Part shown: piece by piece, positions 1 through 47,913 of the stretch
Layout of the letters: each line of letters begins with the position of its first letter
How positions within the stretch are numbered: the first letter of the stretch is position 1
Virus record (IMG/VR): IMGVR_UViG_3300045283_000110
Span: 1-47,913 of that record
Origin: a virus
Reading direction: 5' to 3' (one strand)
DNA length: 47,913 nt
Notes under the pieces: model-generated
Seen by the model: only the letters and a program-made list of their open reading frames with translations
Told to the model about the DNA's origin: nothing
Database searches by the model: none
Position numbers and translations under genes: made by a program

Positions 1-127
1 CACTAATGCCCAACACGGTCCGCAAACTTGCGCTCATAGGCATCCTGTCGGCCTCGGTGGCGCATACCGAAATGATTCCACTCCGTGCCGGATCCCTCGA
101 TTTCGACAATTTCGTGGCTGGAGATGG
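1..127. repeat. Terminal direct repeat, left copy
   Basis: Bases 1-127 are identical to bases 47787-47913. The repeat holds the end of the stop codon of the preceding gene (TAA at 4-6) and the first codons of the gene that starts at 6. Because real genes run across the joint, the contig closes into a circle. The 127-base length matches a common largest assembly k-mer, so an assembly overlap is more likely than a biological terminal repeat. Confidence 0.95.
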
Positions 128-560
128 ACCGCTACATCTTGAGGGTCGGAGCTTCGCCTTCGATGGCTATGCCCAGACAGCTCGCGTGGATGCAGTTGAC
201 TGTCTGTGGGGCTGCGACACGGGCGAAACCATGAGCCTCGATATCGTCGTCGCCGGGAACGATCTCCCCGGGGTCGTCACCTACAGGGGCGAAACCTTTC
301 CCGATGTGGGATCACTGATCACGGAGGATAGCCTCCTCTTGAGCATTACGGGCCGAATGCGGGTCCCTGGGGGCACGGCCAATACGCGGACCAAGGTCGC
401 CCCCTGCAAAGTCTCTGGCGTCTTCTTCCATAGCGATCCGCCGCTGTTCGAGCCTGAGACAGAGGAGCTAATTGGTTCGGCGCTGGCGACCGTGATCTTT
501 CAGCGAAGCGATTTCGGCTGGCTAGTTCAATCTCTCAGCTATGACATTAGGAGGAGATAG
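6..560 (+). CDS. Exported hypothetical protein, paralogue of the 2980-3579 product
   Basis: Predicted 184-aa protein of unknown function. Its ATG overlaps the TAA of the gene upstream on the circle (TAATG), which implies translational coupling. Residues 1-20 form a weak signal-peptide-like segment. The rest is beta-rich, with motifs shared with the 199-aa product at 2980-3579: LEGRSFAFDG against LTGQRFKFSG near the start, and an ending of the form LSYDI against ISYDL. Four Cys residues could form disulfides, which fits an exported protein. The pair looks like a duplicated secreted phage protein. I do not recognise a catalytic site. The final copy of the terminal repeat carries a truncated second start of the same gene. 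Confidence 0.8.
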   Translation: MPNTVRKLALIGILSASVAHTEMIPLRAGSLDFDNFVAGDGPLHLEGRSFAFDGYAQTARVDAVDCLWGCDTGETMSLDIVVAGNDLPGVVTYRGETFPDVGSLITEDSLLLSITGRMRVPGGTANTRTKVAPCKVSGVFFHSDPPLFEPETEELIGSALATVIFQRSDFGWLVQSLSYDIRRR

Positions 561-562
561 TG

Positions 563-775
563 ATGCTCGAGTGCCTCGTCTACTTGATCGTTTGGGTGAT
601 CGTCGCCCTCATCGTGCTCTATGTGCTCGAGACACTGGTAGCGATGTTCCTTCCGATGCCCCCCAATATCCTCACCCTCATCCGTCTTCTCGTCGGCCTG
701 CTCGTTCTGATTGCGGCCCTTGAATGCCTCGGGTTTCTCAGCACGGGCATGTTTCCGCGCGGCGGCTACCGTTAA
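563..775 (+). CDS. Small two-helix membrane protein
   Basis: Predicted 70-aa protein with two hydrophobic stretches (about residues 3-26 and 38-58) separated by a short LPMPPNI turn. The ATG at 563 is preferred over a GTG at 560 because AGGAGGAG at 549-556 is better spaced from it. The gene directly follows the exported protein. Small two-helix proteins of this type recur in phages. A holin-like or membrane-modifying role is possible but not demonstrated. It lies far from the endolysin, which argues weakly against a primary holin. Confidence 0.7.
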   Translation: MLECLVYLIVWVIVALIVLYVLETLVAMFLPMPPNILTLIRLLVGLLVLIAALECLGFLSTGMFPRGGYR

Positions 776-787
776 GGAGAAGATAAA

Positions 788-1558
788 TTGCCACACCCAA
801 CCGGAGGATACCGTAACGCTGCGGGCAAGCGCGTCCCTGGCGTCACCACCATTTGCGGCTTGATCGGCGATAAGCAGGGCATCATCTATGCCGCCAATCG
901 GCTCGCCTTAAATCCCCTGCTCGAGGCGCGAGCTCTTATCGACGTGGCCGTCAATGGCGGCTCGGACGACAACACGCAAGCTCTCGATGAGAACTTCCGG
1001 GCCTTCTTGGCTCAAGACCCTGGCGACTGGGATCACAAGATCTTTTGGGGCCGCGCCGCAGACGCGGGCACCATCGCTCACGAGATGGTGGATTGCTTCA
1101 TCCATAAGCGACCATTCGATCCTGAGAGCAAGAGAGATATCCGCCTGGTGCGGATCGCTGGGCCGGCTTACGAAGCCTTCCGCCTCTGGGCAGACCAAAG
1201 CAGGCTCGAGGTGGGCGAGACCGAGAAAGCCCTCATCTCCGAAAAGTACCAGTTCGGTGGCACGCGCGACGCCATGTCGATCTCTGGCAAGCGCGCCGTG
1301 GTCGACTGGAAGACGTCGAAGGCTATCTATCCCGAATACCTGCTGCAGCTCGCCGCCTACGGCATCTTGGACGAAGAGGCAGGAAATACGATCGACGGCG
1401 GCTACCATCTCGTGCGTTTCTCCAAGCAGGAAAAGCCGACCGATCCAGTCATGTTCAGCCACCACCACTGGAGCCATCTCGACGGCCCGAGAGAAGCCTT
1501 CATTATGGCCCGCAAGCTCTACGGGCTAATGGGTGAGATCGAGAAGCTAGCCAAATGA
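788..1558 (+). CDS. PD-(D/E)XK nuclease superfamily protein (exonuclease-like)
   Basis: Predicted 256-aa nuclease of the RecB/Cas4-like PD-(D/E)XK fold. The visible signature is GTIAHE at 94-99, GGTRD at 157-161 (acidic D161), DWKTS at 173-177 (D173 and K175 as the D-x-K core) and QLAAY at 187-191. Members of this family in phages degrade DNA 5'-3' or process ends for recombination. The start is TTG at 788, supported by AAGGAGA about 8 bases upstream. It sits in the rightward unit with the RusA-like resolvase and the replication-loader-like protein, consistent with a DNA replication/recombination role. Family assignment is confident; the exact activity is inferred. Confidence 0.88.
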   Translation: MPHPTGGYRNAAGKRVPGVTTICGLIGDKQGIIYAANRLALNPLLEARALIDVAVNGGSDDNTQALDENFRAFLAQDPGDWDHKIFWGRAADAGTIAHEMVDCFIHKRPFDPESKRDIRLVRIAGPAYEAFRLWADQSRLEVGETEKALISEKYQFGGTRDAMSISGKRAVVDWKTSKAIYPEYLLQLAAYGILDEEAGNTIDGGYHLVRFSKQEKPTDPVMFSHHHWSHLDGPREAFIMARKLYGLMGEIEKLAK

Positions 1559-2145
1559 AGCCCATGACCTACAAGGTACGCGCGTTCCAAGCCGGCAAGT
1601 GGCGTACCGTGGGGATCTGTGGCGAAACAGGCCTAGCGGAATTCATCATTCCAGGCCCAATGCCTCAAGCCACGGTCCTGCTCACTACAAAACCACGTCG
1701 AATGAGGCGTCGTCAGCATAGGGCTGGCGATGGCGTGCGGGCCGGGGAGCCACGAGGTTCAGACCACCCGGTCCGCGCGTCTCTAAAATGCCAAACGCCT
1801 TCCGGGTTAGGGAAGGCGCTTGACAACGGATGTCACCGAATTGTAGCTATGCGTTGTGGACGTAAGCTACGAGCCCTTCGTAACACTTCAAGCTTACATC
1901 AGTCAACCTCTCCACACCCCTGGGGTCCCGGTGAGTCGATCCGGATGGCAGATGGGTGGTTGGATGCGTCTGCTCGGCGCATGGATTTCTGCCAGGCCGC
2001 TCGCGAGTCAGCAGAAGCGGTGTCTCGGGCCGATGGGCCGATAGGGCGGATTACGCTCTCGGGACGTAGCCCCTCTACCCCTACAATTGTGGGGGGTAGG
2101 GGGGTCTCGTCTCAGACCTCCAAGCCTCCGGACGGATTAGCATAG
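1555..2145 (+). CDS. Doubtful ORF; N-terminal part may be a real small protein
   Basis: The ORF starts by ATGA overlap with the nuclease gene and could encode 196 aa. The first 45 or so residues look protein-like (MTYKVRAFQAGKWRTVG and onward). From about residue 47 the composition becomes Arg/Ser/Pro-rich and unstructured, as expected for translated non-coding GC-rich DNA. Two strong hairpins and a TTGACA element lie inside the 3' part. I think either a short gene decayed here or the 3' half is mostly regulatory sequence. No family is recognised. Confidence 0.3.
   Translation: MKPMTYKVRAFQAGKWRTVGICGETGLAEFIIPGPMPQATVLLTTKPRRMRRRQHRAGDGVRAGEPRGSDHPVRASLKCQTPSGLGKALDNGCHRIVAMRCGRKLRALRNTSSLHQSTSPHPWGPGESIRMADGWLDASARRMDFCQAARESAEAVSRADGPIGRITLSGRSPSTPTIVGGRGVSSQTSKPPDGLA
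1796..1818. terminator. Perfect 8-bp stem-loop, terminator-like
   Basis: CGCCTTCC (1796-1803) pairs with GGAAGGCG (1811-1818) around a 7-base loop. On the minus strand the stem is followed by a loose T-rich stretch (TTTGGCATTTT). On the plus strand there is no T-tract; a TTGACA follows at once. It may terminate antisense transcription or separate the nuclease gene from the genes downstream. Confidence 0.4.
1820..1850 (+). promoter_or_regulatory. Possible promoter with a perfect -35
   Basis: TTGACA at 1820-1825 matches the sigma-70 -35 consensus exactly. About 18 bases further is TAGCTAT (1844-1850), a poor -10. The element follows the hairpin at 1796-1818 directly and precedes the small genes that start at 2156, so a terminator-then-promoter arrangement is plausible. 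The weak -10 keeps confidence low. Confidence 0.3.
2071..2103. other. Long C-rich/G-rich hairpin with palindromic apex
   Basis: CCCTCTACCCC (2071-2081) pairs with GGGGTAGGGGG (2093-2103), an 11-bp stem with one G-T pair. The loop contains the 8-bp palindrome ACAATTGT (2083-2090). It lies about 50 bases upstream of the gene at 2156. There is no T-tract, so it is not an ordinary terminator. An mRNA leader structure or protein-binding site is possible. Confidence 0.45.
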
Positions 2146-2155
2146 GAGCGCCAAA

Positions 2156-2326
2156 ATGACTAAGACCCAAATACTGCTGAACCGTATCAAGGAACTGGAA
2201 GCGCGCGTATCCGAGCTGGACCTTGAGGCCGAGAACAAATTACTACGCGAAGGCTTGGAATTTGCTCGGTGTGAAATTCCTGGCGAGACGGAACGCGATA
2301 GGAAGTTAGGGCTGTACAAGAGATGA
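2156..2326 (+). CDS. Small coiled-coil protein
   Basis: Predicted 56-aa protein. Residues 6-37 have leucines and isoleucines at heptad spacing with alternating Lys, Glu and Arg, as in a short coiled coil; the tail is charged. The ATG at 2156 is preceded by TAGGAG at 2142-2147. It lies in the rightward unit one base before the next gene's TTG frame. Function is unknown; small coiled coils in phages often modify host protein complexes, but nothing here shows which. Confidence 0.65.
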   Translation: MTKTQILLNRIKELEARVSELDLEAENKLLREGLEFARCEIPGETERDRKLGLYKR

Positions 2327-2342
2327 CTTGGAGGGTGGTGAC

Positions 2343-2540
2343 GTGAGCAAGCCGGAAGAGATCATAGAGCGAGCAGTGCGAGTCTCGGGGGCTCCTTCAG
2401 TCTATATGCGCGAAGCTTGCCGCCGGGCCGTTCGTGAAACCATCCAATTGGCATTAACAAGACGTAACCATGACCTTGTTGATGCGACTGTTCCCGCTGC
2501 ATTCCTGGAAAGCCTCGCCGCCGAGCTGGAGGACAAGTGA
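2343..2540 (+). CDS. Small hypothetical protein
   Basis: Predicted 65-aa mainly helical protein. The GTG at 2343 is chosen because GGAGG at 2330-2334 is correctly spaced; the longer in-frame TTG at 2328 lacks a site. Its stop overlaps the GTG of the next gene (GTGA), so the two are translationally coupled. A central SVYMREACRRAVRE segment resembles an amphipathic helix. No family recognised. Confidence 0.65.
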   Translation: MSKPEEIIERAVRVSGAPSVYMREACRRAVRETIQLALTRRNHDLVDATVPAAFLESLAAELEDK

Positions 2541-2947
2541 CCCCCGACGACCTGAAGGAAGAGCTGGAGAAGGCGCTGCCGTGCTCAGCCTCGCCTCGCT
2601 TTCCGTGCACTAACGTGAAGCAAGAGCACTGGTGCGGTGAGTGTAAAGCTCGCGCCGCCGTCACGCCGATTCTTGAGCGGCTGGTGGCTGAGAGAAAGCA
2701 CCCTGACGAATGTTTCGAAGCCTACGAACAGCTTCAGGCCAAGCTCGCCGCCGCCGAGGAAGACCTGGAGAAACTCGCAGAAGCCGAAGCGGAAGCAGAC
2801 GACCTTCGGGCCAAGCTAACCGCTGCTGTGTCCCTACTCGCCCAGCGTTCGCACGTAGCTCAGGATGAATCAGGCTTAGTTACGATTACCGGATTCCAGC
2901 ATGACCAAGACACTTGCGCTCGCCTCGGCGGGGCCTGCGCGGAATGA
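2537..2947 (+). CDS. Cys-rich plus coiled-coil protein
   Basis: Predicted 136-aa protein starting at a GTG that overlaps the preceding stop. Residues 16-36 hold four Cys residues, the last two as CGEC after an HW pair, a likely zinc-binding knuckle. Residues 65-115 are Ala/Glu/Leu/Lys-rich with heptad character, a coiled coil. It ends in an ATGA overlap with an alternative start of the next gene. The Zn-knuckle-plus-coil layout is common in uncharacterised phage early proteins; function unknown. Confidence 0.7.
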   Translation: MTPDDLKEELEKALPCSASPRFPCTNVKQEHWCGECKARAAVTPILERLVAERKHPDECFEAYEQLQAKLAAAEEDLEKLAEAEAEADDLRAKLTAAVSLLAQRSHVAQDESGLVTITGFQHDQDTCARLGGACAE

Positions 2948-2979
2948 AACGCATGGTGATAATCGGGACAGGGGGACGC

Positions 2980-3579
2980 ATGAGAATCGTTTGGGTGCTG
3001 GCTTTTGTCGCTGGAACGGTCTGGAGGATTTCGACCGCCAGCGCCTTCGAGATGCGCTCGGGCTCTTGGGGCTACGAGGACACCGAGTACGTTGACTGGT
3101 TCATCAAATCGGATGGCCAGCCGATCACTCTGACCGGGCAGAGATTCAAGTTCTCCGGTCAGATCAAAGACTACTGGATCGACGTGAACCGCTGTCCAAA
3201 CCATACCGAGGCCCCATGCTTACCAAACTCCATCCACGTAAATTGGTACACCGGGACCGGAACGGGACGGGATCACAGGGGCGTCGGGGCCATAGGTACG
3301 GCCATGTTCAAGGGTAAGATGTATCGGGTGGACGGGGTCGGTACCCGTCTCCAGTTCTACACCTACGGCTCTTTACGGCTGCCGAAGCTCGGCAAGGACG
3401 GGCAGCGCAAGATCAGGACCCTCGTTACGCCCGTCAACGGCAGCTTCGAGCACGACGGCATCTTCACTCCTATTAGCGGCTCGGTGCTCGTCACGGTAGT
3501 GTTCGAGAACTACCATGGGAAAATGATTCCCGAGACTATCAGCTACGATCTGGTGCCGGCGCGGGGTGGGCATGATTAA
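2980..3579 (+). CDS. Exported hypothetical protein, paralogue of the 6-560 product
   Basis: Predicted 199-aa protein with a signal peptide at residues 1-22 (MRIVWVLAFVAGTVW, cleavage near TASA-F). The ATG at 2980 is chosen because GGGGGA lies just upstream and because it places the hydrophobic segment at the N-terminus; an upstream ATG at 2944 overlaps the previous stop and is a possible alternative. The mature part is beta-rich and shares the F-x-F-x-G element, a central disulfide-like Cys pair and the terminal ISYDL with the product of 6-560. The two genes lie in the same operon about 2.4 kb apart, so they look like a duplication. Role unknown, probably in the envelope. Confidence 0.78.
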   Translation: MRIVWVLAFVAGTVWRISTASAFEMRSGSWGYEDTEYVDWFIKSDGQPITLTGQRFKFSGQIKDYWIDVNRCPNHTEAPCLPNSIHVNWYTGTGTGRDHRGVGAIGTAMFKGKMYRVDGVGTRLQFYTYGSLRLPKLGKDGQRKIRTLVTPVNGSFEHDGIFTPISGSVLVTVVFENYHGKMIPETISYDLVPARGGHD

Positions 3580-3682
3580 GCTGAGAAAGTTCGTCAACCA
3601 GGATCGTTTGTGGGCCTTTTGGTTATCGGGTTTCTTCGCCGGGCTCACGACAGGGTGGGTCGCGGCCATGGTGTTGCAATGA
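3572..3682 (+). CDS. 36-aa single-helix membrane peptide
   Basis: The ORF MIKLRKFVNQDRLWAF and onward encodes 36 residues with one transmembrane stretch (about 14-35) after a positively charged N-terminus. Its ATG overlaps the end of the preceding gene by 8 bases. Such tiny membrane peptides recur through this operon. Function unknown. Confidence 0.55.
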   Translation: MIKLRKFVNQDRLWAFWLSGFFAGLTTGWVAAMVLQ

Positions 3683-3707
3683 ACAAGAAGGCAAGTGAGG
3701 AGAAATC

Positions 3708-3869
3708 ATGCCGCTGACAGCCAAAGAGAAGAAAATCATGGCCGCCATGCGTAAGCAGTACGGTGCGACCAAGGGTAAGAGCGTCTTCTACGCTAGCGTA
3801 AACAAAGGGAAATTCGGGGCCGCTTCCAAGAAGCGCCATAAGCGACGGAAGTCCAAGAGGAAGAAGTGA
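3708..3869 (+). CDS. Conserved 53-aa basic phage protein
   Basis: Predicted 53-aa protein beginning MPLTAKEKKIMAAMRKQYG. It has the KGKSVFYASVNKGKFG element and ends in a run of Lys and Arg. This layout (MPLT...KKIM..M...YG..KG..VFYAS.NKGK) is one I recognise as a very common small protein of environmental tailed phages, without assigned function. AGGAG lies 7 bases before the ATG. The basic C-terminus suggests nucleic-acid or membrane-surface binding. Confidence 0.75.
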   Translation: MPLTAKEKKIMAAMRKQYGATKGKSVFYASVNKGKFGAASKKRHKRRKSKRKK

Positions 3870-3870
3870 G

Positions 3871-4122
3871 ATGGTAATTCTGCTGATACTCTTACTAGTC
3901 GGCGTGGCGAATGCTCAGCCGGAGCAGGGCGATGCAGCTACCGGCACATGCGTCTGTAATTGCGACCTGTCCATCCGCTCGCCCACGCCCACGTCGACCG
4001 CGATGCCTCAGCCCACCGTCAAGCCGACCAAGAGGCATGGGCCGCCCCATGACGGCCCCACGACTTGGCACATGACCTGTGGCGAGGATGGCTGCGAACT
4101 GACTAACGGGACGGAGATATAG
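3871..4122 (+). CDS. Small secreted Cys-containing protein
   Basis: Predicted 83-aa protein. Residues 1-15 are a signal peptide (MVILLILLLVGVANA, with an A-N-A cleavage site). The mature part has a CVCNC cluster, a Pro/Thr-rich linker (SPTPTSTAMPQPTVKPT) and two more Cys residues near the end. Its Thr/Pro linker is a short version of the stalks in the exported proteins at 13.9-15.4 and 22.9-25.3 kb. Function unknown. Confidence 0.65.
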   Translation: MVILLILLLVGVANAQPEQGDAATGTCVCNCDLSIRSPTPTSTAMPQPTVKPTKRHGPPHDGPTTWHMTCGEDGCELTNGTEI

Positions 4123-4511
4123 TGCACTACCTCAAAGAGCCATATCCGGAGGCTTTCGAGCGAGTCTGGGCCATGCTGCCGAGCCGGGGGATCAATAATC
4201 CCAAGAAAGCCGCCTTCAAGGCCTGGTCAAAGCGTCTTAAGGAAGGTGTCAAGCCGGAAGACCTCGAGCGAGCCACCTCCAACTACTGCCTGTATGCCCG
4301 CCAGAAGGGCATCCTCGGAACGGAGCTGGTTCTCATGGGAAGCACCTTCTTTGGGCCACAGGAACGATATGAGCCATTTTTGACGGTTGCTCCTAGTCCG
4401 ATGCCCAAACCGCCCCAGAAAGCCCCTGAGCCCGAGGAGCGGATAGACGCACGCCCGTTCCTGGCCGAGCTGCTAAAGACGCTTACCGGGGCAAAGAAGA
4501 TCCCTGCGTGA
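4122..4511 (+). CDS. Replisome-organiser/DnaT-like protein
   Basis: Predicted 129-aa protein with the compact helical domain found at the C-terminus of phage replisome organisers and helicase loaders: YPEAFERVW, then NPKKAAFKAW, then a helix ending YARQKG, and a STFFGPQERYEPFL segment that corresponds to the usual P-x-T-W/F-L end. The usual N-terminal winged-helix domain is missing. The remainder is a Pro-rich linker and short C-terminal helix. The start is GTG overlapping the previous TAG. It is followed by RusA, a typical replication-module pairing. Role in loading a host helicase is inferred from the family. Confidence 0.6.
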   Translation: MHYLKEPYPEAFERVWAMLPSRGINNPKKAAFKAWSKRLKEGVKPEDLERATSNYCLYARQKGILGTELVLMGSTFFGPQERYEPFLTVAPSPMPKPPQKAPEPEERIDARPFLAELLKTLTGAKKIPA

Positions 4512-4885
4512 TTCGCATCTCTATCCCCGGCTGGCCGCCGAGCGTGAACAACTCCCACTTCTCGAGGCGGCGCGTCCTAAAGCCCCACGCCCGGCTCTGG
4601 ATAGAGCAAGCTACAGCTATTGCGGCCGCCCTCGTCGGCCGGCAACGACTCGAGGCAGATGCCCAGGTGGTCCTCGACATTCGCCTATACGGAAAATGGA
4701 CCAATAAGGCCGGTAGAATGCGCAAGGCCGATGTATCTAATCGGATAAAACTTCTGGAAGATGTCGTAGCGGCGGCTTGTCGCTTCGACGACTCCCAGGT
4801 CGTGGACTTGCGAGCTCGGAAGATCCAATGCGAAGATGTCCGTACGGAAGTGGACATCTGGGACAAGGTGGAGGAGCCGTTTTGA
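4508..4885 (+). CDS. rusA: RusA-like Holliday junction resolvase
   Basis: Predicted 125-aa endonuclease that cuts Holliday junctions during phage recombination and before packaging. Visible RusA features are PPSVNN at 10-15, the KADVSNRIKLLED segment at 73-85 with D75, K81 and D85, and DDSQV at 94-98 with D95. Length is typical for the family (about 120 aa). It starts with a GTG that overlaps the preceding TGA, and its own stop overlaps the TTG of the next gene, so it lies in a strongly coupled run with the replisome-organiser-like gene. Confidence 0.88.
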   Translation: MIRISIPGWPPSVNNSHFSRRRVLKPHARLWIEQATAIAAALVGRQRLEADAQVVLDIRLYGKWTNKAGRMRKADVSNRIKLLEDVVAAACRFDDSQVVDLRARKIQCEDVRTEVDIWDKVEEPF

Positions 4886-5205
4886 ATACCTGCGACGACG
4901 CCCGTGTGGCGCAGATCCGGCAAGCCGTCAATGAGCAGGCTCACTGCGATCTGCCCCTCATGGTCGGTGAGTCTCCCGTTCAAGCCGTAGAAAGGGTGGT
5001 GATGCCTTGGGTTACCTGGACGGTGCTGGTGCCGATGCCGGCCTTGCTGCTGCTCCTGGTCGCGGTCCTGGCCGCCCGCCTTCTCAGCTCGAGGGTCGGC
5101 TTACTGCCATTATTCCTTCGGGCTGCATGCCGACTGACAGCGCCGTGGAGACGTTCCAGAAGGGTTTCAACACCTCCGAGCCGGTCATCCTCCCGTCCCA
5201 GGTAG
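4882..5205 (+). CDS. Small membrane protein, overlapping the next gene
   Basis: Predicted 107-aa protein from a TTG at 4882 that overlaps the rusA stop and is preceded by a strong GGAGGAG. Residues 1-40 are soluble. Residues 43-70 form a long hydrophobic helix (WTVLVPMPALLLLLVAVLAA). The C-terminal 30 residues are Arg/Ser-rich and overlap the next gene in another frame, so the C-terminus may have no function of its own. No family recognised; the strong ribosome-binding site is the main support. Confidence 0.5.
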   Translation: MNTCDDARVAQIRQAVNEQAHCDLPLMVGESPVQAVERVVMPWVTWTVLVPMPALLLLLVAVLAARLLSSRVGLLPLFLRAACRLTAPWRRSRRVSTPPSRSSSRPR

Positions 5206-5582
5206 GCCGCGCCGACTGGAAGCCCGAGCAGGACCTTCTCGGGGAAATGATTCTCTATGCCGTCAAGGATGCCCGTCTCGACTATGAAGAGCTCCAGCTC
5301 CCCAGGGACAAGGCCTTCAAGCGCTATCTAGACCAGACCCGTGCCCTGGCCTGGATCTTCAGCCCCGGCATGGAGCCGTTCAGTTTCGAGTGGGTCTGCC
5401 AGCACGTCGGCGTAGACCCTGAATGGATGAGACGAGACATGCGGGCGTCTTGTGCCAGGGCCCCGGAGATCGAAAAGCACCTGAAAGATCCAGAGAACGT
5501 GCTCGCTCCGGAGATCCCGCAACAGCTCCTAATCCAGCACCGGCCCAGAAGGACCGGGCGGCGGCGCGTCGTGCCAGCCTAG
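5127..5582 (+). CDS. Conserved phage protein with FSFEWVC/LDP motif
   Basis: Predicted 151-aa protein. The ATG at 5127 opens the recognisable part (MPTDSAVETFQKGF and onward), although the frame is open upstream and no good Shine-Dalgarno site precedes this ATG. The core has PEQDLLGEMILYAVKDA, then ALAWIFSPG, then FSFEWVCQHVGVDPEWMRR. This arrangement is widespread in phages and prophages of uncertain function, perhaps a transcriptional regulator. It is the last gene of the rightward unit, and its TAG directly abuts the TAG of the convergent leftward unit. Confidence 0.7.
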   Translation: MPTDSAVETFQKGFNTSEPVILPSQVGRADWKPEQDLLGEMILYAVKDARLDYEELQLPRDKAFKRYLDQTRALAWIFSPGMEPFSFEWVCQHVGVDPEWMRRDMRASCARAPEIEKHLKDPENVLAPEIPQQLLIQHRPRRTGRRRVVPA

Positions 5583-7061
5583 CTACTCCTCGTTGTCTGG
5601 TGCGGCGAGGCTGACGGGCTTGCTGTAATCGCCCAGCGGGCGACCCATATTCCCGCCACCAGTCAGACCGGCGAATCCGCGTTGTAAGCCGATTGCAACG
5701 GGCTTGGGCTTCAGGAAGTCCACGTCGTAGTTGCCCGCATACTTGTTGTTTCGGAACATCGACATCAGGTTGCCGATAATGCCAATTCGTCCGGTCTCGC
5801 CCACATGGGCGCGAATGTGCGGATCAGTTTTGACGATATCGTCAACCACGGTAGCCGGGGCTCCGCGGAAGACCGCATCGGTGAGATCCTGAAACTGCTG
5901 AGGCGTGAAGCTATGCGACAATCCGCGAGCGTTCTCTTCCTTCAACTGCGCCTGTAACAGCCCCATGTCGATCTTGCCGTTCTCGTCCACTATGCCGGGC
6001 TGCTTCAGATAACGGTTGATCTCGGCAAACCGAGCATATTTCTGGTCGGTCTGCTTGTAGTAATTGGCCAGCTTGGGGTCCTGATCGGCCAAGGCCCCAT
6101 AGAGATCTGTGGATAGCTCGGAAGCATAATCTCTGGCCTGTCGACCATCCAGGGTCATCTTGGGATCACCGCCGGCCGTGCGCCCCTTGAGGCGTAGATC
6201 TCGAATGTCGTCCATGAGATCCTGAACGGTAGTCATTCCCTTGCTGATGACGCCGTCGGCCTTCAACTCGGCAATCCTGGGGGAGTTTATCTTCCCCCCC
6301 GGTCCGATAACCGGCTGTGCGGTACTCAGGAAATTGTAGGCTTGAATCGGAACCTGGTCAGAAGGAGCGGACCCCATCGCGCGTTCCGCCACGTTCGACA
6401 TGCGCTTATCGTACATCTCCGATGCCGCATCCTGAGCCACGCCCTGCCAGACCTGCTTGCCGAAATCTTCCGGCGTTCCGATCGAGCCGTATTCCGGAAC
6501 GAGCTTTTGCACGACCGCAGTTAGGGCTTCGGGGTCTTGTTTGTAGAAACGCTGGGCCAGCTTGGAGCCCGCATACCAACGAGATACCCCGCTAGCCACT
6601 TCGGCTGGAACTCCCGTCACGGCTCCGATTGCCGCCCCGGTGGCCGCATCCACGGGGCTGCCCTTTTCAGCCAAACCACCGGCCGCGCCGCCCGCAATAG
6701 GAGCCAACATGCGCTCCACAATCGGTACTACCTTGCTAGCGCCCCGTGCCGCAGAGCCGAAGTATTGAGCCGCGGTGGCTTCAGGGGCCAGCACCGCCCC
6801 CAACGTAGCCCCCACCCCAGTAAGTGTTTCCGGAACCGCCGCACTGGCGACCACGTCATTCAGTGGGTGTCCAGGTAGGGCGCTATTCAGGAAGTTCCTG
6901 ACGTAATCGAGAGCCGGACCGCCAACGTAGTTGGTATATGCTTCACCGGGCGTCCCGGCCGGTAATGGCTGATCCGTAGTAGCGGGGGGCGCAACAGGGG
7001 GCGCCTTGGGGGCAGGCTCGAGCGCGGCGCGTCTAGCTGCGATTAGCTCGTCTGCCGTCAT
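5583..7061 (-). CDS. Internal virion / DNA-ejection-like protein (492 aa)
   Basis: Last gene of the leftward unit. The 492-aa product has an Ala/Pro-rich N-terminus, a Gly/Ala-rich membrane-compatible middle (about 95-165: AGGAAGG, GAAIGAVTG) and a long helical C-terminal half with NYYKQTDQKYARF. This composition and position match podovirus internal virion proteins that enter the host envelope with the DNA. It overlaps the upstream gene by 4 bases. Specific function is inferred from position only. The stop codon abuts the opposite-strand gene with no intergenic space. Confidence 0.6.
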   Translation of the reverse strand: MTADELIAARRAALEPAPKAPPVAPPATTDQPLPAGTPGEAYTNYVGGPALDYVRNFLNSALPGHPLNDVVASAAVPETLTGVGATLGAVLAPEATAAQYFGSAARGASKVVPIVERMLAPIAGGAAGGLAEKGSPVDAATGAAIGAVTGVPAEVASGVSRWYAGSKLAQRFYKQDPEALTAVVQKLVPEYGSIGTPEDFGKQVWQGVAQDAASEMYDKRMSNVAERAMGSAPSDQVPIQAYNFLSTAQPVIGPGGKINSPRIAELKADGVISKGMTTVQDLMDDIRDLRLKGRTAGGDPKMTLDGRQARDYASELSTDLYGALADQDPKLANYYKQTDQKYARFAEINRYLKQPGIVDENGKIDMGLLQAQLKEENARGLSHSFTPQQFQDLTDAVFRGAPATVVDDIVKTDPHIRAHVGETGRIGIIGNLMSMFRNNKYAGNYDVDFLKPKPVAIGLQRGFAGLTGGGNMGRPLGDYSKPVSLAAPDNEE

Positions 7062-8272
7062 TCTTGAGGTCCATAGAGGTTCTGAAGGGCTTGGCCAATA
7101 TCCGAATCGGACTTCTTCGCCCGGATCATCTGGTCCACGACCTTCGTGGCCTCGGCTTCCTTACCTGGGGGCACATGGAAAGTGAATGAGCCCATCACTT
7201 GATCTACCGCATCTTGAGACGAGGTGTCCTTCTTGGGCTGTCCGAGCGCCGCCGCCATGCCGGTCAATTCCGGGGGCACCTTGTAAGAATGGCCCTCGAT
7301 CAAGAGACCGGTGGTAAAGTCCTTGTAGAAATTGGCGCGCGCCTGATTGAGCTGCGTCATGAATCCAGCCGGATCGGGGATCGCCATTTTCGGGTTGGGC
7401 AGTTCACTTGATACCCGACTAAGTGCCGCCGCCGTCATGCCCCTCGCGCCAGCGCGCAAATTGTCGATGTCGTTGAAGAACTTGTTGTAATCCCGAAGAG
7501 CCTGATTGGACATGATTCCGCGCGTGAGGGTTCCCTTGAGGATGTCTGCCGGGGTGGTCGTGGCAAAGCCCTTGATGGCGTCGTCCAGGGATCGAATAGC
7601 TGCCAATCCACTAACCCAAGTCTTGGTCAGCTCCGGGGGTGGAGCCTTGAGGGCGCCCTCCTTGATCTGTTGCTCTTGACGGAACTGATCTATAACGCCG
7701 GGGGCCTTGGCGGCCTGATTGGCCGTCTGACTCTGCGCGTTGAATGCCGCGAGCTTGTCGAGGAGTTGCTGAGGGGTGGCATTAGGATTGGCTTGCTGAA
7801 CCAGGCCTATTGTGGACGGAGTCTTACCCGAGCCCTGCTCCTTGGCCAACTGCGTGAACATGTCGAACTTGCCATAATCACCCTGAGTAAGGGCCTGGAT
7901 AGCTGCTTGCTGATAATTGGTCGGCGTCCTTGCGGCACCGCCCTGCTGGAGCTTGGCTACCGTGACGGCATTCTCGAAGGCTTGTTGCTGGGCTTTAGCG
8001 GCGGCTTGCTGCTGAGCGGCCTTCGCATAGATCATTGCCCCGAAGATCGGGATCAGGTTCCCCGCAATTGATCCCATCGGACTGGCCGTCCGCTGGAGAC
8101 CGGCCTGCTGAAGCGCCGGCATCGCCTGGAGAAGAGCCAGGGATTGCGCCTGAGAATCGTCTAGCTGCGTGCCCCCGACGAGACCGCCGAGGTCGGGTCC
8201 GCGCCGGACCGTGATGTTCTGGTTGACGGCAGGCCTGCCGAGGCCTTGCCCTATGCCGAAGTTGAAAGGCAT
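7058..8272 (-). CDS. Internal virion-like protein (404 aa)
   Basis: Predicted 404-aa protein, Ala/Gln-rich. A short hydrophobic segment near residues 67-83 (IAGNLIPIFGAMIYA) is followed by a Gln/Ala-rich helix (KAAQQQAAAKAQQQ) and long helical regions. Such Ala/Gln-rich, largely helical proteins cluster at the end of podovirus structural modules and act in DNA ejection. It is coupled to both neighbours by 4-base and 1-base overlaps. No enzymatic motif is seen. Confidence 0.6.
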   Translation of the reverse strand: MPFNFGIGQGLGRPAVNQNITVRRGPDLGGLVGGTQLDDSQAQSLALLQAMPALQQAGLQRTASPMGSIAGNLIPIFGAMIYAKAAQQQAAAKAQQQAFENAVTVAKLQQGGAARTPTNYQQAAIQALTQGDYGKFDMFTQLAKEQGSGKTPSTIGLVQQANPNATPQQLLDKLAAFNAQSQTANQAAKAPGVIDQFRQEQQIKEGALKAPPPELTKTWVSGLAAIRSLDDAIKGFATTTPADILKGTLTRGIMSNQALRDYNKFFNDIDNLRAGARGMTAAALSRVSSELPNPKMAIPDPAGFMTQLNQARANFYKDFTTGLLIEGHSYKVPPELTGMAAALGQPKKDTSSQDAVDQVMGSFTFHVPPGKEAEATKVVDQMIRAKKSDSDIGQALQNLYGPQE

Positions 8273-8691
8273 CAGCCGCCCAAGAGTGCGCCTAGGATGG
8301 AGGTCGTCAGATCAGTCTGTTGCGAAGTCTGCCACTCCTGAAGCGCCCGGTTGAGGGCATTCTCGCCCCGATTGAACTGGAAGCCCGCCGTCACGCCGCC
8401 AAGCCCGAAGAGCTCGTGCATGGCGTTGAGAGACTGCTCCGCCCCGGCCTGTCCGAGCCCTCTCGAGATAGCCGTGCCGAGATCCGTGCCGAACCTGGCC
8501 CCGAGATGCCCGAACTGCTCGTTCGTGGTCGCCGTGATCAGGTCCTGCATCGACTGGGGCAGGATACCCATGGCGAGACTGTTCAGGTGCTGGCCGAGCA
8601 GACTACCATTGCCAGGGCCGGCCCCGGAGGTGAAGATCTGGTCTAGGGTCTTTTCCTGGCCGCCCGGCTTGCTCGGTACGAGATTGCCCAT
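8272..8691 (-). CDS. Small virion-associated protein (139 aa)
   Basis: Predicted 139-aa protein starting at ATG 8691 (MGNLVPSKPGGQEKTLDQIF), which overlaps the TAA of the upstream gene. The open frame continues further upstream, but that part is out-of-frame shadow of the Met/Gln-rich gene. Composition is Gly/Leu/Gln-rich with helical segments. It belongs by position to the internal virion set. Function unknown. Confidence 0.6.
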   Translation of the reverse strand: MGNLVPSKPGGQEKTLDQIFTSGAGPGNGSLLGQHLNSLAMGILPQSMQDLITATTNEQFGHLGARFGTDLGTAISRGLGQAGAEQSLNAMHELFGLGGVTAGFQFNRGENALNRALQEWQTSQQTDLTTSILGALLGG

Positions 8692-9104
8692 TAGCGTTGC
8701 CCCATGAGTCTGCCGAGTAGGTGCTGCCAGAGGATCTGATGAGGTTGCTGGCCGCCACCCAGAATATGCTGCATGAGAATCTGCCTGAGATCGGGCTGCT
8801 GCTGCATGGCGCCACCCATCGGGGGCTGGCCGCCCATCTGCGGACCGTTCGGCTGCCAGCCCATGGGCGGAGGCTGCATGGCGCCGCCCTGCGCCGGGGG
8901 AAAGCCGCCCAACGGATTCCATCCCTGCGACTGGCCGCCAAGAAGGCTATGCAGGATTTGCAGATGGAGTGGATTAACACCGACGCCCATTGGGGGAACC
9001 ACCGAGCCCATTCCGCCCGTCTGGCTTGGCCCGATTGCGCCACGTGGATCGCCCATTGCGTTCACGGGGCTATTTGGCACCCCACCCATGAAATTAGTCG
9101 CCAT
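8691..9104 (-). CDS. Gly/Met/Gln/Pro-rich virion-associated protein
   Basis: Predicted 137-aa low-complexity protein rich in Gly, Met, Pro and Gln (for example GGQPPMGGAMQQQP). It is likely disordered apart from a short C-terminal helical region (ILWQHLLGRLMG). Coupled by overlap with the gene downstream. Proteins of this composition next to internal virion proteins may be small ejection or scaffold-like components; this is inference. Confidence 0.55.
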   Translation of the reverse strand: MATNFMGGVPNSPVNAMGDPRGAIGPSQTGGMGSVVPPMGVGVNPLHLQILHSLLGGQSQGWNPLGGFPPAQGGAMQPPPMGWQPNGPQMGGQPPMGGAMQQQPDLRQILMQHILGGGQQPHQILWQHLLGRLMGQR

Positions 9105-9108
9105 CAGT

Positions 9109-10200
9109 CTACCTCAACGTGTCCATGACACCTTGTAGCTTATTGGGCGCCCCCCCGGTAGCCGAGTTGTTCGGCAGCCCGTTCTGGAATTGACTCCTCC
9201 ATTGCGCCACCATCGTCGGATCACTCCACCACCCACCACCACCCACCGGGGCCGGCGCCGCGGGCGGAGTGACACTTTGCGGCGGTGTCAAAATTTGTTG
9301 CACGATACTGGGGATATTATCCCCGTATTGCTTCAGTAGGCTATTGCCGAGCTGGATCTGATAAGCCTGCTGATTCTTCTTGTAGTCTGGAGCGTAACTG
9401 CCTAGGAGGTCTGCCAGGGCATAGGCGTTCTTCTGGGTCTCAGGCTTGTAGGTGTTGTATTGGTCGGGCGTCAGCACGTCCTGGCCCATCTGGAAGCCCT
9501 TGAGGGCCGGGATCTGACTGGCCACGCCCCCGATCTCTTTCCGTACCATGGTGCCTTGCGTCGGAGGTGTCCCTAGGCCGAGCCATTGTAGCACCTTGCC
9601 GGTGGGCATCCCCGGCATTAGACCAGAGAGAATGATCTGTGCGGGAAGGGGAACGGCTTCCTCTTGCTTGACGGTACTGTTCGCCGCGCCCCGGAAAGAC
9701 TGGTCGCCTTGCAAGACGCTCATGAGCCCATTTGCCGGAATGAGCGGCTGTCCGAGGGATCGGCCAGTAGCCGCCACCTGCGGGCTACCCGATTGTGCAA
9801 GCTGTCCGAAGATCGAGTTCGCCAGAAGGCCGAGCCCATAGTAGGGATAGACCGCCCCAAGCACCGCGTTGGTCGTATCTCCCACCCCGTGGCCGACCTT
9901 CTGGGCGGTGCTGAAGTCCGGGTTGTTGGCGATATTGGATAGATCTAACCCCACACCCGCGGCGCCGAGAGCAGCCGGCAGAATCGGCACGGGACCGCCA
10001 ACCCCGAGATTCATGGTCGGATTGAAGCCGAGAGCTCCTAAGCCCTTCGTCGCCAGGCTGGCTGCACCGAGGCCCTTGGTCCCTGCCGACGAGTTGGGAT
10101 TCAGGAGCGATAGAAGCTGAAGCGCCCCGCCGAGCCCAATCCGACTGATCAGGGCCTGGAGTAAGCTCCCGGAGCCCCCGGTAGGTGCCGCATCCGCCAT
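9109..10200 (-). CDS. Internal virion-like protein (363 aa)
   Basis: Predicted 363-aa protein. The N-terminal 170 residues are Gly/Ala/Leu-rich with several apolar segments (PAALGAAGVGL, VYPYYGLGLLANSIFG). The C-terminal half is helical and ends in a Pro/Gly linker and a short tail. The apolar N-terminus suggests insertion into the host membrane during DNA delivery. Starts one base inside the previous stop. Assigned by position and composition only. Confidence 0.6.
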   Translation of the reverse strand: MADAAPTGGSGSLLQALISRIGLGGALQLLSLLNPNSSAGTKGLGAASLATKGLGALGFNPTMNLGVGGPVPILPAALGAAGVGLDLSNIANNPDFSTAQKVGHGVGDTTNAVLGAVYPYYGLGLLANSIFGQLAQSGSPQVAATGRSLGQPLIPANGLMSVLQGDQSFRGAANSTVKQEEAVPLPAQIILSGLMPGMPTGKVLQWLGLGTPPTQGTMVRKEIGGVASQIPALKGFQMGQDVLTPDQYNTYKPETQKNAYALADLLGSYAPDYKKNQQAYQIQLGNSLLKQYGDNIPSIVQQILTPPQSVTPPAAPAPVGGGGWWSDPTMVAQWRSQFQNGLPNNSATGGAPNKLQGVMDTLR

Positions 10201-10805
10201 TAGTACAGGTTCAGCAGAGAAGCCAGGAAGTCTTGGTCAGATTGCCCAGCCGTGGCCATGGGAATCTGGTTGTCGGAGCCGAACATACCGCCGAGAGCGC
10301 CAAGCATGTTGTCTTGGTTCTGAAGCGCCGGCTGGTTGGCGTTGATTCCCGGCGGCGAGTTAGCGAAGGTGCCCGAAGCTCCCTGCACCGCGCCCGTATC
10401 GCCGAATCTACCGAGGATATTGCTTCCGAGGCTGCCCAATCCGCTGAAGAGGCCGAGATTCTTGGCCAGAATCCCGAGCGTGGCTAGCTGCGCCAGATCA
10501 TTCGCCATGGAAGTAGATGGTCCCTGGGCTTTTTGATTAGTCGTGCTCGTGGTCGTGAAGGCGCCGGGCTGGCTCGCCGCCTGAAGCACGCTCCCGATTC
10601 CGGCGCCAAGCCCAGCCGGCAGCGGCGTGGTCGCCGGGCCGCCCCCGACGAAGCTCTTGAAGGTCGGCCTGTTCCCTGCCGAAGCATCCAGGAGCCGCCC
10701 CAGCAGCTCGAGCCTGAACTTCATCAGGGCTTGCTGCTCGGGAGATGGTGTGGTCGAGCTGGTACCGCTCGATTGCGATGGGCCGGGCTGAAAGAAATTC
10801 GCCAT
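10200..10805 (-). CDS. Virion-associated protein (201 aa)
   Basis: Predicted 201-aa Gly/Ser/Gln/Leu-rich protein, first of the five-gene internal-virion block downstream of the stopper gene. There is a short helical section (ALMKFRLELLGRLLDA) and a glycine-rich hydrophobic middle (LGLFSGLGSLGSNILG). No family recognised. Its place right after the tail stopper gene suggests an ejection-related protein. Confidence 0.58.
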   Translation of the reverse strand: MANFFQPGPSQSSGTSSTTPSPEQQALMKFRLELLGRLLDASAGNRPTFKSFVGGGPATTPLPAGLGAGIGSVLQAASQPGAFTTTSTTNQKAQGPSTSMANDLAQLATLGILAKNLGLFSGLGSLGSNILGRFGDTGAVQGASGTFANSPPGINANQPALQNQDNMLGALGGMFGSDNQIPMATAGQSDQDFLASLLNLY

Positions 10806-10824
10806 GATCTATTCTACCTTTAGG

Positions 10825-13569
10825 CTACCCGTACTGGTAGCCGCTGTTCTCGACATCGTGCCCCCACTGGCCGCGGATCTCGTAAGCATCCGTGGAATAG
10901 CGCCGGAACCTGAACCGGACCTGGCTGAACGGACGCTGGAACCAGGCCACACCGACCCCAAAATTGTTGACCGTCACGTTCTGCACGTCAACCCAGGTCG
11001 CGCCCCGGTCAAGACTCACGGCTACTTCGACAATATCGCTCGGAATTGACTGGAACCGGACCTCCCGGAGGGAATTGATGTCCCAGAGAGTTGCGTGCCA
11101 CCCACCACCAAGAGTCGATTTGATGAGATCCTCCGCCGTGTAGTCCTTCGTCTCGAAATACGAGTCGATAGGATTGCCCAGCCAAGAGGTAGCCTGGAAG
11201 TCCACTCGGGTCGTCGTGCATTGCGGATCTCCCACCACGATGAATTCGCTCTTGTCGATGTCCCCGTAGAAGTTGAGCGGACCGTCGAACGGATTGCTTA
11301 CGGTATACACGCCGATGGCGGCGAAGTTGAACACGTCGTCCCAATCCCAGATGTCTCGCCGGTAGTCGTAGATGAAGATGTAGGGCGGGATGACTAGCCA
11401 ATACTGCGAGTCCGGCTGGTAGACGCAGCCCTGGATCTGGTCGAGTTGCTGGAAGTCGATGAACGAGGTGAGCGTGTTGTAAATCCGATCGCCAACCGCG
11501 GTCAGCGTCGATCCGTCCCACATGTATACATCGTCTGGCCCGAGCCAGAAGGCGAACTGCTCGGCGAGACCCACCGAATGGGGCGCCAGAAGACCCATAC
11601 CACTCACCCGGTCTTGCGTGGCAAATACGGGATTGAGCGTGCCCGTGGCGACGAGTTCGATGAGCTCCCGCTGCTTGGTGAGATAACACCGATCTCCCAG
11701 AACGAAGCCGCCCGTGAGCGGGGCCTGGGAGGTCTCGATGATCTCGAGAGAGCCGGACCCGGTGCCGCTCCAGTCGTTCACGTTGCCGTTGACGCACCAC
11801 CGGATCTGCGTCGGACGGAGAACGCCCGCGATGGTCGGTCGCACGGCGATGATCCGGTCGTTGAAGGCAAGCAGCGTATCGGCTGCCTGATTGGTGCCAA
11901 CTGTCACCAGGTCCGTGAACGTCGTGCCGTCCCATTGGCGGATCATGTCGACGCCCTGGCTCCAGGCGGCGATCCCCTGCGTATTGGCGATGGAGAAGCG
12001 CCGGCTCAAGCCGCCCGAATAGGATTCCGCGGTCGGCGTGAAGATGCCGGTCGTGGGGCTTGTGGGGGCATAGATAAACGCCGACGCACTAGTCAACATG
12101 ACGTACTTTTGAATAGCGGGCCCGCTCGGACCGACATAGACCTCCGGGTAGTTCCGCGGGATGCCGACGTTGCCGATGGTCGTTCCGGTTGCGGCCTGGT
12201 TGAACGCGAGCACCGAGTGGTTGGCGTTGTTCCCGTGCACCACCTTCAGCGTGTAGCCATCCGTGTCGAACATGTAGAAGCCGGCCTGGCGGTTATAGAT
12301 GGCGGAATTGATGACGCCACCACCGAAGATGTCGAGCACGACGTTGGACTTCTGTGCCTCGTCGCCGGCATCCCGGCGATTGTTCTGGCTGAAGCCCGCT
12401 GCCGTATACTGATTCGTCCCGTCCGTCGCCCCCATGTCGAAGTTCGAGCCGACCTGGGGAACTGTGCCCGCCTCGGCCGGAACGGAGGCCGCAAAAAAGG
12501 CGGTCGGCTGGAAGCCGAAGCCGCTCCAGGATTGATTGGCGGGTGGGCTGACCGTTGCGGGCGATGGGGTGATCGTGTCGACCCTGATCCCGTCGAATCC
12601 CGCCATGCAGAGGCTCGCGATGAGCTGCCCGGAGGCGGGCGCGTTCTGCACGTTCACCGTGAAACCGTTCGAATCTAGGCTCACCAGGGACGCCTGATAG
12701 GCTATTGCCCCCGCGGTATTCACCATCATCACGGCCTGATCGGTCTTCCGCATGGAGGCGCATACCTGATGGTTGGTGATGTTGTCGGCCGCCGCCCAGC
12801 TCATGGCCCAATTCCGTGTCGAGTCCATGGCCCCGATGCCGAATTGTGCGCCGGCTACGCGGCCGATGGCGGTCCGGTTAGCGGTCAGGTGAATAACGGC
12901 CTGGGGCCCGAAGCCCACTCCGCTCACCGACTGATTGCCGGTGGAGGTTCCAAGGGTCCATTCGAGCACCTTGGTCTGGATCGCCGCCCCACCGATGATC
13001 ATATAGCCGACGTATCGAGGCGCGTTAGGGCCCGGAATCGCCCAGTTAATCGAAAAGACCGTGTCGGACCAGGAGAGGAACGAGGCCAGGTGTTCCACGT
13101 TCGCCACCATCTGGGCGTAGATAACGTGCTCGTAGGTGCGTACCGAGTCCGTCACCGCGGGCGGATTGGGGCCGCCCACCGTGTTGTTAGTCGCCCCGAT
13201 CGATAGAGATGTCACCCCGTCCGTAAAGCCGATGAACGAGCTTTGAACCTCGTTTCGTGTGCTGAGCGCCTTGGCGCCGTTTCCGAACAGGATCAGCGCC
13301 TTCGGAGTGACTCCCAGATTGTGCGTGATCGTCTGGGTGCCGGCCGCCGCGTTCTGCTTGAAGTTGCCGACCACCACGCCGAAGCCCGAGGTGGTCGACC
13401 CCGAGAAGGGTTGCGGCGTCGGGGCCAGATTCGTTCCGCCCGGACTCCGGACTATGCGCTCCCTCAGGCTCCGGACGTTACGGACGTTCGCCGCGAACTG
13501 GGGCTGTAGCTGGAAAGCGTCGTGGTCGTCGTAGCCCTGAATGGGCAGCTGCTCGTTCTTGGTCGCCAT
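10825..13569 (-). CDS. Tail stopper/beta-propeller protein with three inserted repeat domains
   Basis: Predicted 914-aa protein. The N-terminus (1-55) and the C-terminal half (about 470-914) resemble the phage tail stabilisation/stopper proteins with a propeller fold: NDRIIAVRP, an IRWCVNGNVNDW segment, YLTKQRELIELVATG and RVSGMGLLAPHSVG. Between them, residues 61-458 contain three degenerate copies of a beta-rich domain of about 130 residues. Each begins near G-F/V-x-P-x-A (NLGVTPKALILFGNG, VGFGPQAVIHL, FGFQPTAFFAA) and has a middle G-A-x-D-x-T/G-x element. It lies between fibre genes and the internal virion block. The stopper role is inferred from family resemblance. Confidence 0.72.
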   Translation of the reverse strand: MATKNEQLPIQGYDDHDAFQLQPQFAANVRNVRSLRERIVRSPGGTNLAPTPQPFSGSTTSGFGVVVGNFKQNAAAGTQTITHNLGVTPKALILFGNGAKALSTRNEVQSSFIGFTDGVTSLSIGATNNTVGGPNPPAVTDSVRTYEHVIYAQMVANVEHLASFLSWSDTVFSINWAIPGPNAPRYVGYMIIGGAAIQTKVLEWTLGTSTGNQSVSGVGFGPQAVIHLTANRTAIGRVAGAQFGIGAMDSTRNWAMSWAAADNITNHQVCASMRKTDQAVMMVNTAGAIAYQASLVSLDSNGFTVNVQNAPASGQLIASLCMAGFDGIRVDTITPSPATVSPPANQSWSGFGFQPTAFFAASVPAEAGTVPQVGSNFDMGATDGTNQYTAAGFSQNNRRDAGDEAQKSNVVLDIFGGGVINSAIYNRQAGFYMFDTDGYTLKVVHGNNANHSVLAFNQAATGTTIGNVGIPRNYPEVYVGPSGPAIQKYVMLTSASAFIYAPTSPTTGIFTPTAESYSGGLSRRFSIANTQGIAAWSQGVDMIRQWDGTTFTDLVTVGTNQAADTLLAFNDRIIAVRPTIAGVLRPTQIRWCVNGNVNDWSGTGSGSLEIIETSQAPLTGGFVLGDRCYLTKQRELIELVATGTLNPVFATQDRVSGMGLLAPHSVGLAEQFAFWLGPDDVYMWDGSTLTAVGDRIYNTLTSFIDFQQLDQIQGCVYQPDSQYWLVIPPYIFIYDYRRDIWDWDDVFNFAAIGVYTVSNPFDGPLNFYGDIDKSEFIVVGDPQCTTTRVDFQATSWLGNPIDSYFETKDYTAEDLIKSTLGGGWHATLWDINSLREVRFQSIPSDIVEVAVSLDRGATWVDVQNVTVNNFGVGVAWFQRPFSQVRFRFRRYSTDAYEIRGQWGHDVENSGYQYG

Positions 13570-13571
13570 GA

Positions 13572-13865
13572 TTATGGGGGACAGGGGCTAACGCTCAGTT
13601 GTGTACAGATGGTGGACTTCTTCAGCGCCGTTAGACCGGGCCACGCATTCTCTAGCGCCCCGCCAAGTGCCGCGTGCACGGACTGTTGGTATTTGCTGGC
13701 AATCAATTTCGACACGTCGGCATTGATTTCCTGCTGTACCGTCAAGCCGTCCCTGGTCGCTGCGTCGGCAAGCTGAGCGTCCTCGGCCGCCGAAGAGGTA
13801 TAGCAGAGATTGCCGGCCCAGACGGGAGTAGTGAGAAGCAGGCACCCCAAGACCAAGTATCTCAT
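13572..13865 (-). CDS. Small secreted protein
   Basis: Predicted 97-aa protein with a clear signal peptide (MRYLVLGCLLLTTPVWA, cleavage before GN). The mature part is helical with four Cys residues placed near both ends, suitable for periplasmic disulfides. It lies between an exported fibre-like protein and the stopper gene with only 2-base gaps, so it belongs to the same late transcript. Function unknown. Confidence 0.65.
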   Translation of the reverse strand: MRYLVLGCLLLTTPVWAGNLCYTSSAAEDAQLADAATRDGLTVQQEINADVSKLIASKYQQSVHAALGGALENAWPGLTALKKSTICTQLSVSPCPP

Positions 13866-13867
13866 GG

Positions 13868-15415
13868 CTAGTGTCCTATGCAGATGAAGTTGAATTTTGT
13901 GCTCGTGGCCGAGGCATAGTTAATGATGACCGATGACGTAGAGACCGTACCCACACTGAATGCCGCAGGGGTGATTGAGCCATTGGCATCAGTAATAACG
14001 CATGTTGGAGCCGCGACGAAAGCCACGCCGAAAGTTATCGTGCAGGCAGTCGTGGCGCTGCTTCCGGTAGTGACCTGCCCTGCTGTATCGAATCCCGTAA
14101 TCGAAGGCGACGTGCCGCAGGTACCTACAGTCGGCGCCGTGCTGCCTGCTGTATTGATATGTCGACCTAAAAAGAAGTCTCTCCAGCGCAGCGTCGTGGT
14201 GCCGAGGTCGTAGGTGTTGTCGGTTTGGCCTCGAAGCGCAGTCGCGATAACGCTCACGATGGTGGTGCCGGCTACCTGCAAGAATAGTTGGTTGTTTCCC
14301 GAGTTGATCGTGGTATTGCCAGCGGTAGTCAGGGTCAACGCGCCCGTGCTCTTTGGGGTTATGGTGAGCGGAACGGCAGCGTCCGATCCTGTTGAGGCAA
14401 TCGTAGGCCCGGAACCCGTGATGGCGTTTTTGATATCCACGTAATTGACCGGAGCGCTAGTGCCGGTATTCGGGGGCGACAGGGTAAGTACGTTTCCATA
14501 GGTATTGGCCGTGCTGCCCGTGCCCGCCTTGTTGGTATTTTGCCAGGCGATATTGCCGCCCAGGCCGGTCCCCGTAGAGCCTGACAACTTGATGACCTCG
14601 TTCGCTCCGGCGTGGTCCGTGCCCGTGGCACTTGCGAATGTCTCGGTGACGGCTTGTGGTGCGGCGGCCGCAGGGTAGATGCCAATCGCGCCGGCACCGT
14701 CGTCGGTGATTGCCGAGTTCTGAAGGAACGTGCCCTTGGCTAAGGTATTCGACGTTATGGCGGGTGTTGCTACTACCGGAACGGCCGTGGCCGTCGGCAC
14801 CGGCGTGGCTGGTGGAGTCGGGGTCGGCACCACCGGCACGAGAGTGGCCGTCGGGACCGGCGTGGCGCATCCTAGCGCCCCCGCCGCGCTAATGGAGATT
14901 CCCACTCCCGGCGTTGGGCAGGCATTGCCCGCATAGGCTCCGAGCTCCGTTGCTGCGAATACCGAAATCACCCCAGGCGTGCCGAACACCAGGGGTGTCG
15001 GGGTAGCCACGGCCGGGATAGGCGTGGCCGTAGGGACTAACGTAGGCGTAGGTAACGGTGTCGGATTGGTGATCGTCAGGTTGGTACGCGAGTTTACCAC
15101 ATCCGTCGTGCAGGCAATCAGATCGCCGATGCAGTTCCAGATCCGCCAGGCCGTCGTCGGGGTGCCCTCGTCCTGGTTCGTGTCGTAGGCGGTATAGGGC
15201 GTCGCCGTAGGAAGCGCCGTGGCCGTGTTAATTGGGGTCGGAAATGTCTGGGGCGTGACCGTGGGTGCCGGCGTCGCCGTGAACATGGGGGTGGCCGTGG
15301 GGGCCGGCGTATCGGTCGGTCGCGGAGTTGTCGTGGCTACGGGTGTCGGGTGCACGTTGGCCGCCTCAGCGCTTCCGACCCAGAGCGCCAGAATGATGGC
15401 TAGAGCGCGGCCCAT
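13868..15415 (-). CDS. Exported Thr/Pro-stalk fibre-like protein (515 aa)
   Basis: Predicted 515-aa protein with a signal peptide (MGRALAIILALWVGSAEA), then Thr/Pro-rich linker blocks at about 23-75, 115-145 and 185-215 (for example TPRPTDTPAPTATP) separated by short folded parts. The C-terminal half is Gly/Thr/Ser/Asn-rich as in trimeric fibres, and the end has the tail-fibre pattern YDLGTTTLRWRDFFLG followed by a Cys-containing terminal domain. The gene overlaps the preceding fibre-like gene by 16 bases. It may be a host-adhesion fibre or an exported surface protein; the signal peptide is unusual for an ordinary fibre. Confidence 0.68.
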   Translation of the reverse strand: MGRALAIILALWVGSAEAANVHPTPVATTTPRPTDTPAPTATPMFTATPAPTVTPQTFPTPINTATALPTATPYTAYDTNQDEGTPTTAWRIWNCIGDLIACTTDVVNSRTNLTITNPTPLPTPTLVPTATPIPAVATPTPLVFGTPGVISVFAATELGAYAGNACPTPGVGISISAAGALGCATPVPTATLVPVVPTPTPPATPVPTATAVPVVATPAITSNTLAKGTFLQNSAITDDGAGAIGIYPAAAAPQAVTETFASATGTDHAGANEVIKLSGSTGTGLGGNIAWQNTNKAGTGSTANTYGNVLTLSPPNTGTSAPVNYVDIKNAITGSGPTIASTGSDAAVPLTITPKSTGALTLTTAGNTTINSGNNQLFLQVAGTTIVSVIATALRGQTDNTYDLGTTTLRWRDFFLGRHINTAGSTAPTVGTCGTSPSITGFDTAGQVTTGSSATTACTITFGVAFVAAPTCVITDANGSITPAAFSVGTVSTSSVIINYASATSTKFNFICIGH

Positions 15416-16257
15416 TCATTCCCCACTATACCCGTGCCTGCCAGAAACATCCCATCGAAGTTGTTCGCTAGGACCAGCGATGCCGCAGTATCTATCTTCT
15501 CCGTTCCATTCGGGACTACGGTAATATTGTTGGCAAAGGCGTTTCCGGTGGCGTCTTTGACATAGACCCCAAACTTCGCAACAGCCGCGGGCAGGTTGAT
15601 CGTTCGAGCGCCACCCGAAGTATCGACCATGACCAGGAGATCGGTAGGGAGAACCGTGTAAGGATAGGCGCCCGGTTGCGTGATGTTCGTGCCAAAGCTG
15701 AACCCCCCGGAGCTCGTAGCTGCGGTAGTGGCTACCGTGATCTGTCCCTGGGCATTGACCGTAATGACGGGAATCGCCGTGGCCGAGCCGTAGGTCGCCG
15801 CTACAACACCCGTGCTCGTGATCGCCACGTCGTTGGCGTTCGACGTGATGCCCGTGCCGGCTCCTACGTTCAGTGTGAAGTTGCCGTTGGCGCCCCCATC
15901 AGCGGAGGTCAGCCCATTGCCGGCCACCAGAACGCGCTCCGCAGTGAGCGAGCCATTCAGCGAGACACAGATGTAGGTAGCGTTGACCGGCGCGGCACCG
16001 CCGCCCCCGCCGTAGGTTACCTGCGTCCGGTCGTTCGTCAGGTCATCGGTAATCGACGCGCCGATGAAGTCGATCGTGGACCGGATCGGAACCTGGGTGC
16101 CGTTATCCTGCACCCCCGTCATGACGGTAATCTGCTGCTCGAGGGCGCGAAGTAGATCCTCGCACCACTTCTGAACATCCCGGTCCTTGAAATCGGGACG
16201 CTGGGGGAATCTAAACTGGCCGAGCTGAGAGGCTAGCCGTCGTAGCTGGATCGCCAC
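15400..16257 (-). CDS. Tail fibre-like protein (285 aa)
   Basis: Predicted 285-aa protein without signal peptide. The N-terminal 45 residues are helical (a likely attachment domain), then a Gly5 hinge (YGGGGGAAPV), then a Gly/Thr/Asn/Val-rich beta repeat region. The C-terminal part has the common phage fibre element LVMVDTSGGARTINLPAA followed by KDATGNAFANNITV. Directly downstream of the adaptor gene, as expected for a fibre attached to the connector. Confidence 0.72.
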   Translation of the reverse strand: MAIQLRRLASQLGQFRFPQRPDFKDRDVQKWCEDLLRALEQQITVMTGVQDNGTQVPIRSTIDFIGASITDDLTNDRTQVTYGGGGGAAPVNATYICVSLNGSLTAERVLVAGNGLTSADGGANGNFTLNVGAGTGITSNANDVAITSTGVVAATYGSATAIPVITVNAQGQITVATTAATSSGGFSFGTNITQPGAYPYTVLPTDLLVMVDTSGGARTINLPAAVAKFGVYVKDATGNAFANNITVVPNGTEKIDTAASLVLANNFDGMFLAGTGIVGNEWAAL

Positions 16258-16260
16258 GCA

Positions 16261-16980
16261 TTAGCCCACGGTGTACGGCCAAGAGAAGCCGTAAGGTGCG
16301 ATGACCTGGTCCGTATCCCACATGCTGTCAAACTGGTTCCAGTCGAGCTCCTGGTTGAGCATCATCTGAAGATTGGCCGAGATCCGACTCATCGCATTCG
16401 CCGCCCGGTCGGTCTTCATCAGGGCTTGCCAGCCGAAGGACTCCGCCAGGTGAATCCAGTCTTCCTGAAAGATGACTGGCACCTCGGTCGTGCCCGTGAC
16501 GGGCAGGCGCCGATAGTCGATCAGGATCTCGTACTCCTTGTCGGGCTTCGGATCGAAGGCCAGCATGTATCCCCACCTGGCCCAGCGCATGGGCGGCCCG
16601 GGGGCCTGCATGGACAGGGACCGGTACTCCGTCCAAGCAAACCGACGCATCTTGAACAGGTCCGAGCTGTCGGCCGTATCGGTCGCCCCGTTGTTCCGGA
16701 CGTTCTTGATCCCGACCACGTTGGTCGCCGGGGGCAGGATCTCTAGTAGGCTGTACTCGCTCTGGCCGTTGATGGTCAGCATCGGGAAGCCCAGAACGTC
16801 GATGTCCGGAGTCTCGATGACGCAGCCGGCGATACGGGCTTGCGCCGAGTCGAGCCACTGGGTCAGCCGGTTGGTCGATGCCTGGTCGTCGGTAGCATCC
16901 GCCCCCATGGGGCGGTTGCCTAGACGGAGCTTCAATTCCTGGAGAGCATCGGAGAAGTTGTAGAGGTTATTGAACGGCAT
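16261..16980 (-). CDS. Head-tail adaptor-like protein
   Basis: Predicted 239-aa protein resembling adaptor or tail-tube A proteins of podoviruses: a helical N-terminus (NFSDALQELKLRLGN), the TNRLTQWLDSAQARI helix, a beta middle with TEYRSL and WARWGYMLAFDPKPD, and a helical C-terminus. It lies upstream of the fibre and stopper genes. The family is inferred from this layout and the length. The product would bind the portal and the stopper. Confidence 0.62.
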   Translation of the reverse strand: MPFNNLYNFSDALQELKLRLGNRPMGADATDDQASTNRLTQWLDSAQARIAGCVIETPDIDVLGFPMLTINGQSEYSLLEILPPATNVVGIKNVRNNGATDTADSSDLFKMRRFAWTEYRSLSMQAPGPPMRWARWGYMLAFDPKPDKEYEILIDYRRLPVTGTTEVPVIFQEDWIHLAESFGWQALMKTDRAANAMSRISANLQMMLNQELDWNQFDSMWDTDQVIAPYGFSWPYTVG

Positions 16981-16996
16981 CCCGCCCTACCCTACC

Positions 16997-17404
16997 TCAT
17001 CTCCTGAAGAACGTCATCAAAATAGCCACCGTCGAGGCTATCAAGCTGACGATCTGCCCGAAAAGAATCCATCCGTTGTTCAGGCCGCCCGCCCTGGCTT
17101 CCAACTTCTCCAGTCTCGTCGCGTTGACTTGTATCTTCTCCTCCAGGGCGTCGTGCTCGCTGTCGTAACGAGACCGGGGCAGATACGCCTGGGCCTGGTC
17201 GGACATCGCCGCACGCATCTCGTTCAAGAGATCCAGACGTTTTTCCAGGGCGTGCTCGGCCTTGGTCAGTGCCCTTTGCGATTCGACCAGGGCGGCTTGT
17301 AGCGCTCGGTCTTGGGCCTGAAACCGCTCTTCGTAGCGCCGGTCGTGAGCATCCATTAACTCCTGCACTAGCACTCTGAACGTCTCTATCGTCCACTCGC
17401 TCAT
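16997..17404 (-). CDS. Coiled-coil protein with C-terminal membrane anchor
   Basis: Predicted 135-aa protein starting at ATG 17404 (MSEWTIETFRVLVQELMDAH). Residues 10-105 are heptad-rich charged helix, and the last 25 residues are one transmembrane segment (FGQIVSLIASTVAILMTFF) with an Arg end. I recognise this layout from many phage lysis regions, where it is annotated as hypothetical or spanin-like. Its start overlaps the TGATGA of the 26-aa peptide upstream. Confidence 0.68.
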   Translation of the reverse strand: MSEWTIETFRVLVQELMDAHDRRYEERFQAQDRALQAALVESQRALTKAEHALEKRLDLLNEMRAAMSDQAQAYLPRSRYDSEHDALEEKIQVNATRLEKLEARAGGLNNGWILFGQIVSLIASTVAILMTFFRR

Positions 17405-17484
17405 CAGCCATTCAGGTAGAGCAGGATGAGCATCACTATCGCCGAGCCGTAAACCGCCACATCCATGAGCCAATCACTGTCCAT
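17404..17484 (-). CDS. 26-aa membrane peptide
   Basis: The ORF MDSDWLMDVAVYGSAIVMLI and onward encodes 26 residues, nearly all one transmembrane helix. It overlaps the gene upstream by 11 bases and the gene downstream by one (TGATG). The double overlap supports translation. It could be a small lysis regulator, which is inference. Confidence 0.45.
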   Translation of the reverse strand: MDSDWLMDVAVYGSAIVMLILLYLNG

Positions 17485-17662
17485 TTTTCCTCTTCTTGAT
17501 CTCAATTAGCCTCCGTGCCGTGGTCCTCCGGACCCGAATCTTCTCGGCGCTGATCAGGGCGTTCCGGTTACTGATCAGCCGCCGCAGGTTGACCGCGAAA
17601 TATGCCCCGCCAATCGCTACCAGAACCCCGCAGACGGGCAAGAGGCAGATAAGCCACGGCAT
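17474..17662 (-). CDS. Small membrane protein in lysis region
   Basis: Predicted 62-aa protein. Residues 2-24 form one transmembrane helix (MPWLICLLPVCGVLVAIGGA), followed by a strongly basic cytoplasmic-type tail (RVRRTTARRLIEIKKRKNGQ). One helix with a basic tail is compatible with a small holin or spanin component. It lies about 1.4 kb from the endolysin gene in the same transcript. Confidence 0.6.
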   Translation of the reverse strand: MPWLICLLPVCGVLVAIGGAYFAVNLRRLISNRNALISAEKIRVRRTTARRLIEIKKRKNGQ

Positions 17663-17689
17663 ACTAAGTCCGTACCATAAAACGGCTCA

Positions 17690-18001
17690 TTAGGGGATTT
17701 CCTTCAGCCTATCTCTCGGACGCCGGCGCTTCCTAGACCGCTTCTTCCTCTTCCCCACATCGGCACGCCCGGTATCCACACATCGGGCAAACCATCTGGT
17801 ACCTCGAAGTAAATAGGTCAGGTACCATGCTGCCTTAGCCAGATCCTCGTCGCCACCCTTGCCGCGCTCGCGACTCAAGTACTTGAATACGTTGCCCTTT
17901 ATGTAGCCCCGGAACTCCTCCGGAGATAGCTTCGCCTTGATGTAGTGAATGGTCTCCATTCCCCCGTCCAGGTAATGACGGGGGTTGATCTGGTCTTTCA
18001 T
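17690..18001 (-). CDS. DUF3310 family protein
   Basis: Predicted 103-aa protein with the DUF3310 signature: NPRHY at 6-10, GGMETIHYI, PEEFRGYIKGNVFKYLSR and EDLAKAAWYLTYLL. Members are common in phages, often called SaV-like or nucleotide-kinase-like; function unproven. The C-terminal 30 residues are an Arg/Lys-rich extension not usual in the family (KRKKRSRKRRRPRD). Its ATG overlaps the stop of the metallophosphoesterase-like gene. DUF3310 genes are usually in early modules, so this location among lysis genes is odd. Confidence 0.8.
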   Translation of the reverse strand: MKDQINPRHYLDGGMETIHYIKAKLSPEEFRGYIKGNVFKYLSRERGKGGDEDLAKAAWYLTYLLRGTRWFARCVDTGRADVGKRKKRSRKRRRPRDRLKEIP

Positions 18002-18888
18002 TGCTCCACACTTACCTCCGGTTCCCAGGTGCGAGGGGATTTCTTACCGCCCATGTGCCGCCAGATGGGCCTGATCTTGATCTTGATGCCGCCGAGCGCG
18101 GCGGGATTCAGCATCTTCTGCTCGACGTAGTCTCCCCGCGGCACGCGCCCATGGCGATTGCCCACCATGTAGGCCCTCGAGAAAGATCCCGTGGCGGCGA
18201 TGACAATGTTGCGGTGCTTCAGGCGCGGCTCTCCCCGACCGGCCCAGACCGGCTCGACCCTCTGAATCGGGGCCGCCGCCTTCTTGCTCTGGTGTCCCAT
18301 CAGGTACACGTCGGCATCCCAATAGATGGGTAGCTGGTCGAGCCTATTGAGGGGGGATCCGGCGCGCTGCCCGGAACCGGCGCCATGGTGTACCCAGAGC
18401 GTCAGGGAGCCGAACCGGCCCTCGCTCGACTCGGTATGATGACTTCTGAACAGGAGCCGCACATACGCACAGTTCCCGAGGTGCTGGGTCTTCAGAAGCG
18501 AGCAGAGCTCCATGTCCGTCGTGATGCCGGTGGAGTACTGGTAGTAGTGATGCCCCTCGAGCAGCCCGAGCCAGCGCCCCGTGCTCTTCTTGAGGGCCCG
18601 CTCGTAAAGCTCCTTGACGAGATTGGCCGCCGACAATTCGATCACGTCGTTGGCCGTATCGTAGAGAGCCGCCGAGGCCAGGCGTTGGCGGTTGGAGGGC
18701 GACGCGAAGTCCACGTAATCGCCCATGCCTACGAAGTATGCTCCACGCTTCACGCCCCACTCGATATGATTCCGGAGTGTGGTGAGAGCCGTGGACGATC
18801 CCTCCCCGGCATACTGAATGTCCCCAATAGGTAAAACTAAGATCTCGTCGCCGCTCCGAACATCTATTGTCCTGGAAGCAAGCTCCAC
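17998..18888 (-). CDS. Metallophosphoesterase-like protein with altered metal motifs
   Basis: Predicted 296-aa protein of the calcineurin-like fold. Motif positions are present but not canonical: GDIQ at 22-25 (usual GDxH), GDYVD at 56-60 (usual GDxxD/N), EGHHY at 111-115 (usual GNHE/D), VHHG at 166-169 and GHQS at 198-201 (usual GHxH). Phages often carry such proteins of unknown substrate. The loss of the first metal His and of the GNH Asn means activity is uncertain; a structural or nucleic-acid role is possible. Followed by DUF3310 with a 4-base overlap. Confidence 0.65.
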   Translation of the reverse strand: MELASRTIDVRSGDEILVLPIGDIQYAGEGSSTALTTLRNHIEWGVKRGAYFVGMGDYVDFASPSNRQRLASAALYDTANDVIELSAANLVKELYERALKKSTGRWLGLLEGHHYYQYSTGITTDMELCSLLKTQHLGNCAYVRLLFRSHHTESSEGRFGSLTLWVHHGAGSGQRAGSPLNRLDQLPIYWDADVYLMGHQSKKAAAPIQRVEPVWAGRGEPRLKHRNIVIAATGSFSRAYMVGNRHGRVPRGDYVEQKMLNPAALGGIKIKIRPIWRHMGGKKSPRTWEPEVSVEQ

Positions 18889-18914
18889 ATGGACCTACCT
18901 TTGGCTCGAACTCG

Positions 18915-19079
18915 TTAGAGGCCTAGCTCCGTTTTCCGAAACTCGTCCCAGTGAGCCGCGTAACGGACGCTCACCTTTTGCTTGAAATTAGCGTCCTTCG
19001 GTGGAATGGGCTTCTGGCAGCCCTTACACCACCAGAAGTGAGCAAGCATCCACTCGCCGTTATAGTGCGCGCAATTCAT
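18915..19079 (-). CDS. Small Cys/His zinc-ribbon-like protein
   Basis: Predicted 54-aa protein (MNCAHYNGEWMLAHFWW then CKGC). The Cys3-His5 and Cys18-Cys21 spacing suggests one zinc site. The ATG overlaps the TGA of the endolysin gene upstream in the transcript, so it is coupled to it. Function unknown. Confidence 0.55.
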   Translation of the reverse strand: MNCAHYNGEWMLAHFWWCKGCQKPIPPKDANFKQKVSVRYAAHWDEFRKTELGL

Positions 19080-19498
19080 TGTCCTTGGGTGCGATGCCAG
19101 ACCTTCAGCACGCGGTTGACCCAGCCCATGAAGTATTGTCGCCGAAGAGGATTCTTCTCCGCTATATCGGCGTACCGCTGAATCCGCATGAGAAGCGCGG
19201 TCGGTACGCTCCAGGAGCCATGGGCTACTTCTATCGCGAAGTTCTCGCCCTGATTAACGGCCGTGTCGAAAATGACCAGGCTCATCGGCCACCTCAGCCT
19301 GTAGAAGTCCACCACCGGCCAGTATTCTCTTTTATAGATATCCTCAGCCTCAGCACGGGTAAGATTGACCACGTCGATTCCCGGATGCGCCCTGCTCGAG
19401 ATCCCATATTTGGTGAGCCCACCAGAATCCCCCACGATCTTAGATCCGCCCTCGAGCTCGTCAATGACAAACTTAACCGCCTCCGGGAAGCCCGCCAT
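19076..19498 (-). CDS. Endolysin, GH108-like N-acetylmuramidase
   Basis: Predicted 140-aa muramidase that cleaves the glycan chain of peptidoglycan at lysis. The GH108 signature is visible: DELEGG at 13-18 with the catalytic E16, DSGGLTKYGIS at 24-34, LTRAEAEDIYKREYW at 46-60 and DTAVNQG near 78-84. No signal peptide is seen, so a holin would be needed for release. The usual C-terminal peptidoglycan-binding domain is short or absent (family members are often 160-180 aa). It starts 3 bases after the zincin-like gene. Confidence 0.85.
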   Translation of the reverse strand: MAGFPEAVKFVIDELEGGSKIVGDSGGLTKYGISSRAHPGIDVVNLTRAEAEDIYKREYWPVVDFYRLRWPMSLVIFDTAVNQGENFAIEVAHGSWSVPTALLMRIQRYADIAEKNPLRRQYFMGWVNRVLKVWHRTQGQ

Positions 19499-19501
19499 GC
19501 T

Positions 19502-20278
19502 CTATGGCTTAATGTCCTTGGCTGAGATGTGGGGAGATATCCGGTGAGAAAGCGCGTCCTGGCGAACCTGCATCTGCTTGGTCCACTGCTCGTAAAGCCT
19601 GTAACGGCGCCATCGCCGAGAATACTCCGGGGGGGTCTCCTTGTATTCCGCTCGCATGGGGTCACGGCGCTCGGTGATCTGCACATACGAGCCGTCTTTC
19701 TGGATCACCCCCATGTAGCCACCCTTGGTCAGCTCGAATGGGCCCGGGGCCGCTCCCGTGAACGAGTACCGGCTGTCTCCGGGATGACGCGCCGTGCCGA
19801 ACCATGACGGCAGCTGGAAGTCGCTCACCATTACCTTCGGACCTTTCCACAAGGTGATCGGGTAGGATATGGCCTCCACCGCATCCGCCAGCTCCAACCA
19901 GACATATCTGCCGTCATACATCTGCGCCAGGGAAAAGATGAACGGATCGACGATCATCTCCATGATTTCATGGGACAGGGTCGTAGACCATTCCAGACCG
20001 GCATCCAGGTCCGCCTGGATGGACGTATAGCCGATCGGATAGCCGTCCTTGGTCGTCTCGTGATAGCCGAGTGCATTCACTATGTCCGGCTTATCAACGA
20101 TGTATTGCTGCCAGGTGCGCGGAATTGGCGGCTGGTCCTTGCCTACCAGGTCGAGTGCGGCCCACACGCCCCAGGCCGGAACGAAGTCCCGTCCGATCTG
20201 GGTCTGAATGGCCTTGACTACCGGCTTTAGCTCTTCGTCCGAAATCAGCGTCGTCCGGTTGACGACGGAGATTTTCAC
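19502..20278 (-). CDS. Zincin-like protein with SHEIMEMIVDP motif
   Basis: Predicted 258-aa protein. The central region has ALGYHETTKDGYPIGYTSI, then LEWSTTLSHE, completing SHEIMEMIVDP at 102-112, a metalloprotease-like HE site with a downstream Asp. Related proteins occur in phages and actinobacteria without established activity. The C-terminal 60 residues are basic and helical. Situated directly before the endolysin, it may take part in lysis or virion maturation; this is inference. A non-catalytic role is also possible, since the motif is not a full HExxHxxG. Confidence 0.6.
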   Translation of the reverse strand: MKISVVNRTTLISDEELKPVVKAIQTQIGRDFVPAWGVWAALDLVGKDQPPIPRTWQQYIVDKPDIVNALGYHETTKDGYPIGYTSIQADLDAGLEWSTTLSHEIMEMIVDPFIFSLAQMYDGRYVWLELADAVEAISYPITLWKGPKVMVSDFQLPSWFGTARHPGDSRYSFTGAAPGPFELTKGGYMGVIQKDGSYVQITERRDPMRAEYKETPPEYSRRWRRYRLYEQWTKQMQVRQDALSHRISPHISAKDIKP

Positions 20279-20482
20279 CTAGAGTCCCGCACAGCAGCGC
20301 AGATCCACGGACTCTCCCGAGGATACGTCGATACAGACGCTGGCGGCTTGGCCGTCGGAGGTGATGACCTGCATCCTTTTGAGCTGCGGCGTCACCGGAC
20401 AGGTGAAGTGAGCGACCACGCCGGCCAGCGCGGAGCAGCTAGCCAGGGGTAGCAACAGAATCAGAAGCCACAGGTTTTTCAT
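20279..20482 (-). CDS. Small lipoprotein
   Basis: Predicted 67-aa protein with a type II signal peptide: MKNLWLLILLLPLASC, Cys16 as the lipidated residue. The mature 51 residues hold four Cys in a beta-rich segment. A lipid-anchored periplasmic protein beside the endolysin could be an outer-membrane spanin, but it lacks the usual Pro-rich or coiled-coil body. Follows the putative holin with a 1-base gap. Confidence 0.65.
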   Translation of the reverse strand: MKNLWLLILLLPLASCSALAGVVAHFTCPVTPQLKRMQVITSDGQAASVCIDVSSGESVDLRCCAGL

Positions 20483-20483
20483 A

Positions 20484-20789
20484 CTAGTGTCCTCTCTTCG
20501 ATTGAAGATAGTCCGGCTCGACCACGGGCACCTTGCGTGCCTTGATGCCGATGTCCTTGGCCAGCTCGTTGAGAAAGATGGAAAACAAGCCGCTTGCGCC
20601 GGGGGGCCACGACACGCCGGTTACGTTGCTCTGGGCCCAGTTCACCAGCTCGCCGACAGCACCAGCCAAAGGAACGACCAGCGAGCCGGGGATAACCGCC
20701 ACGGTGGAGTCGACCAGCTTGGTCGTAAGCTCGACCACCAGCGGGGCAAGCATCTGGAACACCAACGGGTAAGTCAGGGTAGTATCCAT
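20484..20789 (-). CDS. Putative holin
   Basis: Predicted 101-aa protein with two hydrophobic segments (about 6-22 and 30-50: VAVIPGSLVVPLAGAVGELV) and a third weaker one at 60-78 (GASGLFSIFLNELAK), then a basic C-terminal tail. The layout resembles phage proteins annotated as holins. Position just ahead of lipoprotein, zincin-like and endolysin genes supports a lysis role. Confidence 0.5.
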   Translation of the reverse strand: MDTTLTYPLVFQMLAPLVVELTTKLVDSTVAVIPGSLVVPLAGAVGELVNWAQSNVTGVSWPPGASGLFSIFLNELAKDIGIKARKVPVVEPDYLQSKRGH

Positions 20790-20799
20790 CTAATCTCCT

Positions 20800-21597
20800 T
20801 TACTTGATAGCCTGACCCATAGCCTCGATGGTCAGGGTCAGACTGGTCAAATCGCGCGACCGGTTGTCGTAGATCATTAGCGGACTATGTGTGGATTTCG
20901 CAGCTTTCGCAAACGTCGAGGCCACCGCAGGTCCCGGATCGAGAATCGTGCCGCAGTCGGTCGAGTGTATAATGGCCGGCTCGTCGCGCTGTAAGGCAGC
21001 TAGCAGGCGCTCGGAATCGCAGAAGTGTACATCGGTGAACGCAGCTGCCGGCGCTCCGTTGATCGGAATGTCGACGAGATGGTCTGGAGCCACACGCTCG
21101 CGCGTCAAGACTAGCCAGTGGGCGGCTTTGCTGGGTGACGCTCCCGGCTCGGATACCGGCGACACGAGCACGCCGTCTAGGCCGACCGCTTGGATTTGCC
21201 CGAGCTGATCGAGGAACCAGGTATCGTCCTGTGCCATGACGGCGCAGTTGTTGGCGTTGGCGATATTGACGAAGATGGTCACCTGACGCTGGCGGCCCTC
21301 GTCGACCACCTCGGCATAGGCTCCTGGATCGGTGCCGAAGAAGTCGGTTGGCCGTGGCGCTCCAGGCGGACAGGGCGCAAACGTCTGGTCGGATACCCAC
21401 TCCACTTCCGTAAGCGTCAGCCCGGCATCGGCGTTTGCATCCACGATCTCGCGCGGGTGCGCTGGCCAGCCTTGCACGAGACCGGCCCCGATCAGGAAAT
21501 CTGCTTGTGGGGTTTTGTGGACGGGTTTTGCTGAGCCGCCGCTGCCGCATCCCAGGAGCACAAGGCCCAGGAGCCAGGCGACGGCTCTTCTGCTCAT
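20800..21597 (-). CDS. Lipoprotein with TIM-barrel-like domain
   Basis: Predicted 265-aa protein. Residues 1-18 carry a lipobox (LLGLVLLGC). The mature protein resembles an uncharacterised TIM-barrel, glycosidase-like domain seen in environmental phages: the segment HPREIVDANADAGLTLTEVE, then DFFGTDPGAYAEVVDEGR, then GLDGVLVSPVSEPGA. No catalytic acid pair can be assigned with certainty. It would sit in the host envelope facing the periplasm or outside. The ATG overlaps the TGA of the CXXCH peptide upstream. Confidence 0.65.
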   Translation of the reverse strand: MSRRAVAWLLGLVLLGCGSGGSAKPVHKTPQADFLIGAGLVQGWPAHPREIVDANADAGLTLTEVEWVSDQTFAPCPPGAPRPTDFFGTDPGAYAEVVDEGRQRQVTIFVNIANANNCAVMAQDDTWFLDQLGQIQAVGLDGVLVSPVSEPGASPSKAAHWLVLTRERVAPDHLVDIPINGAPAAAFTDVHFCDSERLLAALQRDEPAIIHSTDCGTILDPGPAVASTFAKAAKSTHSPLMIYDNRSRDLTSLTLTIEAMGQAIK

Positions 21598-21758
21598 TCA
21601 GGCTTCTTGACCAGCTCGAAGCCACGGCGCCAGAGAGACTCGAGCGTGCCCTGGGCGTCTATCCGTATCGACGGAATGAGCGCCTCGAGCTGGGCATTCT
21701 GGTCTAGCCGGTCTTCCGGCTTACCGTGACACACGGAGCAGTTATTGTGGGGGTGCAA
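21594..21758 (-). CDS. 54-aa protein with CXXCH motif
   Basis: Predicted from TTG 21758 to TGA at 21594-21596. The N-terminus reads MHPHNNCSVCHGKPEDR: CSVCH is the c-type heme-binding signature, and HPHNN upstream adds two His residues. There is no signal peptide, so covalent heme attachment would need an unusual route; zinc binding is the simpler reading. It overlaps the membrane protein upstream by 17 bases and the lipoprotein gene downstream (ATGA). The weak ribosome site keeps the start uncertain. Confidence 0.55.
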   Translation of the reverse strand: MHPHNNCSVCHGKPEDRLDQNAQLEALIPSIRIDAQGTLESLWRRGFELVKKPE

Positions 21759-21924
21759 CGGATTGCCCGTGTGCCTGATACTGCTTCAGGGCTTCCTGGA
21801 GAGAACGCACCTGAAGGCTGAGGTTGACCTGACTGAGAATCGACGCCGAGACGAGTTGCCATGCAAACCACGCAATCACCATCCCCGCCGCCACCCTGAC
21901 CATCCACTCTGTCGTCTGGCTCAC
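21742..21924 (-). CDS. Small membrane-anchored protein
   Basis: Predicted 60-aa protein from a GTG that directly follows the stop of the fibre-like gene. Residues 8-30 are one transmembrane helix (MVRVAAGMVIAWFAWQLVS). The rest is a helical, Gln-rich periplasmic- or cytoplasmic-type tail (LQVRSLQEALKQYQ). Function unknown. Confidence 0.6.
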   Translation of the reverse strand: MSQTTEWMVRVAAGMVIAWFAWQLVSASILSQVNLSLQVRSLQEALKQYQAHGQSVAPPQ

Positions 21925-22761
21925 TTATCCGATCCTCCAGTTGGTGCCGTCACAGTAGACGGGAACGTGGGTAGTGCCCCCAGCAGCCACGATGGCCCCG
22001 ATACCCAAAGTAAATGAAGTGGCATTGGAGTTGTTGACCGCCTTATGCTGTCCCTCAGTCGTGCCGTCGCATGTCCCTAGGCTGGCGACCGCGACAGGGG
22101 TACTGCTGATTCCGCCGCTCGCCGTAATGTTCCGCGTCGCGCCGACGGACACGAAGTTGCCGGTGGTGGTGACGTCCCACGACTGATTGGCCGTTGAGTA
22201 GTTGCCGGCACCCAAGTGCAAGTTGCCCTGACCTGCAATGACATAAAAGCCGGCTGTGCCGTCGCTGACGACCGCCCCCGATGATGGAATATTGTTCGTT
22301 CCGGTGCCGGCCGCAGTCGACGCGTTTTTCGCGATCGCCGCTCCTACACCTTCCTTGTCGAACAAGTTGGCCACCATTTGCGTATCGGCGTCGTCATTGA
22401 ACGGCAGAAAACCAGAAAGCTTGCCTGTTCTGGAAATTTGAAAATACGTGCCCGCTACCGGAAATAGCTGCCAACCGCCGAAGGTCAGTGTGGAAGTGCC
22501 GCTGTCATAGACCGGCCCATTCGCGCAGTCGATAACCGCGCCATTGATGAACATCACCGCGCCAGGAGCGCTGCCTGTGCAGGCAGTTGTGCCGGAAGTG
22601 ATACCCCCACCACCACCCCCCCCACCCGCCACCAAATCCACCCTGAACGCCTGATTGGCCGAATCGTAGACCTTCTGGATGATCTGGTCGGTAGAGAGCG
22701 CCATCAGGAAGATGACGCTGAAACCAACCAGGAAAGAGACGATTGCTTGCCCCTTTTTCAT
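21925..22761 (-). CDS. Membrane-anchored or exported fibre-like protein (278 aa)
   Basis: Predicted 278-aa protein starting at ATG 22761 ([20 protein letters not shown]), a signal- or anchor-like segment. It is followed by the motif QIIQKVYDSANQAFRVDLV, a run of eight Gly residues encoded partly by a G8 tract, and then a Gly/Thr/Asn-rich fibre-type body. The same VYDS motif ends the 49-aa protein encoded upstream. The C-terminus (VPVYCDGTNWRIG) is a frequent ending of phage fibres. Whether the hydrophobic segment is cleaved or used to attach to the virion is unknown. Confidence 0.65.
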   Translation of the reverse strand: MKKGQAIVSFLVGFSVIFLMALSTDQIIQKVYDSANQAFRVDLVAGGGGGGGGITSGTTACTGSAPGAVMFINGAVIDCANGPVYDSGTSTLTFGGWQLFPVAGTYFQISRTGKLSGFLPFNDDADTQMVANLFDKEGVGAAIAKNASTAAGTGTNNIPSSGAVVSDGTAGFYVIAGQGNLHLGAGNYSTANQSWDVTTTGNFVSVGATRNITASGGISSTPVAVASLGTCDGTTEGQHKAVNNSNATSFTLGIGAIVAAGGTTHVPVYCDGTNWRIG

Positions 22762-22907
22762 GGGGTCACCTGGTTGATCCGGATAGCCGTGTGCACGGAA
22801 TCGTACACGCTCTGCCAGATCTGACTCGTCGTCTTGGCGTAAGCTACCCCTGCCGTCACGATCCCGAGCAGCACGCCTAGGGCCAGCCATCTCTTGTCTA
22901 TTCTCAT
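22758..22907 (-). CDS. 49-aa exported peptide with VYDS motif
   Basis: Predicted 49-aa protein: signal peptide [20 protein letters not shown] (continuing VAYA), then [19 protein letters not shown]. Only the anchor motif of the fibre-like protein downstream is present, with no fibre body. It overlaps both neighbours by 4 bases. It may be a fibre remnant left by recombination, or a free-standing adaptor to which fibres attach. Confidence 0.6.
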
Positions 22908-25261
22908 GGTCCCACCTCTACACCCGCCGTGGCGGCGTTTACAGCCGACCAATTGACTCCGATGTCCGTCCCGTCCGTTCCGGCATTGTGTCCGGGGCTT
23001 CCCCCGGTCAGGACGCAGCCGGAATCTCCAGCGTTGGCGCAAGTAGTGGCGTTGGTGAACCCAACGGCTGCCACGTTCGCCAAGCACTGGTTGCCAGCCG
23101 GATAGCTGCCGCAGATGCCCGGCACATCCCACCAGATATTGTCCGTCACCGTGTAAGGCAATACCACCGAGTTGGCCAGAGCGCTCGTGCCCACACCATC
23201 ATTGTTGGCGATGATCGTGAAGCCGCCGAAGGCGGAGTTCCCGACTACGAGATTGTTGGACGACCAGAAGTTGACCCATTTCTTGGTTGCCGAGTCGAAG
23301 ACGATATCGCCCCCCAGCCCAGGCGTCGCCGCGGTGGACAGGATATAGGTGTTATGGTCGAACGCTGCCCCGACGGCCCATCCGCCTAAGAGCTGGCTCT
23401 GCCCCGCCGAGGTAAGCCATTTGGTCGGATTGACGAGGTACGAGAGGTTATTCTGCCACAGCATTCGCTTAGATTGCTGGGACACGAAGGGGCCGTCCTG
23501 GCCGAACGTGTTGAAGTCCCGGCCGACGTTTTTGATCTTATTCAGCCGGAAAGTCACGTCCGACACCTCGGCGAAGGAGCAGGTATTGTCCTGGTTTCGC
23601 ACGGTAAAGAGCACCGGGAAGCCGTTCTGAGCAGCCGCCCAGACCTGGTTGATGACGTTCCCCTGCGCCAGGATTCGGATGCCAAGCTTCAGCTCGAAGG
23701 CGTTCTTGATCGTCCGGTTGATGCCATCATAGCTCGGATCGTCGGACTTCCAGGTCACCGGCTTGTACATGTAGTTCCGGGTGATCGTCAGATCGTTCGG
23801 CAAGAAAGCCACGCTTGGCAAACAGTTTCCTCCCGTCAGGATGCTCTGCCCGGCCGCCTCCAAGAAGTTGTTGTCGAACAGCATTGGGCCCGGCCCCCAG
23901 ATGACGCCGATTGCCTGCGCATCGGTGCCCGGATCGTAGAAATTGTAGACGTAGCTATTGATGATGGCGATATTGTTGCCCGTCGTATAGAAGCCCCGCC
24001 GAGCGAAATTGGCGTTTCCCGTCCCGGCGTTTATGACCCGGTCGAAGATGATGTGGTTCGGCACGGTGGCCGTACTGGTGCCCCCGGGCTCGGAGATGAT
24101 GACGTTGTTGTACGTACCGAAGGTCGTCGTGGCTTGAATCTTGATGCCGATGATCCGATAGAACGAGGCGTTCGCACCGATCTGGAAGATCGGGTTGGAG
24201 CCGCTATTGTTCCGCAGAACCGGCATGTTCACGGCGTCGCTGAGCGCTACCCGGTTTCCGGGCGCCGGCAGGGCCCCCGGCACGTCCGTCTCGATGATTA
24301 CCCAGTTGGGGCCGCTTCTCGCCGGTAGCGTCCAGGCCCCGGTGCAATCGAGGGTGTGGAGGATCTTGATCGTGCCGCCGAGCGGATTGGCCGCCACGGT
24401 ATTGATGGTGTCCTGAAGAGTCGTACCGCCGCAGGTGCCTACCGTGACGGTCGGTCCGGGTGGGGTGACGATAGCCGTGTTGACCTGTAGCTGGGGCAGC
24501 GTCGGCACCACGAAGGGTGCGGCGGTCGGCGTCGGGCTGACCGTGCCAGTAGCCGTAGCTGCCGGCGTCGGCGTCTGCGTCGGCGTGAAGGTTGGTGTCG
24601 GCGGAATCGGCGTATTGGTCGGCGTCCTGGTAGCCGTCGGTGTGAACGTGGGCGTCGGGGGCACCGGAGTATTGCTCGGTGTAAACGTCGGGCTAGCCGT
24701 GAAGGTGGCCGTCGCCGTAGCCGTGGCGGTTGGTGTGCCCGTTGCCGTGGCCGTTGCCGTGGCCGTCGGGGTGGATGTAATCGTCGGCGTCGGGGTGACG
24801 GTCGGCGTATTGCTCGGAGTGAATGTCGGACTGGCCGTAAAGGTCGGCACCACCGTGAAGGTCGGTGTCGGCGTCCTGGTCTGAGTCGGCGTAGACGTGG
24901 GCGTCCTGGTGAAGGTCGGCGTGAACGTGGCCGTCGCCGTGCTCGTGGCCGTGGCCGTAGCCGTAGCCGTAAAGGTCGGCGTAACCGTCGGCGTATTGCT
25001 TGGTGTGAACGTCGGGCTGGCCGTAAAGGTCGGAGACGGCGTAAAGGTCTGTGTCGCGGTCGGAGTCGCGGACGGCGTAAAAGTAGCCGTGGGTGTATTG
25101 GTCGGAGTCCGGGTCGCGGTGCTGGTCGGAATAGGCGTCAGGCTGTCAAAGACGATGCGGCCCTGAAAGGTCATGGTGCCCTGCCAGGTCTGATCAGCAA
25201 TAGCCGGCAACCCGACCAGAAAGAGCGGCAGCCCAATCGCCCATAACCAGCGGCGATTCAT
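22904..25261 (-). CDS. Exported Thr/Pro-stalk protein with beta-helix domain (785 aa)
   Basis: Predicted 785-aa protein with three parts: a signal peptide at 1-22 ([20 protein letters not shown]); a Thr/Pro-rich stalk at 42-249 including three copies of [13 protein letters not shown]; and a 530-residue domain with the short repeating strands of a right-handed parallel beta-helix (pectate-lyase/tailspike type), for example [26 protein letters not shown] and [12 protein letters not shown]. Such domains bind or cleave polysaccharide. The stalk resembles surface proteins of environmental bacteria, which suggests acquisition from a host. It could be an exported surface protein or an unusual tailspike. 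Confidence 0.72.
24515..25138 (-). repeat. Thr/Pro-codon low-complexity repeat tract
   Basis: About 620 bases encode residues 42-249 of the 785-aa exported protein as near-continuous Thr-Pro, Thr-Ala and Thr-Phe dipeptides. The unit [13 protein letters not shown] occurs at residues 79-91, 141-153 and 187-199. The DNA is a degenerate GTCGGC/GTGGCC-type repeat. Copy-number change by recombination or slippage would alter stalk length. Confidence 0.85.
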
Positions 25262-25262
25262 C

Positions 25263-26255
25263 TCAGCCTAGTCCCTTATGCCTTAGCACCGGCAGCCCGC
25301 AAATTCCCGGTGTCGTCACTCGACGCACATAGGCTTCTGCTCGTAACGCCTCCGAGGTAATACCGTCCGGTGCCTGGAGCATATGGCGCTCCTGCTTCAC
25401 TGTAAAAGGCCAATTGATGCAGGAGTCTCGCAAAATACCCGCAAAGTAGTGCGACGCAATTTGCCCCGAGGTAAGGTGACGATTGTAGGTTGCGATCTCA
25501 TCCAAGGTGCCGTTCATAAAGGCCGTCGGAAAGCCTCCACCAGTGAAAAACTGGTCCGCCCCTACTCCCCAAATCGCGTTCCCTCCGCATGTTCCCGTCG
25601 AGGAGGAGCCGGTATTCTCGAGGACGCCATTGAGATAAGCACCCATAGCAAACGAGCTGCCGGTTACCGCGCACGCACCGTAGTACCAAGTGTTGGTCAA
25701 GATAGTGGTCGTACCTGAAACTTGGGCGAAGTTGCCTCCAGCATTGTTCTGGAACAGAACGCAACTGAAGTGTCCGCCCCCGTCGATACCCGCCACGTCC
25801 ATGTAGGTACCCGTAGCGGGGGCCGGCCCTCCGTCGCCGGTGTGCCCCCAGAAAGCTCCTCCCACAACGGGCTGATTGAACCATCCCTCTGAAGTGTAGT
25901 CATGCGTCAGGGCTGGAGAGCCGAAGCATGGCACAGCCGGGCCGGCCACAGTGGCCAGGCAATTATTGATATTCCCGCCGAAATCCGCCTCGTATTGCGT
26001 GGTGCCATTGAATGTGGTGGCCTTGTTCGGATTAGCGCCCGGGATACCCGTGGCATTCAGCGTCGGGGCATTGAAAATCGTCATCCCGTCCGACGCGCCA
26101 TGGAATCCAGACCCGTTCTGAATCGTGCCCGACGCCGCGTCCATCCGAAAATAGATGCACGGGATGTCGGCCTGAATGATGGGGAAATAGCAGTCGTCGT
26201 CCGCCCTGCTCGCGGCGCAGAGCGCGAGAAACAGGAACGCAACAATACGCTTCAC
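25263..26255 (-). CDS. Exported LamG/lectin-like protein (330 aa)
   Basis: Predicted 330-aa protein from a GTG at 26255 overlapping the previous stop (GTGA). Signal peptide at 1-18 ([18 protein letters not shown]). Residues about 75-290 resemble a concanavalin/LamG-like jelly roll: [11 protein letters not shown], then [15 protein letters not shown], then [11 protein letters not shown], and [11 protein letters not shown]. These folds bind carbohydrate. Several Cys suggest disulfides after export. It is one of three consecutive exported adhesin-like genes. Confidence 0.68.
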
Positions 26256-27289
26256 GTCACTGCGCCGTTTCCGCGACACTGCCAATGTCCGCTGGATACG
26301 TCCATGCAGGTATCCGCGCCCCAGACCACGCTTATCGTCGCTATCGTCCCGGCGTTGATGTTTCCAGAGGCCGTTCCGATGATACAGGCGTTCGTACCAG
26401 TATCTACCTTGATGAGGTCGAGTATGCGCCCCGACCCGGTCGGAGCGGGCATTGTATAGGTCTTGTCCGAGCTTGAGCCCGAGGTGCAAAGAACGACCCG
26501 GTCAGTGGTATTGGCTGATACGCTCGTGCTGATGGAGCGGATTCCCGTGATATAGAGCGCCTGCGAATAGCTGAGGTCGAGCGCGCCGAGGGTCAGCGTC
26601 GTCCCATTATCGGTCGGCTTGGCATCACCGATAGCGGTCGAGCTCGTCCACTTCGCCAGGTGAGTCGTCGTGCCCGTGCCCGTCACGGTCCCGGCGCCGC
26701 CGCTTCCGCCGAAGCAGTCCCAGGCCCCATTGATGTACTGGGCCATGGTGCCGTGCGGAGTTCCTGTCGTGGTGCACGGGCTAGTAGCCGCGTTACAGTT
26801 CGAGCAATAGGCGATGGTGCCGTTCGACGGGGCGCCGAGATTGGCCAGGAGATCGCCGCTGAAGGTCGCCTCTCCGGGGCCTCCGCCCCCGAGGGTCAGG
26901 ATGGAATTCGTATAGTTCCAGGTGAAGTTCTGGTCCGCCCCGAAGATGCCCATGGCGTTGTACTGGACGTAGGTATCGGCCCCAGCCGGGCCGCCCCCCG
27001 AGCCCACCAGGACGCAAGTCGCCGGGGTGATGCCCGCCCCGATCACCTGGATAGCGTATCCCGCTGGACAGGCCACCTCCGGGAAGTGGCCAACGATACA
27101 GGACGAGTCGATGTAACCCCCGTCCGAGCACTCATAGACGCCGGACAGGAACTTGCCGTTAGAAACCAGGAAGTGCTGATCGTTGGTCAGGACGACATGG
27201 GTAGTCCCGGAATTGCCACTCTGAGCCCACACTGCCGCCCCAACCAAGAGTAAGCCGAGGAGGATTAGGGTGCCAAATTTTCTTAGCAC
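26252..27289 (-). CDS. Exported fibre-like protein (345 aa)
   Basis: Predicted 345-aa protein with a signal peptide (MLRKFGTLILLGLLLVGAAV, cleaved near AWA-Q). The body is rich in Gly, Thr, Ser and Asn, with fibre-like sections (GADTYVQYNAMGIFGADQNF; NSILTLGGGGPGEATFSGDL) and several Cys. The C-terminal part has a fibre-end pattern (KTYTMPAPTGSGRILDLIKV). It overlaps the lectin-like gene downstream. Same combination of export signal and fibre body as its neighbours. Confidence 0.66.
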   Translation of the reverse strand: MLRKFGTLILLGLLLVGAAVWAQSGNSGTTHVVLTNDQHFLVSNGKFLSGVYECSDGGYIDSSCIVGHFPEVACPAGYAIQVIGAGITPATCVLVGSGGGPAGADTYVQYNAMGIFGADQNFTWNYTNSILTLGGGGPGEATFSGDLLANLGAPSNGTIAYCSNCNAATSPCTTTGTPHGTMAQYINGAWDCFGGSGGAGTVTGTGTTTHLAKWTSSTAIGDAKPTDNGTTLTLGALDLSYSQALYITGIRSISTSVSANTTDRVVLCTSGSSSDKTYTMPAPTGSGRILDLIKVDTGTNACIIGTASGNINAGTIATISVVWGADTCMDVSSGHWQCRGNGAVT

Positions 27290-27292
27290 CCG

Positions 27293-27679
27293 TTACTCGC
27301 CTGACGCAGTATCCGGGTTGAAGACCTGCTCGAGCATGTAGACATCGGGTGTTCCGGTGATGATATTGGCCCCATTCACCCTGATTCGATAGAGCGGGTC
27401 CGGCCAGTTGACGGAGTCTCCCGGCGCGAGTGCGGTGACGATGGTCTGCCAGGAGGCGTTCGCGTCCGTAATGCCGCTATTGGTCACCCCGCCGCCGTTA
27501 TTCGGCTGGGGGGCGTCGTCCAGGCTCATCTGGATCGCCACGGAACCAGTCCATACGGCCCCGGAATCGCCGGTCTGGGGAGACGTGAAAAGAAACGGCG
27601 GCTTCGCCAGGCGGACGACGATACTGGCGGAGCTCGTCGCAGTGGCTAGTGTCTTAGTTAAGGCTACTCTGGCTGCCAT
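27293..27679 (-). CDS. Hypothetical virion-module protein (128 aa)
   Basis: Predicted 128-aa beta-rich protein without signal peptide. It contains GSVAIQMSLDDA and DPLYRIRVNGANI, typical of small phage structural proteins that describe a beta sandwich. It lies between the zinc-ribbon protein and the first exported fibre gene. No family recognised. Confidence 0.55.
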   Translation of the reverse strand: MAARVALTKTLATATSSASIVVRLAKPPFLFTSPQTGDSGAVWTGSVAIQMSLDDAPQPNNGGGVTNSGITDANASWQTIVTALAPGDSVNWPDPLYRIRVNGANIITGTPDVYMLEQVFNPDTASGE

Positions 27680-27687
27680 CGGGCCTC

Positions 27688-28281
27688 CTAGCTCAAACCG
27701 GAAATAGTGGCCGGCACGTAGGGAGTATAGTTAAGGAATCCGTCAGCGTCCACGAACAGATCCCCGGCGCCCTCCCAGGTGGCCGTCGAGTAGATGGTGT
27801 CACCTTGAAGGAAGTGGAAGTTCCGAGAATAGAAGAGGTATCCGCCCTGGATGTAGAGCGTCCAGCCGTTGTTCATCTGGATACCGCCGTCCGGGCTCAC
27901 CCCATCCGTCCCAACCCTCGTCGAGGGGCTAACGAAGTTGATGTACTCCCCGAAATACATATCATAGGTAATGGCCGCGTCCGTGGTCGAGGGGCCACTG
28001 CGGTCGAATAGCGTGTAGACGGAGAAGGAGGTGTCCTTGTCCGCCGACAGGCCCTCGCCCACCGGCACGACCGGACTGTAGGTCTTCCGGACGCCCTCGT
28101 AGGGGAAGATCGGCCGCATGATCTGGTCCCGGCTGATCATGCCGTCCCAGCAGGGAGGGCACTGCCAACCCCATCGCGGATTGTAGTGGATCTGCTGACT
28201 AGGCCAGGTCTCGCCGCAAACCTGGCAGAGGGAGAAGGAGCCGAACGCGAATGGCCTAACGCGGCGATTGAATACCTTCAC
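27688..28281 (-). CDS. Zinc-ribbon plus beta-rich phage protein (197 aa)
   Basis: Predicted 197-aa protein. Residues 19-45 hold CQVCGE and CPPCWDG around a WGW element, a zinc ribbon. The following 150 residues are beta-rich (GGIQMNNGWTLYIQGGYLFY). The start GTG overlaps the stop of the Lys-rich 44-aa gene (GTGA). Probably a virion or assembly protein; function unknown. Confidence 0.6.
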   Translation of the reverse strand: MKVFNRRVRPFAFGSFSLCQVCGETWPSQQIHYNPRWGWQCPPCWDGMISRDQIMRPIFPYEGVRKTYSPVVPVGEGLSADKDTSFSVYTLFDRSGPSTTDAAITYDMYFGEYINFVSPSTRVGTDGVSPDGGIQMNNGWTLYIQGGYLFYSRNFHFLQGDTIYSTATWEGAGDLFVDADGFLNYTPYVPATISGLS

Positions 28282-28412
28282 TTCTTCCTAGCGCTTGCCT
28301 TCTTACCCCGCTTAGGCGCTGCGGGTTTGGGCTTAGGTTTACTCCTTTTGCGGGTTTTTTTGAACTCCCGCAGGAACATCTTGATGTCCTTGTCTGCCGT
28401 CGTCAGGCTCAC
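28278..28412 (-). CDS. 44-aa Lys-rich basic peptide
   Basis: The ORF MSLTTADKDIKMFLREFKKT and onward encodes 44 residues. A short helix is followed by a tail dominated by Lys, Arg, Pro and Ala (KPKPKPAAPKRGKK). GTG start and TGA stop both overlap neighbours (GTGA at both ends), strong evidence that it is translated. It contains an A7 run (28355-28361 on the complementary strand). A nucleic-acid-binding role is plausible. Confidence 0.6.
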   Translation of the reverse strand: MSLTTADKDIKMFLREFKKTRKRSKPKPKPAAPKRGKKASARKK

Positions 28413-29386
28413 TTACCCACCTCCTTCTCGCACCTACGCAGGAAATACTTGGCTACGGGCCAGACATCGGCCACCGGCCGCCACGTCTGGGCCTGATAAC
28501 GACCGCTCTCGATCATCTGCGGAGGCGCCCAGGACCACATGAGTCTCGACTGGTCGCACCGATCGTTGTCCGGCCAGAGCGCGAAAGCGGGCTTGTTCAA
28601 AACCGTGCGAATGACGTTCATCCCCGAGCTATAGCCGATATAGCTATCCAGGTGGTTCATCTGCTCGACCATCTGCGGCACCGAGGTGCGGCCGACCGTA
28701 AAGGGCAGGTCGAGCTCGCAAGCGATAACGGTCGTCAGGTCGTCCCACCCTCCCCCGACCAGGAGCGGCCTCCATCCGAGGTCCATGACACGTCTCAGGA
28801 AATCGCACCACTCCTCCTTGCCCCAGGTCTGCCAGGCTTCGGCACCGCGGTAGGACGCGCACGAGATGCCGACGATGGGGCCTTCCTTCATGGGGTGCGG
28901 GGGGCCGAATCGGTCGCCGTTGATGGCGCCCTGAGTGTATTTGCGGCTGCTAGCCCGGTCTTCGTTTTTCACATAGAGCGGGTAGTGGTAGTTTGTCGGC
29001 AGATCCGGAAGCCAATCCTTCAGGGGCCAACCCTCCTCCAGGTGTCGATTGGCCTCTAAGGGGATAATCGCGTCGGGGCGCCCGGCCACCTGGCGCACCT
29101 TCTTCCAGGTCGGCTTGGAGGCGAAATCGAGTCCCATCGCGCCCTCGAACTGAAGGATTCTCATGTAATCGCGCCCGACTATGGCGTGCTCCAGGATCTC
29201 TCCGTTCGGACCCTTCCTGTCCAGGTCGTAGTCGGCATCCATAATCCCGCAGCAATGAACGTAGTCCTTGGTGCGCCGCGGATGGCCGTCGACGATACGG
29301 ATGCTCGAAATCTCGTCCTTGACGGAGTGGAGCTTGCTCCACATCCACGACCAATCACCGATTCCGGATGGACAGATGATCCTCAT
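28409..29386 (-). CDS. GT9-like (heptosyltransferase-type) glycosyltransferase
   Basis: Predicted 325-aa protein from ATG 29386 (MRIICPSGIGDWSWMWSKL), overlapping the previous stop by ATGA. The N-terminal GIGDWSW element and the C-terminal GWRPLLVGGG and SYIGYSSGMNVIRTVLNKPA segments fit the GT-B fold of family 9, which transfers heptose-type sugars to LPS cores. Last gene of the glycan cassette. Substrate unknown; it could modify virion or host glycans. Confidence 0.68.
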   Translation of the reverse strand: MRIICPSGIGDWSWMWSKLHSVKDEISSIRIVDGHPRRTKDYVHCCGIMDADYDLDRKGPNGEILEHAIVGRDYMRILQFEGAMGLDFASKPTWKKVRQVAGRPDAIIPLEANRHLEEGWPLKDWLPDLPTNYHYPLYVKNEDRASSRKYTQGAINGDRFGPPHPMKEGPIVGISCASYRGAEAWQTWGKEEWCDFLRRVMDLGWRPLLVGGGWDDLTTVIACELDLPFTVGRTSVPQMVEQMNHLDSYIGYSSGMNVIRTVLNKPAFALWPDNDRCDQSRLMWSWAPPQMIESGRYQAQTWRPVADVWPVAKYFLRRCEKEVGK

Positions 29387-30345
29387 ACCATCCCCGTCCC
29401 GCCGAGCGCCAAGAATTTGTGCTCGAGCGCCTTGTTCCAGAGCTTCATGGACTCGTACTGGAGAGCCCCGCTCTCCTCCGCCTTCATCCCACAGGCCGCC
29501 TCGAATGTTCCGATCCATTCTGCGGTTTCTCCGAAGTGGTTGGACTGAGCGCCATAATGACAGTATCCGCGACCCGGCATCGCTGCGTTGACCCACCTGT
29601 TCGAGAGCCAAACGCGGTGGTGGAAAGTGTCGTCGTTAGCCCAGTATTCCCTGGCGAAGCCTCCGAGGTCTTCGTAGGCTTTTCTAACGATGAGCCAGCA
29701 GGCTCCAAACGGGTTCTTGTAGAGACAAGGAGCCCTAAAGAATGCAGGGTTAGGTGGAACTCCTTCAAGCAGTTGGGGCATATCGAGACTGTGCTGCCAG
29801 TTTGTGAAGCCAAAATCTTTGTGGTGGTGATATAGCTCCCATCCGGGGATAGCCAAGGACGCCAGAGGTATGCCAGCGTTTTCCAGAATCCGCGTCCACC
29901 TGAGAGCTTCAATGGTCACCTCCGGGGCTAGCCAGACGTCGTCCATCAAGAAGAGTACATAGTCCCATTTCGCGACTTCCATGCACTGAATCGCGTGACC
30001 GGCGCGGCCATCCCACGGGGCATGATGGACGAAGTCCGCTCCATGATACTCAGCCACCGTGCGATCCAGATCCATCTCTCCAAGTGTGATAGCATCGCTC
30101 GAAACGAGCGTGGGCAGGTTGCTGGGCAGAGAAGAAAGCAGAATAGATAGCCGTCCATTGCTGTAACCTCGATGCGTCATCACCACGCAACCGTAGCTGA
30201 GCCCCTGTAACCCCCGCGGGTATTCATAGGGCGGCCGACGCTTCGGCAGGTCCGTGCGAACGGCCGGACCGCTGAGATGCCAGACCGTCTGGCGATTGCG
30301 GACGTGCTCGGGTTGAGTTTCATCCTCCCATGGATATTTAGGCAC
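29383..30345 (-). CDS. GT-A type glycosyltransferase (320 aa)
   Basis: Predicted 320-aa protein. GTG 30345 is chosen because the frame upstream of it overlaps the methyltransferase out of frame. Features are GCVVMTHRGYSNGRLSILL at the start, the DDV metal-type motif in YVLFLMDDVWLAPE, and YEDLGGFAREYWANDDTFHH near the end. These fit GT-A nucleotide-sugar transferases (family 2-like). Overlaps the methyltransferase and the GT9-like gene at either end. Confidence 0.65.
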   Translation of the reverse strand: MPKYPWEDETQPEHVRNRQTVWHLSGPAVRTDLPKRRPPYEYPRGLQGLSYGCVVMTHRGYSNGRLSILLSSLPSNLPTLVSSDAITLGEMDLDRTVAEYHGADFVHHAPWDGRAGHAIQCMEVAKWDYVLFLMDDVWLAPEVTIEALRWTRILENAGIPLASLAIPGWELYHHHKDFGFTNWQHSLDMPQLLEGVPPNPAFFRAPCLYKNPFGACWLIVRKAYEDLGGFAREYWANDDTFHHRVWLSNRWVNAAMPGRGYCHYGAQSNHFGETAEWIGTFEAACGMKAEESGALQYESMKLWNKALEHKFLALGGTGMV

Positions 30346-30940
30346 GATTGTACCCCCACACGCCGACGCCATGAGCATAACCGAAATGATGCTGATGGCC
30401 CGTGCCGTCCGTGTACTCGGGGCACTCACGCAAGAGCGTCCAATGATGTCCCGCCCTGAATGCCCCGAGTCGCACGCTTTCTCGGTCCCAATCGTCCAAT
30501 ACCAGCACCGCCTCTTCCGCGAGAAAGCCCTCCACCCTATCCATGAAATCAGCCGTCTGCTCGGCCGAATGGTCCGCATCGTAGAAGACGCAACCGACCG
30601 GCATCGGCAGATTCGTCTCTTTCAGGAAGCTCTGCCAGGTCGATTTGTAGAAGACGATGTTCGGCGTGAACGGCTCTGGCACCATGCCGTACTTGTCTCC
30701 AGGGTCCACGCCGTAGAGCTGCTTACCATCGTTCCCGCTAGCTGCCGCCTCGAGCGTGCGCCCCTCGAGCGTGCCGACCTCGAGATAGGCCTCGTCTGCC
30801 GGCATCATCTGAACCAACCTATTCAGCAGGTGCTCGACGCGCGACGACGAGAAGCCCCGACGCTTACTCAGCGGGGGCAGGTAGAGCTGCGTCTCGCGGC
30901 GCAGAGATTCCACGGCGGCGTTCGCACTAGACCACTTCAC
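30338..30940 (-). CDS. Class I SAM-dependent methyltransferase
   Basis: Predicted 200-aa enzyme. SAM-binding motif I is YLEVGTLEGRTLEAA at 52-66. An acidic residue at the end of the next strand is in YGVDPGDK (D79). VFYDADHSAEQT at 118-129 and LVLDDWD at 146-152 follow, as in the methyltransferase 24 group, which includes sugar and small-molecule methylases. The GTG start lies within the end of the LAGLIDADG gene behind AAGGGGTG. In this cassette it probably methylates a sugar. Confidence 0.75.
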   Translation of the reverse strand: MKWSSANAAVESLRRETQLYLPPLSKRRGFSSSRVEHLLNRLVQMMPADEAYLEVGTLEGRTLEAAASGNDGKQLYGVDPGDKYGMVPEPFTPNIVFYKSTWQSFLKETNLPMPVGCVFYDADHSAEQTADFMDRVEGFLAEEAVLVLDDWDRESVRLGAFRAGHHWTLLRECPEYTDGTGHQHHFGYAHGVGVWGYNRA

Positions 30941-31361
30941 ATGACACCCCTTTCTTATTGAGACGCTTCAATTCCAGGGCTGCCTTTGCGCGAATTTCTA
31001 ACGCGAGATCCGATAGTCTTACTCTAGGCTGCTCACAATCCAGAATCTTCGTGGCCAGATCCAATTGCGGACCCTTCAAGCGTACGTAGGGACGAATCAC
31101 TTCGATGAATCGGCGCTTCATGTCATGGCGATGGAAGCGCAGGAAATAACAATCCTTTTGCGGGGGCTTCCGTTTTTCATGGAAGATAGTCCCAAATCCC
31201 AGGTTCGACGCGACGGAATGAAGAATCCCTTGATCGGTCATGCCAATCTGTAGGCGAACTTCGTGACTCTGGTTGTGTTTGTAAGCGAAGCAACTTCCCT
31301 CGCCATCAAACAGTCCCGCTATGTACGCCTTCTGAGTTTCCGTCAGGCTGTAATAGACCAA
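30927..31361 (-). CDS. Free-standing LAGLIDADG homing endonuclease
   Basis: Predicted 144-aa endonuclease. One LAGLIDADG helix is clear: YIAGLFDGEGS at 13-23, followed by the usual beta strands (VRLQIGMTDQGILH; TIFHEKRKPPQKDCYFLRFH) and IIRPYV-type ending helix. A single motif implies a homodimer cutting a near-palindromic site. The TTG start has an excellent GGAGGAAGC leader. The gene overlaps the epimerase 3' end by 56 bases and the methyltransferase by 14, and it is the only mobile-type gene in the window. Confidence 0.85.
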   Translation of the reverse strand: MVYYSLTETQKAYIAGLFDGEGSCFAYKHNQSHEVRLQIGMTDQGILHSVASNLGFGTIFHEKRKPPQKDCYFLRFHRHDMKRRFIEVIRPYVRLKGPQLDLATKILDCEQPRVRLSDLALEIRAKAALELKRLNKKGVSCEVV

Positions 31362-32376
31362 GCTTCCTCCGCTCAGCGGTTACCAGGTCGTCGATAATTT
31401 CCTTCAGGGGTTTTCTAGTCCACCCTGGGTAATCGGCTTCAAATTTACCGGTGTCGGTTATCCAAAACTTATGATCGCCAACGCGCGCCGGGCCGTTATA
31501 GAGCACCTGGAAATTCAGCCCGTGGTGGTTCATTAGGTAGTCTACCGCCTCGCGCACCGATATCGAGTTCGCGGGACCGCCCCCCATGTTGTAGACGGCT
31601 TGCTTGGGGTCGGCCGCATAGCGCAAAATGGCATCCGCCACGTCCGTGGCGTCGATATTGTCCCTGACCTGATAGCCCTCGTGGCCATAGACGACGTATT
31701 CCTCGCCCGAAACGGCACATTTCACGAGGTAGCCGAGAAATCCCTGGAGCTCGACCGCGGTCCCGCCCGGCCCGGTGAGGCACCCACACCGAAAAGTGAC
31801 CGTTTTCATGCCGTAGCAGCGCCGGAACTCCTGAAACATCAGGTCGGCGGCCAATTTCGACACCCCGAAGGGTGTATGAAGCGTGTGATCGACCGGAAAC
31901 GTCTCGGCTATGCCCTGTTCGAGACTCGTCAGGGCCGGAACTAGCCGCTCGCCACCCCGAACGTAGCTGAATGCGTTGACTCTATCGCCGTAGACCTTGT
32001 TGGTGGACAGAAATACCACAACGGCTTGAGGTGATAGGTTCCGAATCGCCTCAAGGAGCTCCACCGTGCCCATGGCGTTATGCTGGAAGTCCTTGACGGG
32101 ATGCGTGCGGCTCCAATCGTGGCTGGCCTGCCCCGCACAGTGAACTATCAGGTCCGCATCGCCCACCAGGCCGAGCCTCTGACGATAATCCTCCGTGTGA
32201 ATCCGCACGCCAAGAGCCGAAAGCTGGGAGAGCCGCCATTGCACGGAGCCCTTATGTCCGTACCATCGGCCCCGGTTGTCGCAGTCCGTTCCCCAGACCT
32301 TATGACCGCGCTTCGTAGCCTCTTCGGCGACCGTCGACCCGATCAGACCGCCGATGCCGGTGATGTAGATCTTCAC
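31306..32376 (-). CDS. NAD-dependent sugar epimerase/dehydratase (CDP-paratose epimerase-like)
   Basis: Predicted 356-aa extended SDR enzyme acting on a nucleotide sugar. Motifs are TGIGGLIG at 6-13 (NAD binding), STNKVYG at 124-130, TPFGVSK at 168-174 and GYQVRDN at 234-240, followed by VYNMGGGPANSISVREA. The overall pattern matches CDP-paratose 2-epimerase-type proteins. The usual active-site Tyr of YxxxK is Phe170 here. The last 25 residues run into the LAGLIDADG gene and may be an addition. First gene of the glycan cassette. Confidence 0.82.
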   Translation of the reverse strand: MKIYITGIGGLIGSTVAEEATKRGHKVWGTDCDNRGRWYGHKGSVQWRLSQLSALGVRIHTEDYRQRLGLVGDADLIVHCAGQASHDWSRTHPVKDFQHNAMGTVELLEAIRNLSPQAVVVFLSTNKVYGDRVNAFSYVRGGERLVPALTSLEQGIAETFPVDHTLHTPFGVSKLAADLMFQEFRRCYGMKTVTFRCGCLTGPGGTAVELQGFLGYLVKCAVSGEEYVVYGHEGYQVRDNIDATDVADAILRYAADPKQAVYNMGGGPANSISVREAVDYLMNHHGLNFQVLYNGPARVGDHKFWITDTGKFEADYPGWTRKPLKEIIDDLVTAERRKLGLLQPDGNSEGVHSGTV

Positions 32377-32597
32377 TTCATCGCCTTCAAAATGGCCCGG
32401 GTGAGCTTTGTGTATTCGTCATTTTTGAGGTAACGCCTGGCGGCGTCACTCTCGAGTAGCGCAACGAATTTCGAGCGGATAAAGACGAGGTTATTAGCCT
32501 CACAAATTTTCCGCGCCCCGGGCTCGAGTAGGGTCAGCCAGTCGGGTCTTGTGGGGGGCGGCTCATAATCTTGACCACACTCTGGACAGGACTTCAT
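32373..32597 (-). CDS. Small zinc-knuckle protein (74 aa)
   Basis: Predicted 74-aa protein from ATG 32597, behind GGAGG and overlapping the TGA upstream. The N-terminus MKSCPECGQDYEPPP has one CPECG knuckle; the remaining residues are helical. It is coupled to the epimerase by a 4-base overlap. Function unknown. Confidence 0.6.
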   Translation of the reverse strand: MKSCPECGQDYEPPPTRPDWLTLLEPGARKICEANNLVFIRSKFVALLESDAARRYLKNDEYTKLTRAILKAMK

Positions 32598-32815
32598 TTG
32601 TTTGCCTCCGCTTTGAACATCTCCACTACCCACTCCGGGTAGCGCTCGTGTGGCACCTTGAAGCGGTGATAATCCACTCCGTTCGGACCTGTCCGGCTCT
32701 TTACCCAGACCGTCCAGATACCGGCGATCTTGGCGCTCTTGATCTCCTCGATCATGCCGATGAAGGTCGGTGCGGACTCGTCTGTCAGCATTAGCCAGAC
32801 GTTGTAGCGTTCCAT
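32594..32815 (-). CDS. Small hypothetical protein (73 aa)
   Basis: Predicted 73-aa alpha/beta protein (MERYNVWLMLTDESAPTFIG). First gene after the terminator that ends the capsid segment, so a new promoter or read-through must serve it. No family recognised. Confidence 0.55.
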   Translation of the reverse strand: MERYNVWLMLTDESAPTFIGMIEEIKSAKIAGIWTVWVKSRTGPNGVDYHRFKVPHERYPEWVVEMFKAEANK

Positions 32816-32819
32816 AAAG

Positions 32820-32851
32820 CAAAGCCCCGAAGGTTTCGCTTCAGGGCTTTG
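32820..32851 (-). terminator. Hairpin terminator ending the capsid segment
   Basis: Bases 32820-32832 pair with 32839-32851: a 13-bp stem with one wobble on the minus strand and a 6-base loop. On the minus strand the 3' side runs into CTTTGCTTTA, a T-rich tail. It lies between the decoration-like gene (stop at 32905) and the 73-aa gene. The stem with A-rich left flank could also work on the plus strand. Confidence 0.75.
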
Positions 32852-32904
32852 TCATGAGTCGGACTCAAGATGTGTCCACCTACTAGGTGGCGCCTTACAC
32901 CAAT

Positions 32905-33384
32905 CTAGGCGTTCACGTCAATATAAATCGTGTCGCCAGCCAAGGTGGAAGCGGAAACGGCCTTTCCGAGTGCGGCGTCTTGGGTGGTCGTGGTGACGAC
33001 GCGCCCCGCCGTGGTGGAGGTCCCTACCCGAGCACCGCGGACGATTGCCGCCGACGCCGTGGCCGCCACGCGCCCGCTCTTGACGATCAGGATCCTGTCG
33101 CCGATTGCTGCCGCGGTCTGGAAATCCCACTGATTCGGTCCGAGAAGTACGTTTGTGTGCGCCACGACGAAACCCGCCCCGCTCGTCGCGCTGGCCGAGG
33201 TCGTGGTGGCATAGGAGAAGTCCGCGGTCGTATCGATTACAACCGCATCCCCCATGTTCATGGTCGTGGTCGCAAAGCCCCATATGCACGAGGCCCCGCC
33301 GACCTTGGTATTGGTCGAGTTGTCCAGATCGGCGTTGTCCCGAAGAATCGAGACGTAGCCGAAGTCCGTTGCGTCGAAAGGCAT
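32905..33384 (-). CDS. Decoration/DUF2190-like capsid protein (159 aa)
   Basis: Predicted 159-aa beta-rich protein, rich in Ala, Thr, Val and Gly. The pattern AVVIDTTADF, then DRILIVKSGRVAATASAAIV, then ALGKAVSASTLAGDTIYIDV resembles DUF2190-type phage head decoration proteins. It sits just downstream of the major capsid gene and just before the terminator. A second protein of similar type is encoded upstream of the capsid gene. Confidence 0.62.
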   Translation of the reverse strand: MPFDATDFGYVSILRDNADLDNSTNTKVGGASCIWGFATTTMNMGDAVVIDTTADFSYATTTSASATSGAGFVVAHTNVLLGPNQWDFQTAAAIGDRILIVKSGRVAATASAAIVRGARVGTSTTAGRVVTTTTQDAALGKAVSASTLAGDTIYIDVNA

Positions 33385-33393
33385 CGAGGCTCC

Positions 33394-33531
33394 TTACTTA
33401 GGGCCGAATCCGCCGCCCTTGCTTGACGGTCCCTGCTTCTTGCCGTCCCAGTTCGGGGCCTTCACGCAAATCCGGCCGCTCCCATGAGAGGTCTGGCCCT
33501 TCGCTTCTTTCTTTCCGCCATACTTAGCCAT
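33394..33531 (-). CDS. 45-aa Gly/Lys-rich small protein
   Basis: The ORF MAKYGGKKEAKGQTSHGSGR and onward encodes 45 residues, Gly- and Lys-rich, ending in SSKGGGFGPK. TAGGAG lies 7 bases before the ATG. Placed between major capsid and decoration genes, it may be a capsid cement or DNA-binding peptide. No family recognised. Confidence 0.6.
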   Translation of the reverse strand: MAKYGGKKEAKGQTSHGSGRICVKAPNWDGKKQGPSSKGGGFGPK

Positions 33532-33567
33532 TTTCGCTCCTAGCGATAAGAAATCTATCGGTTTTGC

Positions 33568-34506
33568 TCAGGCGCCCAAAGAGCCGAAGGTTCCGCGCCA
33601 GTCGCCGTGGCCGACCGCCATACGGAAAACTCCCTTCATTTTGAGGTCGCCCGTGTCGAAGTCGGAGTCGAACTCGATATCGATCTCTCTGCGAATCCAG
33701 GCATTCACGTCGTGCTCGTCCTTCTTGGAGAAGAGGAACCAGCTATCCGCATCCGCCAGGTAGTGGACCTGGAGGAAGGTCATCTCGCCGTACACGGGGT
33801 TCACTTCATTGTTCGCCGTGTAGGGCTTCAGCTCGGACGCGGTGATCTCCTTCGCCGTGTAGTAGTTCGACGGGGAGACGATCAGCACCTCGCCGGTATG
33901 CGGCTCGGGGAAGCCCGACTCGTCCAGCGTGGTCTGCATCAGGTTTTGCGCGATCTCGAGCGCCGTCACGGAGAGATCCATGTCGGTAGTCGCCCGGTTC
34001 GCGTTGGTGCCGCCTCGCTTCAGGGGGTGAGCAGTGGAGAAGAGCGCGTTGTTGTCGAAGCCGGCCGCCGTGAAGCCCGTGCCGCCCGTGGTGCCGAAGC
34101 CGCTATTGAGGGGGCGGAAGAACTGAATTTCTTGCGTGTACGCACCCGCACCGCCGAGCTCGCGTGCCAGCTTGGCCATTACGCCATAGAGCTCGTCGTC
34201 GATTGCTTCCATGGTCGCCCGAGCGCCGAGTCCGAAGGTGAACGGGGTATACCGGACCGTGCCGACCTCGGAGATCCGGTCGTACTGGATCGGCTCGCCC
34301 TCGGGCTTGTCGATAAACCCGCCGAACGAGGCCACCTGCACGTCATCGAAGTAGTGCCGCCCGGCCTGTCCGCCCGGATTCGGTCCCATGACGAGATTGA
34401 GAACCTGTCTGCCCTCCCGTGGAACGCTGTCCACAGCCGAGAGATAGACTTTGCGAAGCCCCGGAGCGTACAGATCCGGGTTGTTAGCGGTAAGGAGTCT
34501 TGCCAT
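33568..34506 (-). CDS. Major capsid protein
   Basis: Predicted 312-aa protein, likely the HK97-fold shell subunit. It resembles the Mu gpT-like major head group: VPREGRQVLNLVMG, GRHYFDDVQVASFGGF, a YTPFTFGLGARATMEAI helix (E-loop/spine region), and EVLIVSPSNYYTAKEI, a common strand of capsid proteins. Length fits the family. Flanked by scaffold-like and decoration-like genes, as expected. Direct promoter sequence was not seen. Confidence 0.78.
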   Translation of the reverse strand: MARLLTANNPDLYAPGLRKVYLSAVDSVPREGRQVLNLVMGPNPGGQAGRHYFDDVQVASFGGFIDKPEGEPIQYDRISEVGTVRYTPFTFGLGARATMEAIDDELYGVMAKLARELGGAGAYTQEIQFFRPLNSGFGTTGGTGFTAAGFDNNALFSTAHPLKRGGTNANRATTDMDLSVTALEIAQNLMQTTLDESGFPEPHTGEVLIVSPSNYYTAKEITASELKPYTANNEVNPVYGEMTFLQVHYLADADSWFLFSKKDEHDVNAWIRREIDIEFDSDFDTGDLKMKGVFRMAVGHGDWRGTFGSLGA

Positions 34507-34540
34507 GGACTATTCTCCTGGTGCTTGTTGGCCTGTTAGC

Positions 34541-35059
34541 TTAGCTCGTTCCCATCGATTCGGCGAAGTTGGGCAGGAAGACGAAGAGCACGCGGCCATT
34601 CGTATCCCCGATGTCCGTTCCCTGCGCTTCTCGAAGGGTGAATACGCGGCAGCTTGCGCCGCCCTTGGTGTCCGCGTTCAGATAGATCTTGTTCGGCGTA
34701 CTCACGGTATCCCGGATGATCGCCATCGGGGTCAGCAGATCGCTCTGGGCCAGAACGTGATCCGCCAAAGCGGTCCCAACCACGTTGGCCGAGAAGACCG
34801 TGGTGGCGTTTGCAATGGATACGCTCACGTTCTTAGCCGTTGCCGCAGCCACGTTGTGCATATCCTGCTCGAGCAACCCGAGGATGCTGACGGGCGTATC
34901 CGAAGTGATACCCGTGACGTATCCCGAGCCAAGGTTGGCCACTAGCCAGCCCTTCGGGTTGGTCTGGGAAGCGGCCTCTCCGGTAGTCACCGAGAAGGGC
35001 GGTGCGTTGGCTTCGCTTGCCGACGCGAGCATGATGTCTTTCGAAACAGTCTTAGCCAT
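34541..35059 (-). CDS. Head decoration-like protein (172 aa)
   Basis: Predicted 172-aa beta-rich protein. It begins MAKTVSKDIMLASASEANAP and contains NVSVSIANATTVFSANVVG, a strand pattern seen in phage head-decoration and capsid-associated proteins. It is immediately upstream of the major capsid gene in the transcript. The assignment rests on composition and neighbourhood. Confidence 0.5.
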   Translation of the reverse strand: MAKTVSKDIMLASASEANAPPFSVTTGEAASQTNPKGWLVANLGSGYVTGITSDTPVSILGLLEQDMHNVAAATAKNVSVSIANATTVFSANVVGTALADHVLAQSDLLTPMAIIRDTVSTPNKIYLNADTKGGASCRVFTLREAQGTDIGDTNGRVLFVFLPNFAESMGTS

Positions 35060-35070
35060 TAGGCTTTCTC

Positions 35071-35556
35071 CTACTCGTCTACCGCTGCGTTCTTATGTCG
35101 GCTTATTAGGCCGCCATCCCGCGCAATCTGGTTGATCTTTTCCTTGGCCTGGTCCATCCGCTGCATGGACATGCGGGCCCACTTCTCGGCCTTCATCTGC
35201 TTGCGCTTCTCGTAGTTCTCGATAGGCGTTTCCATCAGGACGAGATCGCCCATGATCTGGGCATCATCCTTGACCACGCCATTGATGAGCTTCGTTTTTC
35301 CCTTGGGATCGGTGATCTCGTAGCCGAGACCTTGCTTGCGGGCGATGATCTCGCCGTCCCGGCGCCGATCGGTAAGGTGATAAGCCTTGGCCGGATCCGG
35401 GTCTCTGAGCGCGGTATGCTCGATCTCGAGTGACCGGGCCTGAAATTCTTGGGCCGCATCGGCGTCATGGGCATGGCGCTTGACTACGTCCTTCCGCCCC
35501 TCGCTCACGCCACGGAATTTCTTGTCCGCCTCGTCTTCGGTGACCGTGATGCCCAT
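35071..35556 (-). CDS. Head-module hypothetical protein (161 aa)
   Basis: Predicted 161-aa protein with a highly charged helical N- and C-terminus and a middle resembling a small beta sheet (EIIARKQGLGYEITD; KLINGVVKDDAQIMGDLVLM). Its start overlaps the stop of the scaffold-like gene (TGATG). Similar small head-module proteins occur between scaffold and capsid genes of podoviruses; function unknown. Confidence 0.58.
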   Translation of the reverse strand: MGITVTEDEADKKFRGVSEGRKDVVKRHAHDADAAQEFQARSLEIEHTALRDPDPAKAYHLTDRRRDGEIIARKQGLGYEITDPKGKTKLINGVVKDDAQIMGDLVLMETPIENYEKRKQMKAEKWARMSMQRMDQAKEKINQIARDGGLISRHKNAAVDE

Positions 35557-36344
35557 CAGAACCTAGTCCGCCCTTTCGATCCGAGAAGGTCCGGACGCCA
35601 AGACTTGTCGCCATACTTGCGGAACTCCGCGGCGTCCTTGATGCCGAAGATCTCGGCCGCGATACGCTCATCACGCGAGAGTGGCTTGATGGTCACGTCT
35701 CGGTTGCGCGCCGCCACTCGGCCGACCGAAGCATCGCCACCCATGGCGGCGGGGCTACGCTGGGGAGACGGCATGGCGCCGGGGATATGGCCGCGCTCTT
35801 CGCCCTCATCCTCTGCCCGACTGGCCAGGCGAGCCTCTACTTCGGACTCGATCTCCTCGTCCATGTGCTGGGCGACGACGACCTTGTGGACGTTACGGAT
35901 CGTGTCTGCTCGAGCGGCCACGGTCGGGTCTAGCTTGTCGAGCAGAGCATCGATCTCGCCCTCGTACTTGTCGAAGTTCTTGAGCTTCCCGCGCATGTTT
36001 TCTTTGGTGTTCTCGCGGGCGAGCTTCGACGTAACCGCCGTCTGGTGCATGATGGCGCCGGCCACTTGCTGAGCCAGAACCTGCTCCCGACGCTTCAGCT
36101 CTTTGCGATCGATCAGGGCCGAGTCGTCTTCGTCGACCGGAGCCGCGGGAGTATCATCGACAAGGACGAGCTTCCGCGATTTGACCATCTCGGCAATTTC
36201 GCCGAGGGCCTGCTTGCTCTGGCCGAGCTCCGCCTCTAGACGCGCTACTTTACCGTCGTCGATGGGAGGTGGAGCGACTATAGGGGGCGCAGGAGCGGGC
36301 GGATTGTCAGAAGTTGTCTCTTGGGAGACTGGTTCATCTGCCAT
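35556..36344 (-). CDS. Scaffolding-like protein
   Basis: Predicted 262-aa acidic protein from ATG 36344 (MADEPVSQETTSDN). It has a Pro-rich N-terminus, a coiled coil at about 35-60 (KVARLEAELGQSKQALGEIA), and a helical middle. The C-terminal section is basic and could bind the capsid interior. These are the usual properties of phage scaffolds, and the gene lies between portal and capsid. No protease motif was found in it or its neighbours. Confidence 0.62.
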   Translation of the reverse strand: MADEPVSQETTSDNPPAPAPPIVAPPPIDDGKVARLEAELGQSKQALGEIAEMVKSRKLVLVDDTPAAPVDEDDSALIDRKELKRREQVLAQQVAGAIMHQTAVTSKLARENTKENMRGKLKNFDKYEGEIDALLDKLDPTVAARADTIRNVHKVVVAQHMDEEIESEVEARLASRAEDEGEERGHIPGAMPSPQRSPAAMGGDASVGRVAARNRDVTIKPLSRDERIAAEIFGIKDAAEFRKYGDKSWRPDLLGSKGRTRF

Positions 36345-36394
36345 TGCCTGTACGATTACGCACAAGCTTGGCGGGTGTCAACTTAGGTTAGCAC

Positions 36395-36634
36395 CTACTG
36401 CAAACCGGATTCGTCGATTGCCGAAGTCTCGGCAGAGCGCTCTTCGTCCTTCATCTGATCCATCAGGGCGACGACCATGAGGGCCATGTCGTAACCGCCC
36501 TGGTGGCGGCGAACCGATACCTCGTCTTTCGATTTGGCGCATGCCACCGCCTCGTCGCGGGCTACCTGATGGAGCTGACCGCGTAGCTTCTCCCAGAGAA
36601 TGCGGAAATCCAGTGGGGAATCTAGCCTCTCCAT
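36395..36634 (-). CDS. Small head-module protein (79 aa)
   Basis: Predicted 79-aa helical protein whose ATG overlaps the portal stop (TAATG). It contains SPLDFRILWEKLRGQLHQVA. Small helical proteins immediately after the portal occur in many podoviruses. Function unknown. Confidence 0.58.
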   Translation of the reverse strand: MERLDSPLDFRILWEKLRGQLHQVARDEAVACAKSKDEVSVRRHQGGYDMALMVVALMDQMKDEERSAETSAIDESGLQ

Positions 36635-38745
36635 TACTGTACACCCCCAGGGGGCTGCGGCGGGCCGAGCGGCTGACCGGGCTCTCCGGTCGGTTGTGGC
36701 GGGGCCTGGCCGTTACCCGGCTTCGGCTGGCCCTTTTGCGGTCCTTGCTGCGCCTGTTGCTGAGCAGCCATGGCCTGGGGGTCGATACCCATCTGCTGCA
36801 TCATCTGTTGTTGCTGAACGGATTGCTGGAAGATCTCGGCGACCAGATCGCCGACCAGGACGCTCTCGAGGTCGAAGGCATCGAAGGACTGGAAGAGCTT
36901 CTTGAGAACCGTCTCTGATCCTTCGATCGTCTTGAGCAGAATAGCCTTGATCGGCATGGGCACGGCCGGGTTGGCGATCAGGGAGGCCTGTTGCGTCACG
37001 GTCTGTCCATGCTGTTGCACGGCGCCAAGGAGCTGCATATTGGATTGCTTCTCTACTTCTCTGTTGACCGCCGCCGTCGAAGCATTGAGCTGAATATTGA
37101 TAAGTCCGCGGAGGCTTGCTGGTTGTTCCAGCAGTGCTCGCACCAGAGTCGCATCGTCGGGGTCGAGGACTTGTTCAGGAGATCCAGTTTCATCTGGATC
37201 CGGCAGACCGTAGACCTGCCAAAGCTCAGTGATCTGGTGGGCTTGCTCGGTGAGGGCGGCTCGAATTTGTGTGACATTCAAATCGAACCTTCGGGCCCCT
37301 TCCTGCATCAGGGCCATGATGCTTGTAGCAGCCGCTCGCCCGACCGGGCTAGAGATCTTGCCGAGGTCGACGTCATTCATGCCGACCGTCATGGCGGCCA
37401 AGCGCATGACCGAGTCCTCTTCGGCCATGTCGATCGGCACCTGTCCGATGGAGGGGCTAAACTCGCGGATATCGTCCGCACCACCCGGCATCCTGATAAC
37501 GAGGCCCGATTTCGGCCGGATCGTGTCGGGCAATTGCCCCGCCAGTTTGGCGATATACATGACGATGTTTCCGAGGTGGCTCCGATCGCGGCGTTGATTA
37601 TGAATGGTAGAGCACTCCTCCTGAAGGCCTTCCACATCCTCCGGAATGCCGATCCCGTCGAACTCGCCCTGTACGGAAATGAACGAAGACTTGAAGTATG
37701 GGCGCGTGCTGGAGGGGGATGGGTTGGCGACCAGGCGGAGAATAGTCCGGGTCTTCACATGGAGCAACATGACGTACTGCTCGGGCCAACCGTCCTTGTC
37801 GAGGTCTCGCCGGAACCAGACCCACCATGGGGCCCAGAGGCCGAACCGGCTGTCAGGCTGTGGAGTGATCACCTGTTCCTGGTGGGTGCGACGCTCGATC
37901 TTGAATTCGTCTTCTTCGTCACTGTTGCCGACCAACTTGTCGATGTCCTGGACGTAGCCGCGATAGGACATCTGCTCCAGGAGATCCCACGAGTACCAGC
38001 ATCGGTGCGCGATCCACGGGGCCACCTGTAGATCACTGAAGCCGACCGGAATGATGAAGTCTTCGCGCGGCACCCAGGTAGGTCGCGGGCCCTTGCGGTT
38101 ACCGACGATCTCCGTTTGCTGAAGCTGATCGTTGTACCGAACGACTGGCTCGTTCACGAAATCGTCGAAACCGATCGCTGTCCCGAGCTTCACGCAATCC
38201 TGGATGTATGGAAGGAGGAAGGCATCCTCGTTCCACATGTTCTTCTGGTTCCAGTCGAGGAACTGCTCATAGGGCTGACAGACTTGAGCAGCCTTCCGGT
38301 TCAACTCCCGCACGGTCCAGCGCGGCTCGGTCGACGTGATGCCCTGATAGATGCGGGCAATGACCTGATCGCAGTAGATCTTGGCCAGCTTGACGACGAT
38401 ATTGCTCGCATGCTCGAGCGGATAGTTCTTGGTCTGTTGTAAAGGATTACCGCGATAGATCTTGGACCACTTCAGGAGATCCTGAAAGAAAGCTTCCTGG
38501 GCGGAGAGTTGGAACTCGATCTCGGAAGAGAACTCGCTAGATAGCTTATCTAAGTCTACAGAATCGAGAGCAACCGCCTTCGGCTTCTTCGGCTGCCCGT
38601 CGCCAGGAGCTACCGGGTCGGATTCGGCCTGTTCTTGTGGGTCGCCCTGGCCGGGCTGGTTCCATTCCGAAGACATGCGGACAATTTTCTGGGACGGGCC
38701 GGGGCCGGTCGGGCGGCGTTGCGACGTGATCGGTGTTTTCGCCAT
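36634..38745 (-). CDS. Portal protein
   Basis: Predicted 703-aa protein forming the dodecameric connector. The size and layout are those of podovirus portals. The helical N-terminal region includes LKWSKIYRGNPLQQTKNYPL and NIVVKLAKIYCDQVIARIY. The central stem/wing has YVMLLHVKTRTILRLVANPS, then GIPEDVEGLQEECSTIHNQR, the usual portal helix. The C-terminal 60 residues are Gln/Pro-rich and disordered. Located just downstream of TerL, as is standard. Confidence 0.82.
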   Translation of the reverse strand: MAKTPITSQRRPTGPGPSQKIVRMSSEWNQPGQGDPQEQAESDPVAPGDGQPKKPKAVALDSVDLDKLSSEFSSEIEFQLSAQEAFFQDLLKWSKIYRGNPLQQTKNYPLEHASNIVVKLAKIYCDQVIARIYQGITSTEPRWTVRELNRKAAQVCQPYEQFLDWNQKNMWNEDAFLLPYIQDCVKLGTAIGFDDFVNEPVVRYNDQLQQTEIVGNRKGPRPTWVPREDFIIPVGFSDLQVAPWIAHRCWYSWDLLEQMSYRGYVQDIDKLVGNSDEEDEFKIERRTHQEQVITPQPDSRFGLWAPWWVWFRRDLDKDGWPEQYVMLLHVKTRTILRLVANPSPSSTRPYFKSSFISVQGEFDGIGIPEDVEGLQEECSTIHNQRRDRSHLGNIVMYIAKLAGQLPDTIRPKSGLVIRMPGGADDIREFSPSIGQVPIDMAEEDSVMRLAAMTVGMNDVDLGKISSPVGRAAATSIMALMQEGARRFDLNVTQIRAALTEQAHQITELWQVYGLPDPDETGSPEQVLDPDDATLVRALLEQPASLRGLINIQLNASTAAVNREVEKQSNMQLLGAVQQHGQTVTQQASLIANPAVPMPIKAILLKTIEGSETVLKKLFQSFDAFDLESVLVGDLVAEIFQQSVQQQQMMQQMGIDPQAMAAQQQAQQGPQKGQPKPGNGQAPPQPTGEPGQPLGPPQPPGGVQ

Positions 38746-38760
38746 TGCCTAGGTTTTATC

Positions 38761-40329
38761 TTAGTAGCCAGTCAATTCCGAGCGACCCTCGCTTACCATA
38801 CGGCTCAACTCCTCCGGGTCATAGTCGGACAGATCGAAATCGGAGATGCCGGGCCGGCGCAGCTTCGTCGGCTTAGCCGGATTCGGGGGGGCCCAGACGG
38901 TGGGCAGGTAGCCGCCGGCATCGAGCAGGTCCATGGTGGTGCCGTTGGGATAGGAGACCAGCTCGTCCAGGAGGTCCGTATGTCTCCTATGCACGTATAC
39001 CCGCCCTTGATTGGGGTAGCTTCCCCAGAAGCCGTTGATGCGCTTGTGCTTGGCGTTGCGGCTAAAGTCCTTTTTCAACTCGCGGATGCGCATGGTCGGA
39101 TACGTAGTCGATAGCCAGCCGAAGAAAGCCTGGTGTCCGCCGAAGGTCTCTATCGAAGCATAGAGGGGATTCCATCTCTGGTAAGAGGCCGCCGCCTCGG
39201 ACACCACCTCGGCGGGGGTGGAGCGCGTGGCCTTGGCCTCAGCGATGATGATGTCGAATGGCTCGGTAGCGGTCGGTGGGGTCAGGAATGCAGTAACATT
39301 TGCCGTTCGCGCGTCCTCACTTTCAGGTGATAGGCCTGCATCAATGACTTGATAACCGAGGCAATCATCTTTGGCGATCCGCTTATCTCCAAATGGAGTT
39401 TCAAGGACGAACGTTTCTTTCCCTTCGCCATCTTCCTCCATCCTCCAGAACTTCAAGAGGTCCGGATCGAACTTCGACGCCCCCATGCCGACCGCGCGAT
39501 TGAGATACTGGAGGGCCCACATCTCCGGGCCCTGTTCCTGGCGGATCTGCTCGATCGCTTCGGCGGTGAAGCGCTGCGGCCAGCGTGACAAGCCATGCTT
39601 GTCAAAGAGGGTGATGAGTTTGTGATCGACGTTCTTGACGTTCTTCAAGATCCAGTCAATCAGGTCCATCGGCGCCCATCGTGTGCCGAAGTCGTGTATC
39701 TCGGATTGGGACGGGTTGATCATCAGCGACCAGGAGAGCTTCCTCTGGTCGATAGCCTTCTCCATGACAGACGGAGACTCGCGCGCTTCCTTGCCGACCA
39801 GGTCATCGTTGCAAATGATATCGTAGTGCCGGGAGGTGGAGGCGCCTCCGACGCCGATAGCCTCGAAGGTCGCCTCGGGCCAGTGTTGCTTCCGAGCTAG
39901 CTCGAGCTGGGAGGCGTTCCACTTGACCCGACGATCTCCGATATTCGGCACCACATCGGGGAAGAAGGCTCGGAATTGTTCGCTCTGGACGATGGCCTGC
40001 ATCTGGCCGATCCACTTCTCGGAGTTGGCTGCCGTCTCGTTGACCAGAAGAATCCGCATGCCGGGGTTGGCCGTGGCTCGGCGGAGCTTGTCCGAGATCG
40101 TCCAGGTGGTGGTCTTAAGAAAGCCGCGAGGGGCCTGGCCGAGCTTGATGCGGGTCGGCTTCTGCACCCACGCGCCCATCTCGCCGTGAAGATCCGGGTC
40201 CATGTCGATGAAGCCGCAGATGAATTTCCCGAAGGCGTAGGTATTCGTCAGGCAGACCTCGCGGATCTTGGTGAGATCTTCGCCCTTGAGGGTCTTCATG
40301 GGCAATTGCTTGCCAGCAATCGCGGGCAT
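38761..40329 (-). CDS. terL: Terminase large subunit
   Basis: Predicted 522-aa packaging motor. The ATPase domain has a variant Walker A (GQAPRGFLKTT at 64-74, K72), Walker B plus catalytic acid (YDIICNDDLV at 169-178) and GTRWAP at 215-220 as coupling motif. The RNaseH-like nuclease domain has VIDAGLS at 328-334 (D330), ASIETFGG at 391-398 (E394) and MDLLDAGGY at 466-474. Length is normal. The packaging type (cos, pac or repeats) cannot be told from the sequence alone. It precedes the portal by 15 bases. Confidence 0.9.
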   Translation of the reverse strand: MPAIAGKQLPMKTLKGEDLTKIREVCLTNTYAFGKFICGFIDMDPDLHGEMGAWVQKPTRIKLGQAPRGFLKTTTWTISDKLRRATANPGMRILLVNETAANSEKWIGQMQAIVQSEQFRAFFPDVVPNIGDRRVKWNASQLELARKQHWPEATFEAIGVGGASTSRHYDIICNDDLVGKEARESPSVMEKAIDQRKLSWSLMINPSQSEIHDFGTRWAPMDLIDWILKNVKNVDHKLITLFDKHGLSRWPQRFTAEAIEQIRQEQGPEMWALQYLNRAVGMGASKFDPDLLKFWRMEEDGEGKETFVLETPFGDKRIAKDDCLGYQVIDAGLSPESEDARTANVTAFLTPPTATEPFDIIIAEAKATRSTPAEVVSEAAASYQRWNPLYASIETFGGHQAFFGWLSTTYPTMRIRELKKDFSRNAKHKRINGFWGSYPNQGRVYVHRRHTDLLDELVSYPNGTTMDLLDAGGYLPTVWAPPNPAKPTKLRRPGISDFDLSDYDPEELSRMVSEGRSELTGY

Positions 40330-40587
40330 TTAGTGGCCTCGCTCGGGTGGGATTTTCTTGACGACAGTGAGGATAGGGCGGTCCTGTAGCTCTTCCAGGG
40401 CCAGCTTGACGGCGTTTTCGAGCATGTCGGCAACGGACCGGGTGAGCTCCACGAGGCGCTGAGCCTCGCTTAGGGAGATCCAGATACCTATTTCTTCGGG
40501 TTCATCTGGCACGGAGTATGTGATACCACGTGGCTTCGTGGGAATCATCAAGAGCCTGTGGTTCGCGCTGAGAGAGATCTTCGCCAA
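40330..40587 (-). CDS. Small hypothetical protein (85 aa)
   Basis: Predicted 85-aa alpha/beta protein ending one base before the TerL start. It contains EEIGIWISLSEAQRLVELTR and a helical C-terminus. First gene after the leader hairpin and putative promoter at 40617-40722. No family recognised. Confidence 0.58.
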   Translation of the reverse strand: MAKISLSANHRLLMIPTKPRGITYSVPDEPEEIGIWISLSEAQRLVELTRSVADMLENAVKLALEELQDRPILTVVKKIPPERGH

Positions 40588-40616
40588 GATCTTCGGATCG
40601 GGAGACTAGAAACACC

Positions 40617-40638
40617 GAAGCCACCTTGCGGTGGCCTC
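40617..40638 (-). other. Leader stem-loop with GCAA tetraloop
   Basis: On the minus strand GAGGCCACC-GCAA-GGTGGCTTC forms a 9-bp stem (one G-T pair) capped by a GNRA loop, followed by GGTGTTTCT. It lies 30 bases before the 85-aa gene and downstream of a candidate promoter. It could be a weak terminator, attenuator or mRNA-stabilising leader. Confidence 0.5.
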
Positions 40639-40693
40639 AGTGGAGTCTACCCCCGGAGGAGAAGTAGGCTCAGCGCGTGTCTGGTCGTAGGTT

Positions 40694-40722
40694 AATAAAC
40701 CACTTGAGAGGGATTTGGTCAA
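40694..40722 (-). promoter_or_regulatory. Candidate sigma-70-like promoter for the packaging/head operon
   Basis: On the minus strand TTGACC (40717-40722) is followed after exactly 17 bases by TTTATT (40694-40699). Five of six and four of six consensus bases match. It lies in a roughly 200-base gap upstream of the 85-aa, TerL and portal genes. Confidence 0.45.
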
Positions 40723-40786
40723 GATGCTGTTCTATGTTCCAAAATTGGACGCACAGGAGTTAGAGGTTCTAGCGACCATTGAAAAT

Positions 40787-41065
40787 CTACTCGCCCCTCG
40801 TGCCCGTTTCTGATCCGGGCAAACCGTAGACCCGCGCGCGCGGCGCGTACGTGGATCCCTGGAGCCAGCGCGTAAATTGTTCACGGTTTAGCGAACGGTC
40901 GATGGCATCACGGATTACTTCCGTGACGGTCGAGCCGGTCTCTACGGCACGAAGCTGTAGGTGCTCGACCTCCTCCTTTGAGAGTCGGATAGAAAAGGGC
41001 CGGAACTCCGTCACTCTCGCTTGCACGGGTTTTTTCGGCACAAGAGCCCCCGTCTCATTGCACAC
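40787..41065 (-). CDS. Ribbon-helix-helix DNA-binding protein
   Basis: Predicted 92-aa protein with an RHH (CopG/Arc) domain: FSIRLSKEEVEHLQLRAVET followed by GSTVTEVIRDAIDRSL. It binds DNA as a dimer through the N-terminal strand. GTG 41065 is the most upstream start; a GTG eight codons later is an alternative. Its place just upstream of the candidate promoter and leader before the TerL operon suggests it may regulate that operon. Confidence 0.75.
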   Translation of the reverse strand: MCNETGALVPKKPVQARVTEFRPFSIRLSKEEVEHLQLRAVETGSTVTEVIRDAIDRSLNREQFTRWLQGSTYAPRARVYGLPGSETGTRGE

Positions 41066-41068
41066 TAG

Positions 41069-41398
41069 CTAGATACGCCCGACCTTGACGGTTGCCCAGA
41101 GGACATCCGATGGCAGGTCCGTCACCACGTCCTTGACGAGCGCCCCGCCCACGCCCGCAGCGATGGTATAGACCTTGGCATTGGGATTGACCTGCCAGCC
41201 GAGATAGGCCTTGCCGTGGAAGTGTGAGCCCGAGCGATGCACGTGGGGCTGCGGATACCATTTCTTGTCGGCCGCTAGCACCATGAGCTGAACGGCTTCC
41301 CTCGGGCCGCAGCCATCCCATACCCTACCGCGCACCTTGGTGCCCCACGGATGGGGCGTATTAGCTTTCGGAGTTTTGATCGTGATTGCCTTAACCAT
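41069..41398 (-). CDS. Small beta-rich protein coupled to glycosyltransferase
   Basis: Predicted 109-aa protein from ATG 41398 (MVKAITIKTPKANTPHPWG), with an AGGAGG at ideal distance. Beta-rich, with HVHRSGSHFHGKAYLGWQV and VYTIAAGVGGALV. It overlaps the glycosyltransferase stop by 8 bases. No family recognised; might be a glycan-binding or virion accessory protein. Confidence 0.65.
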   Translation of the reverse strand: MVKAITIKTPKANTPHPWGTKVRGRVWDGCGPREAVQLMVLAADKKWYPQPHVHRSGSHFHGKAYLGWQVNPNAKVYTIAAGVGGALVKDVVTDLPSDVLWATVKVGRI

Positions 41399-42401
41399 AT
41401 AAATCCTCCTGCCGAGAGCGGAAATAAGTTCGGAGATCGTCTCGTAATTCCTCGTAATTCGGGGCGGATTTTTCCAGCTGATAAAGCCCCTGGAAATCTC
41501 TTTTGAGGTGAATTGCCGGATTGAATTTGTTCCGAGAAAGAATTCTTTCCCGGGTATTATACCCGCGCTTGGCCTTCGGCCCGTGAAAATAATGCAGGGC
41601 CACATCGTCCATCGCCCCGATATTCTTCTTGATGTAAAGCACGGCCTTTCTCTGCCACTCGTACATCGGGTCCGTGTAGCCCTTGTGGAAGTCCCGGCGG
41701 AGTGCCCGCCCGAGCTGCCCGATTAGGGCCCAGGCCATATAGGAATCGCACGCACCCACGATCGGCCAGTCTATCAGACCTCCGACCGCGTCCCAGGCGT
41801 CTCGGCGCCAGCCCTGGCCTAGGCCCGGAGCGCCCGGATAACCCGGCTTCCCCGGCGCGTAGTATTCCCCGTTAGCCGTCGTGATCAGCCCGGCTCGCCA
41901 GTTGGCAAAGAAGGAATTGCACTGGCCGACCGGCTGATACTCGTGGTTCAAGTCGATCATTGTCCGCCAGCCCTGTATGACGGCGTAGTGTTGGAGGGTC
42001 TGAACGATCTGGTTCGCCCAGTCGTCCCGGCCGTGCCGCATATCCGCATCGCAGAGATACAAATACTTCCAAGTGTGCGGCAGATCCGCCGCCAGGCGGT
42101 TTAGCAGATTCTCCTTCAACCACAACTCGTCGTAGACCACCAGCTGGAGTAGGTGGTCGGGCTGTACCGACAGATCCTTCAGGACGAACTCCCGGTCGTG
42201 AAAAGCCGCCTCCACCACCCAGCTCTGCGCCCCGCTCTCCTTCACGCGCTTCAGATAATCCTCATACAGCTTCCACTTCACCCGATACCTGACTGCGTTG
42301 AACACGCTCGTCAGGACGTACAAATCCGCACGCCCGGCCCCGTCGAATCGATGCTCCTTGACCCGATCCGGCCGAGCAAAGAGGAAATCTGACTGCTGCA
42401 T
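41391..42401 (-). CDS. Glycosyltransferase, GT-A type (336 aa)
   Basis: Predicted 336-aa protein from ATG 42401 (MQQSDFLFARPDRV). Features are ADLYVLTSVFNAVRYRVKWK at the start, the DxD-like LCDADMRHG, a WRRDAWDAVGGL segment and DWPIVGACDSYMAWALIG, then VALHYFHGPKAKRGY. These resemble phage GT-A transferases for which the sugar donor is unknown. Situated between TerS and TerL, an unusual place. A third glycosyltransferase in addition to the two in the cassette at 28.4-30.3 kb. Confidence 0.7.
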   Translation of the reverse strand: MQQSDFLFARPDRVKEHRFDGAGRADLYVLTSVFNAVRYRVKWKLYEDYLKRVKESGAQSWVVEAAFHDREFVLKDLSVQPDHLLQLVVYDELWLKENLLNRLAADLPHTWKYLYLCDADMRHGRDDWANQIVQTLQHYAVIQGWRTMIDLNHEYQPVGQCNSFFANWRAGLITTANGEYYAPGKPGYPGAPGLGQGWRRDAWDAVGGLIDWPIVGACDSYMAWALIGQLGRALRRDFHKGYTDPMYEWQRKAVLYIKKNIGAMDDVALHYFHGPKAKRGYNTRERILSRNKFNPAIHLKRDFQGLYQLEKSAPNYEELRDDLRTYFRSRQEDLYG

Positions 42402-42851
42402 CAGCCCTGTTGTATCACCAGACTGGAATTGCTGCGAGCCTGGTGCTAAATCTTCATAGCAGTGAATGGGGTCCTGGTAAGTTCGTGCCCTACGGGGCAA
42501 CAGGCGGGAGAGAGCACGGCCCGGCCTGGCGAACCGAAGAGCGATCCGTCGAACGCCTAGCGTTCCGGAGCTGTCCCACCCCTAGCCGTCAGTGTAAAAT
42601 TTACACTCTCGCCTTGCCTGTATGCTAGCAGCACGGAATAATCCGCGCGCCCCAGTCACTAGCTAGCTATCCCTTCGAAGCACGATGAGGAGCTTTTTCC
42701 CTACGTTAAGCGTAGACATAATCTGTAAAGTAGGGAACACCGAGAGAGTTCTAGCCAGCGAGACGGCGTGTGGGAGATCAACAGTTTGGTGTGCGGGTAG
42801 TAGCGAGGGTACGCACGGCTTTGCACCCCCCCCGGCTGGGGGCCAGGCCGT
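42402..42851. promoter_or_regulatory. Non-coding gap with two palindromic elements
   Basis: No convincing gene in this 450-base stretch. It contains AGTGTAAAATTTACACT (42591-42607), an 8-bp-arm palindrome suited to a repressor dimer. It also contains TTCCCTAC (42697-42704) repeated inverted as GTAGGGAA (42730-42737), enclosing an inner CTACG/CGTAG hairpin and a CATAAT box. A C8 tract (42826-42833) with a G/C hairpin follows the TerS stop. Probably regulates the genes running left from 42401. Confidence 0.5.
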
Positions 42852-43373
42852 CTAGCTGTCGCTGCTCGGCTCGTCCTGCTTGGACTGCTCAAGCTCTGCT
42901 TGGTCAGCTGGTTGGCTGGTGCTCTCGACCAGCTCGCCCTGGATCGTCGTGGCGCCGGCTACTCGCAGCACGTCGACCAGCACGCTAGCTAGCTGCTCCG
43001 GTATCTGCACCGTCACGCTAGTCTTGTTGGTGGGCTCGTCCTTGCCCCAACGGTCACGCCAGCGTCGCTCGGCTATGAACGCCTTAGCGCGCCAGTCGTC
43101 GCTGGTGCGCAGCTCGTCGACGATCGTGGCCTCAGCCTCAGCCTGAGCGCGCGCGAGCTGATCGGTGAGTAGCGAATACCGTGACTCTATTCCCGCCGCT
43201 CTATCCTGCTCGCCCCTCACGATCCACGTTCGAAACGTGCTGTAATTAATGCCTGCAGCCTCTACGCTGGGCTTGATATAGTTACCGACCGAAATGTGCT
43301 TGAGAATAACCCCTATAATGTCTTCGCTGAGAATGCTCGGTCTGCCGTTCACGACCGTTGCTAGAGCGTTCAT
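42852..43373 (-). CDS. Terminase small subunit-like protein
   Basis: Predicted 173-aa DNA-recognition subunit. An N-terminal helix-turn-helix is seen (ILKHISVGNYIKPSVEAAGI, then NYSTFRTWIVRGEQDRAAGI), followed by the ARAQAEAEATIVDEL helix and DDWRAKAFIAERRWRDRWG, the pattern of phBC6A51-type TerS proteins. The C-terminal 60 residues are acidic and variable. The ATG has no clear Shine-Dalgarno and is only 10 bases from the palindrome at 43383-43398, so it may be leaderless or autoregulated. Confidence 0.75.
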   Translation of the reverse strand: MNALATVVNGRPSILSEDIIGVILKHISVGNYIKPSVEAAGINYSTFRTWIVRGEQDRAAGIESRYSLLTDQLARAQAEAEATIVDELRTSDDWRAKAFIAERRWRDRWGKDEPTNKTSVTVQIPEQLASVLVDVLRVAGATTIQGELVESTSQPADQAELEQSKQDEPSSDS

Positions 43374-43539
43374 GGGCAGAATAGATACAGGTGTATCTCT
43401 ATTTTTGTACAGGGGGCGTAGTAGCGACTATACGTTAGATAGTGGCTACGTTGATCTTGTTGGGGATTCTGTAGGGCCTTGACTGGCACTTTACCTGCTT
43501 TACCTGTCGGTAACTACTTACCGCATGGAGGCTAAGATC
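43374..43539. promoter_or_regulatory. Divergent control region between the two transcription units
   Basis: The terS start at 43373 faces left, the 75-aa gene at 43540 faces right, and no ORF lies between. Elements seen are AGATACA-GG-TGTATCT (43383-43398); TAGCGACTAT/ATAGTGGCTA (43422-43431 and 43439-43448, 9 of 10 pairs); a rightward TTGTAC-18-TATACG promoter-like pair (43405-43434); a tandem TTTACCTGC-TTTACCTGT (43490-43507); and the hairpin CGGTAA-CTAC-TTACCG (43508-43523). Together these look like operators and promoters for both units, perhaps also the replication origin. Confidence 0.65.
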
Positions 43540-43767
43540 ATGGACTATTCTTTCTTTCGCTCGGAGCCCATAGACGCAACCCTACACCTGCGTTGGTGCG
43601 TAGGTTGCGCGCAGCATATCGTTACCGCCGGCTGCACCAATTCTGCTCATCGTTGCATCACCATCGAATATCCTGATCCCCGCGTGATGGGCGAATCTTT
43701 CTGGTTGTGCTGCAAGGGAACGAATTTCCACAAATCGGGCTGTGAGATTCCAAGCTATTCACTGTAG
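43540..43767 (+). CDS. Cys-rich small protein, first gene of the rightward unit
   Basis: Predicted 75-aa protein. ATG 43540 is chosen because GGAGG lies 8 bases upstream; another ATG 15 bases earlier overlaps that site. It holds CVGC, then several further Cys and His residues (WLCCKGTNFHKSGC), likely one or two zinc sites. As the first gene after the control region it may be an early host-takeover or regulatory protein. Confidence 0.62.
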   Translation: MDYSFFRSEPIDATLHLRWCVGCAQHIVTAGCTNSAHRCITIEYPDPRVMGESFWLCCKGTNFHKSGCEIPSYSL

Positions 43768-43782
43768 GAAAGGAGATTCGCC

Positions 43783-43938
43783 GTGAATAGTAACTATACC
43801 TGCCCCTGGTGCGAATTCGGCACCGACTCGGCCAAGCTCCTGATTCAGCATCTTGCGCTAGCGCCGGCGTCTCACGCGGTATTGGCTAGCGAGTTGGATC
43901 TCGTCAAGCGAGAGATCGCGGAAAGGTGGGAGAACTAA
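43783..43938 (+). CDS. 51-aa C2H2-like zinc-finger protein
   Basis: The ORF MNSNYTCPWCEFGTDSAKLL and onward has CPWC at 7-10 and His residues at about 23 and 31, compatible with a C2H2 finger. The rest is a helix. GTG start with AGGAG 8 bases upstream. Function unknown. Confidence 0.58.
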   Translation: MNSNYTCPWCEFGTDSAKLLIQHLALAPASHAVLASELDLVKREIAERWEN

Positions 43939-43939
43939 G

Positions 43940-44116
43940 ATGAATCACCTACATTATTTCGAGTTGACTGGTTCCGGAAATCTTTGCTTTTACGCTCAGG
44001 ATTTCGATGACGACATGATCTTCGCCGTCTTGGACGTAGAGGGGCATTTTCGCGGCACCAAGTGGGCGCCCCTCGCCGTGGCTGTCTACGCTAGCGATTG
44101 GATGGTGGTCCGATGA
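43940..44116 (+). CDS. 58-aa hypothetical protein
   Basis: The ORF MNHLHYFELTGSGNLCFYAQ and onward encodes 58 residues, acidic with beta-like strands. It starts 2 bases after the preceding stop, and its TGA overlaps an ATG (ATGA). No family recognised. Confidence 0.55.
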   Translation: MNHLHYFELTGSGNLCFYAQDFDDDMIFAVLDVEGHFRGTKWAPLAVAVYASDWMVVR

Positions 44117-44151
44117 TCGACACGCGCGACAAGCACAACAAGGAGGACGCA

Positions 44152-44532
44152 ATGGAAACTGACAAGGCAACACCGCGGCCGTGGCGCATGATTCCCGGAA
44201 TGCACGACCGTATTGGCGGTCCCGATCTAACTATCGGTCATATCGCCCACATCTACGCAAAAGGCGAGCCATACCACAACGCGCAGACTAACGAAATTGC
44301 ATATCCGGCTGAAGGACAAGCCGCTAACGCCGCCCTTATCATCCGCGCCGTCAACGCCTACAATGCGCACCAAGCGCTCGCGGTCGCGGCTCACAATGCA
44401 CTCACTTTGATTGGCGACGCAGAGGCGGCGCAAGCGATGGGCAAGGGCTGCGAACAATGCACGCTGAACGAGGCGAGAGCCTCCGTGCTGCTACGCGAAG
44501 CCCTCCGCGCCGTCGAGGAGATCGACCGATGA
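44152..44532 (+). CDS. Phage protein with TPRPW N-terminal motif
   Basis: Predicted 126-aa protein beginning METDKATPRPWRMIPG. The TPRPWR start followed by an ALIIRAVNAYNAHQ helix is a pattern known from many phage proteins of unknown function. ATG 44152 has an ideal AAGGAGG. An in-frame ATG at 44113, whose peptide leader MIDTRDKH resembles the start of the next gene, is an alternative. Four Cys are present near the C-terminus (CEQC). Confidence 0.65.
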   Translation: METDKATPRPWRMIPGMHDRIGGPDLTIGHIAHIYAKGEPYHNAQTNEIAYPAEGQAANAALIIRAVNAYNAHQALAVAAHNALTLIGDAEAAQAMGKGCEQCTLNEARASVLLREALRAVEEIDR

Positions 44533-44801
44533 TCAACACCCGCGACAAGCACGATTTTGCCAGGCTCCGCGAGCCTAGGCTTGAAGACTTGTCCTTGCCG
44601 CCGGCCTTCCTGCTTGGCTCACGCCGCCTGTACGGGCCTTTCGAGCCCATTAGCACTCGCCAAATGGCCTTGATTGGCCGCGACTTGGTGCCCTATCAGG
44701 CCGAGCCGTGGCGCGTCTCGCTAGTCGAGCTCGTCGGAGTCTTCACCACGGGCGCGACCCTCGGCTTCGTTCTAGGGTATTTCCTGGCCTTTGTGAGGTA
44801 A
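44529..44801 (+). CDS. 90-aa protein with C-terminal membrane helix
   Basis: Predicted 90-aa protein from ATG 44529 (MINTRDKHDFARL), overlapping the previous stop, behind GAGGAG. Soluble N-terminal 65 residues, then a helix with FTTGATLGFVLGYFLAFV. Its leader shares 22 of 24 bases with the leader at 44113. Function unknown. Confidence 0.6.
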   Translation: MINTRDKHDFARLREPRLEDLSLPPAFLLGSRRLYGPFEPISTRQMALIGRDLVPYQAEPWRVSLVELVGVFTTGATLGFVLGYFLAFVR

Positions 44802-44803
44802 GC

Positions 44804-44944
44804 ATGAAGCGTCTTATTCTGCTCGCCCTATTGCTGTCTGGTTGCGGCCTCAAATCAGGCTTCAACAATCCCCTGTTCTGGGATCTGCTGCTGATCAACT
44901 CGACCGTTCATGCGCAAGCTGAGATCGGGTGCAAAATTAGCTAA
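44804..44944 (+). CDS. 46-aa lipoprotein
   Basis: The ORF MKRLILLALLLSGCGLKSGF and onward carries a lipobox (LLSGC) and a short mature part with one apolar segment. Such small lipoproteins in early operons could cause superinfection exclusion, but no proof is visible. Confidence 0.6.
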   Translation: MKRLILLALLLSGCGLKSGFNNPLFWDLLLINSTVHAQAEIGCKIS

Positions 44945-44960
44945 TCGGAGGTAAAATCAC

Positions 44961-45221
44961 ATGATTTGCCGCGATTGTCTCAAGCCTTGCAATGAAAGTT
45001 ACACGGCCACCTTGCGAGAAGAAAAGGCCGATTTAGTTCGATGCGATGAATGTTTCGCGCAGTTTCGGAAACGCGAAGGGCGTAGACTGCGAAAGCGCGC
45101 CGATATCTATTATCGGCACGTAGCTGATTCCTGGCGCCAAGAATTAGGCCTTTTCTATGACGTAACTTGCGCAGGCTGCCGCGCTCTAGGGCGCAAACGC
45201 TCGGCTAGCCGCCCTCACTAG
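44961..45221 (+). CDS. Zinc-binding protein with three CxxC pairs
   Basis: Predicted 86-aa protein with CRDC at 3-6, CDEC at 28-31 and CAGC near 70-73, plus a basic helix between (FRKREGRRLRKRAD). Two or three zinc knuckles and basic residues suggest nucleic-acid binding. ATG behind GGAGG. Followed by a 62-base gap with nothing recognised. Confidence 0.65.
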   Translation: MICRDCLKPCNESYTATLREEKADLVRCDECFAQFRKREGRRLRKRADIYYRHVADSWRQELGLFYDVTCAGCRALGRKRSASRPH

Positions 45222-45283
45222 TTCTAAAGATTGCTTGCGAACTGGTAAAACTTTGCGATAAACATCGCTTACCCGGAGGAAAC

Positions 45284-45367
45284 ATGACTTTCACCATTGA
45301 CCACGCCATCTTTGCGCTACTTTGCCTGTGGTTTGTCATGGATCGCTGCAACATTGCCCTTCGATGA
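45284..45367 (+). CDS. 27-aa membrane peptide
   Basis: The ORF MTFTIDHAIFALLCLWFVMD and onward is almost one transmembrane helix. The ATG has GGAGG at ideal spacing, and the TGA overlaps the ATG of the RHH gene (ATGA), so translation is likely in spite of the short length. Confidence 0.5.
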   Translation: MTFTIDHAIFALLCLWFVMDRCNIALR

Positions 45368-45546
45368 AGACTCGCCTGCCAAGGGAATCCGGCGTCGGCC
45401 GCATCAATACGCTGGTACGTCATGAGACGTACAAGAACGTCCAGCTCGTTGCGGCTGAGACCGGACGCACGGTCAGCTCGGCGGTCGATTACCTGCTCCG
45501 ACTAGGCTTGAAGCGCTACATGGAGACGGAGGAGAAACGCCCGTGA
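45364..45546 (+). CDS. Small ribbon-helix-helix-like protein
   Basis: Predicted 60-aa protein. The layout GRINTLVRHETYKNVQLVAA, then ETGRTVSSAVDYLLRLGL, then a basic end matches an RHH/Arc-type DNA-binding domain. It is a candidate early regulator that may act on palindromes of the control region. Overlaps both neighbours by 4 bases. Confidence 0.68.
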   Translation: MKTRLPRESGVGRINTLVRHETYKNVQLVAAETGRTVSSAVDYLLRLGLKRYMETEEKRP

Positions 45547-45617
45547 AAATGACGCCATTTATGTGGGCTCTCTTGGGTCTCACTATAGGCTTGAGTCTAG
45601 GTCTGTGGGTGAAATGA
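45543..45617 (+). CDS. 24-aa membrane peptide
   Basis: The ORF MKMTPFMWALLGLTIGLSLG plus LWVK is a single short apolar helix. GTG overlaps the stop of the RHH gene, and its own stop is followed directly by the ATG of the next peptide. Confidence 0.42.
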   Translation: MKMTPFMWALLGLTIGLSLGLWVK

Positions 45618-45713
45618 ATGAACGACAAGATTAGCGCCTGGATCGTCGTCGTCGTGACTCTAGCGTGCTTTTGGTATGTCGTCGGCTCGGCTTTGCGGGC
45701 TTATCTTCCATGA
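45618..45713 (+). CDS. 31-aa membrane peptide
   Basis: The ORF MNDKISAWIVVVVTLACFWY and onward has one transmembrane helix. It follows the previous stop with no gap, and its TGA overlaps the next ATG (ATGA). Confidence 0.45.
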   Translation: MNDKISAWIVVVVTLACFWYVVGSALRAYLP

Positions 45714-46105
45714 CTGAAACACAATTCGATCGGCTCCTGGCTCTGCTCGAAAAAGCGTTTGCGTGGAGCGTGAACCACTTTGAGCTCGAAGAGCCGCGCG
45801 GTCACTTGTACAAGCCTGAAGACTTCAAGAGCGGGGCAGAATCGCTCAAGGACGCGCTTCCTGGCCTTTTCCAACCTGGGCCTATACCGGAGCCCAAACG
45901 TAAACGCGGGCGCCCTCGACTGACTCCGGAGCAGAAACAAGAGCGTGCCAACAAGGAGATTAAATCGCATGAGCAAACGTCGTACACCTGCCCGTACTGC
46001 CACCGAATTCTTCCAGCGGGCGTCCGAGAGCTCCACGAGCCAAACTGCAGGGCCGGCGCACAAGGCTACGCTTCGCACGAAGCAGCGCCGGGCCAACGGC
46101 GATAG
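45710..46105 (+). CDS. AT-hook and zinc-finger protein
   Basis: Predicted 131-aa protein. The N-terminal 55 residues are helical. KRKRGRPRLTPEQK at about 63-76 contains the AT-hook core (RGRP) that inserts in the minor groove of AT-rich DNA. CPYCHRILPAGVRELHEPNC near 97-116 is a C2HC finger. Probably a DNA-binding regulatory protein. An ORF in another frame overlaps the end; I consider that frame coding only from 46113. Confidence 0.65.
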   Translation: MTETQFDRLLALLEKAFAWSVNHFELEEPRGHLYKPEDFKSGAESLKDALPGLFQPGPIPEPKRKRGRPRLTPEQKQERANKEIKSHEQTSYTCPYCHRILPAGVRELHEPNCRAGAQGYASHEAAPGQRR

Positions 46106-46112
46106 GCTCCCT

Positions 46113-46253
46113 ATGTCGGATGCGCTCGAAAAGGCCTTCCCTTGTGGCGGGTGTCCGACCTATACCGGCGATCCGCTCGTGCATCTGAAAATCTGCCCCA
46201 CGAACTATCGCAAACGAGCCGTGGAATTCGCGCGGCTCCTGGGGGTTGTGTGA
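46113..46253 (+). CDS. 46-aa C2HC zinc-finger protein
   Basis: Predicted 46-aa protein MSDALEKAFPCGGCPTYTGD and onward. CGGC followed by H and C (LVHLKIC) mirrors the finger of the gene upstream, so the two may share an origin. The frame extends to an ATG at 45969 with a good AAGGAG, but its upstream part overlaps a better-supported protein. Confidence 0.55.
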   Translation: MSDALEKAFPCGGCPTYTGDPLVHLKICPTNYRKRAVEFARLLGVV

Positions 46254-46432
46254 GAAACTTCATCCAGATTTTCGACGATGTTCTCAGGCGCAACGTGGTC
46301 GAGGCAATGGACGAACCAGTCGGCTATTGCAATCAACATGGCCCAATTACGCGCGCCGAGGATCACGTATTTGGCGGCTGTCGCGAATGTTGGACACTTG
46401 CGGTTCTTGGGCAAAATAGAGCTCCCTCATGA
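46250..46432 (+). CDS. 60-aa zinc-knuckle protein
   Basis: The ORF MRNFIQIFDDVLRRNVVEAM and onward has CNQHG and CREC, together one zinc site. The GTG overlaps the preceding TGA, and its own TGA overlaps the next ATG. Function unknown. Confidence 0.58.
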   Translation: MRNFIQIFDDVLRRNVVEAMDEPVGYCNQHGPITRAEDHVFGGCRECWTLAVLGQNRAPS

Positions 46433-46617
46433 CGCTCGTTTGGCAACTATTGCTCTGGCCGCTCGAATTCGTTCTCTGGTGCGCCCTGAGTGTGGCAGCA
46501 ATCGTCGCTTGGGGCTTCATGACCGAGCCACAGATCCTATTTGTCAAGCGTGGCGCATTGATCTTCGGCTGTTTATCGGCCGTTACGGCCGCTCTTATCT
46601 GGCTGGGAGGTTTTTAA
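46429..46617 (+). CDS. Two-helix membrane protein (62 aa)
   Basis: Predicted 62-aa protein with two transmembrane helices (WQLLLWPLEFVLWCALSVAA and GALIFGCLSAVTAALIWL). It is coupled by overlap on both sides (ATGA, TAATG). Function unknown. Confidence 0.62.
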   Translation: MTLVWQLLLWPLEFVLWCALSVAAIVAWGFMTEPQILFVKRGALIFGCLSAVTAALIWLGGF

Positions 46618-47042
46618 TGCGCGATGAAGACAAGCAGCGGTGGATTTCACGTACCCAAAAGCGTTGGCAGGCCGCTTACCCGAACCTGGAAATCAGCGTG
46701 GAACTGGAGGAAAACATGTCAAAACTGGATTGCGAAGACGGAGAAGAATATGACGGTCATCGTTGCGAGCGTTGTGGATTGCCCGATGACCCGCACGACC
46801 GCCTAGAGTGCCGATGCGTGGAGTCGGCCAAAGAGACGATTGTCGATGGTGACCTGGAGCTATTCTACGGCGACGCGGCCAGGCTCTTGGCCGACCTCAA
46901 GAGCTTCTGCGAGCTCTCAGACAAGCTCGGCGTCCTGAACGACTTGCAACGAGCCGCTATCGGCGCGGCATGGGTCGCCCTTGATGCCCTGTTCTGCGAT
47001 GCCGTGTTCTGCAAGGTCGACCAAAACGAGGAGCCATTCTAA
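46617..47042 (+). CDS. Zinc-knuckle plus helical protein (141 aa)
   Basis: Predicted 141-aa protein from ATG 46617 behind GGGAGG. The N-terminal 35 residues are charged. CERCGLPDDPHDRLECRC at about 58-75 is a four-Cys zinc site. The C-terminal 60 residues form helices (LELFYGDAARLLADLKSFCE). Its stop overlaps the next ATG (TAATG). Unknown function; it stands directly before the conserved replication-type protein. Confidence 0.62.
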   Translation: MRDEDKQRWISRTQKRWQAAYPNLEISVELEENMSKLDCEDGEEYDGHRCERCGLPDDPHDRLECRCVESAKETIVDGDLELFYGDAARLLADLKSFCELSDKLGVLNDLQRAAIGAAWVALDALFCDAVFCKVDQNEEPF

Positions 47043-47602
47043 TGGGACGATACGCTAGAGAGCCGCAAGGCGGAGACTTCGAAAAGGCGCCCCCTGGGAC
47101 ACACATTGGCGTGTGTTTCCGGGTGATCGACCTCGGCACGCAGCGCGAGGAATACCAAGGCGAGCAGAAGATCGCCAACCGCGTGCTGGTGTCGTGGGAA
47201 TTGCCAAATGAACTAATGGCGGATGGTCGGCCTTTTGCCGTGTCGCGGTTCTACACGAACTCGCTCCATGAAAAAGCCGCCTTGAGAAAAGATCTCGAGG
47301 CGTGGCGCGGCAAGCCGTTCACCGAAGCCGAGCTCGAACGCTTCGACCTGGCATCGATTCTCAACAAAGCCGCCATGGTGTCGGTCGTGCTGAGCGAAAC
47401 CGGCCGCGAAAAGGTCCACTCCGTCATAGCGGTTCCCAAGGGAACACCGACGCCATCGGTCTCGAACGAGCTGTTGGCCTTCTTCATCGACGAGTGGGAC
47501 GACGCCCTGTTCGCCAAGGTTCCCAAGGGCATCCAAGAGATCATCAAGCGGTCCGAGGAGTACAAGCTCAAAAGCAAGGAGATTCTCGATGACCCATCCT
47601 AG
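47042..47602 (+). CDS. Conserved phage protein, possible ssDNA-binding/replication protein
   Basis: Predicted 186-aa protein. The pattern PPGTHIGVCFRVIDLGTQ, then NRVLVSWELP, then SRFYTNSLHEKAALRKDLEA and WRGKPFTEAELERFDL is widespread in phages and normally lies in replication modules near exonucleases and resolvases, as here. The strand pattern suggests an OB-like fold, so a single-strand-binding role is plausible but not proven; it is DUF669-like at best. Coupled by TAATG. Confidence 0.65.
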   Translation: MGRYAREPQGGDFEKAPPGTHIGVCFRVIDLGTQREEYQGEQKIANRVLVSWELPNELMADGRPFAVSRFYTNSLHEKAALRKDLEAWRGKPFTEAELERFDLASILNKAAMVSVVLSETGREKVHSVIAVPKGTPTPSVSNELLAFFIDEWDDALFAKVPKGIQEIIKRSEEYKLKSKEILDDPS

Positions 47603-47792
47603 GGGCACCTGCGTTCCGTGCTGCGGTGATTCTGCCTGCATACACATTGATAAGGTCTGGAACAGGCGAGATCCATGGGGCCGCTCCAGAGCGGAAATCT
47701 TCGCTCAGGCCAATGACCCTACATTCAAAGCCCTGGTCGACGTCGGCTTAGTCCTTTTGGCGCTACTGGCGATCTATGGAGTGTTCCACTAA
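47589..47792 (+). CDS. Cys-rich protein with C-terminal membrane helix (67 aa)
   Basis: Predicted 67-aa protein, overlapping the preceding gene by 14 bases. The N-terminus has four Cys (TCVPCCGDSAC). The C-terminal residues 48-66 form a membrane helix (LVDVGLVLLALLAIYGVF). Its TAA overlaps the ATG of the gene that restarts at the joint, so the operon runs on across the circle. Confidence 0.62.
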   Translation: MTHPRGTCVPCCGDSACIHIDKVWNRRDPWGRSRAEIFAQANDPTFKALVDVGLVLLALLAIYGVFH

Positions 47793-47913
47793 TGCCCAAC
47801 ACGGTCCGCAAACTTGCGCTCATAGGCATCCTGTCGGCCTCGGTGGCGCATACCGAAATGATTCCACTCCGTGCCGGATCCCTCGATTTCGACAATTTCG
47901 TGGCTGGAGATGG
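47787..47913. repeat. Terminal direct repeat, right copy
   Basis: Identical to bases 1-127. The junction falls inside an operon, so this is the same DNA read twice rather than two biological copies, unless virion DNA carries true short terminal repeats. Confidence 0.95.
47792..47913 (+). CDS. Truncated duplicate start of the gene at 6-560
   Basis: The first 122 bases of the exported-protein gene appear again and are cut by the contig end. On the closed circle they are the real gene at 6-560. It should not be counted twice. Confidence 0.9.
   Translation, partial: MPNTVRKLALIGILSASVAHTEMIPLRAGSLDFDNFVAGD

Follow-up and report, generated by a model that had tools for sequence, protein, structure and literature searches.

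Signal-like N-termini conserved with fibre-, lectin- and beta-helix-type bodies at a fixed place in the late operon of a podovirus-type phage

The late operon of the virus record IMGVR_UViG_3300045283_000110 contains a cassette of five genes, A to E (21925-27289), whose products belong to a set with signal-like N-termini at a frequency beyond chance; these N-termini are conserved together with the bodies that follow them at a constant place in the late operons of related phages, and the cassette genes are under purifying selection. It is likely, and we hold this with considerable confidence, that proteins of this type are exported out of the cytoplasm. On balance, and with modest confidence, we favor the view that, free or bound to the envelope, they act on glycans outside the cytoplasm and are probably not ordinary virion spikes; the modelled body of C adopts the fold of glycan enzymes and bears a conserved polar site. 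No account of a cassette of this kind turned up in the openly licensed papers searched.

The window analysed here is the whole record, 47,913 bases in length, and it carries a podovirus-type late operon on its minus strand with the following landmarks:

38761-40329, minus strand, TerL
36634-38745, minus strand, portal
33568-34506, minus strand, capsid
19076-19498, minus strand, endolysin (GH108), without a signal
10825-13569, minus strand, nozzle-type protein

The window TerL is about 30% identical to those of named phages at best, among the matches listed. Relatives in IMG/VR are G002 (47,985 bp, TerL 61% identical to that of the window), the partial contigs G005 and G006 (67%), G007 (40,923 bp, 40%), and G008 and G009 (about 50%). 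Searches of viral contigs with the tail genes 16261-16980 and 10825-13569 gave no relatives, and a TerL profile used in a host search gave no match in 15 genomes with C relatives or in 95 genomes of one phylum. Relative to G002 and the matched part of G005, the window's nozzle-type protein is longer at its N-terminus by about 450 residues, a long form that it has in common with G008.

The first-pass annotation had listed nine products of this operon with signal-peptide or lipobox N-termini, and all nine open reading frames are present where it placed them:

26252-27289, minus strand, A: 345 aa, signal (VWA|Q) and fibre-like body with paired cysteines (YCSNC..PC..WDC)
25263-26255, minus strand, B: 330 aa, signal (SRA|D) and Laminin_G_3 lectin-like domain
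22904-25261, minus strand, C: 785 aa, signal (AIA|D), Thr-Pro linker and predicted beta-helix body
22758-22907, minus strand, D: 49-aa microprotein, signal (AYA|K) and a 22-residue motif, nothing more
21925-22761, minus strand, E: 278 aa, hydrophobic N-terminus, STDQIIQKVYDSANQAFRVDLV and Gly-rich fibre-like body
20800-21597, minus strand, H: 265-aa predicted lipoprotein (LLGC)
20279-20482, minus strand, J: 67-aa predicted lipoprotein (LASC), adjoining the lysis genes
13868-15415, minus strand, X: 515 aa, signal (AEA|A), Thr-Pro linker and fibre-like body, beside the tail nozzle gene
13572-13865, minus strand, Y: 97 aa, signal (VWA|G), beside the nozzle gene

N-termini were evaluated with a home-made scorer that took into account hydropathy of the h-region, charge of the n-region, a von Heijne-type matrix (-13 to +2) and a lipobox rule. 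Its first version recognised eight of the nine and missed H (LVLLGC), which was called post hoc once a narrow lipobox rule had been swapped for a PROSITE-like one; with the final scorer, 9 of the 39 late genes are positive at their start codons, and these are exactly the nine named. The corresponding rates are 5/197 (2.5%) for shadow ORFs and 75/6000 (1.25%) for shuffled N-termini (binomial P ~5e-7), which bears out the original list, and when the scorer was applied to T7 and P22 as controls the positives were small membrane or lysis-type proteins only. An A-x-A sequence precedes the predicted cut in most of the nine; the weakest call is E (LMALS|T), whose N-terminus may instead anchor it in the membrane. 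In a GC-rich genome, hydrophobic N-termini could arise from wrong start codons, as an effect of chance and annotation, and 7 of 24 raw calls across five phages are indeed internal starts or unlikely genes; however, the excess over shadow ORFs and shuffles, and the retention of the signal in homologs of other phages, a co-conservation that contradicts chance, leave this explanation extremely improbable.

Thr-Pro-rich linkers are typical of extracellular proteins. After those 7 calls had been removed by hand, such linkers were present in 5 of 17 signal genes and in none of 166 other late genes of the five phages (P 4e-6). Cysteine richness was also considered and dropped as proof of export: within genomes its content is 1.57% in signal proteins against 0.62%, whereas among the phage members of the C family it is 1.25 against 1.78%, with no enrichment accompanying the signal, and we count it as weak support. 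Exported products may extend beyond the late operon, since two early-strand genes unlisted in the first-pass annotation, at 6-560 and 3871-4122 (both plus strand), have the signal-like N-termini MPNTVRKLALIGILSASVAHT and MVILLILLLVGVANAQ respectively; the product of the second also bears CVCNC and a Ser/Thr-Pro stretch.

The nine had been proposed to form a single battery, and this is sustained for A to E, which make up the cassette, but not for the other four, as J lies by the lysis genes, H occupies another place in a relative, and X and Y adjoin the nozzle gene. The cassette is bordered upstream by a conserved gene:

27293-27679, minus strand, 128-aa product, with homologs at the border in G002, G006 and G008

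Immediately on its 3′ side there are signal-bearing tail-type or glycan-type proteins in the relatives whose contigs cover the place. Comparison with related contigs, which the first-pass annotation had put forward as a check, revealed signal and fibre body conserved together at this fixed locus, with signal-bearing homologs of A in G006, of B in G008, of C and D in G007, and of E in G007 and G008; the relatives bearing these homologs span TerL identities of 40-67% to the window. The N-terminal 61 residues of A, signal included, are 47% identical to those of a 421-aa G006 protein (397-1662), and a CSDC-type segment is common to A and G002 34898-37948; UOF76952 of MW202444 also has a YCSDC segment in common with A, and a start that is signal-like by eye. 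B is 31% identical to L171 12426-13421 across approximately its full length, again including the signal, and C is 38% identical over 572 aa to its signal-bearing homolog in G007. In this last phage the 128-aa gene is unrecognised, but C, D and E keep their window order behind a homolog of 27688-28281. The G008 and G009 locus encodes a 943-aa pectate-lyase-like protein, a 472-aa E-type protein and a 331-aa Laminin_G_3 protein that is a homolog of B over its length. At the G002 locus there is a single signal-bearing gene, whose 1016-aa product has a pectate-lyase-like domain (PF12708, E 3e-13), and we count the presence of just one such gene there against the glycan-export explanation. A sugar-type block lies upstream of the cassette (28409-32376, minus strand), with weak matches to GT9, a methyltransferase and an NAD epimerase; it is kept in G002, G006 and G008, and its products could modify surface glycans or the Thr-Pro linkers.

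Aligned pairs show that the signals themselves drift while the adjoining segment is kept: within the signal 6/20 positions are identical in A and 5/18 in E, against 20/30 and 15/26 respectively in the next segment. This is the pattern in which cleaved signals evolve, and is unlike that expected of a sequence-specific virion anchor. The first-pass annotation had offered the hydrophobic N-termini as virion anchors, and export fits better because the hydrophobic part is kept in kind and not in sequence, usually with an A-x-A end. A broader possibility, that these segments are uncleaved anchors, either internal to the virion or tethering the proteins to the inner membrane until lysis, draws on the long hydrophobic stretches and weaker cut sites of E and of the E-type proteins in G007 and G008, and on the phage precedent of signal-anchor-release endolysins (PMC6116005). 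Set against it are the short n-h-c signals with A-x-A in A, B, C, D, X and Y, as well as the drift of the hydrophobic part, and we judge it quite improbable.

The microprotein D is of particular interest, as it is kept in order in G007, a phage whose TerL is only 40% identical to that of the window; its homolog there has 45 aa, ending TTDQIWQAVYDSTNQALRVRTP / LTTDQIWQAVYDSTNQALRVRTP. The conserved post-signal motif, TDQIWQxVYDSxNxALRVN, also lies directly after the signal in E (in the window, G007, and G008/G009) and in the G007 homolog of C, and is absent from the window C; no copy without a preceding signal was seen among the sequences examined. One could imagine that exported spikes reach their folded state in the periplasm, in some cases with disulfides, and attach to completed virions at lysis, the motif serving as a docking or trimer-joining element and D, which has the motif only, capping or joining the sites. 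Such docking would account for the retention of an N-terminal segment while bodies are swapped, as in receptor-binding proteins, for the confinement of the motif to positions behind signals in the sequences examined, and for the location of X and Y next to the nozzle gene. Further, the complete podovirus record MW202554 (L016), in which a lectin and proteins of 846 and 164 aa are signal-positive, has beside its nozzle gene a tail-collar-domain fibre (13349-14374) with a signal-like N-terminus, indicating that signals can sit on virion-type proteins, a point against the glycan-export explanation; the start of this fibre overlaps the upstream stop, and it was missed by the scorer, apparently for want of positive charge.

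Nonetheless, the window C has no motif, the signal-less members of the C family have no docking domain either, and we found no precedent for docking of this kind among dsDNA tailed phages. Comparison of G008 and G009 is also at odds with it, as identity is about 99% for their 943- and 472-aa cassette proteins while the nozzle (69%) and the fibre-like protein Z (85%) have diverged. For the cassette genes of this pair, dN/dS values of 0.04-0.21 show purifying selection. The contrast in identity hints, weakly because of mosaicism, that host range resides with the nozzle and Z and not with the large cassette proteins. We regard docking at lysis as the leading alternative though doubtful, and its extension to a two-compartment assembly, in which Sec-secreted spikes and fibres would mature in the periplasm and join virions at lysis through the motif, with D as joint or cap, as unlikely.

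An ordinary virion fibre is probably present as well, given that the following gene, which has no signal, lies in the tail module and is kept at the same place in G008 (43% over 201 aa):

15400-16257, minus strand, Z: fibre-like, scorer negative, flanked by the genes of tail adaptor type and nozzle; candidate for an ordinary virion fibre

As for the other genes outside the cassette, the counterpart of H in G008/G009 is a lipoprotein 24% identical to it and located between terL and portal; a search of viral contigs with H gave none, and its structure model (pLDDT 36) was unusable. J is two genes from the endolysin, has weak PHROG matches of unknown function only, and by position seems to belong with the lysis genes; it may be a lysis protein or, equally likely, a superinfection-exclusion lipoprotein. 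In G002, the gene right after the endolysin (30628-31206) encodes a lipoprotein-like product with DTNGDGKADAVDFDGDGKPDA calcium-binding-type repeats.

The fibre, lectin-like and beta-helix bodies ascribed to these proteins at first pass are upheld in part. B has a lectin-like domain (Pfam PF13385, E 1.5e-11, 45.1 bits versus a cut-off of 27.6) and C a predicted beta-helix, but the bodies of A, E and X gave no protein-family match. The relevant parts of C are:

22907-24541, minus strand, beta-helix body (residues 241-785), from a 40-member alignment and AlphaFold2 model
24511-25140, minus strand, Thr-Pro-rich linker (limits approximate), from the translation

The AlphaFold2 model of the C body, made from 40 relatives (mean pLDDT 89.4, pTM 0.93), is a right-handed beta-helix of the tailspike, alginate lyase and epimerase kind, with structural Z scores of 28 for AlgE6, 27 for the Vibrio matrix lyase RbmB, 27 for an alginate lyase, 26 for the Sf6 tailspike and 25 for Det7. 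In sequence searches there is a weak but significant match to a Paenibacillus alginate lyase profile (E 3e-9), confined to short stretches in the N-terminal part; Pfam Beta_helix is recognised in 23 of 40 C-family members, and the window C has no Pfam match. The 40-member alignment contains 11 invariant positions, including K279, N280, E283, K285, N295 and Q305 (body numbering), and the invariant polar residues among them suggest a putative active site.

Relatives of the C body are encoded on 79 viral contigs and at 68 loci of bacteria and archaea, with Acidobacteriota, Rokubacteria and many further groups represented, every locus having been confirmed by tblastn with the window sequence; a search of named phages with the C body gave none. 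By automatic call, a signal is present in 50 of the 58 cellular members with a complete N-terminus, compared with 30 of 77 members from phages; for the comparison of linkers, cysteines and starts, a few of these calls were changed on manual inspection. The cell or virus label switches at least 12 times on the family tree, from which it appears that the gene moves between cells and viruses. Two phage members are especially informative: L113 8736-10208, with a signal, and L137 9902-11308, with none, are 76% identical over 470 residues, and L137 starts (MATITVNSGG) at what would be the mature N-terminus of L113 after cleavage (ATITVNSGG). Among signal-less phage members, 27 of 37 have 40 residues or fewer before the beta-helix, and because most start at or near it they show no virion-binding domain; ahead of the body in the window C we recognised only the signal and the Thr-Pro linker, and no virion-binding domain. 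It thus looks as though the export signal can be present or absent on what is otherwise a free glycan-active protein.

The breadth of this family raises the possibility that the phages simply carry, as auxiliary or moron genes, host-type secreted enzymes that would serve to feed on or dissolve polysaccharide in the environment and play no role in adsorption, exclusion or release. C relatives are widespread and mostly secreted in bacteria, many of them coming from soil and groundwater assemblies, their labels switch repeatedly on the tree as described above, and the 943-aa protein of G008 matches a PHROG pectate lyase in the moron/AMG category. It is difficult to reconcile such cargo with a cassette that has a fixed place in the late operon, whose products range from lectin and fibre bodies to a motif-only microprotein, and that recurs across phages with TerL only 40% identical, and we consider it improbable.

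We return to exported glycan-active proteins, for which the course that we infer, from export and cleavage through enzymatic activity and site of action to benefit, would be as follows. Late in infection, these phages would make tailspike- or lectin-bodied proteins with Sec signal peptides or a lipobox, which host Sec would export, with signal peptidase removing the signal, and the mature proteins would act on glycans outside the cytoplasm. C and its relatives would be beta-helix enzymes that cut or modify polysaccharide, B a lectin, and A, E and X fibres. The likely benefit would be that polysaccharide on the surfaces of the infected cell and of neighbouring cells is loosened or masked, so that progeny escape, re-binding to debris is avoided, and rivals meet fewer receptors. 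Decoration of the infected-cell surface, with receptor masking and exclusion, as the first-pass annotation had envisaged, is possible, and the evidence would be matched just as well by secretion and release of a glycan-active enzyme or lectin. In environmental phages, beta-helix enzymes and lectins are generally interpreted as virion tailspikes or as auxiliary metabolic genes; conservation of a signal with the body points to a third site of action, beyond the cytoplasm of the infected cell. Were these proteins to act ahead of lysis, a lytic phage would have a new means of remodelling the surface of its host; were they to end on virions, the assembly of tailed phages would not take place in the cytoplasm alone.

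Several known systems resemble parts of this arrangement. The virion tailspikes of Sf6, HK620 and Det7 (gp208) have the same right-handed beta-helix fold as that modelled for C, and a late-operon place; C differs in having a signal and Thr-Pro linker with no recognised N-terminal virion-binding domain. The closest folds to the C body are those of AlgE-type epimerases, PL6 and related lyases, and RbmB (Z 25-28), at 11-16% identity. T5 Llp and phi80 Cor are receptor-blocking lipoproteins, and as phage-encoded envelope proteins they and Lom of lambda have possible parallels in J and H, which are predicted lipoproteins. The lom gene lies beside tail-fibre genes and is dispensable for plaques (PMC10695390); Lom is an outer-membrane barrel, whereas A to E are fibre-like, lectin-like or beta-helix proteins with no recognised barrel. 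Lys44 of fOg44 is a late phage endolysin exported before lysis by a true signal peptide via host Sec (PMC6116005); it acts on peptidoglycan, while the endolysin of the window has no signal. WceF of Pantoea stewartii is a biofilm enzyme with the tailspike beta-helix fold that is exported by a signal and acts on exopolysaccharide (PMC7949094); it is encoded by a bacterial chromosomal gene and has a Tat signal, whereas the proteins described here are encoded in a phage-borne cassette and have predicted signals of the Sec type.
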